Shown here: in pieces, positions 1 through 64,000 of the stretch
Numbering within the stretch: position 1 is the first letter of the stretch
How the letters are laid out: each line of letters starts with the position of its first letter
From: Cupriavidus sp. WGlv3
GTDB lineage: Bacteria; Pseudomonadota; Gammaproteobacteria; Burkholderiales; Burkholderiaceae
Direction of reading: 5' to 3'
Length of the DNA: 64,000 nucleotides
NCBI RefSeq assembly: GCF_023952475.1
Contig: NZ_JALHRX010000002.1
Span: 620,001 to 684,000, forward strand
Made by a program: the position numbers and the translations under genes
Notes under the pieces: model-generated
What the model was told of the DNA's origin: nothing
Databases searched by the model: none
The model's input: the letters and a program-made list of their open reading frames with translations, nothing else

Positions 1-142
1 GATAAAGGAAATGCGCGTTCACGCAGGGCAGAGTCGGAGAAGTGAACTCGACGCGCCTGATGCGTACATCGACAGCGTGGGACTCGACAATGGCACTGAT
101 TCTGTCCGCTAGGGACCCCGTCGGGAAAGCCTCATCTTGCAT
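1..142 (-). CDS. Hypothetical protein, 5' part only (runs off the left edge)
   Basis: A minus-strand reading frame opens with ATG at 142-140 and stays open to the window edge, giving 47 residues beginning MQDEAFPTGSLADRISAIVE. A purine-rich GAGGTG lies about ten bases before the ATG and could serve as ribosome binding site. The residue mix looks like a folded protein, with no low-complexity bias. I do not recognise the family, and the rest of the gene lies outside the window. It belongs to the same low-G+C island as the genes that follow. Confidence 0.4.
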   Translation of the reverse strand, partial: MQDEAFPTGSLADRISAIVESHAVDVRIRRVEFTSPTLPCVNAHFLY

Positions 143-177
143 TAGATAACACACCTCTGAACCGGCGCCAGACGACC

Positions 178-194
178 TTATGCCTCCGGCATAA
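178..194. repeat. Perfect hairpin, 7-bp arms
   Basis: TTATGCC and GGCATAA flank a three-base loop TCC. The hairpin lies upstream of the partial minus-strand gene and has no T-run on either side, so it is more likely a protein-binding site or recombination-site remnant than a terminator. Function is not known. Confidence 0.4.
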
Positions 195-370
195 CGGAAC
201 TTAGACCAGATGTAATTGATATTTATATCTTGCTTGCCGCTCGGACGCAGTTTACATCGGCATATTGCGATGCGGAGCCTCCCCCCTTAGGAGGGGCTTC
301 CAATTGAGGCCATCATCCGTGGTCTCAACGGGTCTTGGAAGCGCCTGCACCTATTCGGACCAATTACTGG

Positions 371-562
371 CTAAGCCAGCGCCCCTGTGTATCCCTGGCC
401 ACCGTACTTTTTTGTCCGGGTCCAATGCTGCTGCGATAACAGTTCTGCTTCTTTAACTTGCAAGGAAAAATCTTCGAGAGTCATTGCGACGGACTGGTCC
501 TCACACCCCGCGATATTGGCTACCGTCAACCGCTTGCACTTGATAGTCAAACCTGACGTCAT
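371..562 (-). CDS. Possible small hypothetical protein (63 aa)
   Basis: The frame runs from ATG at 562 to a stop at 371, giving 63 residues beginning MTSGLTIKCKRLTVANIAGC. The composition (mixed hydrophobic and charged residues, few Arg/Pro/Ser runs) looks more like a real protein than neighbouring chance frames do. A GGAAG just before the ATG is too close to be an ideal ribosome binding site. It has the same strand as the partial gene at the left edge. No family is recognised. It could also be the broken start of a longer gene. Confidence 0.25.
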   Translation of the reverse strand: MTSGLTIKCKRLTVANIAGCEDQSVAMTLEDFSLQVKEAELLSQQHWTRTKKYGGQGYTGALA

Positions 563-1272
563 CGCTTCCAGTGAATGAGTGCGCGAGAGCAATGGCTCTA
601 CTGGAGAAGGTGTGCACTCGGTCGTATCGCCGATTCGTTGCGCGTCCTAATCGAGGTTACCAGCAAAGCACGGCCTCCCTACCAGCACCCTAAATCCACC
701 GTCACGGACTTCGCCAGCTTGCACATTCTGACGATGTGGAATTGGAAGACGTCAACTGTTCTTCCAATCAAGACGAGCCAAGCAGCTGCCGGCCACACTC
801 CTGCGAGTCGGCCGCCCGGCGAGCCGGCTGGCCGCCATCAATAGCAGGTGTCGCGGTGCCCATTATTTGACCCAGACCCAGCGGCATTAAGTATGTGCAC
901 ACTTACTTTTACGGGCAGTGCGGGTGGCCAGCGGCGAAGGCCATGGCGTTGGTGTTTATGAGGGAAGAAATCCTTACGTCGTGCGGTACCCGACCGTTCT
1001 GGCACATACCAAAGTCGTCACTGAGAAGTCTGGGGTGAGGGGGAAAAAGGCTCTTGGCCCGTCTCATCGAATGAACCAGAAGTGCCTTATGAGGCGGCAA
1101 CAACTTTAGGCAGGCGTCACTGGAGGTCGCTCCATGGCAGCAAAAGGTTAAGCGGTCAAATCTAGCGGGGAAGTCCCTTTCATTCCTTATTTGTCTCGGA
1201 CACGTGTCGCTTCGCCGTAACAAAGCGCCTCAATCGCCATAAACATGACGACGTCTCCACCCACCTTTTGGC
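563..1272. other. Non-coding or degraded stretch
   Basis: I see no convincing gene here on either strand. The open frames present (for example 575-844 plus and 909-1223 minus) have low-complexity, Arg/Ser/Pro-rich translations and no good ribosome binding sites. The stretch may be decayed mobile DNA upstream of the operon that begins at 1338. Confidence 0.5.
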
Positions 1273-1326
1273 GTATTGTAACTTTTCGTAACCCGTGATG
1301 TAATAAAGTATTGCAAAGCGCAATAC
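1273..1326. promoter_or_regulatory. Candidate operator of the RHH-led operon
   Basis: A perfect inverted repeat GTATTGC-AAAGC-GCAATAC occupies 1308-1326 and ends eleven bases before the ATG of the ribbon-helix-helix gene. A third copy of the half-site GTATTG sits at 1273-1278 in the same orientation as the left arm, and a direct repeat GTAAC occurs at 1278-1282 and 1288-1292. RHH repressors of this size commonly bind such short repeats at their own promoters, so autoregulation is the simplest reading. That is inference. Confidence 0.5.
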
Positions 1327-1337
1327 AAATCACAAAT

Positions 1338-1523
1338 ATGGGCGCCGAAAAAAATATCGGACTTAGTTTCCGGGTCACACCCTCCTTCAAAAAGCTCTTG
1401 GAAACAGCAGCGGGACGCGAGAGACGAAGCCTGACAAATATGCTGGAAGTTGCACTGGAGGATTACTGCCAGCGAAAGGGCATTCTGGTCAATGACCAGG
1501 CCGGCTCCGAGGAGAGCCAATGA
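1338..1523 (+). CDS. Ribbon-helix-helix (Arc/CopG-like) DNA-binding protein
   Basis: A 61-residue protein with the RHH pattern: a short beta strand (GLSFRVTP, residues 8-15), then a helix (SFKKLLETAAGRE), a turn, and a second helix (SLTNMLEVALEDYCQRKG). This matches CopG/Arc-type dimeric repressors and the antitoxins built on the same fold. I chose ATG 1338; a TTG at 1311 is in frame but falls inside the inverted repeat that I read as its operator. It is the first gene of the operon running to 7230, with same-strand spacing that fits co-transcription, so it is probably the operon's repressor. No toxin-like partner is adjacent. Confidence 0.7.
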   Translation: MGAEKNIGLSFRVTPSFKKLLETAAGRERRSLTNMLEVALEDYCQRKGILVNDQAGSEESQ

Positions 1524-1618
1524 AATCGCCCGACTGCTCCAGCGACCCTACGCAGCGCGAGGCTCTCCTCATGGGCGAACACCAAGCAACAAGAAATCAC
1601 CCTCACTTCCCAAACTGA
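1520..1618 (+). CDS. Possible translationally coupled micro-ORF (32 aa)
   Basis: The ATG at 1520 overlaps the stop of the RHH gene as ATGA and has a GGAG six bases upstream. The 32-residue product begins MKSPDCSSDPTQREALLMGE and shows no recognisable domain. It fills most of the otherwise unexplained gap between the RHH gene and the next membrane protein gene, which suggests a leader or small accessory protein, but it could be chance. Confidence 0.25.
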   Translation: MKSPDCSSDPTQREALLMGEHQATRNHPHFPN

Positions 1619-1649
1619 AGCGAGTTTTAATCCCAGCAGAGAACCTGCG

Positions 1650-3167
1650 ATGACTCTCGACACTCGCCTTGGAATTCTGATTCGTCTGTACGAAAAACTG
1701 AAAGGCTGGATTTTTCGTGCGCCAAAGCCCTCATATGAGGCTGCGCACCCAACTCTTAATCCCATCGACATCGAACAGTTGACCATCGAACTGCGGCTGC
1801 GGGAGGAAGGCGAACGTCTTGGGCATCAAGGAGTCCCCAACCAAACTTCAACGGTTCTTTCCGGTCCTGAAATGGCCGTAGTGCACCGCGTGGAAAAGCA
1901 GCGTCAGGAGTACATGCAGTGGGGAGCTATCCGACTTTCAAACGTCAACAACGACATTCACTCGTGCAACCTTATCCAGCGCATCAACAGTGCCCTGGCC
2001 GCAGGTGAGTCATTTGAAAGCAACGTCAATGCGATTATCACGCGCAAAGACACCCAGCTAGAGAGCCTTGCTCAAGCAAAGCATCAAAAACATGTCCAAC
2101 TGGAGCGGTTTAGAGCGACGAACGGACTTACTCGCGATGCCATAGTGCCGAGTGGGCTTAGCAAATGGTCAAAGCGGATAGGTCTGCTTGTGTGCGTATT
2201 GTTCGAGGGAGTGCTCAACGCCAAATTCTTTGCGCAAGGCCTCGACGACGGTCTACTTGGAGGATTCTTCTATGCCTTCGCGCTCGCCTTCGTAAACGTC
2301 TTATTTGCCTTTGGAATCGGGCGTTATCTTCTACCCAATTTATGGCATCAGCGTTTCGAGTGGAAGCTGATGGGGATGGTTGGTCTCGTCTTCATCGTAG
2401 CGTCCGTTGGCGGCGTCGGCCTTGCCATTGCGCACTTTCGTGACACTCTCACGGCCGGCATACCTGACGCCGAGGCGGCCGCGCTGCACGCCTTGAAGGA
2501 GAGCCCCTTTAAGCTCCGCGACATCATGTCTTGGCTACTGTTTCTTCTTAGCGCCTGCTTCGGTCTCAGCGCGGGGTACGCTGGTTTGTCATTTCTAGAC
2601 CGCTACCCAGGTTATACCGCAATCACGGAGGAAGCAGACAAGGCTTCGGATGAGTACGAGGAAGAACTCGAAGACTTGAGGGACGAACTAGATAGAGAGC
2701 GCGATGACGCAGTTGCCGCTCTCGAATCTACGCTACACGATTCGCAGGAGGCCCTTCGCGGCCTTTCCGCTGCGATTCGAACAAAGCGGGATTCGGGAAT
2801 CGATTTTCTTCATGTAATGCAGGAGGCTGAGCGCGCACTTGCGTCTCTGCTAATGACGTTCCGGACCGAGAACACTGTCGCACGTGGGGGCGTTCCTGCT
2901 CCCGCATACTTCAACGAAATTCCCAGATTGCAAGAATTGCCCCTTCCAGACTTCACTGTGGAGCAAGATAAAGCCATCCTGACGCAACAAGAGGCGCTTG
3001 TAGCTGACCTTCTAAAGGGAGAACAGGGCATTCGGTCGCGAATCCAAAACGCCTTCAACCAAAAGTATCAACTTGTGCGCCCCTTGAAAGCGCAATTTCC
3101 GCAGGCTTCAGTAGGCCCCACCTCCGAGACGCCAGCTTCCGCTTCTGGCACAGTCTTAGGGAGCTAA
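1650..3167 (+). CDS. Four-helix membrane protein with C-terminal coiled coil
   Basis: A 505-residue protein. Residues 1-170 are soluble, with helical stretches near 40-55 and 75-155. Four hydrophobic segments follow at about 176-195, 203-226, 240-263 and 293-315. A highly charged coiled coil (about 325-375, rich in Glu/Asp/Arg heptads) and a soluble tail complete it. No enzyme motif is visible, and I do not recognise a named family; the layout resembles DUF4407-type proteins only loosely. It is the first large gene of the operon, and its stop is three bases before the next ATG, so it should be made in step with the VWA-like and MotA/MotB-like proteins. A role as an inner-membrane scaffold or sensor for that complex is inference. 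Confidence 0.65.
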   Translation: MTLDTRLGILIRLYEKLKGWIFRAPKPSYEAAHPTLNPIDIEQLTIELRLREEGERLGHQGVPNQTSTVLSGPEMAVVHRVEKQRQEYMQWGAIRLSNVNNDIHSCNLIQRINSALAAGESFESNVNAIITRKDTQLESLAQAKHQKHVQLERFRATNGLTRDAIVPSGLSKWSKRIGLLVCVLFEGVLNAKFFAQGLDDGLLGGFFYAFALAFVNVLFAFGIGRYLLPNLWHQRFEWKLMGMVGLVFIVASVGGVGLAIAHFRDTLTAGIPDAEAAALHALKESPFKLRDIMSWLLFLLSACFGLSAGYAGLSFLDRYPGYTAITEEADKASDEYEEELEDLRDELDRERDDAVAALESTLHDSQEALRGLSAAIRTKRDSGIDFLHVMQEAERALASLLMTFRTENTVARGGVPAPAYFNEIPRLQELPLPDFTVEQDKAILTQQEALVADLLKGEQGIRSRIQNAFNQKYQLVRPLKAQFPQASVGPTSETPASASGTVLGS

Positions 3168-3170
3168 AAC

Positions 3171-3977
3171 ATGGCACGAGCTAGCCGGCGTAAACAACGC
3201 GAACAACAATTCGACCTACTAAAAATCTTCGGAGGCCTCTTTTTAGTAGCCGCCGCTCTGATTGGGGTTGTATACGTCACTCTCACGAAGGAAAAGGGCG
3301 TCGACAAGGCAACCCTTTGCCCCGCCAACGGTCCCACCGGACACGTGGTCCTTCTTGTTGACCAGACAGACCCGTTCAACTTCGTACAGAAACGCGCTTT
3401 TGAAGCCGAGTTGCAGACCCTCGTACTTCGGCGGACTCCCAAGGGCTCACTACTATCGGTGTACGTGCTTGGTGAAGATTTCACCTTGAATGCGGAGCCT
3501 TTGGTAGAGCTTTGCAATCCCGGCTCCGGAGAGGACAAAAGTGCGCTTACGTCCAACCTAACCCGCCTTCGCAAGCAGTACGAGGAACGCTTCGTACAGC
3601 CACTGATGCAGCAGTCCGAAAAACTGGTTTCCGCGACGCCCGCCAAGAAGTCTCCGATTTTCGAGATGTTGCAACTCATTGGAATCAATGCCTTCAGAAA
3701 ACATGACATCCAAGGCGAGCGGCGTCTCATCGTAGTGTCTGACATGCTCCACAACACCCCTGAGTTCAGTATGTACAAGGGGCTACCAGATTTCGACGCC
3801 TTTACTGACACGGCCTATGGTCGCAAAGCGCAGGCGGACCTTTCAGGCGTCGAGGTGGAGCTCGACTATCTCGTCAACGACCCGAAGATTCAAACTCGCC
3901 GCAATCTAAGCTTCTGGGAAGCCTATTTCAACAAGGCCCGCGCACGCGTGGTGTCGGCCCGACCGCTGGAGGGCTAA
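3171..3977 (+). CDS. Membrane-anchored VWA-like protein
   Basis: A 268-residue protein with a basic N-terminus, one transmembrane segment (about 18-38) and a large domain outside. The domain opens with a hydrophobic strand and an acidic loop, GHVVLLVDQTDP (D64 and D67), and later has a strand followed by an Asp (RRLIVVSDMLHN, D191). That is the arrangement of a von Willebrand A-type fold with a degenerate metal site (DxTD rather than DxSxS). The GGAG ribosome binding site lies over the stop of the preceding gene, and the following ATG is three bases after its own stop. VWA proteins usually mediate metal-dependent protein contacts, so this may tie the membrane complex to a partner. The VWA call rests on pattern only. 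Confidence 0.6.
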   Translation: MARASRRKQREQQFDLLKIFGGLFLVAAALIGVVYVTLTKEKGVDKATLCPANGPTGHVVLLVDQTDPFNFVQKRAFEAELQTLVLRRTPKGSLLSVYVLGEDFTLNAEPLVELCNPGSGEDKSALTSNLTRLRKQYEERFVQPLMQQSEKLVSATPAKKSPIFEMLQLIGINAFRKHDIQGERRLIVVSDMLHNTPEFSMYKGLPDFDAFTDTAYGRKAQADLSGVEVELDYLVNDPKIQTRRNLSFWEAYFNKARARVVSARPLEG

Positions 3978-3980
3978 TAC

Positions 3981-5609
3981 ATGAACAAGACAGCCTACAT
4001 CCCCACTAAGAATCTTTTCTTCCTTGCCGTCGTGCTGAAGGTGCTTTTTGCGGGCATTAGCGTACGGCTCCAGGATGCTTGGGTACTAGGTTTCGGGTTG
4101 CCGCTGGTGGTGATGAGTGCCTACATGGCCCTCGGCTACCGCCGTCGCGACAAGGCCGAAGTTCCTGACGAGAAGTTCGCCGACAGCTGTTACTACTTGG
4201 GATTCATCTTTACGATTGCCTCCATTTGCGCTTGTCTCCTCGACATTCCAAACATTGGAACCAATATGAGCGCCATCGCGGTTCGCTTCGGTGCCGCAAT
4301 GGTGAGTACGGTTCTTGGCCTCTTCGTTCGTGTTTGGCTCGTAACCTTCCGCAAGGACTCGAGCGACGCCGTTGTCGACGCCGGGGAGGCGGTAGTAAAG
4401 GCGTCCTATGCGCTTGCCGACCAGCTAACCGTGTCGCTCAATCACTTCAAGGGCTTTGACGAAGGACTTTTCCGGGCTACTCAGTCCAGCGCGGACAGGG
4501 TCAACCAGCAGATTGAAGCCATCGCCAAGAACTATGCCGCATCACTTGACGGCCTCTTCGAACAGCTTTCTAGCAAACAGAAAGAGCAGGTTGACACTGC
4601 GCTGGCACGGGCAGAGCAGGCAAGCAAGGCACTGGAGAACATCGTCGAGCGGGTCGGTCAAGGGGCAGCAAAGAGCGTGCTCACTGTCCAGCAACGTGCA
4701 GTGGACCTCGTCGGGGAGCTCGAGAATCGTCTGCGCTCCAGCCAATTTCCTGGGGATTACTTTGTAAAGACTCTCGCAGCACCGATGCAAGACTTCCAGG
4801 TAGCTGCCACCGCGCTCAGCACTCAGGTCCAATCGGCCTCCTCCGGCATTGAAAAGTCTACAGGCAAGGTGACTCAGGCATTTAAACGCCTGGAGCAACG
4901 GTCCGATGAGATTGACCAAGCAATCAACTCTGTTGTAACCCTTTCCAAGAGCCAGCATGAAGTCCTCCAGGCTACCCAAGGTCAGATGGACGCCCTCACT
5001 GTGATGGGCCAACAGCTCTGCACAATGGCAGAAGCACTAGCTGAAGTGATGAGACGTCTGGAGTCTTCCAACGGTGAAACCCGCGAACTCACTGGCGCGG
5101 TATCAGAATTTGCCCGCACCAGCGAGACTACAAGGGCGACCCTCGCGGATTCGTTGCATGGCATCACGCGCCAACTTGCCGTTCACGCTGCATCCAACGA
5201 TGCCTTGTCAAAGCAAATGGCCGACAACGTCCTGAATACACGAGAGACTGTCTCAGCGCTGCGAGATGGAGCCTCGGCGAACATCCAAGCTATAACAGAG
5301 ATGAAGACGACGGCCGCAACGCACGAAGAGGTTGCCAGACAGTTGCAGGCGTCCGTCGCCAAGCAGGAAACGGTCGCTGCAGCTCTTTGGGAAGCTGGTG
5401 GGCAATCCATTCGCGTGTCCGAGCAACTCGCCGAGGTTACCTCTCATCTCCAAAGCATCTCAAAGGGACTCCATGCGCCCGTTACGACCGCACCTCATGT
5501 CGGTGCGGCGCCCACAGCCAGTCCCGTTGGTCAAGATATGCGCCCAATAGGGATGGTCATCCAATCCGTGGACGGCCGTGAAGCGATGGCAAGCAAGGAC
5601 TATCCATGA
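3981..5609 (+). CDS. MotA/TolQ/ExbB-like (ZorA-like) membrane protein with long coiled-coil tail
   Basis: A 542-residue protein with four predicted transmembrane helices near the N-terminus (about 10-28, 33-52, 70-88, 97-122), followed by a soluble, almost entirely helical tail from about 140 to 500. The third and fourth helices carry the pattern of MotA/TolQ/ExbB channels: a Gly/Thr helix (YLGFIFTIAS) and a Ser-Thr-x-x-Gly-Leu helix (AAMVSTVLGLFVRVWLV). Long helical tails on such channels are the hallmark of ZorA in Zorya phage-defence systems, where they form an intracellular shaft. The tail could also be mistaken for a chemoreceptor, but the hairpin signalling motif of the MA domain is absent. 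The stop overlaps the ATG of the next gene (ATGA), as expected of subunits made in a fixed ratio. Confidence 0.65.
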   Translation: MNKTAYIPTKNLFFLAVVLKVLFAGISVRLQDAWVLGFGLPLVVMSAYMALGYRRRDKAEVPDEKFADSCYYLGFIFTIASICACLLDIPNIGTNMSAIAVRFGAAMVSTVLGLFVRVWLVTFRKDSSDAVVDAGEAVVKASYALADQLTVSLNHFKGFDEGLFRATQSSADRVNQQIEAIAKNYAASLDGLFEQLSSKQKEQVDTALARAEQASKALENIVERVGQGAAKSVLTVQQRAVDLVGELENRLRSSQFPGDYFVKTLAAPMQDFQVAATALSTQVQSASSGIEKSTGKVTQAFKRLEQRSDEIDQAINSVVTLSKSQHEVLQATQGQMDALTVMGQQLCTMAEALAEVMRRLESSNGETRELTGAVSEFARTSETTRATLADSLHGITRQLAVHAASNDALSKQMADNVLNTRETVSALRDGASANIQAITEMKTTAATHEEVARQLQASVAKQETVAAALWEAGGQSIRVSEQLAEVTSHLQSISKGLHAPVTTAPHVGAAPTASPVGQDMRPIGMVIQSVDGREAMASKDYP

Positions 5610-6703
5610 CACCGAAGCGTCAGGACCAGGTCTTTCAACTATCGCTGACCGAAATTGCATTCACAATCACATTCATCTTGCTGCTCTTGCTGGGCTACAT
5701 GCTTTTCAAGAGCCAGAAAGACATTGAGGACATGCGCAAGCAACTGGACGAGTTTCCCTTGCTTACGGATGTTCAGCAAGGGTTGACCGACGCGAAAAAT
5801 CAGCTTGCCCACGTACTGCAAGGGGCCGGTCTACGAAATCCTGATGAGGCTATTTCCAAGCTGATGGCAGCCGAACAGGCAAAGGCAGAGAATGCTCGAC
5901 TTCGGAAACGACTTGAAGAGTTGGACAAGGAGCTAACGGCACTCGCCGAAGTAAAGGCAAAGATTGAAGCCACCGCGAAGGAAAAACGACCTGATGTCAC
6001 AGCTGCTGAGGTGATGTCTGCATTGACCATGCAAGATGCGGTTATCAAGGCAGTAGAGGGGCATCAAGGCCCCGGTAATGCACAGAGCAGTACCGCAAAG
6101 AAGCCGGACACATCGCGCATCCTTGCCGAGGTTCAACAAGCACTGAAGACGTCCTCAGAGCTTAGGAGGGAACTGAAAGACAAGCTCGACAAAGAGCTTC
6201 CAAAAGGTAAGGAACGGGAGACTGTTCAAGACGTTGTCGACGCTGCGAGCAACTTCATCTCCATGACAAATTCCGGGGCAAATATCAAGGTGCTGCAGAA
6301 GGACAACGCGGACCTTCGCGGCCAGGTGGCGTTCCTCCAAAATCGACTCAATGCCAATGGAGGTCGCGACTATCCCCCATGCTGGCTTAACACCGCCGGG
6401 AAGATTGAGTTCTTGTTTGCGGTCGAGTTACGTCCAGACGGTGTGGCTGTTGCGCCTGCATGGCCGTCCAGTCGCGACGCCGATGCCAAAGCACTCCCCG
6501 GCATCGATGCCATGCTTGCGGGAAGCTTCTCCTATGCCGAGTTCGAGTCGAGAGTTCGACCTATATTTGACTGGAGCCGTAAGCAGAGCCCTGAGTGCAG
6601 ACACTACGTCCAACTCAAAAGCACGCTTACCGACGCTGTCCAGTCTGACCGCATGCGTTTGCGGGTCGAGAACTTTTTCTACAAATCGGAGATACGTCGA
6701 TAG
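5606..6703 (+). CDS. MotB/ExbD-like (ZorB-like) single-pass partner with periplasmic domain
   Basis: A 365-residue protein with one N-terminal transmembrane helix (about 13-34). The helix starts SLTEIAFTITF and so has an acidic residue (E16) where MotB, ExbD and ZorB carry their proton-binding Asp. Coiled-coil stretches follow (about 35-60, 85-125, 170-200, 225-250), then a compact C-terminal domain of some 110 residues with two cysteines (C259, C331), which would be periplasmic and could form a disulphide. The C-terminal domain has no OmpA/MotB peptidoglycan-binding motif that I can see, unlike ZorB. The four-base overlap with the preceding MotA-like gene supports a two-component stator. The partner role is inference from layout and order. 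Confidence 0.6.
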   Translation: MTPKRQDQVFQLSLTEIAFTITFILLLLLGYMLFKSQKDIEDMRKQLDEFPLLTDVQQGLTDAKNQLAHVLQGAGLRNPDEAISKLMAAEQAKAENARLRKRLEELDKELTALAEVKAKIEATAKEKRPDVTAAEVMSALTMQDAVIKAVEGHQGPGNAQSSTAKKPDTSRILAEVQQALKTSSELRRELKDKLDKELPKGKERETVQDVVDAASNFISMTNSGANIKVLQKDNADLRGQVAFLQNRLNANGGRDYPPCWLNTAGKIEFLFAVELRPDGVAVAPAWPSSRDADAKALPGIDAMLAGSFSYAEFESRVRPIFDWSRKQSPECRHYVQLKSTLTDAVQSDRMRLRVENFFYKSEIRR

Positions 6704-7230
6704 TGGCCTCCATCCGATTGTTTGTGCAGAAAGTGACGTTGCCCTTGCAACGGTACGTCGTCGCCTCCGCAGCGGTGCTGGCTTTGGTGAGCACCACAAA
6801 TGCGGCCACTTTTACGGGTAGGGTCGTCCGGATTGTCGATGGGGACACCCTCACTGTACTCAATGATGAAAAGCGCGAGATACGGGTTCGCCTAGCAGGC
6901 ATAGACGCCCCTGAACACAGCCAAGCATGGGGAGAGCGTTCTCGCCAATATCTCGCCAGCCTTGCATTCGCAAAGCGCGTTTCAGTGGAGTGGTACAAGA
7001 CCAGCTACAACCGAGTCATTGGAGTCGTCATTGCGGACGGCGTCGACATATCGCTCGCTCAAGTCAAGGTCGGCTTAGCGTGGCATTACAAGAGATATGA
7101 AGCAGAGCAAGCTCCCAAGGATAGGCAAGCCTACGCCGCAGCCGAGCTTGAAGCGCGGAAAGAGCGGCGCGGCCTTTGGCAGGACCCAGAACCGATACCC
7201 CCGTGGGACTTCCGACGTCGGAGATACTGA
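6703..7230 (+). CDS. Secreted staphylococcal-nuclease-like (SNase) endonuclease
   Basis: A 175-residue protein that starts at GTG 6703, overlapping the previous stop by one base, with GGAG eleven bases upstream. Residues 1-34 form a signal peptide (hydrophobic core about 18-30, ending TNA-A). The SNase fold follows, with the calcium-site VDGDT (D46, D48), RLAGIDAPE holding the catalytic Arg and Glu (R63, E71), a second Arg in YNRVIGVV (R104), and the C-terminal GLWQDPEPIPPWDFR typical of bacterial thermonuclease-family proteins. All residues needed for Ca-dependent cutting of DNA or RNA seem present. Acting in the periplasm, it could cut DNA crossing the envelope. It is the last gene of the operon. 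Confidence 0.85.
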   Translation: MASIRLFVQKVTLPLQRYVVASAAVLALVSTTNAATFTGRVVRIVDGDTLTVLNDEKREIRVRLAGIDAPEHSQAWGERSRQYLASLAFAKRVSVEWYKTSYNRVIGVVIADGVDISLAQVKVGLAWHYKRYEAEQAPKDRQAYAAAELEARKERRGLWQDPEPIPPWDFRRRRY

Positions 7231-7276
7231 GTGTTCGGTAGTTGCATTCTCGCTGATGTCGTTTTCCCGGCGAATC

Positions 7277-7945
7277 TCAAAGGAATGAGCGAACTTCTTG
7301 CAAGTCGGCGCCCGGTACGAAGATGTATCCACCATGGCTGTCCCCGTAAGCTCGCGTTCTTCCCAAGAGCAAAAGCTTTGCTGTCAGGGCACATAACGCA
7401 GCATCCACGGCGTCAATGGAGGTTAGAGAGCTGGCGTTGATGCCGGCATCTTCTAGCACCTTGCGTCGCTGAACGCGCTTTAGTTTTGCCGAAGCGACGT
7501 CCCTACCGATAAGGGAACAGGTGATGGCGTGCGGAAACGTCTCAAAGCTGACCGGCCCTTCGACGTAGCGTTTCTCGAGGAGCAAAGGATACGTAGGCGC
7601 GAATGTCTGGAAGACCTTCTCGCCGCTGAACATCCAACCATAGAATCCGCTGGTGTTTGCTAAGGCCCGCTCTTGTGTCGGTGTCGAGAAGCAAAATATC
7701 TTCTCTTTGGCGAGCTCCTTTTCCGCGAGTCTTCCGGCGCCATCCAAACTCCATCGGCATGGTGAGTCGACGCCAACGGCGACTACCTCGTGCTGAAGAC
7801 AGTCTTGGTACAAGTCTTCCGGATTACTGCTTTTTGCGACACGGCAAACTTCGCGGCCTCGCAAGATAACAAGGTGACATCCCTTTCTTGCCCCGCCGAT
7901 GTCGATGCCGGCTACGGCGACTGTGCCTGAAGCGCTCGTCTTCAC
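7277..7945 (-). CDS. DUF429 family protein (RNase H-like fold)
   Basis: A 222-residue protein with the DUF429 opening (AGIDIGGARKGCHLVIL), a second strand with Asp (VAVGVDSPCRW) and a conserved C-terminal SIDAVDAALCAL. The family is predicted to adopt the RNase H fold and is described as a possible nuclease, but its activity is not established. I prefer GTG 7945, with GGAG six bases upstream, over the in-frame GTG at 7957. The gene faces the stator-like operon end to end with a 46-base gap and is downstream of the ATPase gene on the same strand. Related genes often occur in genomic islands next to restriction systems. Confidence 0.7.
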   Translation of the reverse strand: MKTSASGTVAVAGIDIGGARKGCHLVILRGREVCRVAKSSNPEDLYQDCLQHEVVAVGVDSPCRWSLDGAGRLAEKELAKEKIFCFSTPTQERALANTSGFYGWMFSGEKVFQTFAPTYPLLLEKRYVEGPVSFETFPHAITCSLIGRDVASAKLKRVQRRKVLEDAGINASSLTSIDAVDAALCALTAKLLLLGRTRAYGDSHGGYIFVPGADLQEVRSFL

Positions 7946-8187
7946 TGATGTCTCCACTCGTACTATCGTGGCCGATGGCGCAGTAGCATAACAAACCGGC
8001 TGCCGGCATTTGCGCCGAATCTACAGAAGGGAGGCTCGTCATGCCCCGTCGCTCGCCCTGTAGCAAGCGGGCTGCGTAGGCAAATTGTAGGCGCGACTTC
8101 TTTGCTCAAACTCGAAGGCTCGCAGACTGTACCGTCCTTCAACTTTTTTGGGCAACTGAGCCGCGCCTGCTCCCCAAGACGGCCCAC

Positions 8188-11100
8188 TCAACCCATTTGC
8201 CGGGAGAGTGAAATCTTTTTGAAACGCGGAGCTCCTAGAAACATAAATTTCTTTTCGAAAAGTGCCGCGACCTTCGCGTCGGCCGTTGCAAAGAATACCT
8301 GACGGTGCGAGTTCAGAACGAGGTCGCGCAAGTAATCCAGAAACGAAAGAGCATTCATATCATCTATATGAGCAATTGGGTCATCGATGAGAAGAACAGG
8401 AGGTGCAGAGCGCGCTGTCGAGTTAAGCGATAGAAACACTGACAACGCAAATGCCGCACGTTGGCCGGTGCTCACCTGGTCGAGCCCTCTTGTGGAGTTC
8501 GTTCCTCGCAAGCGGAGAAGGTGCTCTGATGACGATACTGCGAACTCGTACTCTCTGGGCGAGTGGATACGCCCGAACACGTCGTCTATTTGCACCTTTA
8601 TGTTCGACAAGATGCCTTCCATTGCGGAGTCCAGAGAATGGCTCGCGGCGAGTTCCGCCAGTACTGCGTCCGCACTCACCAACCGCGCGCTCTGAGCCTT
8701 CTTCTCTTCCAGTCTCGTGCTGGCTTCTTCATAGTTTTTCTTTAAGCGATTTACCAGCGTCAGCGCCTCTTTCTCGGCATTCAATGCATGCAAGGCCTTA
8801 TCAAATGCCTCAGCTGCTGCATTGACGTCACTTTCCATATCAGCCATTGGAAGCTCGTTGGGCCAATCAGAAAATTCTCTGATATTTCCCACAAACTTCA
8901 ACGCCGATTCAAAGCGCTCCAGGTTCCGCTCAAGCGCTGGCCATATCTCTTGATGCTCCAGGTTTCGCTCTTGAGAGGGCATCAAATCACTGTCTATAAG
9001 CCAACGCAACTCAGCGGAAATCTCTGCCATCTCTCCGGTAAGGTGTTCAATGATTGCCCTCAGGTCTTCCTGTTCACCAGAAATTTGGAGCAATGCGTTC
9101 TGTATGAAGCCGACGTCCTCTACGTCGTCTCCTTCCTCGAAGGCATCCCGTACTTGCGGGTAAAGTGTCTCCATCCGGGCAGAGCTTAGACCCGAACGCT
9201 TCACAGCATTCATTTTCTCTTGGGTCGCGGTCTGCCCATCGGTAGCCCGCTTGAGTGCTAGCTCAGCATTACGAAGCGTGGTAAGTATTTGCTCCGCTGT
9301 CGCTAGCGCAGGATTCAAATTTAGATTTTTGGCAACCGACAGAAGGTGCTTAAGGTCTTTTTGAATACGCCGCGCCTCGATTTCTCGCTCCTTGCTACGC
9401 TGAACATGGCTTACGAGCTGCTCAACGCCCGCGGAGGCATGCTTGATATTCAGCTTCTCAATCTTCGCGTGCAGAATTTCTGGCTCATGGGGCGTCTCGC
9501 ACACTGGACAGAGCTCTGGAGACCCTCCCTCTTTGGCTACAACTCGAGCGGCCGCCTGCAACTGTGCAATTGCCACCGCTAGCGAATCACGAATAGACTG
9601 GATTTCGCCCAGTGTGGATTCCGCCCTCATTACCTCCGTCTGGGCATCAAATACACGACTCTGGCACCGCTCCAGCGCTGTCTGCAAAGGACTATGCGCC
9701 AGCTCGTCGGGGAGCGGGCTAAGCACAATGCCTGCAAGTTGGCCTAACCGGTGTCGGCATTCTTTGACTTCGACGTCCCAGTGCCTTGCCTCTCGAACTA
9801 AACCTGGAAGACCAGCCTTGCAATAGGAAAGCCACTCATCTAAAAGCCCCCCAATCTCACTGAAATTTGAAAGCCTCTCGCGGTTCTCCTTGATGACAGC
9901 ATTAAGATGCTTTCGTTTAGCCTCGACGGGACTTGCCCGCTGGTGGATTGCCGCAAGCGCCTCGGTATAATCTCGCAAGGCAAGAGGCGTAACATCCACT
10001 CCGGATATTAGGCTTCGAATTTTTGTGATAAACAACAAAACAAGTTCGAGAGGCTTGCGCTCTTCCGGGACCAATGCTTCCCCAGTCCGCATCTCCGGTA
10101 CTTTCCATCCCAGAGCTCGAAGTTGAGCACGGAAATTCATTGCTAGCGATGTCGCCTCGGTAGGCGCCCGTTTAGCTTGGTCAACCTCTCTCTTTAATGC
10201 GCTACATCGAACGGCTTCAGTTTCCACCTCCCGTTGAATCTCTCGACGCCGCGTCGCTATATCGGCCTTCAATTTCTCGAAATAGTCCCACAGCGTCGAA
10301 GCCTCCATACCAACGAGGAGTCGTCGAAGGTCGTCATGTAGTGAAGAGTGGTCGAGTTCACGTGCAATTCGATGTGCCGCGTCAGTGTCGAGGAAGTTAT
10401 AGCGGGTAAAATTATCCAGAATTCCCTTCGACTGATGAGCTTCCGTTCGGTACCAGGCTAAATTTCTACTTTTTAATCTCCCAGCTTCGCTGGTCGATGC
10501 CACAGCAAACTCACTGTCCGACCCCGGTAGTTGCACGGTACCACGAAGAATATGAGTCCCAACGTCCGTTCCACGCCTATTGTGTCCGCAATAGAGGTAT
10601 TCAATAGCTTCTAAGAGCGATGTCTTGCCAACACCATTCGGCCCAACAATGAGATTGACGTCTCCGAAGCGAAAGCTTCGACCATTGTGAACCGGTCGGA
10701 AAGTAACAATTTCCAGCTGACGCAGAAAACCTTCGCTTAGCGCTTGGTCCTTCGCAGAAAGGCTGGAGGGGGCCTTTTTGGCGATGGGCTTTACCGCATG
10801 CCCATTCTCAATCCGGTCAATTGCGCGGGCGCGGGGAGGCCTGTCCAAGAGTAGATTCAATTGTCGCTGCTCAAGCAGCGAAATCCATGCATCAACTACA
10901 CCACTGGTGTCAAAATCGGACTGGGGTGCAAAGAGCGGCGACTCGGCCAGAACGTCCAGCAGTTCATTTGCCGAAAGTACATACTTACGCGCGTAATCCT
11001 TATTCGCTTCGATACGAGCCTTGATGTTTGCGTACTCAGAACTGCTCTGCGAATTCAATCCAGCGATAAAGTAGAGGTAATTGTTCCAACGAAGCGTCTC

Positions 11101-11313
11101 GCTGGTATCGAAGTAGTCTGGACCTATCAAGGTCTCTTGATATGACCGCAAGTCTTCGACGCGCTCAAGCAAGTTATCGTTGAAGTCAAAGTAGAGCACC
11201 GCAAATGCTTTTTCAGCGTATGTACGTTCGACACGAAGGACGCCCTCTTGGACCTCCGTGACATTATGGAAGTGGGACTTTACTGCTTCTTGTATTTCAA
11301 TCAAATCAGCCAT
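8188..11313 (-). CDS. Rad50/SbcC-like SMC-type ATPase
   Basis: A 1041-residue protein. Residues 1-190 form an N-terminal region of no recognised family. An ABC-type ATPase head follows, split by a long coiled coil: Walker A GPNGVGKT (224-231), a zinc-hook-like CPVC (602-605) in the middle of the coils, the signature VSTGQRAA (947-954) and Walker B VLLIDDP (973-979), ending with the switch-region strand VFFATAD. This is the layout of Rad50/SbcC and of many defence ATPases (RecF- and OLD-like), which move or sense DNA together with an effector. The only gene in tight linkage is the nitrilase-like gene, whose stop lies 12 bases upstream. No SbcD-like nuclease is adjacent, so it is unlikely to be a housekeeping SbcC. 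Confidence 0.85.
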   Translation of the reverse strand: MADLIEIQEAVKSHFHNVTEVQEGVLRVERTYAEKAFAVLYFDFNDNLLERVEDLRSYQETLIGPDYFDTSETLRWNNYLYFIAGLNSQSSSEYANIKARIEANKDYARKYVLSANELLDVLAESPLFAPQSDFDTSGVVDAWISLLEQRQLNLLLDRPPRARAIDRIENGHAVKPIAKKAPSSLSAKDQALSEGFLRQLEIVTFRPVHNGRSFRFGDVNLIVGPNGVGKTSLLEAIEYLYCGHNRRGTDVGTHILRGTVQLPGSDSEFAVASTSEAGRLKSRNLAWYRTEAHQSKGILDNFTRYNFLDTDAAHRIARELDHSSLHDDLRRLLVGMEASTLWDYFEKLKADIATRRREIQREVETEAVRCSALKREVDQAKRAPTEATSLAMNFRAQLRALGWKVPEMRTGEALVPEERKPLELVLLFITKIRSLISGVDVTPLALRDYTEALAAIHQRASPVEAKRKHLNAVIKENRERLSNFSEIGGLLDEWLSYCKAGLPGLVREARHWDVEVKECRHRLGQLAGIVLSPLPDELAHSPLQTALERCQSRVFDAQTEVMRAESTLGEIQSIRDSLAVAIAQLQAAARVVAKEGGSPELCPVCETPHEPEILHAKIEKLNIKHASAGVEQLVSHVQRSKEREIEARRIQKDLKHLLSVAKNLNLNPALATAEQILTTLRNAELALKRATDGQTATQEKMNAVKRSGLSSARMETLYPQVRDAFEEGDDVEDVGFIQNALLQISGEQEDLRAIIEHLTGEMAEISAELRWLIDSDLMPSQERNLEHQEIWPALERNLERFESALKFVGNIREFSDWPNELPMADMESDVNAAAEAFDKALHALNAEKEALTLVNRLKKNYEEASTRLEEKKAQSARLVSADAVLAELAASHSLDSAMEGILSNIKVQIDDVFGRIHSPREYEFAVSSSEHLLRLRGTNSTRGLDQVSTGQRAAFALSVFLSLNSTARSAPPVLLIDDPIAHIDDMNALSFLDYLRDLVLNSHRQVFFATADAKVAALFEKKFMFLGAPRFKKISLSRQMG

Positions 11314-11325
11314 TTCGAAATATCC

Positions 11326-13071
11326 CTAATCCTGCTCACTTGGCTCAATGACGCGAGAAATGTCTGCAAGACCGTTGTCGACCATATCAAAGCGTGTTAG
11401 CGCAGGAATTTGAGCGAAAACTAACTGTCCGTGTCGTCTGAAGCAAATCGCGATGCGGTGACTGTAAGTTCGCCCCTCCTTCCGAAGAAGCTCATACAGA
11501 CCATCGGCAGCAGCACGAACCGTTTTACCCTCGGGATGCTCTCCCAAATAGACCACCAATGCGGGCTCCATATTGTCGCGGCGGAGATTGTAGTTTGGGT
11601 CGTTCGCAACCCACGACAGACTTGCACCCTTAATGTCCCTGACCTGTGGTGGCCAGTCGACGTGGTGCTCAATTATCTTCCCCAGAGCGGCTGTGCGTTG
11701 GATAGCGGTATTACGGTATTCTGACGCTCTCGGATGAGAGTCGGCAGCGAACGTCACTCGTCGAACAATTTCATCCGCATCCAGTCGACAAGCTTCGAGT
11801 AAATCGAGCTTGAACCATCGCTCTTGGTGACGACTGCGCCCAGCGGCAAGGCTTACCACCCGCTCAACGGCTAAATCATCGCCCGCACCGTGGACATTTC
11901 TTAGCGCGAAAGCGACGTCTTCATCCTCTTCAAGAATCGTCGCAAGACCCGTTTCCGGACATTCGACGTCTTCGCTCCACACCTCTGCCTCAGCATCCCA
12001 CCGGTACCGCGCCACCATCAGTGGTCCAAGCGAGTTGACTAATACACTATCGACATCTGCAACCGGTTTAGAAATCGACAGCTTGAAAACCGCTTCGTCG
12101 TAGTGAAAGAGGAGCGCATGACGCCGCTCTTCCATGAAGCAATAATAAAGTCCCTTTTTATGATTTCGCAGAATCTCGACATCGGATGTTGAGCACCGAC
12201 CATGCGGCAAGTACCATGCGGAACCCCCAATGTTCTTCCAGTCCGTTGGTTCTGCTCCACCTTGGTCATACTGCTTTACATTCTTCGCCCAATTCAGACA
12301 CACAATATCGCAGTTGGTTAGCTCTTTGTTTCCTCTGAACGTCAGGGTGCGATATGCGCGGTAGTCCGGATGTCTCGGATTAGGGTTGAGTTGGATGTGT
12401 ATTAGCGTTGCTCGGTCCGTCAGCCTTCTCAGAACTCCTGCAGCGGTAGCAAGCGCAAACGCATCGGAACAAATGATGACACCGAGACTAAGTAACTCGT
12501 CTGGACTTTGGAAGCGGTAGATAGTTGTACCGCGAATCAGGTGCTCGTTCTCAAGAAAGTGGTCGTCACGAGAAGGGGCTGTTTTGAACTGAATCAAAAC
12601 GACGCGAGTCCAATCTCCACTGTCCGTTTGTGTTTGAAAGCAAAGCGCCACGGGGTCCAAATATGTGCCATGTGGCGGAACTGGCTCATGGATGACAATG
12701 GCTTGCACCGCTGTAGCAAAAGCCTCGAGCTCCGCGCCAGTAATGCTCTCGCAGCCAAGCACCCAAAGACGCCCAGGGGTAGGAAAAGCTTCGCTTTCCA
12801 CCGCCTTCTGTAAGACAGACCACGGCACACAATACTCCGGCGCAATCGCTATGTCTGCTTCAGTGGCAACGGCGAGCTTCAAAAAGCTCGAGCACTTTTG
12901 AGTTGCTATCGTCTGGTCGTACGCGCCAATGCGGTCGTCACCGGCATAGATAGACCAGCTTGGTTGCAGCAAAAGACCGTTGTAGTTCTGATTGTCTGGC
13001 GACAACGCGAATAACACAGGGGGCTGAAGTCCCTTCTTGGCCAGTACAACGTTAACCGACTCACATTTCAC
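11326..13071 (-). CDS. Nitrilase-superfamily (carbon-nitrogen hydrolase) protein with C-terminal extension
   Basis: A 581-residue protein. The first 330 residues carry a complete nitrilase triad in the correct order and spacing: Glu in ADIAIAPEYCVP (E79), Lys in VVLIQFKTAP (K163) and the nucleophilic Cys in LGVIICSDAF (C201). The last 250 residues are an extension of unknown fold. Nitrilase-fold enzymes hydrolyse C-N bonds of nitriles, amides or carbamoyl groups; the substrate here is unknown. The gene sits first in a two-gene operon with the Rad50-like ATPase and directly after hsdR, 183 bases away. Nitrilase domains are known in some defence reverse transcriptases (DRT type 1), but no such domain is present here. 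An effector role is inference. Confidence 0.75.
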   Translation of the reverse strand: MKCESVNVVLAKKGLQPPVLFALSPDNQNYNGLLLQPSWSIYAGDDRIGAYDQTIATQKCSSFLKLAVATEADIAIAPEYCVPWSVLQKAVESEAFPTPGRLWVLGCESITGAELEAFATAVQAIVIHEPVPPHGTYLDPVALCFQTQTDSGDWTRVVLIQFKTAPSRDDHFLENEHLIRGTTIYRFQSPDELLSLGVIICSDAFALATAAGVLRRLTDRATLIHIQLNPNPRHPDYRAYRTLTFRGNKELTNCDIVCLNWAKNVKQYDQGGAEPTDWKNIGGSAWYLPHGRCSTSDVEILRNHKKGLYYCFMEERRHALLFHYDEAVFKLSISKPVADVDSVLVNSLGPLMVARYRWDAEAEVWSEDVECPETGLATILEEDEDVAFALRNVHGAGDDLAVERVVSLAAGRSRHQERWFKLDLLEACRLDADEIVRRVTFAADSHPRASEYRNTAIQRTAALGKIIEHHVDWPPQVRDIKGASLSWVANDPNYNLRRDNMEPALVVYLGEHPEGKTVRAAADGLYELLRKEGRTYSHRIAICFRRHGQLVFAQIPALTRFDMVDNGLADISRVIEPSEQD

Positions 13072-13254
13072 AGTTAAGCCTCAACCTTTACTCCAAGCGG
13101 GACATGTCGCACCGCTTACTCTCCAGTGCAGCAGCACTCTGGCGACGCAGTTCTATTTTTGATAACGGTCCTTGGCTCTTTTCCGTTAATCAAATATTTG
13201 AACAAAAAAATGACATAACGCAACAAGCGCGATATGGTGAACATCTGCGTAAGC

Positions 13255-16200
13255 CTAAGACCATGCTTCCCCCAACGCTTCGGCCTGTTGCAGCACTAGT
13301 TCCACGGCGCCTTCCTGTTGGTCCGGCGGATACCTGTACTTTCGCAATATCCGCTTCACCATCAACCGCAGCTTGGCCCGAACGCTTTCTCGAGCTGACC
13401 AGTCCACGGTGATGTTTTCGCGCAAATTTGCAGTAAGCTCATGGGCAATCTTTTTCAAGGTCTCATCGCTAAGCTCGCGAACGGCAGACTCGTTGTTTGC
13501 TAACGCATCGTAGAAACGAACCTCGTCCTCAGTCAGCCCCAGCTCTTCGCCCCGGCTAGCGGCCGCTCGGAACTTCTTGGCCATGTCGATGAGCTCTTCG
13601 ATTACTTGGGCCGTCTCAATGGCCCGATTCTGGTAGCGCTTCACCACGTTGGACAACAGCTCGGAAAACTTCTTCTCCTGGACAACGTTCCCAGCGAATC
13701 GACTCTTGATTTCGCCCTCGAGCAGTCGCTCTAGCAGTTCCACGGCGAGATTGCGCTCTGGCAGGTTGCGCACTTCCGCCAAGAAAGCGTCGTCAAGAAT
13801 GCCGATATTCGGTTTGTCGAGGCCGACCGCCTCAAACACATCCACCACCTCTTCGGAAACTACCGCCGAACCAATGATTTGTCGGATGGCCAGCTCTCGC
13901 TCCTCGTCGGTGCGCTTTTTTTCGCTGAGTTCCCGTTTGGTCAGGATGACCTTGACGGCCTGCATAAAGGCCACTTCCTCTCTTACGGCCTTGGCCTCGT
14001 CCAGCGTGCAGCAAAGCGTAAAGGCCTTGCTCATTGCAAGCGCCGTGTCCGCAAAGCGCTTCTTGCCCTCCTTGACGCCCAGTACATGGTTGGCGGCACC
14101 GGCTAGCCGCCTGTGGCCTGCTGTCAGGAAGTCGCTGTAGTCGTAGCCGTGGAGCATGCCACGCAGGACGTCCAGTTTCTCCTCCAGGATGGAGTACGCC
14201 TCGGCAGCATCTACGGTCGGCCTACCGCGTCCGTTGCTAGCCGTATATTCCTTTAGCGCGCTCTTGAGCTCATTGGCAATGCCGATGTAGTCAACTACCA
14301 AGCCGCCTTGCTTGTCCTTGAAGACACGGTTGACGCGCGCAATGGCCTGCATCAAATTGTGGCCCTTCATGGGCTTGTCCACGTACAGGGTGTGGACGCA
14401 TGGCGCATCGAAGCCCGTTAGCCACATGTCGCGCACGATGACGATGCGCAACGGGTCGACAGGGTCCTTGAAGCGTTTTTCCAAGCGTTTCTTGACCTGG
14501 CCGCTGTAAATGTGGGGCCGTAGCAGCGCCTTGTCGCTAGCTGAACCCGTCATCACGATTTTGATGGCACCTTTCTCCGGGTCGGGGTCATGCCAGTCGG
14601 GGCGCAGCTTGATGATTTCGTTGTAGAGATGAACGCAAATCTCGCGGCTCATGGCAACCACCATGGCCTTACCGCTCTGCGCATTGTTCCGTTCCTCGAA
14701 GTGAGCCACCAAATCGGCCGCGACGGCCGCTACCCGAGGCTCCGCGCCCACCACCTTTTCCAGGGCGGCCCAGCGGCTCTTCAGTTTCGCCTGCTGACTT
14801 TCTTCTTCATCCTCGGCGAGTTCGTCCACTTCCTCGTCTATCTGAGGTAGTTCCTCAGCCTTGAGCGACAGCTTGGCCAAGCGGGACTCGAAGTAGATGG
14901 CAACCGTGGCGCCATCCTCCTTGGCCTGCTGCATGTCGTAGACGTGGATGTAGTCTCCGAACACGGCGCGCGTATCACGGTCCTCGCTCGATACCGGCGT
15001 GCCAGTGAAGGCCACGAAGGTGGCATTGGGTAGTGCATCACGCAGATGCTGTGCATAGCCGACCTGATATTTCTCCTGCCCGGGCTTGCCTTTCAGTTGT
15101 GCTTCGAAACCGTACTGCGTCCGGTGGGCTTCGTCGGCGATGACCACGACGTTGCGCCTGTCCGACAGCATGGGGAAGATATCTTCATCTTCTCCTGGCA
15201 TGAACTTCTGGATGGTCGCGAATACGATGCCGCCCGAAGGCCGATTCGCCAGCTTTGCGCGCAAGTCCTGCCGTGTTGAAGCCTGGACAGGTTGCTCGCG
15301 TAACAAATCCTGCGCCAGAGAAAACACGCCAAACAGTTGCCCGTCGAGGTCGTTACGGTCAGTGATGACAACGATGGTTGGGTTCTCCATCGCCGCTTCT
15401 TGCATCACGCGTGCGGCAAAGCACGTCATGGTGATGCTTTTGCCACTGCCCTGCGTGTGCCAGACTACCCCGCCTTTGTGGCTACCGCCGGGCAGGGAAG
15501 CCGACACTACTTGCTGTATGGCGGCGCGAACGGCGTGGAACTGGTGATAGCCGGCGATTTTTTTTACCAGGGTACCGTCGTCCTCGAACAGCACGAAGAA
15601 GCGCAGGTAGTCCAGCAGATAGGCCGGCGCCAGCACGCCCCGGACGAGGGTCTCCAGCTCATTGAACTGGCCGAGCGGGTCAAGAGTGAGGCCATCGACC
15701 GTCCGCCACTGCATGTAGCGCTCGCCGTTGGCCGAGAGCGAGCCCATGCGCGCTTGCGAGCCGTCGCTGATGACCAGGATTTCGTTGTACTGGAAAACGT
15801 CGGGAATCTGCTCCTTGTAAGTCTGAATCTGGTCGTATGCCTTCCAGATATCGGCGTTCTCGTCGGCAGGATTCTTGAGCTCAAGCAGTACCAGCGGCAG
15901 GCCATTGACGAACAGGATTATGTCAGGCCGCCTAGGGTGATGCGGCCCCTGGATGCGGTATTGATTTATTGCCAACCACTCGTTGGCCGACGGGTTGGCC
16001 CAGTCGATGAGGCGGACGAAATCGCCTCGGGTTTCGCCGTCCTTTTGGTATTCGACCGACACACCACCGAGCAGCAATTGATGAAAGCGCCGGTTGGCTG
16101 AAAGTTGGACCGGGATACCAAGGTCTCGGACGTGACGGAGAGCATCTTCCCGGGCGGCCAGTGGGATGCTCGGATTCAGGCGACCAATGGCGCCGCGCAG

Positions 16201-16341
16201 ACGTTCGACCAACAGGACTTGACGGTAGTCGGTACGCTCAACGTTGGCTCCGTCGGGAGCGAGGTCAGGTCCGAAGAGGCAGTCATAGCCGACTTCGGAG
16301 AGCCAGCCGAGCGTTTCCTGTTCCAGTTGGTCTTCTGTCAT
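13255..16341 (-). CDS. hsdR: Type I restriction endonuclease, R subunit
   Basis: A 1028-residue motor subunit that cuts unmodified DNA after ATP-driven translocation. The N-terminal PD-(D/E)xK nuclease is visible as [10 protein letters not shown] followed by LVLLELKNP. The helicase motifs follow in order: [10 protein letters not shown] (Walker A), [12 protein letters not shown] (DEAH), AFTGTPVS (motif III) and [10 protein letters not shown] (motif VI). Length and start ([14 protein letters not shown]) fit the type IC EcoR124-like family. Its ATG lies seven bases after the hsdS stop, so hsdM-hsdS-hsdR form one operon. No frameshift or missing motif was seen. Confidence 0.95.
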
Positions 16342-16348
16342 CGTGGAT

Positions 16349-17611
16349 TCAGGCTGCGATGACTTCTTCGGCCTCGACGAGGCGGAGTTGGCCGGATATC
16401 AGGCGCGGAAGAAGACGGTCGCGGATGGAACTTAGAGTCTCTATCCGATTTCTGTTGATTACGACTGTATCATGCAGTGAGGCCGTGACATCAGAGAATC
16501 GACGTAGGATTTTTAGCGGGGGCAAAACAAACTTAATAGAACGTAGATAGCTCACAGGTTTCGCAATGGACGGAACACCAACCTGCGAGGCATTAGCCAG
16601 TAATAAGTGCTGCCCAGTCGCGCTTCGTAGGAAATAGGTAATCCATTCGGGCGTCATCCTATTTTTATCGCACCGAAGAAAAAACTGACTCTGTGACGTC
16701 ATGTATGACGGGTGCTTAGAGTTTTGGGGGATAAGAGAAACCTGACCAAGCGTACCCCGGTGTGTGATAACTACATCCCCTGAATACACGGATGAGTTCT
16801 TGAGCCGTTCTGCATGAGCTTCAGTAATGCAGTTGGCGGCATGGTCTTCCAACAACGTTTCCTGCAGATGCTTTCCACTTAACACCGGAACGCCATTAGG
16901 GACAAACGTAGAAACCTTTATGTTGGAGCCAAATGGGCCCATTCCAACTTTTTCCGCAATATCTTCGATTCGAGTTATCTGCCATCCCGCTGGAATCTCC
17001 CCCAAGGGTGAATCCTCGAAGCTATCCGGAAACATTTCGGCGGCGGCTTCATCCACACCGTCTAAAGCCAAACCGTTTCGTTTGGCGTGGACCGGGTCAA
17101 AGTCGACGAACCAGGACTTAAAGAGAGCTTGAGCAATTGCTTCGAGCGTGGCGTTGGTTTCGCGCAGGAGAGTTATACGGTCGTCGAAAGACTGAAGGAG
17201 AGCAACGATAGCGTCCTGCTCGCCTCGTTCCGCGACCCGAATAGGAATCGTATAGAGGAAATTGCGATTCAAGGACGGCTGCGCGCTACCGGAGTTGAAG
17301 GCGGCTAGGTCAAGGGTCTGCAACAGATAGTACGCGAATCTCGGGTTGTTCCCCAAGAAATCAGTCACATAGAGACATGTGTTGTGAGGCCAGTAATCGA
17401 CCTCACAAAAGTGGACACGTCCTGCGGAGGCTCCACTACGACCCACGACAACGCCGGGGCCCTTTGCAAGCGCTACATTGTGTGTTCCGTTCGGACCTGC
17501 GGACCCCATGATTGGCACGTTGCCGGGCTGCTGCTCGGACGCCGTCAGGTCGTGCCCCCGTTGAAGACGCACAAATTTGCCGAGGGTACAGGCGCGCCAC
17601 TCAGAACTCAT
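16349..17611 (-). CDS. hsdS: Type I restriction-modification specificity subunit
   Basis: A 420-residue protein with two target-recognition domains of about 150 residues, each followed by a helical conserved region (near residues 130-165 with [22 protein letters not shown] cut here to its core, and near 380-410 with [16 protein letters not shown]). These residues set the DNA half-sites recognised by the complex. The start overlaps the hsdM stop by eleven bases. The target sequence cannot be predicted by eye. The gene appears intact, so the system is probably functional. Confidence 0.92.
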
Positions 17612-19160
17612 AGCCCAGCCCTCCCAACTTCAGCCGAATCAACTGGTCCAGTTCTGCACCCTTTGCCATCTGCTCACCCAATTTCTCAGTGAGCTTCTGC
17701 ATCTTCTCTGCAAAAGCCTCATCGTCTTCCTCGACCTCCTCGGCGCCCACATAGCGCCCTGGGGTCAACACATGCCCGTGCTCGGCAATCTCTGCGAGGT
17801 TCACGCTACGGCAATAGCCGGGAATGTCCTCGTACTCGCCGACGCCCTCGCCAACCTCGCCCCGCCAAGCGGCGACGGTGTTGGCAATCCTATCGATGGT
17901 GTCATCGGTCAATTCAGCCTGAACCCGGCTAATCATGGTTCCAAGCTTGCGCGCATCGATGAACAGCACTTCACCCGTTCGGGTGATTTTCTGCTTTGCC
18001 AGGAACCACAGGCAGGCTGGAATCTGGGTGTTGAAGAAGAGCTGCCCCGGAAGGGCCACCATGACTTCCACCGCATCGGCGTCCACCATCGCGCGGCGAA
18101 TATCACCTTCGCTGTTCTGGCTTGAACTCATGGAACCGTTTGCCAGCACAATGCCCGCCCGGCCATTGGACTTCAGGTGATACAGCATGTGCTGTAGCCA
18201 GGCATAGTTCGCATTGCCCTGGGGGGGGGTGCCGTAGACCCAACGGGGGTCGCCCTCCAGGCTGCCGTGCCACCAGTCGCTGACATTGAAAGGTGGATTG
18301 GCTAGGACGAAGTCGGCGCGCAAGTCCGGATGCTGGTCGCGCACAAACGTGTCCGCAGGTTCTCGACCCAGGTTGTAGTCAATGCCCCGGATGGCCAAGT
18401 TCATGGCCGCCAGTCGCCAAGTGGTGGGATTGGACTCCTGCCCGTAGATGGACACATCCCCCAGCTTACCGCCATGAGCCTCGATGAACTTCTCCGATTG
18501 GACAAACATGCCACCGGAACCGCAACAGGGGTCGTAGACCTTGCCATGGTGGGGCGCCAAGACGGCCACGAGCGTCTTGACAATCGAGGCCGGCGTGTAG
18601 AACTGGCCGCCTTTTTTACCTTCCGCGCTAGCAAACTGACCAAGGAAGTACTCATAGACCTGGCCAAGAACATCGCGAGCCTGGCTAGCGTCCGAACCGA
18701 AACCGATGGTCGATATCAGGTCAACCAGTTCCCCCAGCTTGCCGTCGGGCAGCTGTGCCCGTGCATAGCGCTTGTCTAGGATGCCCTTGAGCTTCGGGTT
18801 CTCCCCCTCGATTTCGGCAAGGGCCTCATCTACGCGCTTGCCAATGTCGGTCTGCTTGGCAGCGCTGCGGAGATTCTCCCAGCGGGCAGACTCGGGGACC
18901 CAGAAAACATTGACTTCCTTGTAGTAGTCCCGGTCTTCCAGCTCCCCAGTGAGCATCTCCTCGTCGCATTCGTGCAGGAAATACTCGTCGTTTTCGTCGG
19001 CGAATCGGCGTGTCAGCTCGGCGCGGCGGGCAGCGAATGTGTCAGAGACATATTTGAGGAAGATGAGGCCGAGGACGAGATGCTTGTATTCAGCGGCGTC
19101 CATGTTGGCCCGCAGCTTGTCAGCGGCAGCCCAGAGTGTTTTCTTGATATCGTCCAGCAT
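17601..19160 (-). CDS. hsdM: Type I N6-adenine DNA methyltransferase subunit
   Basis: A 519-residue methyltransferase that protects host DNA and forms the core of the HsdM2S enzyme. The N-terminal HsdM helical bundle is followed by the SAM-binding motif I ([14 protein letters not shown]) and the catalytic motif IV ([10 protein letters not shown]), in the order of gamma-type N6-adenine enzymes. The length matches type IC enzymes. The gene begins at ATG 19160 and heads the hsdMSR operon. A short inverted repeat at 19248-19259, about 90 bases upstream, may belong to its promoter region. Confidence 0.95.
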
Positions 19161-20025
19161 TGAGGCGTTTCGGGAGCATTTCGAGCGAAACCGCCATTAT
19201 GAAGCCAGAACCTAGGCCTCGCCGCAACCACACTCCCGTCTGGCAACGCAAGTGCTTGCAAACAACAGCACGGTTGAATATGCATCCCGACCAAGAGAGG
19301 GGACCCGGCTCATCTGCAAGAGACCCTTAACGCGAGTCAGTCGGCAAGGATGGCCTTGGCTCTGGAGGAATTGGGTTCGGTTTCCACGTATGAATGCCGG
19401 CAGCCCCTAGCCATCTACTGCCCACCTGCCAGCAAGTTTGACCTCCTCCAGCAGGACCACCGCATCGAGACCCACTGGCAGTCCATCGAAACTGATTGCG
19501 GTCAAGTCCATCGTGTCGGTTTGTACGTTCTGCGCTAGCCAGGCAAAGGCGCCTTATCTTCCGGGCACGGAATCACATCACATCCGAGGTGCAAACGAGC
19601 AACTCCGCAGCCAGAACGCGTTCGGACCGGAAAGATTCCAGGCTTTTCGACCAAGGCGGCGATGGTCGTCTGTGCCCCGACATCCCACGCGGCACATTCT
19701 TCGCTGCACATGTGACGTCTGGCTGTCCTCACAAGCTTTGACTCGGCGGCAGCTGAGAAACAGCCAGTAATGCTACGAATTATCAGAACTGTTACATCTC
19801 CATCGCAGAAGGATTATTTCAAATTTGTGTAAATCGACAAATACCCTTAATAATCATGGAGCTAACCACGGTTGGCGTGAACCTTGCGGTAATCGCCACC
19901 GCGGGAGACGGCCCATCGACCGAGCCGCATTTCTAACGTTCTACCAGAGGCGGAAACCATGGTTGCACGTTGCAGCGTCGTAGTTCAACAGAAGCCGGGG
20001 GCTAAGTATTGGAAAGGAGAACGCC
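19161..20025. other. Intergenic region between hsdM and the tandem secreted genes
   Basis: No convincing complete gene is seen. At 19248-19259 there is an inverted repeat GCAAG-TG-CTTGC upstream of hsdM. On the minus strand, 19511-19407 holds a 34-codon frame starting MDLTAISFDGLPVGLDAVVL that looks protein-like and could be a decayed gene end or a small gene. The right end (from about 19770) is A+T-rich and probably carries the promoter of the gene at 20026. Confidence 0.4.
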
Positions 20026-20715
20026 ATGCTCGCCATCTCAAAATCAAGAAAAAGCATAGAGGGCATCGCTCACACTAGGTTAGGAATCAAAGAAACAACG
20101 CTGGCTATCGCTAGCACACTTTGCTTAATCCCTATTTGCGCCAATGCCGGCACTTCGATGGCTGGGATTGCCGGAATCTATCAGACCTCGGTCGCTCTCG
20201 ACGCCTGCACGTCAGTAAATCTGACAATTAATGTCAGCGAAGACGGCGGCCCCAGTGTCAATGCATCGAGCAACAATGGACCTAGCCCATTTGCCAGTGC
20301 ATTGCTCTCAGGCTTCAACAGTTGCACCGACACTTCCTTCCTTGCCATTGGCGACACAACTGCTATTCAATTTTCTGCAACCAGAGGGAATCCGGGACAA
20401 CCTCCAAAGACAGTCTCCGCATCAGGTACTATCCCGCTGACCGATTTATTTTCAAACGCAGCTGATAGCTTGAATTTCCACTTGACGCTAACTCAATTCG
20501 GCGGAGTATTTTCACAGCAAGCTCATTCGCACGACACTGTTACTAACGGAACCTCGTCCGTGACAACACATCTTCGTGCAGATTTTCAAGCCAGCTTTGC
20601 TAACGCTTCAGTTTCTGCGGTCAGCCAAATATTTGGTCAAATTCCAGCAAGCGGGGGAAATACCTTTGCATCAGTCGCGTATTTGAAGAGCCACGAGGTG
20701 ACGATTTCCAAATAA
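20026..20715 (+). CDS. Secreted protein of unknown family, first of two tandem paralogues
   Basis: A 229-residue protein with an N-terminal hydrophobic stretch ending in a signal-peptidase-like site (about residues 25-42, ending ANA-G). The mature part is rich in Ser, Thr, Asn and Gly with alternating hydrophobic residues, as in all-beta exported proteins, and has two cysteines (in LDACTS and FNSCTD). GGAG precedes ATG by six bases. It shares long stretches with the next gene (AGIxGxYQ, SVNAS, FNSCT, ASGTIPLTD, LTLTQFGG, VSQIFGQIP). No family is recognised. It may be an envelope or surface protein. Confidence 0.65.
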   Translation: MLAISKSRKSIEGIAHTRLGIKETTLAIASTLCLIPICANAGTSMAGIAGIYQTSVALDACTSVNLTINVSEDGGPSVNASSNNGPSPFASALLSGFNSCTDTSFLAIGDTTAIQFSATRGNPGQPPKTVSASGTIPLTDLFSNAADSLNFHLTLTQFGGVFSQQAHSHDTVTNGTSSVTTHLRADFQASFANASVSAVSQIFGQIPASGGNTFASVAYLKSHEVTISK

Positions 20716-20760
20716 TCGTGCGACCTGCTCCGTGACTAACAAGTTTTGATGGAGAAAGCC

Positions 20761-21465
20761 ATGCTTCGCGTTCTAGGAATAGTTAAAGAGACTGTTGTTA
20801 AAAATAGCCCCGTACTGAGGAATATCGGCCGAATGTGGGTAATGACCGGCCTTTTGGGCTTCGCCTCCATCTCCGCCCATGCGGACCCAGATAGAACGTT
20901 TACGTCAGCTGGAATGGCGGGTGTTTACCAAGGAGCTGTTGCCATTGACAGCTGCACAACAGTAATGTTGACGATTGGCGTTGCCGAAGATGGTAGACCT
21001 AGTGTAAATGCCTCCGGCAACAATGCTCCAACTCCCTCCGCAAACGCCGCACTCAGGTCCTTTAACAGTTGCACAAATGCGAGCACATTTGCGTTCGGTA
21101 ATACTCAGGCATTTCAGTTCTCGGCAGTAAAGGGCGGTCCTGCGCAGCCACCGCGAAGTATCACTGCATCAGGCACAATCCCGCTAACCGATGCGTCAAC
21201 AAACATAACGGACAACCTAACTTTCCAGCTGACGCTAACCCAATTCGGCGGCATAATTTCACATCGGGCCGGAATCCATGACACCACGCCCAGCGGAAAT
21301 TCTTCCGTGACCACGCACCTGCAAGAGGATTCGCAGTTTAGCTTTGCCAATCCGTCACTCTACGCAGTAAGTCAAATCTTCGGACAAATTCCACTGGGTA
21401 CCAGCAGCAACACCGTCGGTACAGTCACTTATTTCCGATTACACACTGTGACGATTTCGCAGTAG
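20761..21465 (+). CDS. Secreted protein of unknown family, second tandem paralogue
   Basis: A 234-residue product, clearly paralogous to the gene 45 bases upstream along its whole mature length. I place the start at ATG 20761 because the preceding GGAGAAAGCC matches the GGAGAACGCC in front of the first copy, with the same spacing; TTG/ATG triplets at 20746-20751 are alternatives. A signal peptide ends near SAHA-D. The two cysteines are conserved with the first copy (IDSCTT, FNSCTN). The pair has arisen by duplication and then diverged, mostly in the signal region. Function is not known. Confidence 0.65.
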   Translation: MLRVLGIVKETVVKNSPVLRNIGRMWVMTGLLGFASISAHADPDRTFTSAGMAGVYQGAVAIDSCTTVMLTIGVAEDGRPSVNASGNNAPTPSANAALRSFNSCTNASTFAFGNTQAFQFSAVKGGPAQPPRSITASGTIPLTDASTNITDNLTFQLTLTQFGGIISHRAGIHDTTPSGNSSVTTHLQEDSQFSFANPSLYAVSQIFGQIPLGTSSNTVGTVTYFRLHTVTISQ

Positions 21466-22043
21466 GCTCTATCGCGTGTTTGAGCGTCCTGGTCACACAT
21501 TTGGCGCGGTGGGAGACCGCCGCGCCAACTTCGTCTCTTTCGATTCCTGGCACCAATCGCTGCCGTTCATATTTCGCGTTATTGGCTTGTCCTTGGAGGG
21601 CATGATGGTCGCTGCAACCGCACAAGCAGAGTGACTTTTCACAATACGGGATTGTTCTCGGCAGATTGCGAAAATTGGTGGAGTTGCTGGCAGCTCGACG
21701 CGCGAAAAATAGCTAGGTGGTACAGCTTGCTTTCCGGGTGTCGTTATGGACCTTTCCGGGGTCGTATTATGGAACGGGTTATAAAGCCGGAATCATCATC
21801 ACCGTAAATAGGCCAACGGTAGGGAACCATCGTCAAAATTGAATTCCCCTGTTTCCCCTAGCAGTAGTGGTCTCGCCCGCGAGGGGCCCTTTACCAGACC
21901 GCTGCCACGGTTCTTGGCACGACGCGAATCGGTGAGTCCACTCACCTTAATATGCGCTAGAGGCTTTGCCTTCCATCCGGACCACCTCAGCCGTGCAAAC
22001 GCGGGGTTCGGCCCCAGCCTCGGTACCCCGCAGGCGTTCGGCT
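21466..22043. other. Intergenic region with recombination-like repeats
   Basis: No gene could be supported here. The stretch holds the imperfect direct repeat at 21731-21775. The sequence on either side has no long protein-like frame. It may be an old insertion junction. Confidence 0.4.
21731..21775. repeat. Imperfect tandem direct repeat
   Basis: Two units lie almost back to back: TTTCCGGGTGTCGTTATGGA (21731-21750, followed by C) and TTTCCGGGGTCGTATTATGG (21753-21772, followed by AAC). They share TTTCCGGG, GTCGT and TATGGA with small insertions. Such repeated short sites are typical of recombinase binding sites at ends of mobile elements, but no recombinase gene is present in the window. 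Confidence 0.4.
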
Positions 22044-23300
22044 CTACTGTGCGTCAAATAGCAACGTGGCTTGGACCGATTGCACAGGCGCAGCCTCGAA
22101 CTCGCGGAAGGGCTTGTCCCAATCCTCATACGGAAACGCCGCTCTGACGCGCTCTTGGAAGACCGGGTTGTTCAGGGTCTCATAAGTCACTCCCTTTGGC
22201 ACCCAATCGAGCCGCATATCGCTGACCAGCGAATTGGCCGACGGAAAGACCCGGCCCAACTCGTCATCAATGTACCGCTTCAGGACATCCACGGTAGGCT
22301 TGTTGGTGAGCTGTGCGGTCAGTGCTTCGGGAGGCGACTTCCTGACTGCCGGCAGCAATCCGTCGACCAGCTTCTTGCGTGAATCGACAAGTTCTTTCTC
22401 GAGTCGTTCATGGACTTGCTGTTGGAATTTCGTGATGGCCGCCCTTATGGCCTCCACGTCAGCGGCAAAAGCCTCGCGCTTGGAGCGCAGCATCACGCTG
22501 CCCAGGCCGTCCCCCAGCGAACGGGTGTACTTGTCCCTGAGTGAGCGCACACGCCGGTCGATTTCACCGGCCTCTTTGGCAACCTTGCTTTGGTCGCTGA
22601 CGAGCTTGAACGTGGTGAGAAGACGCTTGGTCGTGGCGTCATCCTTCGTTGCCAGAACGAGGTCCTTCGGCAATTTGACGGTATGGTGGGCGATATGCAG
22701 TCCAGTCAATCGCAGCTCGACAAACTCGATGAACGCGTTGAAGACATTGACCTTACGCGCCAGGTCGAATCTTTGCGGCGGATTCGCTTCGAGCGATGCC
22801 TTGACCTGCTGCATCTGCTCCGCTGAAACCGGCTTTCTGCCGATTTCGGGCGGTGGTGCCGGTTGGTCCGGCAATGAAGGAGTCGGGAAAAATGAGGCCG
22901 CTATCGCCGTGGTCTGCGCGGGAAGCAGCGCAATGGCGTTGGGGCCGACATGCTTGTCGTCCTGCGTTTCGACGAGCATGGGCGGCGTGAAGAAGGCAAA
23001 GCCGGTATCGTCGCAGACGAGCACGCAGGTCCGCAGACCGGGCTCGTTCCGGATGTCGACATTCCCTTCCTGAAGCAACTCCACGGCATCGAATTCGCCG
23101 TAGCCCATGCGCGCCGTTGTATCGACGACATCAAGTACGACCCGCACCGCGTCGCGCCCCAGCTTTCGGCGCGCGTTCACCAGCGCAGCAGCTAGCGATT
23201 GCTGCAGTCCTGGCGCCGAGTAGACAACGTGCCGTCTGGCATCGTGGATGAGGTCGGCCAACTGGGCGCTGCTGAGGTGTACGAAGCAAGGCAAATGCAT
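22044..23300 (-). CDS. Hypothetical protein with a helical middle region
   Basis: A 418-residue protein. I chose ATG 23300 (MHLPCFVHLSSAQLADLI) because the 24 upstream in-frame residues lack conserved character. The N-terminal 130 residues look like a compact alpha/beta domain (RRHVVYSAPGL, VRVVLDVVD, LRTCVLVCDDTGFAFF), loosely like the non-catalytic phospholipase D-like domains found in some island proteins, though no HxK motif is seen. Residues from about 165 to 340 are highly helical and charged. It lies alone, on the minus strand, among defence-type genes, so a defence role is possible but not shown. Confidence 0.6.
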   Translation of the reverse strand: MHLPCFVHLSSAQLADLIHDARRHVVYSAPGLQQSLAAALVNARRKLGRDAVRVVLDVVDTTARMGYGEFDAVELLQEGNVDIRNEPGLRTCVLVCDDTGFAFFTPPMLVETQDDKHVGPNAIALLPAQTTAIAASFFPTPSLPDQPAPPPEIGRKPVSAEQMQQVKASLEANPPQRFDLARKVNVFNAFIEFVELRLTGLHIAHHTVKLPKDLVLATKDDATTKRLLTTFKLVSDQSKVAKEAGEIDRRVRSLRDKYTRSLGDGLGSVMLRSKREAFAADVEAIRAAITKFQQQVHERLEKELVDSRKKLVDGLLPAVRKSPPEALTAQLTNKPTVDVLKRYIDDELGRVFPSANSLVSDMRLDWVPKGVTYETLNNPVFQERVRAAFPYEDWDKPFREFEAAPVQSVQATLLFDAQ

Positions 23301-23835
23301 TGTCGGTGTGCTCTGTTCTAGTAGCCGGTTGCTTGTTAATAAATTTCGCGCATCGGGTGGGGTGCCCAGCAACTAGGGTCGAGCCTCCCGTGCATCGCGC
23401 ACGGGTACTTTTGCCATCGCCGTCAACGCCGGGGATTATTGTGCTCGCACGCTGTCCAATCCGAGTGGATTGCTGCAAGCCGGTCAGATGATTGGCCGCC
23501 GGTCCCGGCCCCTGCCTCGTCCGGCAAGCCTGCCGCACCATCGACCGGTGAACCGGGCTTCTACTGAACGGGAGGCAAGGGCATGGGCATGGAATTGCCA
23601 CCACCGGAGTTGGAATCGAGCGAAGGCCGTTAGCGTGAAGAACACACGACACGAATCTTACGCGGCTTCGATTGGGTATGAACAGACCATGTTGCGGGGG
23701 TAAGCAAATAGTTTCGTCAACGCGGTGCTGAGCCCAAACGCAAGGAGCATCGAGTGATAGTTTATTGCTTACGCGATTTCCAGCTTGTCGGCATTTGTTC
23801 GGACTGCTGGCTCGTGAAGGCCGCTCTTTGCCCTC
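23301..23835. other. Intergenic region, no gene seen
   Basis: Open frames here on both strands give Arg/Pro/Thr-rich translations without ribosome binding sites, so I call no gene. The left end must hold the promoter of the minus-strand gene starting at 23300. Confidence 0.45.
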
Positions 23836-24714
23836 TTATACCGCTGTTTCTGCTAGCCGACTGCGATACCAGACCTCATTGCAGCCGCTGTCCTTATCCA
23901 CCTGCTTGCGAATCTCGAACTGACGCGATTCGTGGATAACCTGCCGCCAGCTACTACAGCCATACCGTACCGGCTGCTGGTCCGGATGCTGCTCGCGTAT
24001 CCATGCCGTGGCGGCATTGAGCTTCGTCCAACCATTGGTGGCGAATCTGGACTCCCCTTCTCGGAGACAGGAGACGGCCCTGCTTGTTGGCCAATCCACT
24101 GACCCATCCGGCCAGATACCATTCACTAGGAAGTCCTTAAAGGCCGTAGTCGCTGTGAACGACGCCGTCTGCGCCCATATTTCCTGCATGGACTTCGCCC
24201 AACCACGAAGGGTGAGGAAGTGGCCATCGATGGTCTCGAAACTTGCATCGAGGTGAGCGTCGGCTGCGGTGCAATCATCTACTTCCCAGATGTTGAATCG
24301 TTGCAGGAAGTGATGGACTAGCTCATTGCGCAGGTCCACCAGTTCCTTTAGCGCCGTCTTCATGGACTCATAGCGTTCCGGCTCCAACTCAATCTGAGAA
24401 CGGAATCGGACCCAAAGGCCGCCATCGCCTGACTCGTCTTCGCAAGCTGCATCCTCGGCCTGGCTTGGCGTGAGATAGCCGTCAGTAAGCATGCCCACCA
24501 GAGTACCCAGGGTCTGTTTCCGCACACTCGCCACCTGCGCCTCACGGATGGCCTCCAACCGGGCAGGTGGCCCGGCAATGTCGTGGTTGGCGACGAGCGA
24601 TTTGAGAAGAATTTCGTACTGCTGGAGACGAAGCAGGCAGCGTCCGAGCTTGCGCTGCACGGTGCGCTGCAAGTCGAGCAGGGCATCGGGATTGGCGGAT
24701 GTTCCTGAGTCCAT
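23836..24714 (-). CDS. Putative RNA-associated protein: HEPN-like helices plus OST-HTH/LOTUS-like domain
   Basis: A 292-residue protein, started at ATG 24714. The first 190 residues are helical and contain VDLRNELVHHF, which has the R-x4-H spacing (R129, H134) of HEPN ribonucleases. The last 75 residues (about 211-287) read as an OST-HTH/LOTUS domain: GWTKLNAATAWI, then YGCSSWRQVI and a strand FEIRKQV ending EVWYRSR. LOTUS domains bind RNA, and HEPN domains often cut it in toxin and abortive-infection systems. Both assignments are pattern-based; HEPN folds without activity also exist. The gene stands alone next to the AlpA-like gene at the island edge. Confidence 0.55.
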   Translation of the reverse strand: MDSGTSANPDALLDLQRTVQRKLGRCLLRLQQYEILLKSLVANHDIAGPPARLEAIREAQVASVRKQTLGTLVGMLTDGYLTPSQAEDAACEDESGDGGLWVRFRSQIELEPERYESMKTALKELVDLRNELVHHFLQRFNIWEVDDCTAADAHLDASFETIDGHFLTLRGWAKSMQEIWAQTASFTATTAFKDFLVNGIWPDGSVDWPTSRAVSCLREGESRFATNGWTKLNAATAWIREQHPDQQPVRYGCSSWRQVIHESRQFEIRKQVDKDSGCNEVWYRSRLAETAV

Positions 24715-24917
24715 ACAATCATTAACCTCGCACCGGTTGGCGCGCAATCACGTTGGATTGCACTCTACCAAGCGAATGATAGAGCACTCATGAATGGCGT
24801 CGTCAAAAACTGCTAGAACTGTTGCCGTCGACTGGTGCAAGGAAAAGAGGTTTGAGGACTTCGCCGGCGCAGGAGCGCGAAATCAGCATTGCCCGCAATG
24901 TTTGCTGCCGCAGATGG

Positions 24918-25130
24918 CTAAGGCCTTGGTTCCATAAGCCACCGCAGGACGTCCGACCGTCGCCATCGCAACGGGAAACATGGTCCCAAATGAGCGATTG
25001 GGGGCAAAGTCCAAGGGGCAAGCAGCGCACGACGACGGATGGTCGAGGGTGTGACGCTTAGGAGCGACGCTAGCTCGTGAGGGTCGAGGTACTCGTATTT
25101 TGAGTCATGCTTTGTATAGCAACAAAACAT
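24918..25130 (-). CDS. AlpA/excisionase-like helix-turn-helix protein
   Basis: A 70-residue protein with the layout of short MerR/AlpA-type excisionases: YLDPHELASLLSVTPSTIRR (a helix-turn-helix) followed by a wing and RWRRSDVLRWL. Such proteins direct excision of integrated elements or act as transcription regulators of prophage and island genes. The ATG at 25130 has AAGG shortly upstream. It lies close to where base composition changes to that of the chromosome, as expected near an island end, but no integrase gene is present in the window; it could lie further left, or be lost. Confidence 0.65.
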   Translation of the reverse strand: MFCCYTKHDSKYEYLDPHELASLLSVTPSTIRRRALLAPWTLPPIAHLGPCFPLRWRRSDVLRWLMEPRP

Positions 25131-25145
25131 GTGCCTTATTCGGCA

Positions 25146-25227
25146 GTAACGACTTTACTTGCCGGAAGCCCGGTGACACGACGGTGGGAAAAGGGTTTTC
25201 GGGCGGTTTCGGTAATGACTTTATTGT
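25146..25227. repeat. Imperfect direct repeat upstream of the AlpA-like gene, plus GTT microsatellite beside it
   Basis: GTAACGACTTTACTTG (25146-25161) and GTAATGACTTTATTGT (25212-25227) share GTAA-GACTTTA-T and lie in direct orientation, 66 bases apart. The first is fifteen bases upstream of the AlpA-like ATG. Excisionases bind direct repeats, so these could be its sites. Five GTT units follow at 25237-25251. Confidence 0.35.
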
Positions 25228-25362
25228 CTCCTGACAGTTGTTGTTGTTGTTGATTGAGCGGCCTGCGCCGCTATGGCGGCGAACAGAAGCCCCGAACTCA
25301 GCCGCAAGATATTTACGGTACAACCCGCAAGTATCTTGGTTTACCCCTATGCGCGTTAACTT

Positions 25363-25376
25363 GCGGTACGTACCGC
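25363..25376. promoter_or_regulatory. Perfect 14-bp palindrome, candidate TetR operator
   Basis: GCGGTACGTACCGC reads the same on both strands and ends twenty bases before the ATG of the TetR gene. Its size and position suit a TetR-family operator covering the regulator's own promoter. That it also governs the catabolic genes downstream is inference. Confidence 0.55.
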
Positions 25377-25396
25377 TTGTAAATAGAATGCGTTGC

Positions 25397-26086
25397 ATGA
25401 TGACCAAACTAGCCGCCACCCCTTTGGATCCGGACGAGGCCGCCAACTCGGGCGCTCAGACAAAGCGCCCGCGTCGAACACAGGCCGAACGCGTTGCGGA
25501 GTCTGATCGCCGCCTCCTGGAAGCCGCAACCCGCCTGGTTGCCGAGCGTGGCTACACCCATACGACACTCGAGGCTACAGGCATTGAAGCTGGCTATAGC
25601 CGCGGCCTGGTGCAGCACCGCTTTGGTACCAAGGACCGTCTGCTCGAAGAGCTCATCAAGCACATTGCAGACACCCACCGCGAGCGCTTGCTGGCGCGCA
25701 CGCGTGGGCTGAGGGGTCTGGATGCCATCTTTTGCGAAATTGACTGCTATCTGGAAGGAATGGACAACCCGTCCGTCAATTCCCGCGCCTTCTTTGTGCT
25801 GATGCTCGAATCCATCGGGCCGGCGCCCCATATCCGACCGACGTTCGCAGCCATCAGTGCACGCTGGCACCGCGCCATGACGCGGCACATCGAAGCCGGT
25901 CAGCGAGCCGGCGAGATTCGCCCTGACATCAACGCAGCAAATGAAGCGCAGTTGCTGATCGCCACCGTACGCGGTCTGCGCACGCAATCCATGCTGAGTC
26001 CGACGACCAGCAATGTCGCGGTCGCTATCCAGGCGCTGAAGAACAGCCTGAGCGCCCGGCTGCGCGTGCCGCCACAACAAGCCTAG
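25397..26086 (+). CDS. TetR-family transcriptional regulator
   Basis: A 229-residue protein with a typical N-terminal TetR helix-turn-helix: RLLEAATRLVAERGYTHTTL, then IEAGYSRGLVQHRFGTKDRL. The ligand-binding C-terminal part shows no named subfamily. ATG 25397 follows the palindrome at 25363-25376; ATG 25388 and 25400 are also in frame. It heads the same-strand block of CoA-catabolism genes that starts 95 bases downstream and probably represses it until a CoA ester or acid binds. It is the first gene with the codon use of the main chromosome. Confidence 0.85.
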   Translation: MMTKLAATPLDPDEAANSGAQTKRPRRTQAERVAESDRRLLEAATRLVAERGYTHTTLEATGIEAGYSRGLVQHRFGTKDRLLEELIKHIADTHRERLLARTRGLRGLDAIFCEIDCYLEGMDNPSVNSRAFFVLMLESIGPAPHIRPTFAAISARWHRAMTRHIEAGQRAGEIRPDINAANEAQLLIATVRGLRTQSMLSPTTSNVAVAIQALKNSLSARLRVPPQQA

Positions 26087-26181
26087 CCCCCGGTTTTTTG
26101 ATTCCGCCCCCCCACACGGACGTTGCAACGCCCGGTGGGGCAGCGTTCGTCCATTCGATTCGAAAGTTGGAGGAAACACCG

Positions 26182-26586
26182 GTGCAACCACGCTCCATCG
26201 CAGAAAACGGAACCCGCATCCTGCAGGCCGCGTATTGCAGCGAGTGCAGCGGCTATAGCTTTCCGGCAAGCGTGCCCGGGTGCGGTCATTGCGGCGCAGT
26301 CCCCGAAGCACTCACTACAGTGGATTGCAACCGACCTGTGCAACTACTCAACGTCATCACGGTCCACGCAGCCCTGGCGCCCGGCCTGAGCGTGCCCGCT
26401 ATCATCGGCGAAATCGAGCTGTGCCCGCGTCTTGTCGAGGAAGTCCGGATCGAAGCCGAGAGCGAAGCCGCAGTACCTCCCGGCACGTGGCTGGTGCCGA
26501 CCTGGTGCGAAGACGCGGACGGAGGCAGCTGGGTGTTCCATCCCATGCCGGAAAAAGCGGCCCCGTCTCAGGGAGACCCAGCATGA
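26182..26586 (+). CDS. DUF35 (zinc ribbon plus OB-fold) protein
   Basis: A 134-residue protein beginning at GTG 26182, with GGAGG eight bases upstream. A zinc ribbon (CSECSGYSFPASVPGCGHCG) is followed by an OB-fold-like segment with the VPAIIGEIEL strand. DUF35 proteins pair with thiolase-like enzymes; in steroid side-chain degradation they form a complex with the aldolase Ltp2. Here the next gene is such a thiolase-like protein, whose ATG overlaps this stop (ATGA). The pair therefore probably acts as one enzyme. Confidence 0.8.
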   Translation: MQPRSIAENGTRILQAAYCSECSGYSFPASVPGCGHCGAVPEALTTVDCNRPVQLLNVITVHAALAPGLSVPAIIGEIELCPRLVEEVRIEAESEAAVPPGTWLVPTWCEDADGGSWVFHPMPEKAAPSQGDPA

Positions 26587-27728
26587 ACGGCTCACTGCTT
26601 AAGCAGCGCGCGGTCTATGTCATTGGCATTGGCCTGCATCCCTACCAGTTTCCCAGCGAGACACCGTATCTCCAGCTTGGCCTTGCCGCTGTCCGCGAGG
26701 CGCTGCGAGATGCCGGACTTGCCTGGCCTCAAGTGCAGAGCGCTTTCGTCGGCACCGCTGCATTGGGCATGGCAGCCGGCCGCGTGATGCTGCGCCACCT
26801 TGGCTCGACGGGGCTGGAAGTGGCGCAGGTCGAAAACGCTTCGGCATCCGGCTCGACGGCCTTCAGACTGGCCTGCCTCCAGGTTGCCAGCGGAGAACGC
26901 GATGTCGTGCTGGCGGCAGGCGTGGACAAATTTGGCGACGGCCGGCGCGCGGTGCTGAAAGATGGCCTGCCGCCCCTGAGTCCCAGCGCCAATGTTCCGC
27001 TGGTGAAATTTGCCCTGCTGGCACGCCGCTGCATGCGCGAACGAGGCCTGAAGCAGCAAGACCTCGCCGCGGTAGCAGTCAAGAACCATGGCAACGCGTC
27101 CCGCAATCCCAATGCGCAGTTCCGCAAACCACGCACGATAGAGCAGGTATTGAGTTCGCCGAAAATTGCCGGCGACCTGACCGCGATGCAGTGCTGTCCG
27201 CGCGGCGAAGGTGCCGCGGCCGTCATCGTGGTCTCGGATGAAGCCATCCGGCGCCTGGGCCTGGCGCGCTCTCGCGCCGTGCGAGTCCTCTCGTCCGTGG
27301 CCAGCAGCGAGGAGCTGGCACAAGACGCACCGGCGCTGGTCGAGCTGGTACGCAAGTCTTCGGCCGAAGCGCTCGCTCAGGCAGGTGTCGGTGCCAGCGA
27401 GCTCGACATCGTCGAGTTGCATGACGCCTTCACCATTGAAGAACTGCTGTACAGCGAGGCCATCGGGGTCTGCGCTCCCGGCGAAAGCGCTGCCTTCCTG
27501 GCGCGTGGCGCGTCGGGGGTCGGGGGCGAATGCGCAATCAATCCGTCGGGCGGCCTGATCGGCATGGGTCATCCGCTGGGCCCGACGGGAGTCGGACAAG
27601 TGGCGGAAATCACCCGCCAGCTACGTGGCGAAGCGCAAGGCCGCCAGCATCAGGGCGCCCGGCTTGGCCTGGCGCACATGATCGGCCTCGGATCCGTAGC
27701 GGTCGCGCACGTTCTCGCCCGCCAGTAA
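26583..27728 (+). CDS. Thiolase-superfamily protein (SCP-x/Ltp2-like), probable aldolase
   Basis: A 381-residue lipid-transfer-type thiolase. The family's C-terminal active-site residues are kept (ELHDAF with its His; GGLIGMGHPLGPTG with the GHP), but the segment that normally reads NACASG reads NASASG, so the nucleophilic Cys is Ser87 (codon TCG). Without Cys, true thiolysis is unlikely. Together with the overlapping DUF35 gene this points to a retro-aldol enzyme acting on a beta-hydroxyacyl-CoA, as in Ltp2-type aldolases. Start is ATG 26583. It is the second gene of the TetR-led operon. Confidence 0.8.
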   Translation: MNGSLLKQRAVYVIGIGLHPYQFPSETPYLQLGLAAVREALRDAGLAWPQVQSAFVGTAALGMAAGRVMLRHLGSTGLEVAQVENASASGSTAFRLACLQVASGERDVVLAAGVDKFGDGRRAVLKDGLPPLSPSANVPLVKFALLARRCMRERGLKQQDLAAVAVKNHGNASRNPNAQFRKPRTIEQVLSSPKIAGDLTAMQCCPRGEGAAAVIVVSDEAIRRLGLARSRAVRVLSSVASSEELAQDAPALVELVRKSSAEALAQAGVGASELDIVELHDAFTIEELLYSEAIGVCAPGESAAFLARGASGVGGECAINPSGGLIGMGHPLGPTGVGQVAEITRQLRGEAQGRQHQGARLGLAHMIGLGSVAVAHVLARQ

Positions 27729-27754
27729 GGCAAATACCTGATCTCCGAACTCAC

Positions 27755-28546
27755 ATGGACTACTCAACCGTACTCTACGAACTTGTCGATGGCGTAGCGC
27801 TGATCCGGCTGAATCGCCCCGAGCGCATGAACGCAATCGGCGGCAGCATGAAGGCCGACCTGTCGCATGCGTTGTTCGAGCGGGCGCGCAGCGACGACGC
27901 GGTCCGCTGCGTGGTGATCACTGGCGCCGGGGACAGGGCTTTCTGCGCGGGTGCCGACATCAAGGAGCGCGCCGGGCGGGTCGTGCCACAGGCGCAGTAC
28001 CACCTCGAGCAGAAGGCCACCCACGACCTGTTCCGCGCCATCGAGCAGTTCGAGAAGCCCGTCATCGCCGCGATCAATGGTGTGGCGCTGGGCGGCGGCC
28101 TGGAGATTGCGCTTTGCTGTGACGTGCGTATCGCGGCCCGCGGCGCCAGGCTTGGCCTGCCCGAAGCCCGGATCGGCGTGCTGCCCGCCGCCGGCGGCAC
28201 GCAACGTCTGCCGCGTCTGGTCGGGCCAGGCATCGCAAAAGAACTGATGCTCACCGGTGACCACATCGATGCTGAACGCGCGCTCTCGATCGGACTGGTC
28301 AATCAAGTGGTCGCTGCAGCGCAGCTTCTGCCAACAGCATTGGCCATGGCCGGGCGGATGGCGGCCAACGCACCGCTGGCACTGCGCTATGCCAAGCATG
28401 CGATCGATCTCGGCCTGCAGGTCGGCATGGATGCCGGCCTGGAATACGAACGCTACGCCGCGGCGCTCGTGGTCTCCAGCGAGGACCGTAAGGAAGGCAT
28501 GCGCGCTTTCGTGGAGAAGCGCACGCCCGTATTCCGCGGGCTGTGA
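27755..28546 (+). CDS. Enoyl-CoA hydratase/isomerase family protein
   Basis: A 263-residue crotonase-fold protein. The oxyanion-hole strands AFCAGADIKE and NGVALGGGLE are present, followed by GLPEARIGVLPAAGGTQRLP, which contains the catalytic-type Glu of hydratases. It would hydrate an enoyl-CoA to a beta-hydroxyacyl-CoA, the substrate expected for the aldolase-like pair upstream. ATG 27755 was chosen because it starts the conserved domain, although the frame is open further upstream. It lies 26 bases after the thiolase-like gene. Confidence 0.9.
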   Translation: MDYSTVLYELVDGVALIRLNRPERMNAIGGSMKADLSHALFERARSDDAVRCVVITGAGDRAFCAGADIKERAGRVVPQAQYHLEQKATHDLFRAIEQFEKPVIAAINGVALGGGLEIALCCDVRIAARGARLGLPEARIGVLPAAGGTQRLPRLVGPGIAKELMLTGDHIDAERALSIGLVNQVVAAAQLLPTALAMAGRMAANAPLALRYAKHAIDLGLQVGMDAGLEYERYAAALVVSSEDRKEGMRAFVEKRTPVFRGL

Positions 28547-28596
28547 ACCTTGACCGGCATCGACACGCGCACCACTGAATCAACAGGAGGAATTTC

Positions 28597-29409
28597 ATGG
28601 ATCTGAACCTGAAAGACAAAGTTGCCTTCGTCACCGGCGCAGGGCAAGGCGTGGGCCGGCGCATTTGCCTGGACCTGGCCGCGGAGGGCGTCAAGGTGGC
28701 CGTGAATGATCTGTTTGCCAAGCGGGCCAATGCCGTGGTCGCCGAGATCGAGGCCGCCGGCGGCAGGGCTTTCGCCGCCGTTGCGGACATCACATCCGAA
28801 GCCGAGATCGATACCGCGATTGCTGCCTCGCGCGAAGCGCTCGGTGAAATCGACATCCTGGTCAACAACGCCGGGGTGCCGGTGGAGCGCCGCGAGAAAG
28901 GCGGCGCCGCCCCCCTCTTCCTCGACACCACCACGCAGGAATGGGAGCGCGTCATCCATCTCAACGTCTTCGGCATGATGCATTGCTGCAGGGCCGTGCT
29001 GCCGGGCATGAAGACGCGGCGCCACGGCAAGATCATCAACATCATGTCGGAAGCAGGCCGCGCGGGTGAAGCCCGCCTGGCGGTGTATTCCGGCGCCAAG
29101 GCGGCGATGCTGGGCTTCGCCAAGGCCATCGCGCAGGAGCACGGCCGCGACTGCATCAATGTCAACGTCATCGCCCTGGGCGCCATATCCCACGAAGGCA
29201 TCGCTGAAGGCGCCCTTCATCCGTCGGCCACGCCCGAAACCAATGAGCGCCTTGGCAAGATGCTCAAGGCCTATCCGATCGCCCGCGGCCTGCAACGCCT
29301 GGCCCGCCCCGAGGATGTATCCGGCATGGTCTGCCTGCTCGCCTCTGACCGTGCCGCCTACATCACGGGACAGAGCATCGGCATCAGCGGCGGCCTGGTA
29401 ATGATCTGA
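28597..29409 (+). CDS. Short-chain dehydrogenase/reductase
   Basis: A 270-residue SDR. It has the cofactor motif TGAGQGVGRRI, NNAG in the fourth strand, and the active-site YSGAK (Tyr and Lys three apart), with a Ser in NIMSEAGR upstream. The Gly-rich loop and an acidic stretch after the second strand do not settle the choice of NAD over NADP. The ATG has a strong AGGAGG ribosome binding site. It probably oxidises a hydroxyacyl-CoA or alcohol in the same pathway. Two further genes follow on the same strand with small gaps. Confidence 0.9.
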   Translation: MDLNLKDKVAFVTGAGQGVGRRICLDLAAEGVKVAVNDLFAKRANAVVAEIEAAGGRAFAAVADITSEAEIDTAIAASREALGEIDILVNNAGVPVERREKGGAAPLFLDTTTQEWERVIHLNVFGMMHCCRAVLPGMKTRRHGKIINIMSEAGRAGEARLAVYSGAKAAMLGFAKAIAQEHGRDCINVNVIALGAISHEGIAEGALHPSATPETNERLGKMLKAYPIARGLQRLARPEDVSGMVCLLASDRAAYITGQSIGISGGLVMI

Positions 29410-29423
29410 AGCCGCGAGGAGCC

Positions 29424-30500
29424 ATGTTTCGCCATCAAGACGCTACGCGCGCGGCACCGCCATTGCGCACCCGCATCACCGAACTGCTGGGCATCGACCA
29501 CCCGATCCTCGCGGGCGGCTTGATGTGGCTGTCCGATGCCCGCTACGTGGCGGCACTGGCCAGGGCGGGAGCCATGGCCTTTATCACGCCTCGCTCGTTC
29601 GATGGTCCCGACGCCTATCGCGCAGCACTGCGAGATTGCAGCCGCATGGCCGGCGGACGCCCGTTCGGCGTCAACATCACGCAATCCCGTCGCGCCGCCG
29701 AGAATGCGATGGTTCCCGCCTGGATCGACATGGCGCTCGAGCATGGTGTCCGATGCTTCGAAACCGTCGGTCCGTCTCCCGGACGCCTGATCGAACGAAT
29801 CCATGCCGGCGGAGCCAAGGCCATCCACAAGTCGGCGTTCGTCGAGCACGCACTGAAGGCGGAGCACGCTGGCGCCGACGCCGTGGCACTGGTGGGTGCC
29901 GAGGCCGGCGGGCATCCCGGTACCAACGAGCTTTCCGCCTTCGTCTGCGGCGCCTTGGCGCTGCAACGGCTGACGGTTCCCCTGGCGCTCGGAGGCGGCA
30001 TCGGTGACGGCCGCCAGATCGCCGCCGCGCTGGCGCTTGGCGCCGACGCCGTGGTCATGGGCACGCGCTTTCTGGTATCGGAGGAAATCTGGGCGCATGA
30101 GAACTACAAGCGCCATCTGGTCCGGCAGCCTGCCGAGGCTTCAACGCTGGCGATGCGTGCCTCCGGCAACCCGTGGCGCGTGCTGGATAACGCCACCGTG
30201 CGCGACATCGAGCGCCTTGAACAACAGGGCGCACGCCAGTACGCCGAGTTCGGAGCGCTGGCAACTGGCCGGCTCGGCCGCGATTACTGCTATCGGCAAG
30301 GTGACTGGAACACCGGCCTGCTGTCGATGGGCCCAGCCATCGGCTTTGCCGACGCGATTGAACCGGCGGCAAGCATTGTGACGCGCCTGATGACGCAGGC
30401 AATGCAGGCCGCCAGCCGGCTTGCGTCGATGTCCGGGCCGGTGCCGGCTCATGGTGCCGGCGCTGTCTTTGCTTCGCGAACACGGGAGACCACCGCATGA
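29424..30500 (+). CDS. Nitronate monooxygenase/2-nitropropane dioxygenase-like flavoprotein
   Basis: A 358-residue FMN TIM-barrel protein. The start LGIDHPILAGGLMWLSDARYVAALARAG is the family's N-terminal barrel strand region, cut here only for quoting (residues 18-45). GAEAGGHPG provides the conserved His near FMN, and GGGIGDGRQIAAAL, then GADAVVMGTRFL, bind phosphate. The family includes nitronate monooxygenases and FabK-like enoyl reductases, and its role in CoA-linked degradation is often unclear. Its stop overlaps the start of the following CoA ligase by four bases. Confidence 0.85.
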   Translation: MFRHQDATRAAPPLRTRITELLGIDHPILAGGLMWLSDARYVAALARAGAMAFITPRSFDGPDAYRAALRDCSRMAGGRPFGVNITQSRRAAENAMVPAWIDMALEHGVRCFETVGPSPGRLIERIHAGGAKAIHKSAFVEHALKAEHAGADAVALVGAEAGGHPGTNELSAFVCGALALQRLTVPLALGGGIGDGRQIAAALALGADAVVMGTRFLVSEEIWAHENYKRHLVRQPAEASTLAMRASGNPWRVLDNATVRDIERLEQQGARQYAEFGALATGRLGRDYCYRQGDWNTGLLSMGPAIGFADAIEPAASIVTRLMTQAMQAASRLASMSGPVPAHGAGAVFASRTRETTA

Positions 30501-32035
30501 ACCCAGACCTTGCCATTCAATTCGGCAACCGCCGGATCAGCGCTCAGGCGCTGCGGCAGGACGCCGACCGGGCCGCTACAGGCTTTGCCGAACTCGGCCT
30601 TCAGCCAGGCGACGCGGTCGCTGTCTTGCTGCGCAACGACGTGCCCTACCTCGAAGCCATGCTGGCGCTCGACCGCCTGGGGGTGCACCTTGTGGCCATC
30701 AACTGGCATTTCAATGCGGAGGAAGCCGGCTATATCCTGCGAGATTGCGAGGCCAAGGTTCTGGTCGTCCATGCCGACCTCCTTGCCGGCATAGCGAGTA
30801 CTGTTCCGGAAGGGGTGCAGGTGCTGGTCGTGCCGACCCCGGCCGAGATCGTGGATGCCTATGGGCTTGCGGAGACCGCGCTCGAGTTGCCCGAAGGTGC
30901 CCGCGCCTGGCCCGCATGGCGCGACAGCTTCCCACCTTCAACCGCGGCTCGTGTGCGCTCGGTGGGCAGCATGCTCTATACATCGGGCACCACCGGACGA
31001 CCCAAAGGCGTCATGCGCCTGCCTGGCGCGCCACGCCAGCATGACGGCTCGCTGCGCGTGCGCGCCATGGCAAGCCAGGCGCGACCGGGAATGCATTGCG
31101 CCATCGTCGGGCCGCTGTACCATGCCGGCCCCAACTCGGCGGCGCGCATGGCGCTGGAGTTCGCTGCGCAAATCGTGGTGCTGCCGCGCTTTGACCCCGA
31201 GCAGTTGTTGCAGACCATCGAGCAATACCGGATCACCCATCTGTCGCTGGTGCCGATCATGCTGGTGCGGCTACTGAAGCTTCCTGAAGCCGTCCGCCGG
31301 CGCTACGACACGTCTTCGCTTGAGAATGTGACCCACGGCGGCTCTCCCTGCGCGCCCGAAGTCCGTCGCGCCATGATCGAATGGTGGGGGCCCATCGTGA
31401 ATGAAACCTACGGCTCGACCGAAGCCGGCCTGGTGACGTTCGCCACCTCGGCGGAGTGGCTGGCGCGCCCCGGCACGGCAGGCCGTCCGTTCCCCGGCAC
31501 CTCGATCCGCATTCTTGACGCAGAAGGCAAGGCGTTGCCCGCGGGCGAAGTGGGCGAGATCTACGTGAACACCGGGGACAACGCCCTGCCGTTCACCTAT
31601 CGCAACAACGACGCGCAGCGGCGCGCCATCGAGCGGGACGGCTATATCACAAACGGCGATGTCGGCTGCCTGGATGCCGACGGCTATCTGTACATCACGG
31701 ACCGCAAGCGCGACATGGTGATCTCCGGCGGCGTGAACATCTACCCGGCCGAGATCGAACATGCTCTGGTGGCAAACCCGCTGGTTGCTGACTGCGCCGT
31801 GTTCGGCATACCCGATGCCGAGTTTGGTGAAGCCGTCGCCGCCGCCGTCGTGCCGGCCCCTGGCAGCGCGATCAGCGAGACCGACGTGCGCGACTGGCTG
31901 CGCCAGCGCGTCGCCGGCTACAAGGTGCCCCGGCTGGTGGAGTTCCACGATGCCCTGCCCCGCGACAGCATGGGCAAGGTCTTCAAGAACCAGCTGCGCG
32001 CACCGCACTGGGAACGCGCCGGCCGGGCCATCTGA
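30497..32035 (+). CDS. Acyl-CoA ligase (AMP-binding, ANL superfamily)
   Basis: A 512-residue adenylate-forming enzyme. It has the P-loop YTSGTTGRPKGVM, the A5 motif YGSTEAG, the A8 hinge DRKRDMVISGGVNIYPAEIE (20 residues) and the catalytic Lys near the end in SMGKVFKNQLR. It activates a carboxylic acid, through an acyl-AMP, to a CoA thioester, which would feed the hydratase, SDR and aldolase-like enzymes upstream. The natural acid is not evident from the sequence. ATGA overlap with the preceding flavoprotein gene supports co-translation. Confidence 0.92.
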   Translation: MNPDLAIQFGNRRISAQALRQDADRAATGFAELGLQPGDAVAVLLRNDVPYLEAMLALDRLGVHLVAINWHFNAEEAGYILRDCEAKVLVVHADLLAGIASTVPEGVQVLVVPTPAEIVDAYGLAETALELPEGARAWPAWRDSFPPSTAARVRSVGSMLYTSGTTGRPKGVMRLPGAPRQHDGSLRVRAMASQARPGMHCAIVGPLYHAGPNSAARMALEFAAQIVVLPRFDPEQLLQTIEQYRITHLSLVPIMLVRLLKLPEAVRRRYDTSSLENVTHGGSPCAPEVRRAMIEWWGPIVNETYGSTEAGLVTFATSAEWLARPGTAGRPFPGTSIRILDAEGKALPAGEVGEIYVNTGDNALPFTYRNNDAQRRAIERDGYITNGDVGCLDADGYLYITDRKRDMVISGGVNIYPAEIEHALVANPLVADCAVFGIPDAEFGEAVAAAVVPAPGSAISETDVRDWLRQRVAGYKVPRLVEFHDALPRDSMGKVFKNQLRAPHWERAGRAI

Positions 32036-32166
32036 TGGTTCAACGGCGCATATCGCCTCGAGGCACGTCGAACCCGGGGCATTCCGAATGACGAAGTGAG
32101 CCAGCTTGGCGGAAGTCCCTGCCCGCGAGCCGGCGCCGCGAAATTCATATCAGAAGGAGACGACAG

Positions 32167-33132
32167 GTGAAGGTCATCGCAACCATGCTACTTGCGGCGG
32201 CAAGTCTCGGCGCTACGGCGACATCTGCAGAGCCGGCCTATCCATCCAGGCCGATCCGTTTGATGGTGGGCTTCGCCGCCGGCAGCATCACCGACATTAC
32301 GGCGCGGCAGATTGCCGCCGGAATGGGCAAAGAGCTGGGCCAGCCTGTCGTGGTGGACAACCGCACCGGCGCCGGCGGCAATATCGCCAGCGCCGAGCTT
32401 GCCCGGGCTCGCCCCGACGGCTATACGCTGATGGCGACCACACCGGGGCAGTTGGTGGTGAATCCCCTGACCCAGAAAGCCATCGGCTTCGACCCTGAAA
32501 CCAGGTTCACGCTCATCAGCCTCGTCAATGAGGGTCCCTTCGTCTTTGTGGTGCCGGCAAACTCCAGGTTCAAAAGCGTGCCGCAGCTGGTAGCCTGGGG
32601 CAAGGCCAATGGGGGAAAGCTCACCTATGCCTCGGCCGGCATCGGCACAACTTCGCACATCGCTGCCGAGATGTTGCAGGTATTCGGCGGCATCAAGGCT
32701 GTGCATGTGCCCTATCGCGGAGGTTCGCAGGCGACCAACGACCTCATTGCGAGGCGTGTCGATTTCATGATCGACAGTCTCGGTTCCGTCGGGCAGCAAG
32801 TGCAGGCAGGTCAGATCCGGATTCTGGCAACGGGTGGCCCCAGCCGCCTGCCTCAGTTTCCAGACATACCGACGCTATCGGAAACGTACCCGGACTTCAT
32901 CGCTTCGTCCTGGCTCGGTGTGATAGGGCCGCCGGGTCTTGCGCCGGCTGTAGTCGCCGCCCTGGCCAGGGCGGTCGAACGCAGCGCACGCGATCCGCAT
33001 TTCGTGGCAAGCCTCGAACAGCGCGGCGGCCGTGTGGCCAAGCCAGGACCGGACGCATTCTCGTCGCTGGTGGACAAAGAACGCGCTCGCGTCGAGCGCA
33101 CGATCGTGAGCGCGGGAATCACGCTTGAATGA
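32167..33132 (+). CDS. Bug/TctC-type periplasmic solute-binding protein
   Basis: A 321-residue protein that starts at GTG 32167 after an AAGGAG site. Residues 1-21 form a signal peptide (TSA-E). The family features follow: YPSRPIRLMVGFAAGS, VVDNRTGAGGN, and HVPYRGGSQA. Bug proteins of Burkholderiales bind small carboxylates or other metabolites, and most have no dedicated membrane partner nearby, as here. Its place at the end of the acyl-CoA ligase operon suggests that it captures the acid which that ligase activates. Its last 14 bases overlap the end of the convergent chromate transporter gene. Confidence 0.9.
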   Translation: MKVIATMLLAAASLGATATSAEPAYPSRPIRLMVGFAAGSITDITARQIAAGMGKELGQPVVVDNRTGAGGNIASAELARARPDGYTLMATTPGQLVVNPLTQKAIGFDPETRFTLISLVNEGPFVFVVPANSRFKSVPQLVAWGKANGGKLTYASAGIGTTSHIAAEMLQVFGGIKAVHVPYRGGSQATNDLIARRVDFMIDSLGSVGQQVQAGQIRILATGGPSRLPQFPDIPTLSETYPDFIASSWLGVIGPPGLAPAVVAALARAVERSARDPHFVASLEQRGGRVAKPGPDAFSSLVDKERARVERTIVSAGITLE

Positions 33133-34336
33133 GCCATCCCGCCACAGCCGCCACCAACACCACCAGCCACGGCGGCAGCTTCCAGCGCATCAGCGCCACC
33201 AGCGCCAGCGCCACCAGCACGATGTCCAGCGGGCCCTGCACCGCGCTGGTCCACACCGGATGCCACAGCGCCGCCAGCAGCAGCCCGACCACGCCGGCGT
33301 TGATGCCGGCCAGCGCCGCCTGGGCGCGCTGGTTGCGGCGCAGGCTTTCCCAGAACGGCAGCGCGCCCAGCACCAGCAGCGCGCCGGGCAGGAAGATGGC
33401 CAGCGTGCACAGCAGCCCGCCGGCCAGGCCCGTGGGCGGGTTCTGCATGGCCGCGCCGAGGAACGCGGCGAAGGAAAACAGCGGCCCCGGCATGGCCTGC
33501 GCCGCGCCGTAGCCAGCCAGGAAGGCTTCCTTGCCGACCCAGCCGGGCGCGACCACGGCCGCATCCAGTAGCGGCAGCACCACATGCCCGCCGCCGAACA
33601 CCAGCGCGCCGGCGCGGTAAAAGGCATCGAACACGCGCACGGCCGGGTCGGCGGCCCACTGCGCCAGCAGCGGCAGGCCGGCCAGCAGCGCGGCAAACAG
33701 CGCCAGCGCCAGCACGCCGCCGCGATGCGTTACCGGCAGGCGCAGCGGTTCATGCGCACCGCCCAGCGCCGGCCGCAACAGGGCCATGCCGGCAACCGCG
33801 GCGGCGGCCATCAGTGCCACCTGCGCCCACGGCCCCGGCCAAGCCAGCACGGTGCCGGCCGCCACCAGCATGATGGCGATGCGCACCGGGCCGACGCACA
33901 GCGTCCGCGCCATGCCCCACACCGCCTGCGCCACCACCGCCACCGCCACCAGCTTCAGCCCGTGCAGCGCGCCCGGCGCCGCGGCCATGCCGTAATGGGT
34001 CACCCCCAGCGCGAACACGATCATGGCCAGCGCCGACGGCAGCGTGAAGCCCACCCATGCCGCCAGCGCGCCGCCATAGCCGGCGCGCGCCAGCCCCAGT
34101 GCGATGCCGGTCTGGCTGCTGGCCGGTCCGGGCAGGCACTGGCACAGCGCGACCACGTCGGCATAGGCCGCCTCGCTGAGCCAGCCGCGCCGGCGCACCA
34201 GTTCCTCGCGGAAATACGCCAGGTGGGCCACCGGGCCGCCGAACGAGGTCAGGCCGAGCCGCAGGAAGATCAGGAACACGGCAAGCGGCCCGTCGTGGCC
34301 GCGGGTGTCGTCGGAAGGGCTGGGCAAGGAAGCCAT
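33119..34336 (-). CDS. chrA: Chromate transporter (two-domain, ChrA family)
   Basis: A 405-residue membrane protein built of two homologous halves, the long-chain type of the CHR superfamily. Each half begins with the family signature: FGGPVAHLAYFREELVRR with LCQCLPGP in the first, and FGGGHVVLPLLD with AQAMPGP in the second. Members export chromate or other oxyanions by ion exchange. I start at ATG 34336, because upstream in-frame residues are not conserved in character. It is transcribed towards the Bug gene and stands alone. Confidence 0.9.
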   Translation of the reverse strand: MASLPSPSDDTRGHDGPLAVFLIFLRLGLTSFGGPVAHLAYFREELVRRRGWLSEAAYADVVALCQCLPGPASSQTGIALGLARAGYGGALAAWVGFTLPSALAMIVFALGVTHYGMAAAPGALHGLKLVAVAVVAQAVWGMARTLCVGPVRIAIMLVAAGTVLAWPGPWAQVALMAAAAVAGMALLRPALGGAHEPLRLPVTHRGGVLALALFAALLAGLPLLAQWAADPAVRVFDAFYRAGALVFGGGHVVLPLLDAAVVAPGWVGKEAFLAGYGAAQAMPGPLFSFAAFLGAAMQNPPTGLAGGLLCTLAIFLPGALLVLGALPFWESLRRNQRAQAALAGINAGVVGLLLAALWHPVWTSAVQGPLDIVLVALALVALMRWKLPPWLVVLVAAVAGWLIQA

Positions 34337-34703
34337 GGGGCGGTTTGCGGGCAAACGGAAGCGTGTGGAGGCGTGCGGAGGACAGCGCAGATTCTGACCG
34401 ATTTTGCCGGCCCGGAGGTGACAAAGCGAAGGCAGAAGCACGCGCACGCGCCGAACGGCGCAAGCGAAGCGTTGCATAGCGCACAGGGTCGAGCCCGGCT
34501 TTTGAAACCAATCAACCACACCGTCAGTGTGGCGTAGCTACCTCAATCAAGTTACGTCCGTTTTGCGCCGTTATGCCGCTGACGCATGCGCCGTTTGGCC
34601 CTTGTCCCCCAGCAGGCGGTCAACCGCGCCCACCGGCGTGGCACGGCGATGCGCATCACCGACGAGAAGCGTAAAGCGCGAAGAAGATGGAGGAGTGGAA
34701 GCG
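34337..34703. other. Divergent intergenic region between chrA and the chemoreceptor gene
   Basis: It contains a short hairpin CCACAC-CGTCA-GTGTGG at 34516-34532 and the sigma-28-like promoter at 34547-34574. Nothing else could be supported. Confidence 0.5.
34547..34574 (+). promoter_or_regulatory. Sigma-28 (FliA)-like promoter of the chemoreceptor gene
   Basis: TCAAGTTA (34547-34554) and GCCGTTAT (34567-34574), 12 bases apart, resemble the flagellar class 3 promoter TAAAGTTT-N11-GCCGATAA. It points towards the chemoreceptor gene, whose ATG is some 130 bases downstream. That would place the receptor in the motility regulon. Confidence 0.5.
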
Positions 34704-36257
34704 ATGCTGCACAACCTGAGCCTGAAGAAAAAACTGCTGTTGCCGCTGGTGCTGAGCTGGGTCTGCCTGCTCGGCATCACGCTGTGGAACGCGTGGCACA
34801 TCCGCACGCTGCGCATGGAGGAGCGCCGGCTCGACCTGGCCCACGTCACCGACACCGCGGTCTCGGTGGTGGCCGAGTACGAGGCCCTGGCCAAGGCCGG
34901 CAAGCTGCCCGCCGAGGAAGCGAAGCAGCAGGCGATCGAGCGCGTGCGCGCGATGCGCTTCGGCGCCGACGGCTATTTCACGCTGATGCGCTCCGACACC
35001 GTGGTGCTGATGCACCCGTTCAAGCCGGAGATGAACGGCAAGGCGATGGAGGGCATGAAGGACCCCAACGGGGTCTACCTGTTCCGCGACATCGCGGCGA
35101 TCGGCAAGGGCCCGGGCAAAGGCTTCGTCGAATACCTGTGGCCCAAGCCGGGCGCGCAGGCGCCGCAGCCCAAGCTGAGCTACGTGGCCAACTTCCGTCC
35201 GTGGGACTGGAACTTCATCGCCGGACTGTACCTGGACGACATCGAGGCGGCGTTCCGCCAGGAGCTGTGGAAGGCGCTGGGGCTGCTGCTGGCGGTCGGC
35301 GCGCTGATGTCGCTGGTGATGGTGCGGGTCGCGGCCAGCCTGCAGCGTCAGCTGGGCGGCGAGCCGGCCACCACCGCGCAGATCGCCGGGCGCATTGCCG
35401 AAGGCGACCTGGCCGGCCAGGTCGAGCTGCGCGCCGGCGACCAGCACAGCGTGCTCCATGCCATGCACCGCATGCAGTCGCGCCTGACCGGCGCGATCGG
35501 CAGCATCCGCGGCTCGGCTGATTCGATTGCGGGCGCGGCCAAGCAGATTGCCGCGGGCAATGCCGACCTGTCGCGCCGCAGCGAGGAGCAGGCCGCGTCG
35601 CTGCAGGAAACCGCCGCGAGCATGGAGCAGCTTACCAGCACCGTGCGCCAGAGCGCCGAGAACGCGCGCCAGGCCAGCCACCTGGCCGAGGGCGCGTCGG
35701 ACATCGCCGTGCGCGGCGGCGCCATCGTCAGCCAGGTGGTCGACACCATGGGCGAGATCAAGAGCGCCTCGGGCAAGGTGGTCGACATCATCGGCGTGAT
35801 CGAGGGCATCGCCTTCCAGACCAATATCCTGGCGCTCAACGCCGCGGTCGAGGCGGCCCGCGCCGGCGACCAGGGCCGCGGCTTCGCGGTGGTGGCCGGC
35901 GAGGTGCGCACGCTGGCCCAGCGCAGCGCCACCGCGGCCAAGGAGATCAAGGCGCTGATCGGCAATTCGGCGCAGCGCGTCGAAGACGGCGCGGTGCTGG
36001 TCGAGAACGCCGGCAAGGCGATGGACGAGATCGTCGACGCGGTCAAGCGCGTGACCGACCTGATGGGCGAAATGCGCGCCGCCACCGAGGAGCAGACCGG
36101 CGGCATCGAGCAGGTCAACCAGGCGGTGTCGCAGATGGACCAGATGGCGCAGCAGAACGCGGCGCTGGTGGAACAGGCCGCGGCCGCCGCCGCGTCGCTG
36201 GAAGACCAGGCCGAGGCGCTGCACCGCGCCGTGGGCCAGTTCCGCCTGGCGGCCTGA
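34704..36257 (+). CDS. Methyl-accepting chemotaxis protein with a Cache sensor domain
   Basis: A 517-residue chemoreceptor. A first transmembrane helix (about 11-30) is followed by a periplasmic single-Cache domain with the conserved [13 protein letters not shown] and [10 protein letters not shown], a second helix (about 188-208), a HAMP linker and the MA signalling domain with the hairpin [20 protein letters not shown] (20 residues). Cache receptors of this type usually sense small organic acids. Start ATG 34704 has AGGAG upstream. The C-terminus has no CheR-binding pentapeptide. Confidence 0.95.
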
Positions 36258-36390
36258 ACCGGGCGGCCCGGGACGATCGCCCCGCCATCCGCCTGCCGCG
36301 CCCTGCGTGTATGATGAAGCGAAGCCGGCCGCACAGTTGGCCGGCCCAGTGCATCAGACCGTTACCGCAGACCACTGACAGGAGCGCACC

Positions 36391-36642
36391 ATGATGGCAT
36401 TCATTGGCACCGTGTTCGTTGGCCTTATCGTCGGCCTGATCGCCAGGGCGGTAAAGCCCGGCGACGACAAGCTGGGCTGGATCATGACCATCATCCTGGG
36501 CATCCTGGGCTCGGTGGTCGCGGGCTACGTCGGCCGCGCGCTGGGCTGGTACCAGCCGGGCGAGCCCGCCGGCTGGGTCGCCTCGGTGCTCGGCGCGATC
36601 GTGCTGCTGGTGATCTACGGCATGGTGCGCCGCAAGGCCTGA
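36391..36642 (+). CDS. GlsB/YeaQ/YmgE family small membrane protein
   Basis: An 83-residue protein with three hydrophobic helices. It shows the family features: GLIARAVKPGDDKLGWIMTI and GILGSVVAGYVG, each a Gly-rich helix. The family (formerly 'transglycosylase-associated') is linked to stress responses; biochemical function is unknown. Its 3' end overlaps the end of the convergent penicillin-binding protein gene by 28 bases. Confidence 0.9.
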   Translation: MMAFIGTVFVGLIVGLIARAVKPGDDKLGWIMTIILGILGSVVAGYVGRALGWYQPGEPAGWVASVLGAIVLLVIYGMVRRKA

Positions 36643-39600
36643 CTGGCGCGGCGCACGCCGGCCGCGTCGTTGTCGGCGAGGCCCGGCGCCTGGGGCGCGG
36701 GCGGCGGCGGCATCGCGGCCACCTCCTGCCGCGCCGGCGGCTGCAGCGCGGCTTCCAGTCCCGCTCCCAACCCGTCGGCCAGCACCGTGCCGGGTATGCC
36801 GTCGGCGGGTGACGCCATGGTCGGCGCGAGCGGGGGGCGCAGGCCCGGGGCCGCGTCGCGGCAGCGCAGCAGCGCGCGGTCGCCGCCCGGCGCCATCGCC
36901 GACACCTGCGGCGCGATCGCGCGCAGCACCCGCACCGCGAGCGCGCTGGTAAAGCTGTAGCGCGCCGCGTACGGTTCACGCACATTGACCACCACGGTGC
37001 CGAAGAAGCGCTCGCCCAGCGTGAACACGAAGGTCGCCGAACGGTTCACCGAGCGCGACGAGATCAGCCGCCCGCCCGGCCCGTAGACCTGGAAGCGCTG
37101 GTCGCCGGTGCCGGTCTTGCCGGCCACGGTCAGGGTGGCGCCATCGCGCCCCGGCACCGTGAAAGCACCGCGGATCGACTTGGCGGTACCGCGCTCCACC
37201 ACATCCAGCATCGAACGGCGCGCCAGCTCGGCCACCTCGGCCGGCAGCACGCGCTTGCCCGGGCCGGGCTGCAGCACGTAGCGGGTGGCGTACGGGGTGC
37301 CGTCGGCGAACGCCAGGCTGCGCACCGCCGCGTTCTGCGTGACCACGCCGCCCGACAGCAGGATGCCGGCCAGCTCGGCCAGCGCCGCGGGGCGATCGCC
37401 GGCGGCGCCGATGGCGCTGGCATACGACGGCGTCAGCGAGTCGAACGGATAGCCCAGCCGCTGCCAGCGCCGCGCGATGCGCACGAAGGCGTCCTGCTCC
37501 AGCAGGGTGCGGATGCGGTTGTCCTGGCCGGCCTTGCTGCGCGTCTTGAACAGCCACTTGTACACCTCCTGGCGCTCGGCGGTGCTGGCGCGCAGGATCT
37601 CCGCCAGCGTCGCATCGGGATGCTGGTCCAGGTATTCCACCATCCACAGTTCCAGCGGATGCACCCGCGACAGGTAGCCGCGGTCGTTCAGGTTGAACTT
37701 GTCCTTGCCGTACTTGCGGTACAGCGCCGGCAGGTCTTCCTTGGCCAGCTGCTTGTCGCCCAGGCGCGCGCGCATGATGCGGATATAGCTGTCTTCGTCC
37801 AGCGCGGGCCGCGCGCTCAGCAGCGTCACCGACATGCGCACCGCGTTCAGGTGCGGCGTGGTCATGCGCACCCGCCCCAGCAGCGTGGCCAGGCGCTGCT
37901 CGGAAGTCTTGCCGCGGTAGCGCTGGTAGAAGTTGGTCATGTAGGCACTGCCTTCCTGGTCGGCAAAGCGCTCCAGGTAGGCGCGCCGGCCGGGCGCGTC
38001 GCGGTCTTCGAACAGGTTGCCGATATCCGGGCTGGCGTGGAAGGTCTCGTAGCGCACGATGTCGCGCATCATGCGGATGAAGACCAGGTTGACCGAATGC
38101 TGGAACGCGGTGCGCACGGTCAGGTTGCGCAGGCCCGAGTCGCGCTCGAAGTTGGTGAAGCTCTGCAGGCCGCCGCCGGTGTAGAAGGCTTCGCCGGCAC
38201 CGCCGGCATACTTGCGCTCCATCGCCGCCTCGAGCATCGGCATCAGCTCGCGCTCGGCCGGCTTGCGCGCCTTGGCCAGGTAGTCGACCGCCCAGCGGCT
38301 GAGCGCGTCCTGGCGCGCCAGCGGCAGCGCGGCCAGTTCGGCGCTGGTCATGCCGGCATAGCGCGCGTGCAGTTCGCTGATGATCTCCAGGTAGGTCACC
38401 AGCGTGCGCAGCTTGGCGGTCGAGCCCAGGTTCAGGCGCGCGCCGCTGTTGATATCGAACGGCTGGTCGATATTGTCGGCCTGGATCCGCACCACGCTGG
38501 CGTTGCCGACGCGCTCGTACAGCGTGAAGCTCGCCATCAGCCGGGACGGATCGTCGTGGTCGCGCAGCAGGTTGTGGCCGTACAGGCCCATGGCGCGCGC
38601 GTCGGCCTTGTTGTTCACGCGCTGCAGCGTGTCGACGACGCTGCGCTGGGCTTCGCGGTTGATGGTGCTGTCCACGGTCAGGTCGAGCCGGTCCATGTCA
38701 TAGCGGCTCTCGACCCCGGTCAGCCGGGTGATGTCGGCGCGCACGCGGTTGACGGCCTTGCGCGTGACAAAGGGCTCCTGCGGCGGGCGCTGCGGCGCCG
38801 ACGCCTTGTCCAGCGGCTGCGCCAGCGCGGCGTCGCGCAGCTCGGCGGTGATGATGCCGTTGGCCGCCATCAGGCGCAGGTAGCTGCCGGTCAGCGCATC
38901 CAGGTTGGTGTCGTCGCGGCGCAGGTGGTACGACGGGCGGCGCTGCGAGATGACCAGCGACAGCGCCCGCTTGAACGCCTGCGCCTGGCGCGGGTCCGGC
39001 GCGCGCTGGTCCATCTCCTTGAGCAGCCGGTTGACCTCGCCGAAATCCTCGCCGTACCAGACCCACAGCGCATCGCCGATGCCGTTGATCTCGCCGAAGC
39101 CGGCGCGCGCCGACAGCGGCACCGTATTCAGGTAGTCGACCACGATGCGCTCGCGCGCGCGCTGGGTGTCCGGGCCGTCCAGGTAGGCGCGCAGCGATGC
39201 CGACGCCATCTGCCGGAATTTTTCCGGGATCGAGGTGGTACGGCCCTCAGGCGAGTGCCGGTATTTCTCGATCTGCGTCGCCAGCGTGCTGCCGCCGGGC
39301 GCGTCGTGCGACTTGTCGGCCAGCCGGATCATCTGGTCCAGCACCGCGCGCGACAGCCGGCGCCAGTCCAGCGCCGGGTTCATGTTGGGATATTCCGGAT
39401 TGAGCAGGCCCTGGTTCTCGACGTACAGCAACGCGCTCACCAGCACCGGCGGCACCGCGCCGAAATCTGCGTACTGGCGCTGCGGGTAGCGCTCGAACGC
39501 CAGCGTCAGACCATTGCAGTCGCGCAGCAGCAGGCCCGCCTGGTTCTTTTCGCGATAGGGCGTGAACAGGCCCTCGTCGATCAGCCGCACCATGTCGGGC

Positions 39601-39890
39601 GACATGCGCGCCTGTTCGGCGGGCACGTAGCCGCGCTGCTCCAGCCGCTGCGCGAACAGCGGCAGCCTGCCGTAGCCCATGCGGGCGTCATAGGGTCCGG
39701 AATGCGGGAAGCGGATGCTGTCGCTGGCACCCGGCTGGATCTCGAACGTCAGCCGCTGGCCCAGGCTGCCGATCAGCCGCGCCTGCCAGTGCGAGTTGCG
39801 CACCTCGCTTGCGACAACGCTATACACGACATAGGCGCCGCCGGTGAGGGCGACCGCCAAGCCAGCGAAAATCCAGCCACGACGCGACAC
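36615..39890 (-). CDS. Divergent class A penicillin-binding protein (GT51 plus transpeptidase)
   Basis: A 1091-residue inner-membrane protein starting at GTG 39890 after AGGGA. A single transmembrane helix (about 5-27) anchors it. A GT51-like glycosyltransferase region (about 140-330) keeps GGSTLATQIEKY and RERIVVDYLN, but the first motif, normally ED-x2-F, reads VENQGLL, so one acidic residue is replaced by Asn. The transpeptidase domain has STAK (S490-K493) and KTGTG (from 925). It is larger than PBP1a-type enzymes (about 800-850) because of long inserts between the domains. Cross-linking activity looks intact; glycan polymerisation is uncertain. Confidence 0.85.
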   Translation of the reverse strand: MSRRGWIFAGLAVALTGGAYVVYSVVASEVRNSHWQARLIGSLGQRLTFEIQPGASDSIRFPHSGPYDARMGYGRLPLFAQRLEQRGYVPAEQARMSPDMVRLIDEGLFTPYREKNQAGLLLRDCNGLTLAFERYPQRQYADFGAVPPVLVSALLYVENQGLLNPEYPNMNPALDWRRLSRAVLDQMIRLADKSHDAPGGSTLATQIEKYRHSPEGRTTSIPEKFRQMASASLRAYLDGPDTQRARERIVVDYLNTVPLSARAGFGEINGIGDALWVWYGEDFGEVNRLLKEMDQRAPDPRQAQAFKRALSLVISQRRPSYHLRRDDTNLDALTGSYLRLMAANGIITAELRDAALAQPLDKASAPQRPPQEPFVTRKAVNRVRADITRLTGVESRYDMDRLDLTVDSTINREAQRSVVDTLQRVNNKADARAMGLYGHNLLRDHDDPSRLMASFTLYERVGNASVVRIQADNIDQPFDINSGARLNLGSTAKLRTLVTYLEIISELHARYAGMTSAELAALPLARQDALSRWAVDYLAKARKPAERELMPMLEAAMERKYAGGAGEAFYTGGGLQSFTNFERDSGLRNLTVRTAFQHSVNLVFIRMMRDIVRYETFHASPDIGNLFEDRDAPGRRAYLERFADQEGSAYMTNFYQRYRGKTSEQRLATLLGRVRMTTPHLNAVRMSVTLLSARPALDEDSYIRIMRARLGDKQLAKEDLPALYRKYGKDKFNLNDRGYLSRVHPLELWMVEYLDQHPDATLAEILRASTAERQEVYKWLFKTRSKAGQDNRIRTLLEQDAFVRIARRWQRLGYPFDSLTPSYASAIGAAGDRPAALAELAGILLSGGVVTQNAAVRSLAFADGTPYATRYVLQPGPGKRVLPAEVAELARRSMLDVVERGTAKSIRGAFTVPGRDGATLTVAGKTGTGDQRFQVYGPGGRLISSRSVNRSATFVFTLGERFFGTVVVNVREPYAARYSFTSALAVRVLRAIAPQVSAMAPGGDRALLRCRDAAPGLRPPLAPTMASPADGIPGTVLADGLGAGLEAALQPPARQEVAAMPPPPAPQAPGLADNDAAGVRRASQALRRTMP

Positions 39891-40117
39891 GTTTGGGCTT
39901 CCCTGGTGGGCCGGCGCAGCGCGCAAACTCTCCTTGCGCCGGCTCGAAGCGCGATGTTTTCGCGGTGCGCGCCTTACGCGCGCCCGCCTGTCTTGATATT
40001 AGTAGGAGTCGCGCCCGGGTGCATCAAGCACGCGTGGGCGTCGCGTGCCGTTGCTGGCGGGCGTCACTCCAGGCAGCGCCCGCGCCACTTGCGACGCGTC
40101 CGAAAGGCGGCGCCGGA

Positions 40118-41155
40118 TTATCGGCCAGCCGACGCGCGCACCACGGGCCGTCCGATCAGCGGATAGCCCGGATCGTTGTAACCGGGCGTCGAGGCATGGC
40201 CCGGCGACACCAGCGCATCGATCATCGCCTCTTCGTCCGGCGTGATCGCGGCCCCGAGCGCGCCGAAGTAATCCTCGAACTGGGCCAGCGTGCGCGGGCC
40301 GGCGATCACCGACGAGATGATCGGGTTGGCCAGCACCCAGGCGGTGGCGAACTGGCCCGGGGTCAGCCCGCGCGCCTCGGCATGGGTCTTGAGCTGCTGC
40401 GCGATGACCAGCGATTCCTCGCGGAACTCGGTCTCCATCATGCGGCGGTCGGCGCGGCCCGCGCGCGTGCCCCCGGCCGGCGCCTGGCCGGGCGCGTACT
40501 TGCCGGTCAGCACGCCGCGCGCCACCGGGCTGTAGGGCACCACGCCCAGGCCGTAGTGCTCGCACGCGGGCAGGATCTCCACCTCCGGCAGCCGGTTCAG
40601 CAGGTTGTAGTACGGCTGGCACGCCACCGGGCGCGGCACGCCCAGCTCGCCGCACAGCCGCGCGATCTCGGCGATGCGCCAGCCGCGGAAGTTCGACACC
40701 GCCCAGTAGCGGATCTTGCCGCTGCGCACCAGGTCGCCCATGGCGCGCACCGGCTCTTCCAGGTTGGCGCCGGGGTAGTCGCGATGCAGGTAGAGGATGT
40801 CGATGTAATCGGTCGCCAGCCGGTGCAGGCTGTCCTCGACCGCGCGCGTGATCCACGCGCGCGAGTAGTGGCCGTGGTTGGGCGCGGCCTGCATGGCGTT
40901 GCCGAGCTTGGTGGCCAGCACCCAGTCGTGGCGGTCGGCCGTCAACAGGCGCCCGACCATCTGCTCGGACGCGCCCTTGCTGTACACGTCGGCGGTATCG
41001 ATGAAGTTCACGCCGTGGTCACGCGCGCTGGCGACGATGCGGCCGGCCTCGGCCTCGTCGGTCTGGTCGGCGAACATCATGGTGCCCAGGCACAGCGCCG
41101 AGACGCGCAGGTTGCTGGCGCCGAGGCGGCGGTACGGCATGGAGAGGTCTGGCAT
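40118..41155 (-). CDS. Aldo/keto reductase
   Basis: A 345-residue TIM-barrel NADPH-dependent oxidoreductase. The catalytic tetrad can be seen as Asp and Tyr in NFIDTADVYSKGASE, Lys in VLATKLG and His in DILYLHRDYP. The C-terminal NPIISSVIAGPRTLAQFEDY is the usual NADPH-binding segment. It resembles the YghZ/general stress 69-like subfamily that reduces aldehydes. Start is ATG 41155. It stands in its own unit downstream of the SURF1-like gene on the same strand, 64 bases away. Confidence 0.92.
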   Translation of the reverse strand: MPDLSMPYRRLGASNLRVSALCLGTMMFADQTDEAEAGRIVASARDHGVNFIDTADVYSKGASEQMVGRLLTADRHDWVLATKLGNAMQAAPNHGHYSRAWITRAVEDSLHRLATDYIDILYLHRDYPGANLEEPVRAMGDLVRSGKIRYWAVSNFRGWRIAEIARLCGELGVPRPVACQPYYNLLNRLPEVEILPACEHYGLGVVPYSPVARGVLTGKYAPGQAPAGGTRAGRADRRMMETEFREESLVIAQQLKTHAEARGLTPGQFATAWVLANPIISSVIAGPRTLAQFEDYFGALGAAITPDEEAMIDALVSPGHASTPGYNDPGYPLIGRPVVRASAGR

Positions 41156-41219
41156 GGCGGCTCCTTGGTTGGGACAGCCCACATTGTGCCGCCAGCCGGC
41201 CAGGCTTGCCGGCGTGGCC

Positions 41220-42074
41220 TCAGGCGCGCGGATCGGAACGCGCCGCGGCGCTGGCGCCGCGGCGCTTGCGGTATTCCTCGCGCCCCACGTAGGCTGCGGC
41301 GGCCGCCACCATCAGCGCCAGCCCGTACCAGGTGAGCGCGTAGCCGAGGTGGTTGTTGGTAAAGGCCGTCACCGTCAGCCCGCCCACGGGCCAGGCCTTG
41401 GGGTCCGCCCCGGCCGGCGGCGGCACCGCCGCGGCGTCGATGAAATACGGCGCGACCTGCCCCAGGCCGCGGTGCGCGGCGATCGCCGCGACGTCGCGCG
41501 AGAACCACTGGTCGCGCGTCGCGTCATTGTGGCGCAGCAGGCCGGTGCCCGGCTCGCTCATGCGCAGCAGGCCGACCACTTCGCTGGGGCCGCTGCCGGC
41601 GGGGGCCACGCGCGCGCGGAAAGGCTCGGCGACGAAACCGCGGTTGACCAGCACGGTGCTGCCATCGGCCAGCCGCAGCGGCGTCATCACCCAGTAGCCG
41701 CCGCCCTGCTCGGTCACCGCCTGCACCATGGTCTGGCGCTCGTCGAGGAAGGTGCCGCTGGCGCGCACGCGCCGGTACTCGGCATTGGCCTTGGTCAGTC
41801 CCGCCCACTGCGCGCGCGCGGGCGCCGCGACCGGCGGCGCATGGACACGCTCGGCCACCTGGGCGATCAGGCCAAGCTTCCAGGCGCGGCGCTCGACCTG
41901 CCAGTTGCCAAGCGCCACCAGGCCGGCGATGGCCGCCGCGGCAAACAGCGCCAGCGCCGTCAGCCAGACTGTCGACAGTGGGCGGCGGGATTCGGAAGCG
42001 CCTTTGGTGGCGTTGGTGGCGTTGGTGGTGCGCGGATTTCCGACCGGCGCGCGGTCGTCGGTGGAACCGGTCAA
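41220..42074 (-). CDS. SURF1 family oxidase assembly protein
   Basis: A 284-residue protein with a transmembrane helix near each end (about 37-58 and 243-262), as in SURF1 proteins. The first helix is followed by LGNWQVERRAWK and, later, NRGFV. SURF1 proteins help insert haem into haem-copper oxidases; a quinol-oxidase-specific form (Surf1q) is known in Paracoccus. Its position right after cyoD suggests that role here. The likely start is TTG 42074, which overlaps the cyoD stop as TTGA; no ATG is available before the first helix. Confidence 0.85.
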   Translation of the reverse strand: MTGSTDDRAPVGNPRTTNATNATKGASESRRPLSTVWLTALALFAAAAIAGLVALGNWQVERRAWKLGLIAQVAERVHAPPVAAPARAQWAGLTKANAEYRRVRASGTFLDERQTMVQAVTEQGGGYWVMTPLRLADGSTVLVNRGFVAEPFRARVAPAGSGPSEVVGLLRMSEPGTGLLRHNDATRDQWFSRDVAAIAAHRGLGQVAPYFIDAAAVPPPAGADPKAWPVGGLTVTAFTNNHLGYALTWYGLALMVAAAAAYVGREEYRKRRGASAAARSDPRA

Positions 42075-42466
42075 GGCAGGGTCTTGGTGGTATGCATGCC
42101 CGGCATCATATTGGAATTCAGGTGGAACATCACCCACAGGGTGCCGGTCAGCGTGATCACCACCAGCACCAGCGTGAAGATCAGCGCCAGCATGTTCCAT
42201 CCGCCTTCGGACCGGGCGTTCAGGTGCAGGAAGTAGATCATGTGCACCACGATCTGCACCGCGCCCAGCGCCAGCAGCACCATCGCGGTGGTGCCGGACT
42301 GCTCGAACACCTTGCCCATCACCAGCCAGAACGGGATCGCGGTCAGGATCACCGACAGCACGAAACCGGTCACGTAGCCGCCGAGCGAGATGTGGATCTC
42401 GCTTTCGCCGTGGCTGTGGTCGTGCCCATGGCCGTGGGCCGGCAGCGTGTCGTCATGCGCGCTCAT
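42071..42466 (-). CDS. cyoD: Cytochrome bo3 ubiquinol oxidase subunit IV
   Basis: A 131-residue protein with a His-rich N-terminus (HGHGHDHSHGE) and three transmembrane helices, of the length usual for CyoD (about 110-130). The family motif is visible in YVTGFVLSVILTAIPFW and VQIVVHMIYFLHL. It assists CuB binding during assembly of subunit I. ATG 42466 overlaps the cyoC stop as ATGA. Confidence 0.93.
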   Translation of the reverse strand: MSAHDDTLPAHGHGHDHSHGESEIHISLGGYVTGFVLSVILTAIPFWLVMGKVFEQSGTTAMVLLALGAVQIVVHMIYFLHLNARSEGGWNMLALIFTLVLVVITLTGTLWVMFHLNSNMMPGMHTTKTLP

Positions 42467-43143
42467 GGCAGCACTCCCATCAGGTAGACAAAGGTAAAGA
42501 CGCCGATCCAGACCACGTCCAGGAAGTGCCAGAACATCGACAGGCACATCAGGCGGCGCTTGTTTTCAGGGATCAGCCCGTGGCGGCGCAGCTGCACCAC
42601 CAGCGTGACCAGCCACACGATGCCGAAGGTCACATGCAGGCCGTGGGTGCCGACCAGTGCGAAGAACGAGGTCAGGAAGCCGCTGCGCTGCGGCCCGGCG
42701 CCCTCGCCGACCAGGTGCGCGAACTCGTAGATCTCGACCGCGAGGAAGGCCGCGCCCAGCAGGCCGGTCACGGCGAGCCAGCCCTGGGTCGGCCCCAGCC
42801 GGCCGCGCTGCGTCTCCAGCATGGCAAAGCCATAGGTGATCGACGACAGCAGCAGGAACGAAGTATTCAGCGCCACCAGCGGCAGGTCGAACAGCTCGGC
42901 GCCGGACGGCCCGCCCGCGTAGTTGCGGCCCAGCACGCCGTAGGCGGCGAACAGGCACGCAAAGATCAGGCAGTCGCTCATCAGGTAGAGCCAGAAACCG
43001 AGCAGCGTGCCGTTGGGCACGTGATATTCCTCGGTCATGTAGAAGCGCAGCTCGGCTGGCTGCGCCGGCGCTGGCGCGCGTTGCGGCGGGGCCTCGTGCG
43101 GGCGCGTGCCTTCGGCGGTAAAGGGAGCGAAGGTATCAGCCAT
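42463..43143 (-). CDS. cyoC: Cytochrome bo3 ubiquinol oxidase subunit III
   Basis: A 226-residue protein with five predicted helices, of the short subunit III type. [15 protein letters not shown] and [11 protein letters not shown], then [12 protein letters not shown], are typical of haem-copper oxidase subunit III. It stabilises the oxidase core. ATG 43143 overlaps the end of cyoB by eight bases. Confidence 0.95.
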
Positions 43144-45139
43144 GGCTGGCCAGCAGCGCGCTGCGCTCTGCCTCGGTGCGGTGGACCGTGTCTGCCGGGA
43201 TGTAGAAATCGCGCTGGTAGTTGAAGGTATGGCCGATCGCCGTGACCAGCGTGGCGGCGAAGGCCAGTACCACCAGCCACCAGATGTGCCAGATCAGCGC
43301 GAAGCCACATAGCGTGCTCAGGCCGGCCAGGATGATGCCGGCACCGGTGTTCTTGGGCATATGGATCGGGATAAAGCCTTGCGCGGGGCGCTGGTAGCCG
43401 TGCGCCTTCATCTGCCACCAGGCATCGTTGTCATGCACCAGCGGCGTGAAGGCAAAGTTGTACGGCGGCGGCGGCGACGAGGTCGACCACTCCAGCGTGC
43501 GGCCGTCCCACGGATCGCCGGTGACATCGCGCAGCGACTCGCGGCGCAGGAAGCTCACCACCAGCTGCACCAGGAAGCAGCCAATACCCAGCGCGATCAG
43601 CAGCGCGCCTACGCCGGCCAGCTGGAACCAGATCTGCAGCGAGTGGTCCTCGAAATGGCTGACGCGCCGGGTCACCCCCATCAGCCCCAGCACGTAGAGC
43701 GGCATGAACGCCACGTAGAAGCCGACCAGCCAGAACCAGAACGAGCACTTGCCCCAGAACGGATCCAGCTGGTAGCCGAAGGCCTTGGGGAACCAGTAGG
43801 TGATGCCGGCCATCAGCCCGAACAGCACGCCGCCGATGATCACGTTATGGAAATGGGCGACCAGGAACAGGCTGTTGTGCAGCGAGAAATCCGCCGGCGG
43901 CACCGCCAGCAGCACGCCGGTCATGCCTCCGATCACGAACGTCACCATGAAGCCCACGGTCCACAGCATCGGCACATCGAAGCGGATGCGCCCGTGGTAC
44001 ATGGTGAAGAGCCAGTTAAACAGCTTGGCCCCGGTGGGGATCGAGATGATCATGGTGGTGATGCCGAAGAACGAGTTCACGCTGGCGCCCGAGCCCATCG
44101 TGAAGAAGTGATGCAGCCACACCAGGTATGACAGCACCGTAATCACCACCGTGGCATAGACCATCGAGGCATAGCCGAACAGGCGCTTGCGGCAGAAGGT
44201 GGCGACCACCTCGGAGAACACGCCGAACACCGGCAGGATCAGGATGTAGACCTCGGGGTGGCCCCAGATCCAGATCAGGTTCACGTACATCATGGCGCTG
44301 CCGCCGAGGTCGCTGGTGAAGAAGTTCATGCCCAGGTAGCGGTCGACCGCCAGCATCGCCAGCGCCGCGGTCAGCACCGGGAACGCGGCGATGATCAGCA
44401 CGTTGGTGCACAGCGCGGTCCAGGTGAAGATCGGCATGCGCATCAGCGTCATGCCGGGCGCGCGCATCTTGACGATGGTGACCAGCAGGTTGATGCCTGA
44501 CAGCAGCGTGCCCACCCCCGCCACCTGCAACGACCACAGGTAATAGTCCACCCCCACGTCCGGACTCTGCAGGATGCCGGACAGCGGCGGATAGGCCAGC
44601 CAGCCGGTGCGCGCGAACTCGCCGACGAACAGCGACATCATCACCAGCACCGCGCCGCCCACAGTCATCCAGAAGCTGAAGTTGTTCAGGAACGGGAACG
44701 CCACGTCGCGCGCGCCGATCTGCAGCGGCACGACAAAGTTCATCAGGCCGGTGACCAGCGGCATGGCGACGAAGAAGATCATGATCACGCCGTGCGCGGT
44801 GAAGATCTGGTCATAGTGGTGCGGCGGCAGGTAGCCCAGGTTGTCGCCGAAGGCAATGGCTTGCTGGATGCGCATCATGATGGCATCGGCAAAGCCGCGC
44901 AGCAGCATCACGATGCCGAGGATCATGTACATGATGCCGATGCGCTTGTGGTCGATGCTGGTGAACCACTCGCGCCACAGGTAGCCCCACTTGCCGTAGT
45001 ACGTGACCGCGCCGGCCACGGCCAGCCCGCCGAAGGCCACCACCGCGAAGGTGGCGATCAGGATGGGTTCATGCAGCGGGATTGCCTCCCAGCTCAGTCG
45101 ACCGAAGAGTTGCGTGGCGAGTTCGGATCGCTCCGGCAT
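43136..45139 (-). CDS. cyoB: Cytochrome bo3 ubiquinol oxidase subunit I
   Basis: A 667-residue catalytic subunit, the usual CyoB length. It binds low-spin haem and the haem-CuB centre and reduces oxygen to water while pumping protons. The CuB site is visible as [12 protein letters not shown] (His and its cross-linked Tyr) and WLHHFF; haem ligands lie in [10 protein letters not shown]. The N-terminal [13 protein letters not shown] region and the K- and D-channel segments appear intact. It lies 93 bases downstream of cyoA. Confidence 0.97.
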
Positions 45140-45232
45140 GTGGTTCTCCAGGACAACAACGGCGTACTAGGTCACGGTCATTCGCACGGTCTTGCACGGC
45201 CCTGCGCAGCGCCTGCCACCGACGCAGGCGCG

Positions 45233-46258
45233 CTAGCGCAGCAGCTCGCGGGCACCGGCCGCGCCGGTCCCGAACAGCGGTTCGGCCAGCGTGTTGCTGG
45301 CGGTGCAGACGGCGGCGCCCAGGCCCGCGGCGCGTTGCGCATCGCGCGCCATCAGGTCCTTCTGGCAGACCTGCCCGGCCTGCACGCAACGGTTCACGAT
45401 GGCATCGAACAGGTTCGCGTCGACGCTGCCGTAGCGCCGCACCGGCTCGCGTTCGCTGGGCTGCGCCAGCTGCGTGTAGGTGGCCCGGCTCAGCGGCGCG
45501 CCGGCGGCCCGCACGGTCTGCACCCAGCGGCCGAAGTCATCGTCGCTCAGGCCATGGAAGCGGAAGCGCATGTGCGAAAAGCCCGCGCCGCTGTAGTTGG
45601 CGGAGAAGCCCTCGTAGACGCCCGGCCGGTTGACCACCGCATGCAGGCGCGTTTCCATGCCCGGCATGGCGTAGACCTGACCGGCCAGCGCGGGGATGAA
45701 GAACGAATTCATCATGGTGGTGGACGTGATCTTGAAGCGGATCGGCCGGTCGACCGGGGCGGCCAGCTCGTTGACGGTGGCGATGCCCTGCTCCGGGTAG
45801 ACGAACAACCACTTCCAGTCCAGCGCCACCACCTCCACCGTCAGCGGCTGCGTGCCCGGAGGCAGCGGGCGGCTTTCATCGAGCCGGGTCAGCGGGTGGT
45901 AGGGATCGAGCTTGTGGGTGCTGACCCAGGTGATGGCCCCGAGCGCAATGATGATCAGCAGCGGCGCCGACCAGATCAGCAGCTCCAGCACCGTGGAGTG
46001 GTCCCAGTCGGGGTTGTAGTGCGCATCGGCGTTGGCGGCGCGGTAGCGCCACGCGAACACCAGCGTCAGCACGATCACCGGCACGATGATCAGCAGCATC
46101 AGCCCGGTGGAAATGATGATCAGGTCACGTTGCCGGACCGCAAGATCGCCGGCCGGCGACAGCAGCACGGCGTTGCAGCCTCCCAGCGACAGCAGCACTG
46201 GCAGCAGCAACCAGCGCATCGGGCGGTGCATGGACATGGTCTGACCGGAAGATCGCAT
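45233..46258 (-). CDS. cyoA: Cytochrome bo3 ubiquinol oxidase subunit II
   Basis: A 341-residue lipoprotein-type subunit. The signal peptide ends in a lipobox (LLSLGGC), and two transmembrane helices follow (about 45-68 and 87-107). The cupredoxin-like domain contains VDRPIRFKITSTTMMNSFFI and the AMPGM stretch but lacks the CuA ligand set (CxxxCxxxH), as expected for a quinol oxidase. It heads the operon cyoABCD-surf1. The ATG at 46258 has only a weak ribosome binding site; ATG 46237 is an alternative. cyoE (haem O synthase) is not in the window. Confidence 0.95.
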   Translation of the reverse strand: MRSSGQTMSMHRPMRWLLLPVLLSLGGCNAVLLSPAGDLAVRQRDLIIISTGLMLLIIVPVIVLTLVFAWRYRAANADAHYNPDWDHSTVLELLIWSAPLLIIIALGAITWVSTHKLDPYHPLTRLDESRPLPPGTQPLTVEVVALDWKWLFVYPEQGIATVNELAAPVDRPIRFKITSTTMMNSFFIPALAGQVYAMPGMETRLHAVVNRPGVYEGFSANYSGAGFSHMRFRFHGLSDDDFGRWVQTVRAAGAPLSRATYTQLAQPSEREPVRRYGSVDANLFDAIVNRCVQAGQVCQKDLMARDAQRAAGLGAAVCTASNTLAEPLFGTGAAGARELLR

Positions 46259-46400
46259 AGCTTTCGGGTCGCGCCATTTGTACGCCGCGGCGCAAGTGAC
46301 TTAGACTGGTCTGAGCAACTATGGCAGTGTAGGCGCTCAAGTGCCATTCTTCATGGTGCAATTTGCAGCGCCCTCGCTCACAGACACGGGAGGTATGCCG

Positions 46401-47717
46401 ATGACCACCGCGACCCACCAGCACCGGGCGTCTCCTACAGCACCTCCCGCACCCGGCGCCGCGCATGTCGCGCCCGCGGAAATCGCCACCGGCGTGGTGA
46501 TCGGCCGCGCCTCGGAGTACTTCGATTTCTTCGTCTACGGCATTGCCTCGGTACTGGTGTTCCCGGCGGTGTTCTTTCCGTTCGCCGACCGGCTCGACGC
46601 GCTGCTCTACGCCTTCGCCATCTTCGCGCTGGCCTTTATCGGCCGGCCCTTCGGCACGGCGCTGTTCATGCGCATCCAGCGCCGCTGGGGCCGGGGCGTC
46701 AAGCTGACCGCGTCGCTGTTCCTGCTCGGCACCGCCACCGTCGGCATCGCCTTCCTGCCCGGCTACGCCGCGCTCGGCCCGGCCGCCATCGTGCTGCTGG
46801 CGGTGTTCCGCACGCTGCAGGGCGTGGCCTTCGGCGGCTCGTGGGACGGGCTGCCCTCATTGCTGGCGCTGAACGCGCCCGCGCAGCGGCGCGGCTGGTA
46901 CGCGATGCTGGGGCAACTGGGCGCGCCCACCGGCTTTATCGTCGCCGGGGCGCTGTTCCTGTTCCTCAACCTCAGCCTCGAGCCGCACGAATTCCTGGCA
47001 TGGGGCTGGCGCTATCCGTTCTATGTCGCGTTCGCGATCAACGTGGTGGCGCTGTTCGCGCGCCTGCGCCTGGTGGTGACGTACGAATACACCCAGCTGC
47101 TGGACGAGGACGAGCTCGAGCCCATCAGCACCACCGAGATCGTCAGGAAGCAGGGCTACAACCTGCTGCTGGGCGCGTTCGCCGCGCTGGCCAGCTTTGC
47201 GCTGTTCCACCTGGTGACGGTGTTTCCGCTCTCGTGGGTCGCGCTCAACGGCTCGCAGCCGGTCACCGACGTGCTGGCGGTGCAGATCGCCGGCGCCTTC
47301 ATCGGCATCCTCGGCACCATCGCCTCGGGCGTGATCGCGGACCGGATCGGGCGACGCACCACGCTGGCGCTGATGGCCATCCTGATCGGCATCTTCAGCC
47401 TGTTCGCTCCCTGGCTGATGGGCGGGGGCCCGCTGGCGCAGGATCTGTTCATCCTGCTCGGCTTCGGCCTGCTGGGCCTGTCCTACGGCCAGGCCGCCGG
47501 TGCCGTCACCTCCAACTTCGAGCGGCGCTTCCGCTACACCGGCGCGGCGCTGACCACCGACATGGCGTGGCTGTTCGGCGCGGGTTTCGCGCCGCTGGTG
47601 GCGCTGGGGCTATCGGCGGAATTCGGCCTGGTCGCGGTCAGCGGCTACCTGCTTTCCGGCGTCGCCTGCACGCTGCTGGCGCTGCGGATCAACCGGGCGC
47701 TGGGCACGCATGTCTGA
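46401..47717 (+). CDS. MFS transporter (metabolite:H+ symporter type)
   Basis: A 438-residue protein with twelve predicted transmembrane helices. The first half has ASEYFDFFVYG and IGRPFGTALF as in the metabolite:H+ symporter family (ProP/ShiA-like), and the second half has ADRIGRRTTLALM. I start at ATG 46401, since GGGAGG lies seven bases upstream; ATG 46395 is too close to it. It diverges from cyoA, with only some 140 bases between, so the two may share control elements. The substrate is unknown. Confidence 0.9.
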   Translation: MTTATHQHRASPTAPPAPGAAHVAPAEIATGVVIGRASEYFDFFVYGIASVLVFPAVFFPFADRLDALLYAFAIFALAFIGRPFGTALFMRIQRRWGRGVKLTASLFLLGTATVGIAFLPGYAALGPAAIVLLAVFRTLQGVAFGGSWDGLPSLLALNAPAQRRGWYAMLGQLGAPTGFIVAGALFLFLNLSLEPHEFLAWGWRYPFYVAFAINVVALFARLRLVVTYEYTQLLDEDELEPISTTEIVRKQGYNLLLGAFAALASFALFHLVTVFPLSWVALNGSQPVTDVLAVQIAGAFIGILGTIASGVIADRIGRRTTLALMAILIGIFSLFAPWLMGGGPLAQDLFILLGFGLLGLSYGQAAGAVTSNFERRFRYTGAALTTDMAWLFGAGFAPLVALGLSAEFGLVAVSGYLLSGVACTLLALRINRALGTHV

Positions 47718-47860
47718 CGGGCGCGCTGCGCCCGCGCAGCGATCGCCGTGAGTCCCGAACAGTGCCGGGGCCGGTTTTGCCGGTGCCAGGCAGTGTTCTG
47801 AGTACAATTGACGCCCGCCAAATTCCCGTCGTTCCGGATGTGATTCCGGAGCCGAAGCTT

Positions 47861-49090
47861 ATGAAAACGGAAACCACGGACGTCGTCATCATCGGCGCAG
47901 GGCCTGCGGGCTCGGTCGCTGCCGGCCTGCTGCGCAAGCACGGCATTCCGGTGCTGGTGATCGAGAAAGAAACCTTCCCGCGCTTCTCCATCGGCGAAAG
48001 CCTGCTGCCGCAAAGCATGGCCTATCTCGAGGAAGCCGGCATGCTGCGCGCGGTGGTGGAAGCCGGCTTCCAGTACAAGAACGGCGCCGCGTTCGCGCGC
48101 GGCACGCAGCGCACCGCCTTCGACTTCCGCCAGAAGTACTCGCCCGGCTGGGGCACCACCTACCAGGTGCAGCGCGCGCAGTTCGACCACGTGCTGATCC
48201 GCGAGGCCGAGCGCCAGGGCGCCGAGGTGCGTTTCTCGCATGTGGTCGAGAACGTCGATGTCAGCGGCGCGCAGCCGGAAGTCACCGTGCGCGCCCCTGA
48301 TGGCAGCCAGTACACCGTGCGTGCGAAGTTCCTGCTCGATGCCTCCGGCTTCGGCCGCATCCTGCCGCGCCTGCTGCAACTGGAAACGCCGTCGGGCTTT
48401 CCGGTACGCAGTGCGATCTTCACGCATGTGGAAGACCGCATCCCGACCGGCACCTTCGACCGCAACAAGATCCTGATCAGCGTGCATCCGCAGCACCAGG
48501 ACGTCTGGTACTGGACCATCCCGTTCTCCGACGGGCGCTGCTCGCAGGGCGTGGTGGCCGAGAAGGCGTTCCTGGACCGCTACACCGGCACCGAGACCGA
48601 GCGACTGCAAGCGCTGGTCGCGGAAGAGCCGGGCCTGGCCACGTTGCTGGCCGACGCGCAATGGGACACGCCGGCGCGCCAGATCGCCGGCTATTCGGCC
48701 AACGTGAAGTCGCTGTGGGGCAACGGCTATGCGCTGCTCGGCAATGCCGGCGAGTTCCTCGACCCGGTGTTCTCGTCCGGCGTGACCATCGCCTTCAAGT
48801 CGGCCAGCCTGGCGGCGCAGTGCCTGGTGCGCCAGCTGCGCGGCGAGCCGGTGGACTGGGAGCAGGACTTCGCGCGACCGCTCAAGGCCGGCGTCGATTG
48901 CTTCCGCGTCTTTGTCGAAGCCTGGTACGAAGGGCGTTTCCAGAAACTGATCTTCCATCCCAACGCCACCTCGGAAATCCGCGACATGATCGCGGCGATC
49001 CTGGCCGGCTATGCGTGGGACCGCAACAATCCCTTCGTCACCGAGCCGCGCCGCCGGCTGGCGGTGCTGGAAGCGTTCTGCAAGGTCTGA
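47861..49090 (+). CDS. FAD-dependent oxidoreductase, tryptophan-halogenase-like
   Basis: A 409-residue flavoprotein with the Rossmann start DVVIIGAGPAGSVAAG, a second FAD contact FLLDASGFGR and GNAGEFLDPVFSSGV near the third FAD motif. The overall layout is that of flavin-dependent halogenase and geranylgeranyl-reductase-like enzymes. The halogenase lysine in a K-x-GE motif and the WxWxIP motif are not clearly present (a WYWTIPF segment occurs instead), so halogenation is uncertain. The next gene is a FabG-like reductase 58 bases away. Related pairs occur in aryl-polyene pigment clusters, of which no other genes are seen here. Confidence 0.85.
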   Translation: MKTETTDVVIIGAGPAGSVAAGLLRKHGIPVLVIEKETFPRFSIGESLLPQSMAYLEEAGMLRAVVEAGFQYKNGAAFARGTQRTAFDFRQKYSPGWGTTYQVQRAQFDHVLIREAERQGAEVRFSHVVENVDVSGAQPEVTVRAPDGSQYTVRAKFLLDASGFGRILPRLLQLETPSGFPVRSAIFTHVEDRIPTGTFDRNKILISVHPQHQDVWYWTIPFSDGRCSQGVVAEKAFLDRYTGTETERLQALVAEEPGLATLLADAQWDTPARQIAGYSANVKSLWGNGYALLGNAGEFLDPVFSSGVTIAFKSASLAAQCLVRQLRGEPVDWEQDFARPLKAGVDCFRVFVEAWYEGRFQKLIFHPNATSEIRDMIAAILAGYAWDRNNPFVTEPRRRLAVLEAFCKV

Positions 49091-49148
49091 TGCGCCTCAC
49101 CGTATGCCAGCCTGCCTTGGCGCAGGCGGTTCTGCAAGGACAACAACC

Positions 49149-49880
49149 ATGAGTCACCCGACCGTGCTGGTCACGGGTTCGTCGCGCGGCATCGGCCGCG
49201 CCATTGCCCTGCGGCTGGCCCGCGACGGCTATGACGTGGTGGTGCATTGCCGCTCGCGTCGCGACGAGGCCGACTCGGTCGCCGACGCCGTGCGCGCGTG
49301 CGGGCGCAAGTCGCGCGTGCTGTGCTTCGATGTGTCCCGCCGCGAAGACGCCGCCGGCGCGCTGCTGACCGATATTGCCGCGCATGGCTGCTACTACGGC
49401 GTGGTCTGCAACGCCGGCCTGGCACGCGATGCCGCCTTCCCGGCCATGACCGGCGCCGAATGGGACGAGGTGGTGCACACCAACCTCGATGCCTTCTACA
49501 ACGTGCTCAACCCGGTGGTGATGCCGATGGTGCAGCGCCGCCAGCCGGGCCGCATCGTCACGCTGTCGTCGGTGTCGGGGCTGGTGGGCAATCGCGGCCA
49601 GGCCAACTACAGCGCGGCCAAGGCCGGCATCATCGGCGCCACCAAGGCGCTGGCGATCGAGCTGGCCAAGCGCGCCATCACCGTCAACTGCGTCGCGCCG
49701 GGTCTCATCGACACCGCCATGGTCGAGCCGCACGTGCGCGACGAAGCGCTGCGCCTGATCCCGGCGCGGCGCATGGGCACGCCCGAGGAAGTCGCCGCCA
49801 CCGTGGCCTTCCTGCTGTCGCCCGATGCGGGCTATATCACGCGCCAGGTGATCTCGGTCAACGGCGGGATGTTCGGCTGA
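49149..49880 (+). CDS. 3-oxoacyl-ACP reductase (FabG-like SDR)
   Basis: A 243-residue SDR with TGSSRGIGRAIA for cofactor binding, CNAG in the fourth strand, TLSSVSG holding the catalytic Ser, and YSAAK with Tyr and Lys. It would reduce a beta-ketoacyl thioester. It probably forms an operon with the FAD oxidoreductase upstream. The stop codon lies within a short tandem repeat (49877-49924) that runs to the end of the convergent LysR gene. Confidence 0.92.
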   Translation: MSHPTVLVTGSSRGIGRAIALRLARDGYDVVVHCRSRRDEADSVADAVRACGRKSRVLCFDVSRREDAAGALLTDIAAHGCYYGVVCNAGLARDAAFPAMTGAEWDEVVHTNLDAFYNVLNPVVMPMVQRRQPGRIVTLSSVSGLVGNRGQANYSAAKAGIIGATKALAIELAKRAITVNCVAPGLIDTAMVEPHVRDEALRLIPARRMGTPEEVAATVAFLLSPDAGYITRQVISVNGGMFG

Positions 49881-49924
49881 CGCACCGGCTGACGCACCGG
49901 CTGATGCACCGGCTGATGCACCAT
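49877..49924. repeat. Four 12-bp tandem repeats
   Basis: CTGACGCACCGG occurs twice, then CTGATGCACCGG, then CTGATGCACCAT, all in direct orientation. They span the stop codon of the FabG-like gene and reach the stop of the LysR gene. The run may vary in length between strains by replication slippage. Confidence 0.8.
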
Positions 49925-50829
49925 CAGGCCGCCGTGAATCCCGGCAGCGCCGCGATTTCGCTGGCCAGGAACTCCAGCAGCAGCCGCACCGGCGCCGGCT
50001 GGTAGCGCCGCGTCGGGCAGACCAGGAAGGCTTCCTGCGCCGGACCCTGCCAGCGCGGCAGCACCCGTCGCAGCGCGCCGCTGTCTAGCAGGTCCTGCAC
50101 CAGCCACGCCGGCGTCATGCCGAAGCCGGCGCCGGCAAGAAAACTCTCGCGCAGCGCCAGCGAATTGTTGACGCGGTAGCGGCACGGCGCGCTCACCAGC
50201 GCCTGTCCGCCCGGACCGTCGAGCACGATGTCGTCGCCGCTGGCGAGCCAGGTAAAGCGCAGGATCTGGTGGCGCGCCAGGTCCGCCGGCTGCCGGATCC
50301 TCGGATGCCGCGCCAGGTAGTCCGGCGATGCCACCAGCAGGCGCTGCGACACGGCGATACGGCGCGCCACCACATGCGGCGGCAGCGTGGCGCCAAGGCG
50401 CACCGCCACGTCGACCCCCGCTTCGACCAGGTCGACGAAGCGGTCGTCGAACAGCAATTCCACCTCGACTTGCGGATAGCGCTGCTGGAACGCCAGCACC
50501 AGCGCGTTGAGCCGCAGCACGCCGAAGCTGGCGGGCGCGCTCACGCGCACGCGGCCCGCGGGCTGGCCGGACGCGCCACGCGCGTCGCTGACGGCCTCGC
50601 CATATTCGTCCAGCACGCGCCGCGCGCGCTCGTAGAAGCGCCGCCCGGCCTCGGTCGGCAACAGGCTGGTGGTGCTGCGCGCCAGCAGCCGCACGCCCAG
50701 CTCGCGCTCCAGCGCGGCCACGATCTTGCTGATGGTCGGCTGCGTCGACTGCTGCTCGCGCGCCACCGCCGACAGGCTGCCCAGCTCCACTGCGCGCACG
50801 AAGACCTGCATTGCCCGGATGGTGTCCAT
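49924..50829 (-). CDS. LysR-family transcriptional regulator
   Basis: A 301-residue regulator with the N-terminal winged helix-turn-helix (MQVFVRAVELGSLSAVAREQ, then QPTISKIVAALERELG) and a periplasmic-binding-protein-like effector domain. It belongs to the CrgA/AaeR-like group by its opening MDTIRAMQVF. It diverges from the secreted SGNH hydrolase gene, whose ATG is 133 bases away, and probably controls it. Start at ATG 50829. Confidence 0.92.
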   Translation of the reverse strand: MDTIRAMQVFVRAVELGSLSAVAREQQSTQPTISKIVAALERELGVRLLARSTTSLLPTEAGRRFYERARRVLDEYGEAVSDARGASGQPAGRVRVSAPASFGVLRLNALVLAFQQRYPQVEVELLFDDRFVDLVEAGVDVAVRLGATLPPHVVARRIAVSQRLLVASPDYLARHPRIRQPADLARHQILRFTWLASGDDIVLDGPGGQALVSAPCRYRVNNSLALRESFLAGAGFGMTPAWLVQDLLDSGALRRVLPRWQGPAQEAFLVCPTRRYQPAPVRLLLEFLASEIAALPGFTAA

Positions 50830-50962
50830 GCCGCTCCCTGTCTTCCCTCATTCCGGATTGGAATGAGCAATATGCCATTTTGCCCGCTACCTGGCATGAG
50901 TGGAATGGCCTAACTTTGGCCCATGCCGGCAACGTTGCCGGTCCACCTGACAGGACCAATCG

Positions 50963-52279
50963 ATGATTTCCAATCTACGTTTCCTGCGCCGCGTCGCGGC
51001 AGCGACCCTCGCCGCCGCCGTCGCCGCCGTCGCCAGCGGCGCAGCGCTTGCCAGCCCGTTGCAAGACCAGGGCTGGCTGACCAGCTGGATGGCCAGCCAG
51101 CAGCCGGTGTGGCAACCGGACGCCTTGCCGCTGCCTGCCGGTGTGCCCGCGGTGCTGACGGACCAGACGGTGCGCCAGGTCGTGCGGCTGAGCGTGGGCG
51201 GGCAACGGCTGCGCGTGGTGCTGTCGAACCCCCATGGCCGGCAACCGCTTTTGGTCGGCGCGGCGCAGTTGGCACCCCATGCCGGCGGCGGCCGCATCGA
51301 CCTCGCCGGCAACCGCGCCGTGACCTTCGGCGGCAGCGCGACGGTGACCATCCCGGCAGGCCAGTCGGTGGCAAGCGATGCCATCGCGCTCGATACGCCG
51401 GCGCTGGGAGAACTTGCACTCAGCCTCTACCTGCCGCAGCGCACCGCGATCGAATCGTTCCATTGGGATGGCCGCCAGACCGCATGGCTGGCTGCAGGCA
51501 ACGCGACCGCGCAAGCCACGCTGGCTGCGCCACAGGGGTTCAGCGCGCGAGTCCTGGTAAGCGAGGTGCAGGTCGCAGCGCCGGCCGGCGCGGGTGCCGT
51601 GGTCGCGCTCGGCGATTCGATCACCGAAGGCAACGGCTCCACGCCCGACACCAACCGGCGCTGGCCGGATTTCCTGGCGCAGCGGCTGGCTGCCGATGGC
51701 GTAGCGGTGCTCAACGCCGGCATCTCCGGCGGCCGGCTGCTGCGCGACGGCATGGGCGTGTCCGCGCTGGCGCGGCTGGACCGCGACGTGCTGAGCCAAG
51801 CGCATGTCCGCACCGTGATCGCGGCCATCGGCATCAACGATATCGCCTGGCCGGGCTCGACCTTCGCGCCGCACGACGCCGTGCCGCAGGCCGGCGAACT
51901 GATCGAGGGCTACCGGCGCCTGATCGCCCGCGCGCATGCACGCGGCGTTCGTGTGATCGGTGCCACCATCACGCCCTTTGCCGGCGCGTTGCGCGATACG
52001 CCAATCCGCGGTTATGACGGCCCGGGCAAGGAAGCCGTGCGGCTGGCAGTCAACGACTGGATCCGCCATGGCGGCGCGTTCGATGCGGTGGTGGATTTCG
52101 ACGCCGCGGTGCGTGATCCGGCGCAGCCGCAGGCGCTGCTGCCGGCATTCGACAGCGGCGACCACCTGCATCCCGGCGATGCCGGCTATCGCGCCATGGC
52201 GGCGCAGTTCGATCTGACCCAGCCCGCCCTTGCCGGTCAGTCGCGGTCCGGCGCGCCCGGGGGGAACAGCGGGCGATAG
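50963..52279 (+). CDS. Secreted SGNH/GDSL hydrolase
   Basis: A 438-residue protein with a signal peptide (1-30, ending ALA-S). After a beta-rich N-terminal region comes the SGNH hydrolase domain: VALGDSITEG (block I with Ser), NAGISGGRLL (Gly), IGINDI (Asn) and DHLHPGDAGY (Asp and His). These residues form the catalytic machinery of esterases and of rhamnogalacturonan acetylesterase-like enzymes, which remove acyl groups from polysaccharides or lipids. Its 3' end overlaps the end of the convergent GST gene by 43 bases. Confidence 0.9.
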   Translation: MISNLRFLRRVAAATLAAAVAAVASGAALASPLQDQGWLTSWMASQQPVWQPDALPLPAGVPAVLTDQTVRQVVRLSVGGQRLRVVLSNPHGRQPLLVGAAQLAPHAGGGRIDLAGNRAVTFGGSATVTIPAGQSVASDAIALDTPALGELALSLYLPQRTAIESFHWDGRQTAWLAAGNATAQATLAAPQGFSARVLVSEVQVAAPAGAGAVVALGDSITEGNGSTPDTNRRWPDFLAQRLAADGVAVLNAGISGGRLLRDGMGVSALARLDRDVLSQAHVRTVIAAIGINDIAWPGSTFAPHDAVPQAGELIEGYRRLIARAHARGVRVIGATITPFAGALRDTPIRGYDGPGKEAVRLAVNDWIRHGGAFDAVVDFDAAVRDPAQPQALLPAFDSGDHLHPGDAGYRAMAAQFDLTQPALAGQSRSGAPGGNSGR

Positions 52280-52890
52280 GGCCGCGCCTCGTCCACCGCG
52301 CGCGCAAACGACGGCCGCGCCAGCAGCCGCTTGCGATAGGCGCGCACGTTGCCGCATGACTCGGGAATCGGCTGCACCCAGTCCGCGTAGAACAGCGACG
52401 GCGCGCCGGCGCAGTCCGCCAGCGTGAAGGCCTCGCCCGCGGCCCATTGCCGTGCCGCCAGCTCGGTCTCGAGCCACGCGTAGGCCGAGTCCAGCTGCTT
52501 GCGGTACTCGGCCACGCCATAGGGATCGCGGTTCGCCACGGGGCGCAGGTAATCGGCCACGATGCGCTGCATCGGCGTCATCACGTACTGGTCGAAAAAG
52601 CGGTCGAGCAGGCGCACCTTCAGCGCGGCATCGGGCGATTCCGGCAGCCAGCGCACCGGGCCGCGGTGATACTGGTCCAGGTATTCGACGATGATGCTGG
52701 ACTCGAACACCGAACGGCCGTCATCGACCAGCAGCGGCATGCGCCGCAGCGGCCAGCGCTTGCCGAGTTCGTCCATGTGCTGCGCGTGGTCGGGCGACAG
52801 CATGCGGAATGCGAAGGGAATCGAGTTCTCGTACAGCGCGACGAGAACCTTCTGGCAATAGGACGAAAACGGGTGGGCGTATAGCTCCAT
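52237..52890 (-). CDS. Glutathione S-transferase family protein
   Basis: A 217-residue protein with a thioredoxin-like N-terminal domain (MELYAHPFSSYCQKVLVALY, with SxxC; MPLLVDDG with the cis-Pro; FESSIIVEYLD with the glutathione-binding Ser) and an all-helical C-terminal domain with the N-capping FTLADCAGAP. It conjugates or reduces substrates with glutathione. I start at ATG 52890 after GGAG. The next gene on the strand, upstream, is the prolyl aminopeptidase, 30 bases away. Confidence 0.9.
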   Translation of the reverse strand: MELYAHPFSSYCQKVLVALYENSIPFAFRMLSPDHAQHMDELGKRWPLRRMPLLVDDGRSVFESSIIVEYLDQYHRGPVRWLPESPDAALKVRLLDRFFDQYVMTPMQRIVADYLRPVANRDPYGVAEYRKQLDSAYAWLETELAARQWAAGEAFTLADCAGAPSLFYADWVQPIPESCGNVRAYRKRLLARPSFARAVDEARPYRPLFPPGAPDRD

Positions 52891-52920
52891 CGCTGCTCTC
52901 CGATGATGATCCACGCGCGG

Positions 52921-54881
<1,961 letters not shown>

Positions 54882-54984
54882 TTGTCGCCGTCGAGGTCGG
54901 CTCCCATACTTGTCATGTCGACGGGTCTGCAGGGCGACCGTTGATAACAAGATGAATTTTACTAAATCATTACCGGAGTCAGCG

Positions 54985-55383
54985 ATGCACCTCGAACAAG
55001 TCCACACCCAGCCCGATCCCTATGCCCCCTACCTGTTGTCGCAAGCCATCCGGGCCGGCGGCCTGCTGTTCGTTTCCGGCCAGGCCGGCGTCGGCGACGA
55101 TGGCGCCATCGTCGGCCGCGGCGACTTCGACGCGCAGGCCGAGCAGGCCTTCCGCAACCTCAGGCGCGCGCTGCAGGCGGGCGGCTCCGGGCTGGACCGC
55201 GTGGCCAAGGTGACGATCTTCCTGACATCGATGGAATACTTCCCGAAGATCGTCGCGCTGCGGCGCAAGTGGTTTTCCGCGCCGTATCCGGCCGACACCA
55301 TCGTCGAGGTCTCGGCACTGTATTCGCCGGACGCGATGATCGAGATCGAAGCCATCGCGCTGACCACGGAGGGCGCGCAATGA
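54985..55383 (+). CDS. RidA/YER057c/UK114 family protein
   Basis: A 132-residue protein of the imine/enamine deaminase fold. The family's strand GGLLFVSGQAG and the final VEVSALYSPDAMIEIEAIAL segment are seen. In RidA the catalytic Arg lies in a RVT/RVK motif; here the place reads SPDAMIEIE, without Arg, so it may belong to a non-deaminase subgroup. GGAG lies eight bases before ATG 54985. Its stop overlaps the start of the flavoprotein gene (ATGA). Confidence 0.88.
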   Translation: MHLEQVHTQPDPYAPYLLSQAIRAGGLLFVSGQAGVGDDGAIVGRGDFDAQAEQAFRNLRRALQAGGSGLDRVAKVTIFLTSMEYFPKIVALRRKWFSAPYPADTIVEVSALYSPDAMIEIEAIALTTEGAQ

Positions 55384-56510
55384 CCACGCCCGCCGCGCCT
55401 TCGCTGTTCGATACGCCGGCGCTGAGCGGCGTGCCGCTGCGCAACCGCCTGGTGGTGGCCCCGATGACGCGCATCAGCGCCACCGACACCGGCGTCCCCA
55501 CCGAAGCCATGCGCCGCTATTACGAGGGCTTTGCCCGCGGCGGCTTTGGCCTGATCGTCAGCGAGGGCATCTATACCGACCGCGCCTATGCGCAAGGTTA
55601 TGCCGGCCAGCCGGGACTGACCGACGCGCAGCAGGCGCAGGGCTGGCGCGGGATCGTGGACGCGGTCCACCAGGCCGGCGGCCGCATGGTCGCGCAACTG
55701 ATGCATGCTGGGGCGCTGTCGCAGGCCAACCGCTTCCGCGACGATACGGCCGGGCCCTCGGCCGTGCAGCCCAGGGGCCGGCAGCTGACCGCGTATGGCG
55801 GCACGGGCGCCTTCCGCATGCCGCGCGCGATGGACGAGGCCGAGATCCTGCAGGCCATCGATGGCTTCGCGCAGGCGGCGCGGCTGGCCCGCGAGACCGG
55901 CTTCGACGGCGTGGAAATTCACGGCGCCAACGGCTATCTGCTCGACCAGTTCCTCAACGGACATACCAACTTGCGCCAGGACGCCTGGGGCGGCGGCATC
56001 GCGCAGCGCATGCGGCTGCTGCTGGAGACGATCCGCGCGGTGCGCGCCGCGGTGGGAACCGATGTCATCATCGGCGTGCGCATCTCGCAGGCCAAGGTCA
56101 ATGACTTCACCTACCAGTGGCCCGAAGGCGCAGAGGGCGCGGCCGCGGTGTTTGCCGGCATTGCGGCAAGCGGCGTCGACTACCTTCATGTGACCGAGCA
56201 CGAAGCCTGGCAGCCCGCCTTCGCCGGCAGCGATGCGTCGCTGGTGCAGCACGCCCGGCGCGCGGCGCCGGGGCTGGCCATCGTCGCCAACGGCAGCCTG
56301 GCGGAGCCGGTGCGCGCGGCCGGCATGCTCGAACAAGGCGCGACGCTGGTCGCGCTCGGACGCGGCGCGCTGGCGAATCCGGACTGGCCGGCGCGGGTGC
56401 GCGCGGGACAACCGGTGCGGCCGTTCGATGCCGCCGTGCTGGCGCCGCTGGCCGGCATCAAGGAGGCGGAACTGGCGTTGCGCGAAGCGCCGGCAGAGTT
56501 GGCGGGCTGA
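55380..56510 (+). CDS. Old Yellow Enzyme-like NADH:flavin oxidoreductase
   Basis: A 376-residue FMN TIM-barrel protein. LRNRLVVAPMTR is the family's first strand, IHGANGYLLDQFL and HTNLRQDAWGG follow, and LVALGRGALANPDWP binds the FMN phosphate. Old Yellow Enzymes reduce activated C=C bonds. The usual active-site pair reads EIHGANG here (His and Asn kept). Together with RidA, which handles reactive enamines, it may detoxify or break down an unsaturated or N-containing compound. That joint role is inference. Confidence 0.92.
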   Translation: MTTPAAPSLFDTPALSGVPLRNRLVVAPMTRISATDTGVPTEAMRRYYEGFARGGFGLIVSEGIYTDRAYAQGYAGQPGLTDAQQAQGWRGIVDAVHQAGGRMVAQLMHAGALSQANRFRDDTAGPSAVQPRGRQLTAYGGTGAFRMPRAMDEAEILQAIDGFAQAARLARETGFDGVEIHGANGYLLDQFLNGHTNLRQDAWGGGIAQRMRLLLETIRAVRAAVGTDVIIGVRISQAKVNDFTYQWPEGAEGAAAVFAGIAASGVDYLHVTEHEAWQPAFAGSDASLVQHARRAAPGLAIVANGSLAEPVRAAGMLEQGATLVALGRGALANPDWPARVRAGQPVRPFDAAVLAPLAGIKEAELALREAPAELAG

Positions 56511-56522
56511 TGGCTTGCCGCC

Positions 56523-57521
56523 TTACTGCCCTGCGCGATCCCTGCGCCAGTTGGCCGGCGCCGTGCCGAACTGCGCCGAGAACCAGCGCGTGAAGGCGCT
56601 GGCCGAGCCGTAGCCGAGCAGCTGCGACACGCGCAGCAGCGAATAGCGCGGGTTCTCGACATAGCGCCGCGCCAGCTCGCGCCGCACGTCGTTGAGGATG
56701 CCCGTGAAGGTCTCGCCCGCGTCGTCGAGCTGGCGCTGCATGGTGCGCAGGCTCAGGCCCAGCCCTTCGGCCACGGCCTCGCAAGTGGCGCGGCCCATCG
56801 GCAGCATCAGGTAGATGGCGGCGCGCACTTCGTGGTCGATCGATTGGGGATTGGCGCGCGGCAGGGTGTCGATGAACTGCTGCGCATAACGCGCCATGAC
56901 GGGATCCGCACCCGGGTTGGGCGCGTCGAGGTCGGCGGCGCGGCAGACAATGCCATTGCAGTCCGCATTGAACTCCAGCGGACAGCCGAACAGGCGGCGA
57001 TGGACGCGCAGGTCGGCGGGCGCCGCATGCGTGAAGCTCACCCCGATCGGCTGCCAGCGCGGGCCCAGCAGCAGCGCGCACATGCGGAACACGACGCCGA
57101 TGGCCAGCTCGGTGGCCTGCCGCGAGGGCGCGTCGCTCAGCACCTCCTGCCGGATCACCACGGCGCTGCCGGCATCCTCCAGCAACAGCGCCACCGAATC
57201 GTTGACCAGGTGCCGATAGCGGATGGTGGTGGCCAGCGCGGCGCGCAGCGTGGGCTGCTGGCTGATCAGCAGGCTCATCACGCCAAAGTCCGACAGCTGG
57301 CGCGACTCCGCCATGCGCAGCCCGAATGTGATGCAGTCCGAGGCCTGAGCCGCGGCTTCCAGCAGCGCCACGCAGGCGCCGAGCGGCACCCGCTGGTCGG
57401 GATCGTCCAGCCAGGCGCGGCGCAACCGTGCCTGGCGCAGCAGCGGCTGCGGGTCCAGGCCGAGGTCGCGCGCTACCTCCAGGAAGTTGGTCAGTGCGGC
57501 GGCACGTATGAGCGTTTCCAA
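56523..57521 (-). CDS. AraC-family regulator (OruR/VqsM-like N-terminal domain)
   Basis: A 332-residue regulator. The N-terminal half is the arabinose-binding-like domain of the OruR group (LTNFLEVARDLGLDPQPLLR), and the C-terminal half is a double helix-turn-helix (VAEGLGLSLRTMQRQL; VSQLLGYGSASAFTRWFSAQ). It must start at TTG 57521, since no ATG or GTG is suitably placed. It diverges from the quinone oxidoreductase operon (202 bases between starts). A close relative lies at 63720, facing another catabolic operon. Confidence 0.9.
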   Translation of the reverse strand: METLIRAAALTNFLEVARDLGLDPQPLLRQARLRRAWLDDPDQRVPLGACVALLEAAAQASDCITFGLRMAESRQLSDFGVMSLLISQQPTLRAALATTIRYRHLVNDSVALLLEDAGSAVVIRQEVLSDAPSRQATELAIGVVFRMCALLLGPRWQPIGVSFTHAAPADLRVHRRLFGCPLEFNADCNGIVCRAADLDAPNPGADPVMARYAQQFIDTLPRANPQSIDHEVRAAIYLMLPMGRATCEAVAEGLGLSLRTMQRQLDDAGETFTGILNDVRRELARRYVENPRYSLLRVSQLLGYGSASAFTRWFSAQFGTAPANWRRDRAGQ

Positions 57522-57723
57522 ACCGTTCTTGCCTTGCGATGGGTTGCGATGTCCTGCGCCGTGGCGGGGGCCTGCCTGCCCGCCGCAGCAGGATCATAGG
57601 CCTCCTGGCATGAAATGCAAAGTCAGCGGTAGCCAATGCAAAGCCGGCCCGGGCCGCGCTGCCTACAGTTGCAGGCATGTGCAGTGAACCCTGTACCAAC
57701 GCAAGATCCAGGAGACCAGAATC

Positions 57724-58704
57724 ATGGCAAATGTCGTCCGCATGTACGAAACCGGCGGCCCCGAAGTGCTGCGCTACGAACACATGGAAGTCGGCGAGCC
57801 CGGGCCGGGACAGGTCCGCATCCGCCACGTCGCGGTAGGCCTGAACTACGCCGACACCTATTTCCGCAACGGCACCTATCCCGTGCCGCTGCCCAGCGGC
57901 ATGGGCGTGGAAGCCGCCGGCGTGGTGGTATCGGTGGGGGCGGGCGTGACCAACGTGGCGCCAGGCGACCGCGTCACCTACACCGGCTTCGTCAACACGC
58001 TGGGCGCGTACAGCACCGAGCGCCTGGTCCCCGCCGCGCCGCTGATCCGCCTGCCCGACAGCATCGCCTTTGAAACCGCGGCGGCGATGACCATGCGCGG
58101 ACTGACCTCGGCCTACCTGATGCGCCGCATCCATCCGTTCCAGGCGGGCGACACCATCCTGCTGCACGCGGCGGCAGGCGGGGTCGGGCTGATCGTGTCG
58201 CAGTGGGCCAGGCTGCTGGGGCTGACCGTGATCGGAACGGTGTCGACCGAGGCCAAGGCCGAGGTGGCGCGCGCGCACGGCTGCGACCACATCATCTATT
58301 ACACCCGCGAGGACGTGGCCAAACGCGTGCGCGAGCTGACCGATGGCGTCGGCGTGGCGGTGGTATTCGACAGCGTCGGCAAGACCACCTTCATGGGCTC
58401 GCTGGATTCGCTGCGCCGCCGCGGCACCATGGTCTGCGTGGGCACCGCCTCCGGCCCGGTGCCGCCATTCGATCCGGCGCTGCTGGCGATGAAGGGCTCG
58501 CTGTTCCTGACCCGGCCCGCGCTGGCCGACTACATCGCCGATCCCGCGGAAAAGCAGGCGCTGGCCGACGAAATCTTCGGCCATGTCGCCGCGGGCCGCA
58601 TCCATATCGGCATCAACCAGCGCTATGCACTGGAAGACGCGGTCCAGGCGCACCATGACCTGGAAGCGCGCCGCACCACCGGATCATCGATCTTCGTCAT
58701 CTGA
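57724..58704 (+). CDS. NADPH:quinone oxidoreductase, zinc-free MDR family
   Basis: A 326-residue medium-chain reductase. YADTYFRNGTYP and GMGVEAAGVV open the catalytic domain, and LLHAAAGGVGLIVSQWAR forms the NADPH-binding Rossmann fold. Structural and catalytic zinc ligands are absent, as in quinone oxidoreductase (Qor, zeta-crystallin) enzymes, which reduce quinones or enones. It is the first gene of a three-gene operon with a TauD-type dioxygenase and a CoA ligase. Confidence 0.92.
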   Translation: MANVVRMYETGGPEVLRYEHMEVGEPGPGQVRIRHVAVGLNYADTYFRNGTYPVPLPSGMGVEAAGVVVSVGAGVTNVAPGDRVTYTGFVNTLGAYSTERLVPAAPLIRLPDSIAFETAAAMTMRGLTSAYLMRRIHPFQAGDTILLHAAAGGVGLIVSQWARLLGLTVIGTVSTEAKAEVARAHGCDHIIYYTREDVAKRVRELTDGVGVAVVFDSVGKTTFMGSLDSLRRRGTMVCVGTASGPVPPFDPALLAMKGSLFLTRPALADYIADPAEKQALADEIFGHVAAGRIHIGINQRYALEDAVQAHHDLEARRTTGSSIFVI

Positions 58705-58730
58705 AACAACCAAGAAGGAGGAGACACCTC

Positions 58731-59579
58731 ATGCATGCGGAACCACTGACTTGCACCATCGGCGCCGAACTGACCGGGGTCAGCCTGGCCGATGCCTCGC
58801 GCGACGCCGGCCTGTTCGCCGAAATCAAGGCGCTGCTGCTGCAGTACAAGGTCTTGTTCCTGCGCGACCAGGACATCACCCGCGCCGAACACGTTGCCTT
58901 TGCCCGCCAGTTCGGTGAACTGGAAGACCATCCCGTAGTGGGCAGCGACCCGGAACATCCGGGTCTGGTGCAGATCTACAAGTCGCCCGACAGCAAGGTC
59001 GAGCACTACGAGAATGCATTCCATTGCGATGCCACCTGGCGCCAGGCGCCGCCGATGGGCTGCGTGCTGCGCTGCGTGGAAACGCCGGCGGTCGGCGGCG
59101 ACACCATCTGGGTCAACATGGGCGAAGCCTACCGGCGCCTGCCGCAGGACATCAAGGCACGCATCGAAGGGCTGCGCGCCAAGCACAGCATCGAACACAC
59201 CTTTGGCGCCAACATGGCGCCGGAGAAGCGCGCCGCGCTGGCGGCGCAATTCCCGATGGTGGAGCACCCAGTGGTGCGCACCCATCCGGAAACGGGCGAG
59301 AAGATCCTGTTCGTCAACGCCTTCACCTCGCATTTCGCCAACTACCATCGCGGCGACGTGATCCGCTTCGGCAAGGATTTCATGCCGGGCGCGGGCGACC
59401 TGCTGCACTACCTGTGCGCGCAGGCCGAGATTCCTGAGTACCAGGTGCGCTGGCGCTGGAAGAAGCACAGCGTGGCGATCTGGGACAACCGCTGCACGCA
59501 GCATTACGCGGTGCAAGACTATGCGCCCACGGTGCGCAAGATGGAGCGCGCCGGCATCATCGGCGACGTGCCGTTCTGA
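58731..59579 (+). CDS. TauD/TfdA-family alpha-ketoglutarate dioxygenase
   Basis: A 282-residue non-haem Fe(II) oxygenase. The iron facial triad is visible as HCD (H98, D100) and RCTQHYAVQDY (H258); an Arg fifteen residues on (R273) would bind alpha-ketoglutarate. Relatives hydroxylate taurine, 2,4-D or other acids and so release sulfite or an aldehyde. Its place between a quinone oxidoreductase and an acyl-CoA ligase suggests that it opens the attack on an organic acid or ether. Start ATG 58731 has GGAGGAG upstream. Confidence 0.93.
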   Translation: MHAEPLTCTIGAELTGVSLADASRDAGLFAEIKALLLQYKVLFLRDQDITRAEHVAFARQFGELEDHPVVGSDPEHPGLVQIYKSPDSKVEHYENAFHCDATWRQAPPMGCVLRCVETPAVGGDTIWVNMGEAYRRLPQDIKARIEGLRAKHSIEHTFGANMAPEKRAALAAQFPMVEHPVVRTHPETGEKILFVNAFTSHFANYHRGDVIRFGKDFMPGAGDLLHYLCAQAEIPEYQVRWRWKKHSVAIWDNRCTQHYAVQDYAPTVRKMERAGIIGDVPF

Positions 59580-59594
59580 CGGAGGAACGCAAAC

Positions 59595-61241
59595 ATGCAA
59601 TCACATCTTGTGCCTGCGGCACCGCAGGCCTATGCCTATCCCCTGCTGGTCAGGCAACTGCTGCTCAATTCGCTGTCGCTGTACGGCGACCAGCAGATCA
59701 CGTACCGCGGACAGCTGCGCCACAGCTATCGCGACTTTCGCCAGCGCGTTGGCCGGCTGGCCTCCGCGCTGGCTGCGCAGGGCGTGGCGCACGGCACCAC
59801 CGTGGCGGTGATGGACTGGGATAGTCATCGCTACCTGGAGTGCTATTTCGGCGTGCCGATGATGGGCGCGACGCTGTTCACGGTCAACGTGCGGCTGTCG
59901 GCGCAGCAGATCCTGTACACGCTGAACGATTCCGGCGCCGAGGTGGTGCTGCTCCATCCGGACTTCCTGCCGGTGATGGAAGAGATCCGCGGCGAGCTGA
60001 CCAGCGTGCGCAGCTTTGTCCTGCTGGCCGACGGCCAGCCGATGCCGCCGACCTCGCTGCCGTTTTGCGGGGAGTACGAGACGCTGCTGCAAGCGGCCTC
60101 ACCCGACTTCGACTTCCCCGAATTCGACGAGAACACCCGCGCCGCCACCTTCTACACCACCGGCACCACCGGCGATCCCAAGGGCGTGTGCTACAGCCAT
60201 CGCGACATCGTGCTGCATGCGCTGGCGTCGGCCACCAGCCTGTGCGCGCCGCGCGAAGGGCAGCGCCTGCACCGGGAAGACGTCTACATGCCGATCACGC
60301 CGATGTTCCACGTGCTGGCCTGGGGCATCCCCTATGTCGCGGTCATGCTCGGCCTGCGCATCGTGCTGCCCGGGCGCTACGCGCCGGACGTCCTGCTGCG
60401 GTTGCGCGAGACCGAGCGGGTCACGTTCTCGCACTGCGTGCCGACCTTGCTGCAGATGCTGTTGCAGGCGGCGCAGGCAAGCGGCCAGGATTTGTCGGGC
60501 TGGAAGCTCATCATCGGCGGCTCGGCGCTGCCGCCGGCGTTGTGCGAGGCCGCGCTCGAGCGCGGCATGGATGTGTTTGCCGGCTATGGCATGTCGGAGA
60601 CCGGTCCCATCGTGGCGCTGGCGCAATTGCCTCCGGGCCCTGCCAGTGCCGATCGCGAGACCGAAGTGCGCATGCGCTGCTCGACCGGCCGTCCGGTGGC
60701 CATGGTCGACTTCCGCCTGGTGGACGAGTCCATGCACGACGTACCGCGCGACGGCAAGGCGCGCGGCGAGATCGTGCTGCGCGCGCCGTTCCTGACCCGG
60801 GCCTACCACGGCAAACCCGAGGCGTCGGCCGAACTGTGGGCCGGCGGCTACCTGCATACGCAGGACATCGCGGTGATGGGCGCCGACGGCTTCGTGCAGA
60901 TCGTTGACCGGATCAAGGACGTGATCAAGACCGGCGGCGAATGGGTCTCGTCGATCGAGGTCGAGAGCCTGGTCACGCAGGTGCCGGGCGTGCAAGAGTG
61001 CGCGGTCATCGGCGTGCCGGACGCCCGGTGGGGCGAGCGGCCGGTGGCATACGTGGTGCGCAAGCCTGGCGCCACGGTCACCGCGGATGCGATTCGCGCG
61101 TCGCTGCTGGCGCGGGTCGAGGCCAACCGGCTCAGCAAGTATGCGGTGCCGGAACCTGAGCGGATCGTGTTCGTCGACGAGATCCCGAAGACCAGCGTCG
61201 GCAAGATCGACAAGAAGCGCTTGCGCAGCACCGGAGCCTGA
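59595..61241 (+). CDS. Acyl-CoA ligase (medium/long-chain type)
   Basis: A 548-residue adenylate-forming enzyme of the size and style of medium- to long-chain fatty acyl-CoA ligases. The P-loop reads YTTGTTGDPKGVCYSH, followed by GYGMSETGPI (A5), DRIKDVIKTGGEWVSSIEVE (A8, 20 residues) and KTSVGKIDKKRLR with the catalytic Lys. GGAGG precedes ATG 59595. It is the last gene of the operon; a strong terminator follows 17 bases after its stop. Confidence 0.93.
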   Translation: MQSHLVPAAPQAYAYPLLVRQLLLNSLSLYGDQQITYRGQLRHSYRDFRQRVGRLASALAAQGVAHGTTVAVMDWDSHRYLECYFGVPMMGATLFTVNVRLSAQQILYTLNDSGAEVVLLHPDFLPVMEEIRGELTSVRSFVLLADGQPMPPTSLPFCGEYETLLQAASPDFDFPEFDENTRAATFYTTGTTGDPKGVCYSHRDIVLHALASATSLCAPREGQRLHREDVYMPITPMFHVLAWGIPYVAVMLGLRIVLPGRYAPDVLLRLRETERVTFSHCVPTLLQMLLQAAQASGQDLSGWKLIIGGSALPPALCEAALERGMDVFAGYGMSETGPIVALAQLPPGPASADRETEVRMRCSTGRPVAMVDFRLVDESMHDVPRDGKARGEIVLRAPFLTRAYHGKPEASAELWAGGYLHTQDIAVMGADGFVQIVDRIKDVIKTGGEWVSSIEVESLVTQVPGVQECAVIGVPDARWGERPVAYVVRKPGATVTADAIRASLLARVEANRLSKYAVPEPERIVFVDEIPKTSVGKIDKKRLRSTGA

Positions 61242-61258
61242 ACGGGCACCAGGAAAGC

Positions 61259-61293
61259 AAAAGGGCAGCCTCGTTCGAGGCTGCCCTTTTTTT
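61259..61293. terminator. Strong rho-independent terminator, probably bidirectional
   Basis: A 14-bp stem (left arm 61259-61272, right arm 61277-61290) with loop GTTC and GC-rich core GGGCAGCCTC is followed by a T-run (61287-61293). An A-rich left flank gives a weaker T-run on the opposite strand. It lies between the convergent CoA ligase and Bug genes and can serve both. Confidence 0.92.
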
Positions 61294-61310
61294 GCGTTGG
61301 CTGGTACGGA

Positions 61311-62285
61311 TCAGGGCTGGATATTGAAGGCCTTGACGATGCCGGCATTGCGCTCGAACTCCGTCCGCACCGACTCGCCCAGCTGCGGCAGAGGCTGCGC
61401 CGGCAGCGGCTCATAGCCGAGCGCCTCCATGCGCTCGCGCACCCTGGCCGCAGCCGCGGCCTTGTAGGCCGCCGCGTGGATCTTCTCGGCCAGCTCGGGC
61501 GACAGCCGCGCCGAGGCGATCACGCCGACCCAGTTGCTGAACTCCATCTCCGGGTAGCCCATTTCGGCGAAGGTCGGCACCTGCGGCAGCAGCGCCGAGC
61601 GGCTCTTCGACGCCACGGCATAGACCTGCACCTTGCCGGCGCGGATCATCGGCAGCGAGGTCACCATGCCGTCGTACATCACCGCGATCTGGTTGCCCAT
61701 CACCTGCGCCAGCGCCGGCGCCGAGCCGGCGAAGGGCACATGCTGCAGGTCCAGCCCGGCCTTCTGGTTCATGATCATGCCGGCGTAGTGCGAGGCGGTG
61801 CCAGCGCTGTACGAGGCAAAGCTGAGCTTGCCCGGATTGGAGCGCGCGTAGCTCACCAGGCCCTTCAGGTCCTTGGCCGGCAGGCCGGGCGCGCCGATCA
61901 TCACCATGCGCGAACGCGCCACCGCGGCGATGGGCCGGACATCCTTGAGCGGGTCGAACGCGGGCTTGAGCACGTGCGGCACCTCGGTCAGCACATTGCT
62001 GGCGGTGACCATGATGGTCTGGCCATCGGCGGGCGCCGCCAGCATGGTGGTGATGGCGATGCCGCCGCCCGCGCCGGGCTTGTTGTCGACCACCACGGGG
62101 TGGCCGAGGTCCGCCGACAGCTGGTCGGCCAGCAGCCGCGCGAGTACGTCCATGGTGCCGCCGGCCGGCGCCGGCACCAGCATCCGGACCGGCTTGCTGG
62201 TCCAGGCCATGGCAGAGGGGGCGGCCAGCGCGAGGCTGGCCGCGGCGGCGGCGATGCGCAGCAGGAAGGCGGGGCGGGTAGTCAT
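61311..62285 (-). CDS. Bug/TctC-type periplasmic solute-binding protein
   Basis: A 324-residue protein with a signal peptide (1-27, ending AMA-W). It has KPVRMLVPAPAGGTMDVLAR, VVDNKPGAGGG and HVPFAGSAPA, the Bug-family signatures. It is the third gene of the minus-strand unit with BKACE and DUF1289 genes, and 10 bases separate it from the latter. It may capture the carboxylate processed by the BKACE enzyme. Confidence 0.92.
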   Translation of the reverse strand: MTTRPAFLLRIAAAAASLALAAPSAMAWTSKPVRMLVPAPAGGTMDVLARLLADQLSADLGHPVVVDNKPGAGGGIAITTMLAAPADGQTIMVTASNVLTEVPHVLKPAFDPLKDVRPIAAVARSRMVMIGAPGLPAKDLKGLVSYARSNPGKLSFASYSAGTASHYAGMIMNQKAGLDLQHVPFAGSAPALAQVMGNQIAVMYDGMVTSLPMIRAGKVQVYAVASKSRSALLPQVPTFAEMGYPEMEFSNWVGVIASARLSPELAEKIHAAAYKAAAAARVRERMEALGYEPLPAQPLPQLGESVRTEFERNAGIVKAFNIQP

Positions 62286-62295
62286 GTTGTCTCCG

Positions 62296-62487
62296 TTATG
62301 TAGTATGGCTGCTGCTGGTCCGGCGTGCCGGCACCTCGGCCAGCACTTGCGCGCGTTCGACCTCGCTCATGCGCAGCCAGCGGCCGATTTCAAGCCTGGT
62401 CCGGCCGCAACCCTGGCAATAGCGGTTGGCAAGATCCATCCGGCAGATGTTGATGCAGGGATTGGCGAGGGTGTCGGGGTGATGCAT
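62296..62487 (-). CDS. DUF1289 family small protein
   Basis: A 63-residue protein with the DUF1289 cysteine pattern NPCINICRMD and YCQGCGRT, then EIGRWLRMSE. The four cysteines probably bind a metal or iron-sulfur cluster; function is unknown. It sits between the BKACE and Bug genes with short gaps. Such proteins are often found beside unrelated catabolic genes. Confidence 0.9.
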   Translation of the reverse strand: MHHPDTLANPCINICRMDLANRYCQGCGRTRLEIGRWLRMSEVERAQVLAEVPARRTSSSHTT

Positions 62488-62543
62488 CGCGGACTCCGGT
62501 CATGCCAGACGCGGGACCGGCGCGCCGGCCCCGCGCACAGCCG

Positions 62544-63602
62544 TCAGGCCGCCGCGCGCCGCGGCAGGTTCTTCTGCCCCGACTTGCGGTTGGGGGCCAT
62601 GCCGTTGGCCTGCAACGTGGCCTCGGCGCTGTCGTACCAGGTGCCGATGCGATAGATCTCGCGCGCTTCCTGGCCCGAGGCGATCTCGCGGCCCAGCTCG
62701 CGCGCCACGCGCACGCATTGCTCGATCTGCTGCACCGATGTCATGCGATTGCCGTGCTGGTCGATGATGGTGTCCTCGATGCCGCAGCGCGGATGCAGGC
62801 CCATCGCCATCGCCATCATGTTGAACGGCAGCACGTTCTTCAGCAGCGACTCGGCGGTCAGCGTGCAGCCGTCCGGGGCGCGGTGCACGAAGTTGAAGAA
62901 GTTGAACGGGTTGGGGCCGTCGAAGCCACCGCCGATGCCGATCCAGGTCAGGTTCAGCGGCCCGGTGTAGACGCCCGCGCGCACCAGCCGCTCCAGCGTT
63001 TCCAGCGCATGCATGCCGGTCAGCTGGAAATGCGGCTGGATGCCCGACGCCTGCAGCCGGCGCAGGTGCTCTTCGACCCAGCCCGGGCCGGCCGGCACGG
63101 TCATCTCGCGGTAGGCGGCCTGGTAGGCCGGGTGCTCCAGCGAGGTCCCCTTCAGGTACTCGGGATAGAGCAGCTCCATGATGTTCATCTGCGTGGTGTT
63201 GATGGCCACGGTGACCTGGTCCGGCTTGGGCTGCAGTTCCGCCAGCATGTGCCGGGTGTCGTCGGACAGCCACTTGGCCTCCTGGCCGTCGTCTTCCGGC
63301 GCGAACGAGATCGAGCCGCCGACCTGGATGATCATGTCCGGCACCGCGGCGCGCACGCCGGCGATCAGCTCGTTGAACTTGGACAGGCGCTTGGAGCCCT
63401 TGCCGTCGAGCTCGCGCACGTGCAGGTGCAGCACGGTGGCGCCGGCGTTGTAGCAATCGACCGCTTTCTGCACCTGTTCTTCCATGGTCACCGGGATATC
63501 CTCGGGGAAGTCCTGCGGCATCCACTCGGGTCCATACGGGGCCACGGTGATCACCACCTTGTCCATGTTCTCGGGGTGCAGGGAATCGTCGAGGAATTGC
63601 AT
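62544..63602 (-). CDS. BKACE family protein (DUF849, beta-keto acid cleavage enzyme)
   Basis: A 352-residue TIM-barrel protein. It has TVLHLHVRELDGKGS, which provides zinc-binding His residues, QVGGSISFAPED and TWIGIGGG, then GLHPRCGIEDTI. BKACE enzymes cleave beta-keto acids with acetyl-CoA to give acetoacetate and a new acyl-CoA, as in 3-keto-5-aminohexanoate cleavage. The chain is longer than the roughly 300 residues of many relatives. GGAG lies seven bases before ATG 63602. It heads the operon with DUF1289 and Bug genes, facing an AraC gene. Confidence 0.92.
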   Translation of the reverse strand: MQFLDDSLHPENMDKVVITVAPYGPEWMPQDFPEDIPVTMEEQVQKAVDCYNAGATVLHLHVRELDGKGSKRLSKFNELIAGVRAAVPDMIIQVGGSISFAPEDDGQEAKWLSDDTRHMLAELQPKPDQVTVAINTTQMNIMELLYPEYLKGTSLEHPAYQAAYREMTVPAGPGWVEEHLRRLQASGIQPHFQLTGMHALETLERLVRAGVYTGPLNLTWIGIGGGFDGPNPFNFFNFVHRAPDGCTLTAESLLKNVLPFNMMAMAMGLHPRCGIEDTIIDQHGNRMTSVQQIEQCVRVARELGREIASGQEAREIYRIGTWYDSAEATLQANGMAPNRKSGQKNLPRRAAA

Positions 63603-63719
63603 AGGTTGCTCCGGTTGGTTGGTGACTGGAGTATCGATCAACGGACCGCGGCGATTTGACGATCCGGGACAACCGATTTACATTTCGGGACACTCAGGGA
63701 AAGCCCGGAAGCCGCTGTC

Positions 63720-64000
63720 ATGTCCTACTACCTGCGCAGTGCCAGCCTGACCAACTACGTCGAAGTCGCGCGTGCGCTGGGGCTGGATCCGTACCAGCAG
63801 CTCAGGTCCGCCAGGATCAACCGCTCGGTGCTGCTGGACCCCGATATCCGCATCCCGGCGGCAGCGGTGGGCCGCCTGCTCGATGCGTCGGCGCGCGCCG
63901 CCGGGGCCGAGGATTTCGGCCTGCGCATGGCCGAGCTGCGCGAATTCTCCAACCTCGGCCCGCTGGCGTTCGTAGTGCGCGAGGAACCGACGCTGCGCCG
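63720..64000 (+). CDS. AraC-family regulator, N-terminal part (cut by window end)
   Basis: The first 93 residues of a regulator like that at 56523-57521: SLTNYVEVARALGLDPYQQL followed by a second helical region with FGLRMAELREFSNLGPL. The DNA-binding domain lies outside the window. It diverges from the BKACE operon, with 117 bases between the starts, and probably controls it. Confidence 0.85.
   Translation, partial: MSYYLRSASLTNYVEVARALGLDPYQQLRSARINRSVLLDPDIRIPAAAVGRLLDASARAAGAEDFGLRMAELREFSNLGPLAFVVREEPTLR

Follow-up and report, generated by a model that had tools for sequence, protein, structure and literature searches.

A stator, VWA and nuclease gene module on mobile islands and plasmids of proteobacteria, a candidate envelope defence

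Gene content of the locus

The window, a stretch of 64,000 nucleotides of Cupriavidus DNA, carries near its beginning a small gene for a putative regulator and, behind it on the same strand, five genes that we call p2 to p6:

1338..1523, + strand: small RHH-like putative regulator of 61 aa, loosely linked (ORF list; Pfam TacA1/RHH_1 below cut-off)
1650..3167, + strand: p2, membrane protein of 505 aa with four TM segments at about 177-307 and coiled coils on either side (ORF list, hydropathy)
3171..3977, + strand: p3, 268 aa, N-terminal TM segment and periplasmic VWA domain (ORF list, hydropathy)
3981..5609, + strand: p4, 542 aa, MotA/TolQ/ExbB-class stator A subunit with four TM segments and a coiled cytoplasmic tail
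5606..6703, + strand: p5, 365 aa, MotB/ZorB/TolR-class stator B subunit with a single TM segment, the acid E16 and a periplasmic coil
6703..7230, + strand: p6, 175 aa, SNase-family (thermonuclease) protein with an N-terminal signal-type hydrophobic stretch

In the window's ORF list three bases separate p2 from p3 and three separate p3 from p4, while p4 and p5 overlap in an ATGA at 5606-5609 and p5 and p6 have one base in common. An earlier note on this DNA had described six tightly packed genes on one strand. The ORF coordinates bear this out for p2 to p6 but not for the RHH gene, which lies 126 bases ahead of p2, outside the tight packing, and which is only weakly assigned to the RHH family, its Pfam E values of 0.025-0.09 missing the cut-offs. 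A homologue of this gene stands near the module at three distinct loci only (L011, L012 and L015), in L015 on the opposite strand.

The GC content is 55% over bases 1-26,000 of the window and 68% beyond. The 55% GC region that includes the operon is an acquired island, and the step near position 26000 is its likely boundary.

The stator pair

Hydropathy gives four TM segments in p4. The Pfam family MotA_ExbB matches 15 of 21 p4 members at E ≤ 0.1 (best 2.5e-4) and is the most frequent family among them, followed by the coiled-coil family Apolipoprotein (12/21); the p4 of the window itself scores 17.4 bits with MotA_ExbB, under the gathering score of 22.9. The protein displays the motif D68-x2-YY-x-GF-x2-T78 and a further threonine, T110. 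Both T78 and T110 are invariant across the members, and in a profile alignment they fall on the Thr pair of TolQ, which according to PMC12583513 forms a polar ring around TolR D23. Behind TM4 follows a tail of about 301-506 residues in the 21 members; for the window the coiled tail had been put at roughly 350 residues, which hydropathy corrects to about 420.

The partner p5 has one TM segment with Glu16 at its start, and an acid (Glu or Asp) is invariant at this position across the members, in agreement with the acidic residue that the earlier note had placed in the p5 helix. The MotA_ExbB matches, the invariant Thr pair and the p5 acid together uphold its stator pair of p4 and p5, the relation of p4 being one of sequence only. 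The C-terminal domain of the window p5 (residues 268-365; Cys pair C259/C331) has a fold near TolR/ExbD in arrangement, but tied with unrelated folds, and shows no OmpA domain match. The alphaproteobacterial p5 proteins do carry an OmpA domain, and the p5 of L078 has a MotB-family match (E 5.9e-6).

Two further membrane proteins

A four-helix membrane protein had likewise been proposed, and p2 has four TM segments by hydropathy. It reaches no Pfam, PADLOC or NCBIfam family above the cut-off, yet it is kept in 41 of the 42 modules described below and is absent only from L017. Hydropathy gives p3 one TM segment, and the periplasmic part was found to have the VWA fold, which supports the VWA-like protein of the earlier reading. 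MIDAS-like residues lie at D64-x-T66, S161 and D191, and C50 and C115 form a conserved Cys pair. In the alignment D64, S161 and D191 are invariant and the second MIDAS position is Thr or Ser; compared with the canonical MIDAS (DxSxS...T/S...D), the rows that we read have Pro, Ala or Asp in place of the third Ser. We interpret the VWA domain of p3 as probably a partner-binding element, and p2 as what may be a further membrane subunit of the same machine.

Distribution of the module

The genes p3, p4 and p5 occur together at 42 loci, 41 of them with p2, in beta-, gamma- and alphaproteobacteria. These loci were compiled from a pattern scan, from plasmid hits and from a phylum sample. Near-copies are among them (L125/L126, L085/L091 and L078/L089), the module ends of L079, L088 and L090 are approximate, and several of the loci also helped to build the profiles later used to recount them. 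The order p2-p3-p4-p5 is the same wherever coordinates were read. The earlier reading had been made to depend on a gene order conserved in other genomes; since the four genes co-occur in 41 of 42 loci of three classes, the operon arrangement is not a product of chance.

Homologues of p3 number 347 at E ≤ 0.001, of which 120 are listed. A scan of named genomes gave 24 loci, 17 with p2-p3-p4-p5 in order (Rodentibacter, Rahnella, Pseudomonas and Methylotuvimicrobium among the carriers), one with p3-p4-p5 (L017) and six with p2-p3 only. Alphaproteobacterial copies appear in 24 plasmid records, of which 14 loci were read; the carriers are rhizobia, Microvirga, Paracoccus and Tistrella, and copies sit on chromosomal islands as well. 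Within the phylum of the window, p3 matches at E ≤ 1e-5 in 15 of 398 sampled genomes: eight of the 15, that of the window included, hold p3, p4 and p5, three loci have p2-p3 only, and four matches are weak and partial. Another count has 5 of 148 genomes positive, again with that of the window. The module is a widespread and horizontally moving set of four genes, often accompanied by a nuclease.

The nuclease and its linkage to the module

The protein p6 is an SNase-family enzyme and putative nuclease. Pfam SNase matches it with E 3e-20 (73 bits against a cut-off of 21), and R63, E71 and R104 are present, an Arg/Glu/Arg set which we take to be the catalytic set of SNase. Its hydrophobic stretches are residues 11-29 at the N-terminus and 105-123 inside the SNase domain. 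In the 6.75-Mb assembly that carries the window p6 is the sole SNase match at E ≤ 0.001. Over 16 genomes (98.65 Mb, L020 left out) 7 of 16 SNase matches adjoin a module, one of the seven being broken, where 0.025 would be expected (P ~2e-16).

At 26 of the 42 loci the module has a nuclease gene, or what is left of one, fused to it or no more than 1.3 kb away, on either side and either strand and with three broken or partial cases (L011, L019 and L090). Three unrelated families occupy this place: SNase, Endonuclease_NS and GmrSD_C/HNH. The other 16 modules have no nuclease of these three families within 1.3 kb; at L008 one lies 4.1 kb away. An Endonuclease_NS gene with a signal-type N-terminus adjoins the module in two relatives of the same genus, L015 (E 9e-49) and L010, and where the standalone nucleases are intact, a hydrophobic stretch of signal type is seen close to their N-terminus. 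The window's own genome also contains an Endonuclease_NS gene split into two pieces (G000, C94:11418-11985).

The linkage is covalent in some genomes. In L131 the OmpA domain of p5 is followed by a terminal SNase domain (PF00565, E 2.3e-13), in L130 by a terminal GmrSD_C/HNH domain (PF07510, E 2.3e-11). Among the matches listed, 162 p5 homologues (90% clusters found with the fused queries L131 and L130, one of these searches entered with the best 120 of 135 hits) fall into three groups: an SNase tail is present in 29, an HNH tail in 53, and neither in 80. As the queries were themselves fused, the first two numbers should not be read as frequencies in the population. The acid motif in the TM segment is present in 28/29, 45/53 and 77/80 of these, respectively. 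On a quick FastTree tree p5 has switched its cargo at least 25 times; many branches of this tree are weak, and the well-supported ones force 8-12 changes per label. Because the OmpA-type domain that precedes it should bind the wall, as judged from its family, the fused nuclease domain would be periplasmic, and the recurrence of SNase and HNH/GmrSD_C domains at the periplasmic end of p5 locates the nuclease on the motor's outer face. The earlier proposal of a periplasmic rather than a cytoplasmic nuclease is strengthened by these direct fusions.

Nuclease and p2-p5 might alternatively be no more than island companions without a functional link, as the 16 modules without a recognised nuclease nearby and the occurrence of standalone SNase genes on either strand and side would allow. 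The direct p5-SNase and p5-HNH fusions and the excess of SNase linkage (7/16 against 0.025 expected) make this highly improbable. Tol and Ton power the import of nuclease bacteriocins, and the nuclease of the module could accordingly be an effector against neighbours or a suicide effector, driven by the motor into the foreign or the own cytoplasm. A motor with a nuclease on its periplasmic side is in line with this, and a T6SS VgrG gene is found near the L086 copy, though none of the three nuclease families is represented close to this copy. The fused nucleases, however, are tied to a peptidoglycan-binding subunit anchored in the membrane, which makes their release or import less likely, and no immunity gene was recognised among the annotated neighbours that were read; we regard such an effector as improbable.

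Defence genes in the neighbourhood

Downstream of the operon, 7277-19160 of the window on the - strand holds a type I restriction-modification set and three further genes:

7277-7957, - strand: DUF429 gene
8188-11313, - strand: SMC/LmuB-like ATPase
11326-13071, - strand: unknown protein of 581 aa
13255-16341, - strand: hsdR, type I restriction-modification set
16349-17611, - strand: hsdS, type I restriction-modification set
17601-19160, - strand: hsdM, type I restriction-modification set

The restriction-modification set lies 6-12 kb downstream of the module, within the same 55% GC island. A DUF429 gene 65% identical to that of the window adjoins the module in a second genome of the genus (L008, 12520-13107), and its protein may be an accessory of the module.

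At a threshold of E ≤ 1e-15, 124 ORFs flanking 20 loci match 104 PADLOC families, against 2 families for the 117 control ORFs, which were taken from 18 arbitrary stretches of 13 kb in module-carrying genomes. Both figures count matching families and not genes, and the 25 flank families shown match one or two ORFs each; they include type III restriction, type IV restriction, LmuB, PD-T4-4, reverse transcriptase and Cas1. The flank set represents 124 of 142 picked ORFs; the three genes for Endonuclease_NS were left out, as were 15 outer ORFs. For the control 152 ORFs were picked from 19 stretches and thinned to 124, of which the last seven, all from L110, were dropped; the coordinates of the stretches were chosen by hand, and the L101 stretch begins about 10 kb from a module. 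Some plasmid copies are close to toxin-antitoxin or CHAT genes, and some alphaproteobacterial ones (L083, L085 and L091) lie among metabolic genes.

This neighbourhood bears on the possibility that the module is a Tol/Ton-like energy transducer for the uptake or turnover of extracellular DNA, in which the nuclease would degrade DNA as a nutrient source or limit its uptake and have no immune role. The TolR/ExbD-like arrangement of the window p5 C-domain, the secreted nucleases, the periplasmic VWA domain and the position of some alphaproteobacterial copies among transport genes are in line with such a transducer. A conflict function nevertheless fits better than nutrition with the patchy and mobile distribution (5/148 genomes; 24 plasmid records), with the strong defence-gene neighbourhood and with the repeated swapping of nuclease types, so that the transducer, although the least unlikely of the alternatives, is not favoured.

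Comparison with Zorya and other known systems

The module shares much with Zorya (types I, II and III): a presumably ion-driven inner-membrane stator of MotA/MotB type, an A subunit with a long cytoplasmic tail, as p4 has it, an acid in the B helix, a peptidoglycan-binding B domain (in alphaproteobacterial p5), a defence-island context and a nuclease effector. It could therefore be regarded as a divergent Zorya type, with p4 and p5 as ZorA and ZorB, which works via the cytoplasmic tail of p4 and for which the periplasmic nuclease is incidental. The common layout of stator, long tail and nuclease speaks for this, as do weak matches of p4 to ZorA models (PADLOC E 0.001; NCBIfam ZorA_3 E 2.5e-5 for a Rhizobium p4).

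These matches, however, are confined to the coiled coil behind the TM helices (residues 168-253 and 135-327). Against the ZorA and ZorB family models of PADLOC and NCBIfam at full length, p4 yields coiled-coil pieces only and p5 no ZorB match, and a comparison of the p4 and ZorA profiles gave no match (P 0.12). In 20 of 21 members of p4, 13-17 residues separate TM2 from the channel-helix motif, and in L010 there are 37 (hydropathy and motif), while by the same measure 83-105 residues precede the channel helices in 8 ZorA proteins and 93-118 in 23 TolQ/ExbB proteins. An extra TM helix stands before the channel pair of p4, and the cytoplasmic stretch that ZorA has there is missing. PMC12505986 describes as the mark of Zorya a cytoplasmic part made of two helices and a beta-sheet, whose place in the chain we infer. 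PADLOC found no ZorC, D, E, F or G among nine window proteins, and no Zor family is among the 25 of 104 flank families shown for the other loci. The module further adds p2 and the VWA protein p3, and as effector it has either a periplasmic protein or a domain joined to the periplasmic end of p5, whereas ZorC/D and ZorE act on intracellular DNA (PMC11890865).

We rejected membership of Zorya on two grounds, the missing ZorA cytoplasmic domain in p4 and the periplasmic site of the effector, and we consider a divergent Zorya type unlikely, slightly more so than a Tol/Ton-like transducer. Of the Zorya-like reading in the earlier note the stator pair, the VWA protein and the periplasmic nuclease stand; its filing as Zorya falls with the short p4 loop and the lack of a full-length ZorA or ZorB match.

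With TolQR, ExbBD and MotAB the module has in common the Thr pair of the channel helices and the acid of the B helix; the C-domain arrangement of the window p5 recalls TolR/ExbD, and the OmpA domain of alphaproteobacterial p5 recalls MotB. It differs from them in the very short TM2-TM3 loop, the long coiled tail, the nuclease cargo and its location on mobile islands and plasmids, and no TolA/TonB or flagellar genes were noticed alongside. DNases such as Dns and IdeA, which limit DNA uptake from the periplasm or from outside the cell, likewise meet incoming DNA outside the cytoplasm, but they are stand-alone enzymes, whereas the nuclease of the module is tied to a stator and a VWA protein. GmrSD and SspE-type HNH nucleases work in the cytoplasm, whereas the HNH domain of the module comes after the periplasmic OmpA domain. 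They share the family PF07510, as fused to p5 in L130; this DUF1524 HNH family is known in type IV restriction factors (PMC12409362).

Literature searches, with subscription papers mostly outside their coverage, found no description of this gene set. The stator-VWA-nuclease system is real, widespread and undescribed in the literature searched. It stands next to Zorya as a variant and does not belong to it, and it most likely serves as an envelope defence.

Proposed mechanism

We propose, with a probability of about 0.7, that an ion-driven stator and a periplasmic nuclease together form an envelope defence against incoming DNA. By analogy to MotAB, TolQR and ZorAB, a ring of p4 would surround a dimer of p5 in the inner membrane, in a presumed stoichiometry, and would be driven by an ion flow along the conserved stator-type residues. 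The p5 subunit would span the periplasm and anchor there, in alphaproteobacteria through the peptidoglycan-binding OmpA domain and in the Cupriavidus form through the TolR/ExbD-like domain. As effector a periplasmic nuclease may serve, either a secreted partner (p6 in the window) or the domain fused to p5. The motor would respond to a breach of the wall by a phage, a conjugative element or transforming DNA; such a breach could release it into rotation, as has been proposed for Zorya, and the nuclease would be moved at the entry site. It would thus be brought to, or activated on, DNA that crosses the periplasm, which it may cut in vivo and so protect the cell. Such a defence would need no label of self and non-self because the cell's own DNA is never in the periplasm.

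Whether the module further represents a separate class of immunity, with a wall-anchored stator, exchangeable periplasmic nucleases (SNase, NucA/EndA-type and HNH), a distinction of own and foreign DNA by compartment alone and a VWA sensor or clamp, we consider an even bet. How Zorya-type motors turn an event at the envelope into the destruction of DNA is still being worked out. A nuclease that in some genomes sits covalently on the periplasmic end of p5 fixes the site of the effector, and makes the coupling directly testable. If the proposal is true, a motor-based defence would operate outside the cytoplasm and without self/non-self labels.

Variants and incomplete modules

In Methylotuvimicrobium (L023) a gene for a glycine-rich membrane protein of 160 aa (13358-13840) overlaps the end of p5, and none of the three nuclease families is found nearby.

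The pair p2-p3 occurs without p4 and p5 at nine loci (L025, L026, L028-L031 and L132-L134), of which L028 lies on a short contig. Six of them (L025, L026, L028-L031) are from Burkholderiales MAGs, in which no stator pair is adjacent; in five such p2-p3-only MAG assemblies p5 was not matched anywhere with a beta-type profile run without a positive control. At the four MAG loci whose sequences were read (L025, L026, L030 and L031) a gene for a small secreted protein stands ahead of p2-p3. At L134 the pair (5580-9494) overlaps a gene for a conjugative coupling protein of TraG/TrwB type, a hint that p2-p3 may act close to DNA transfer.
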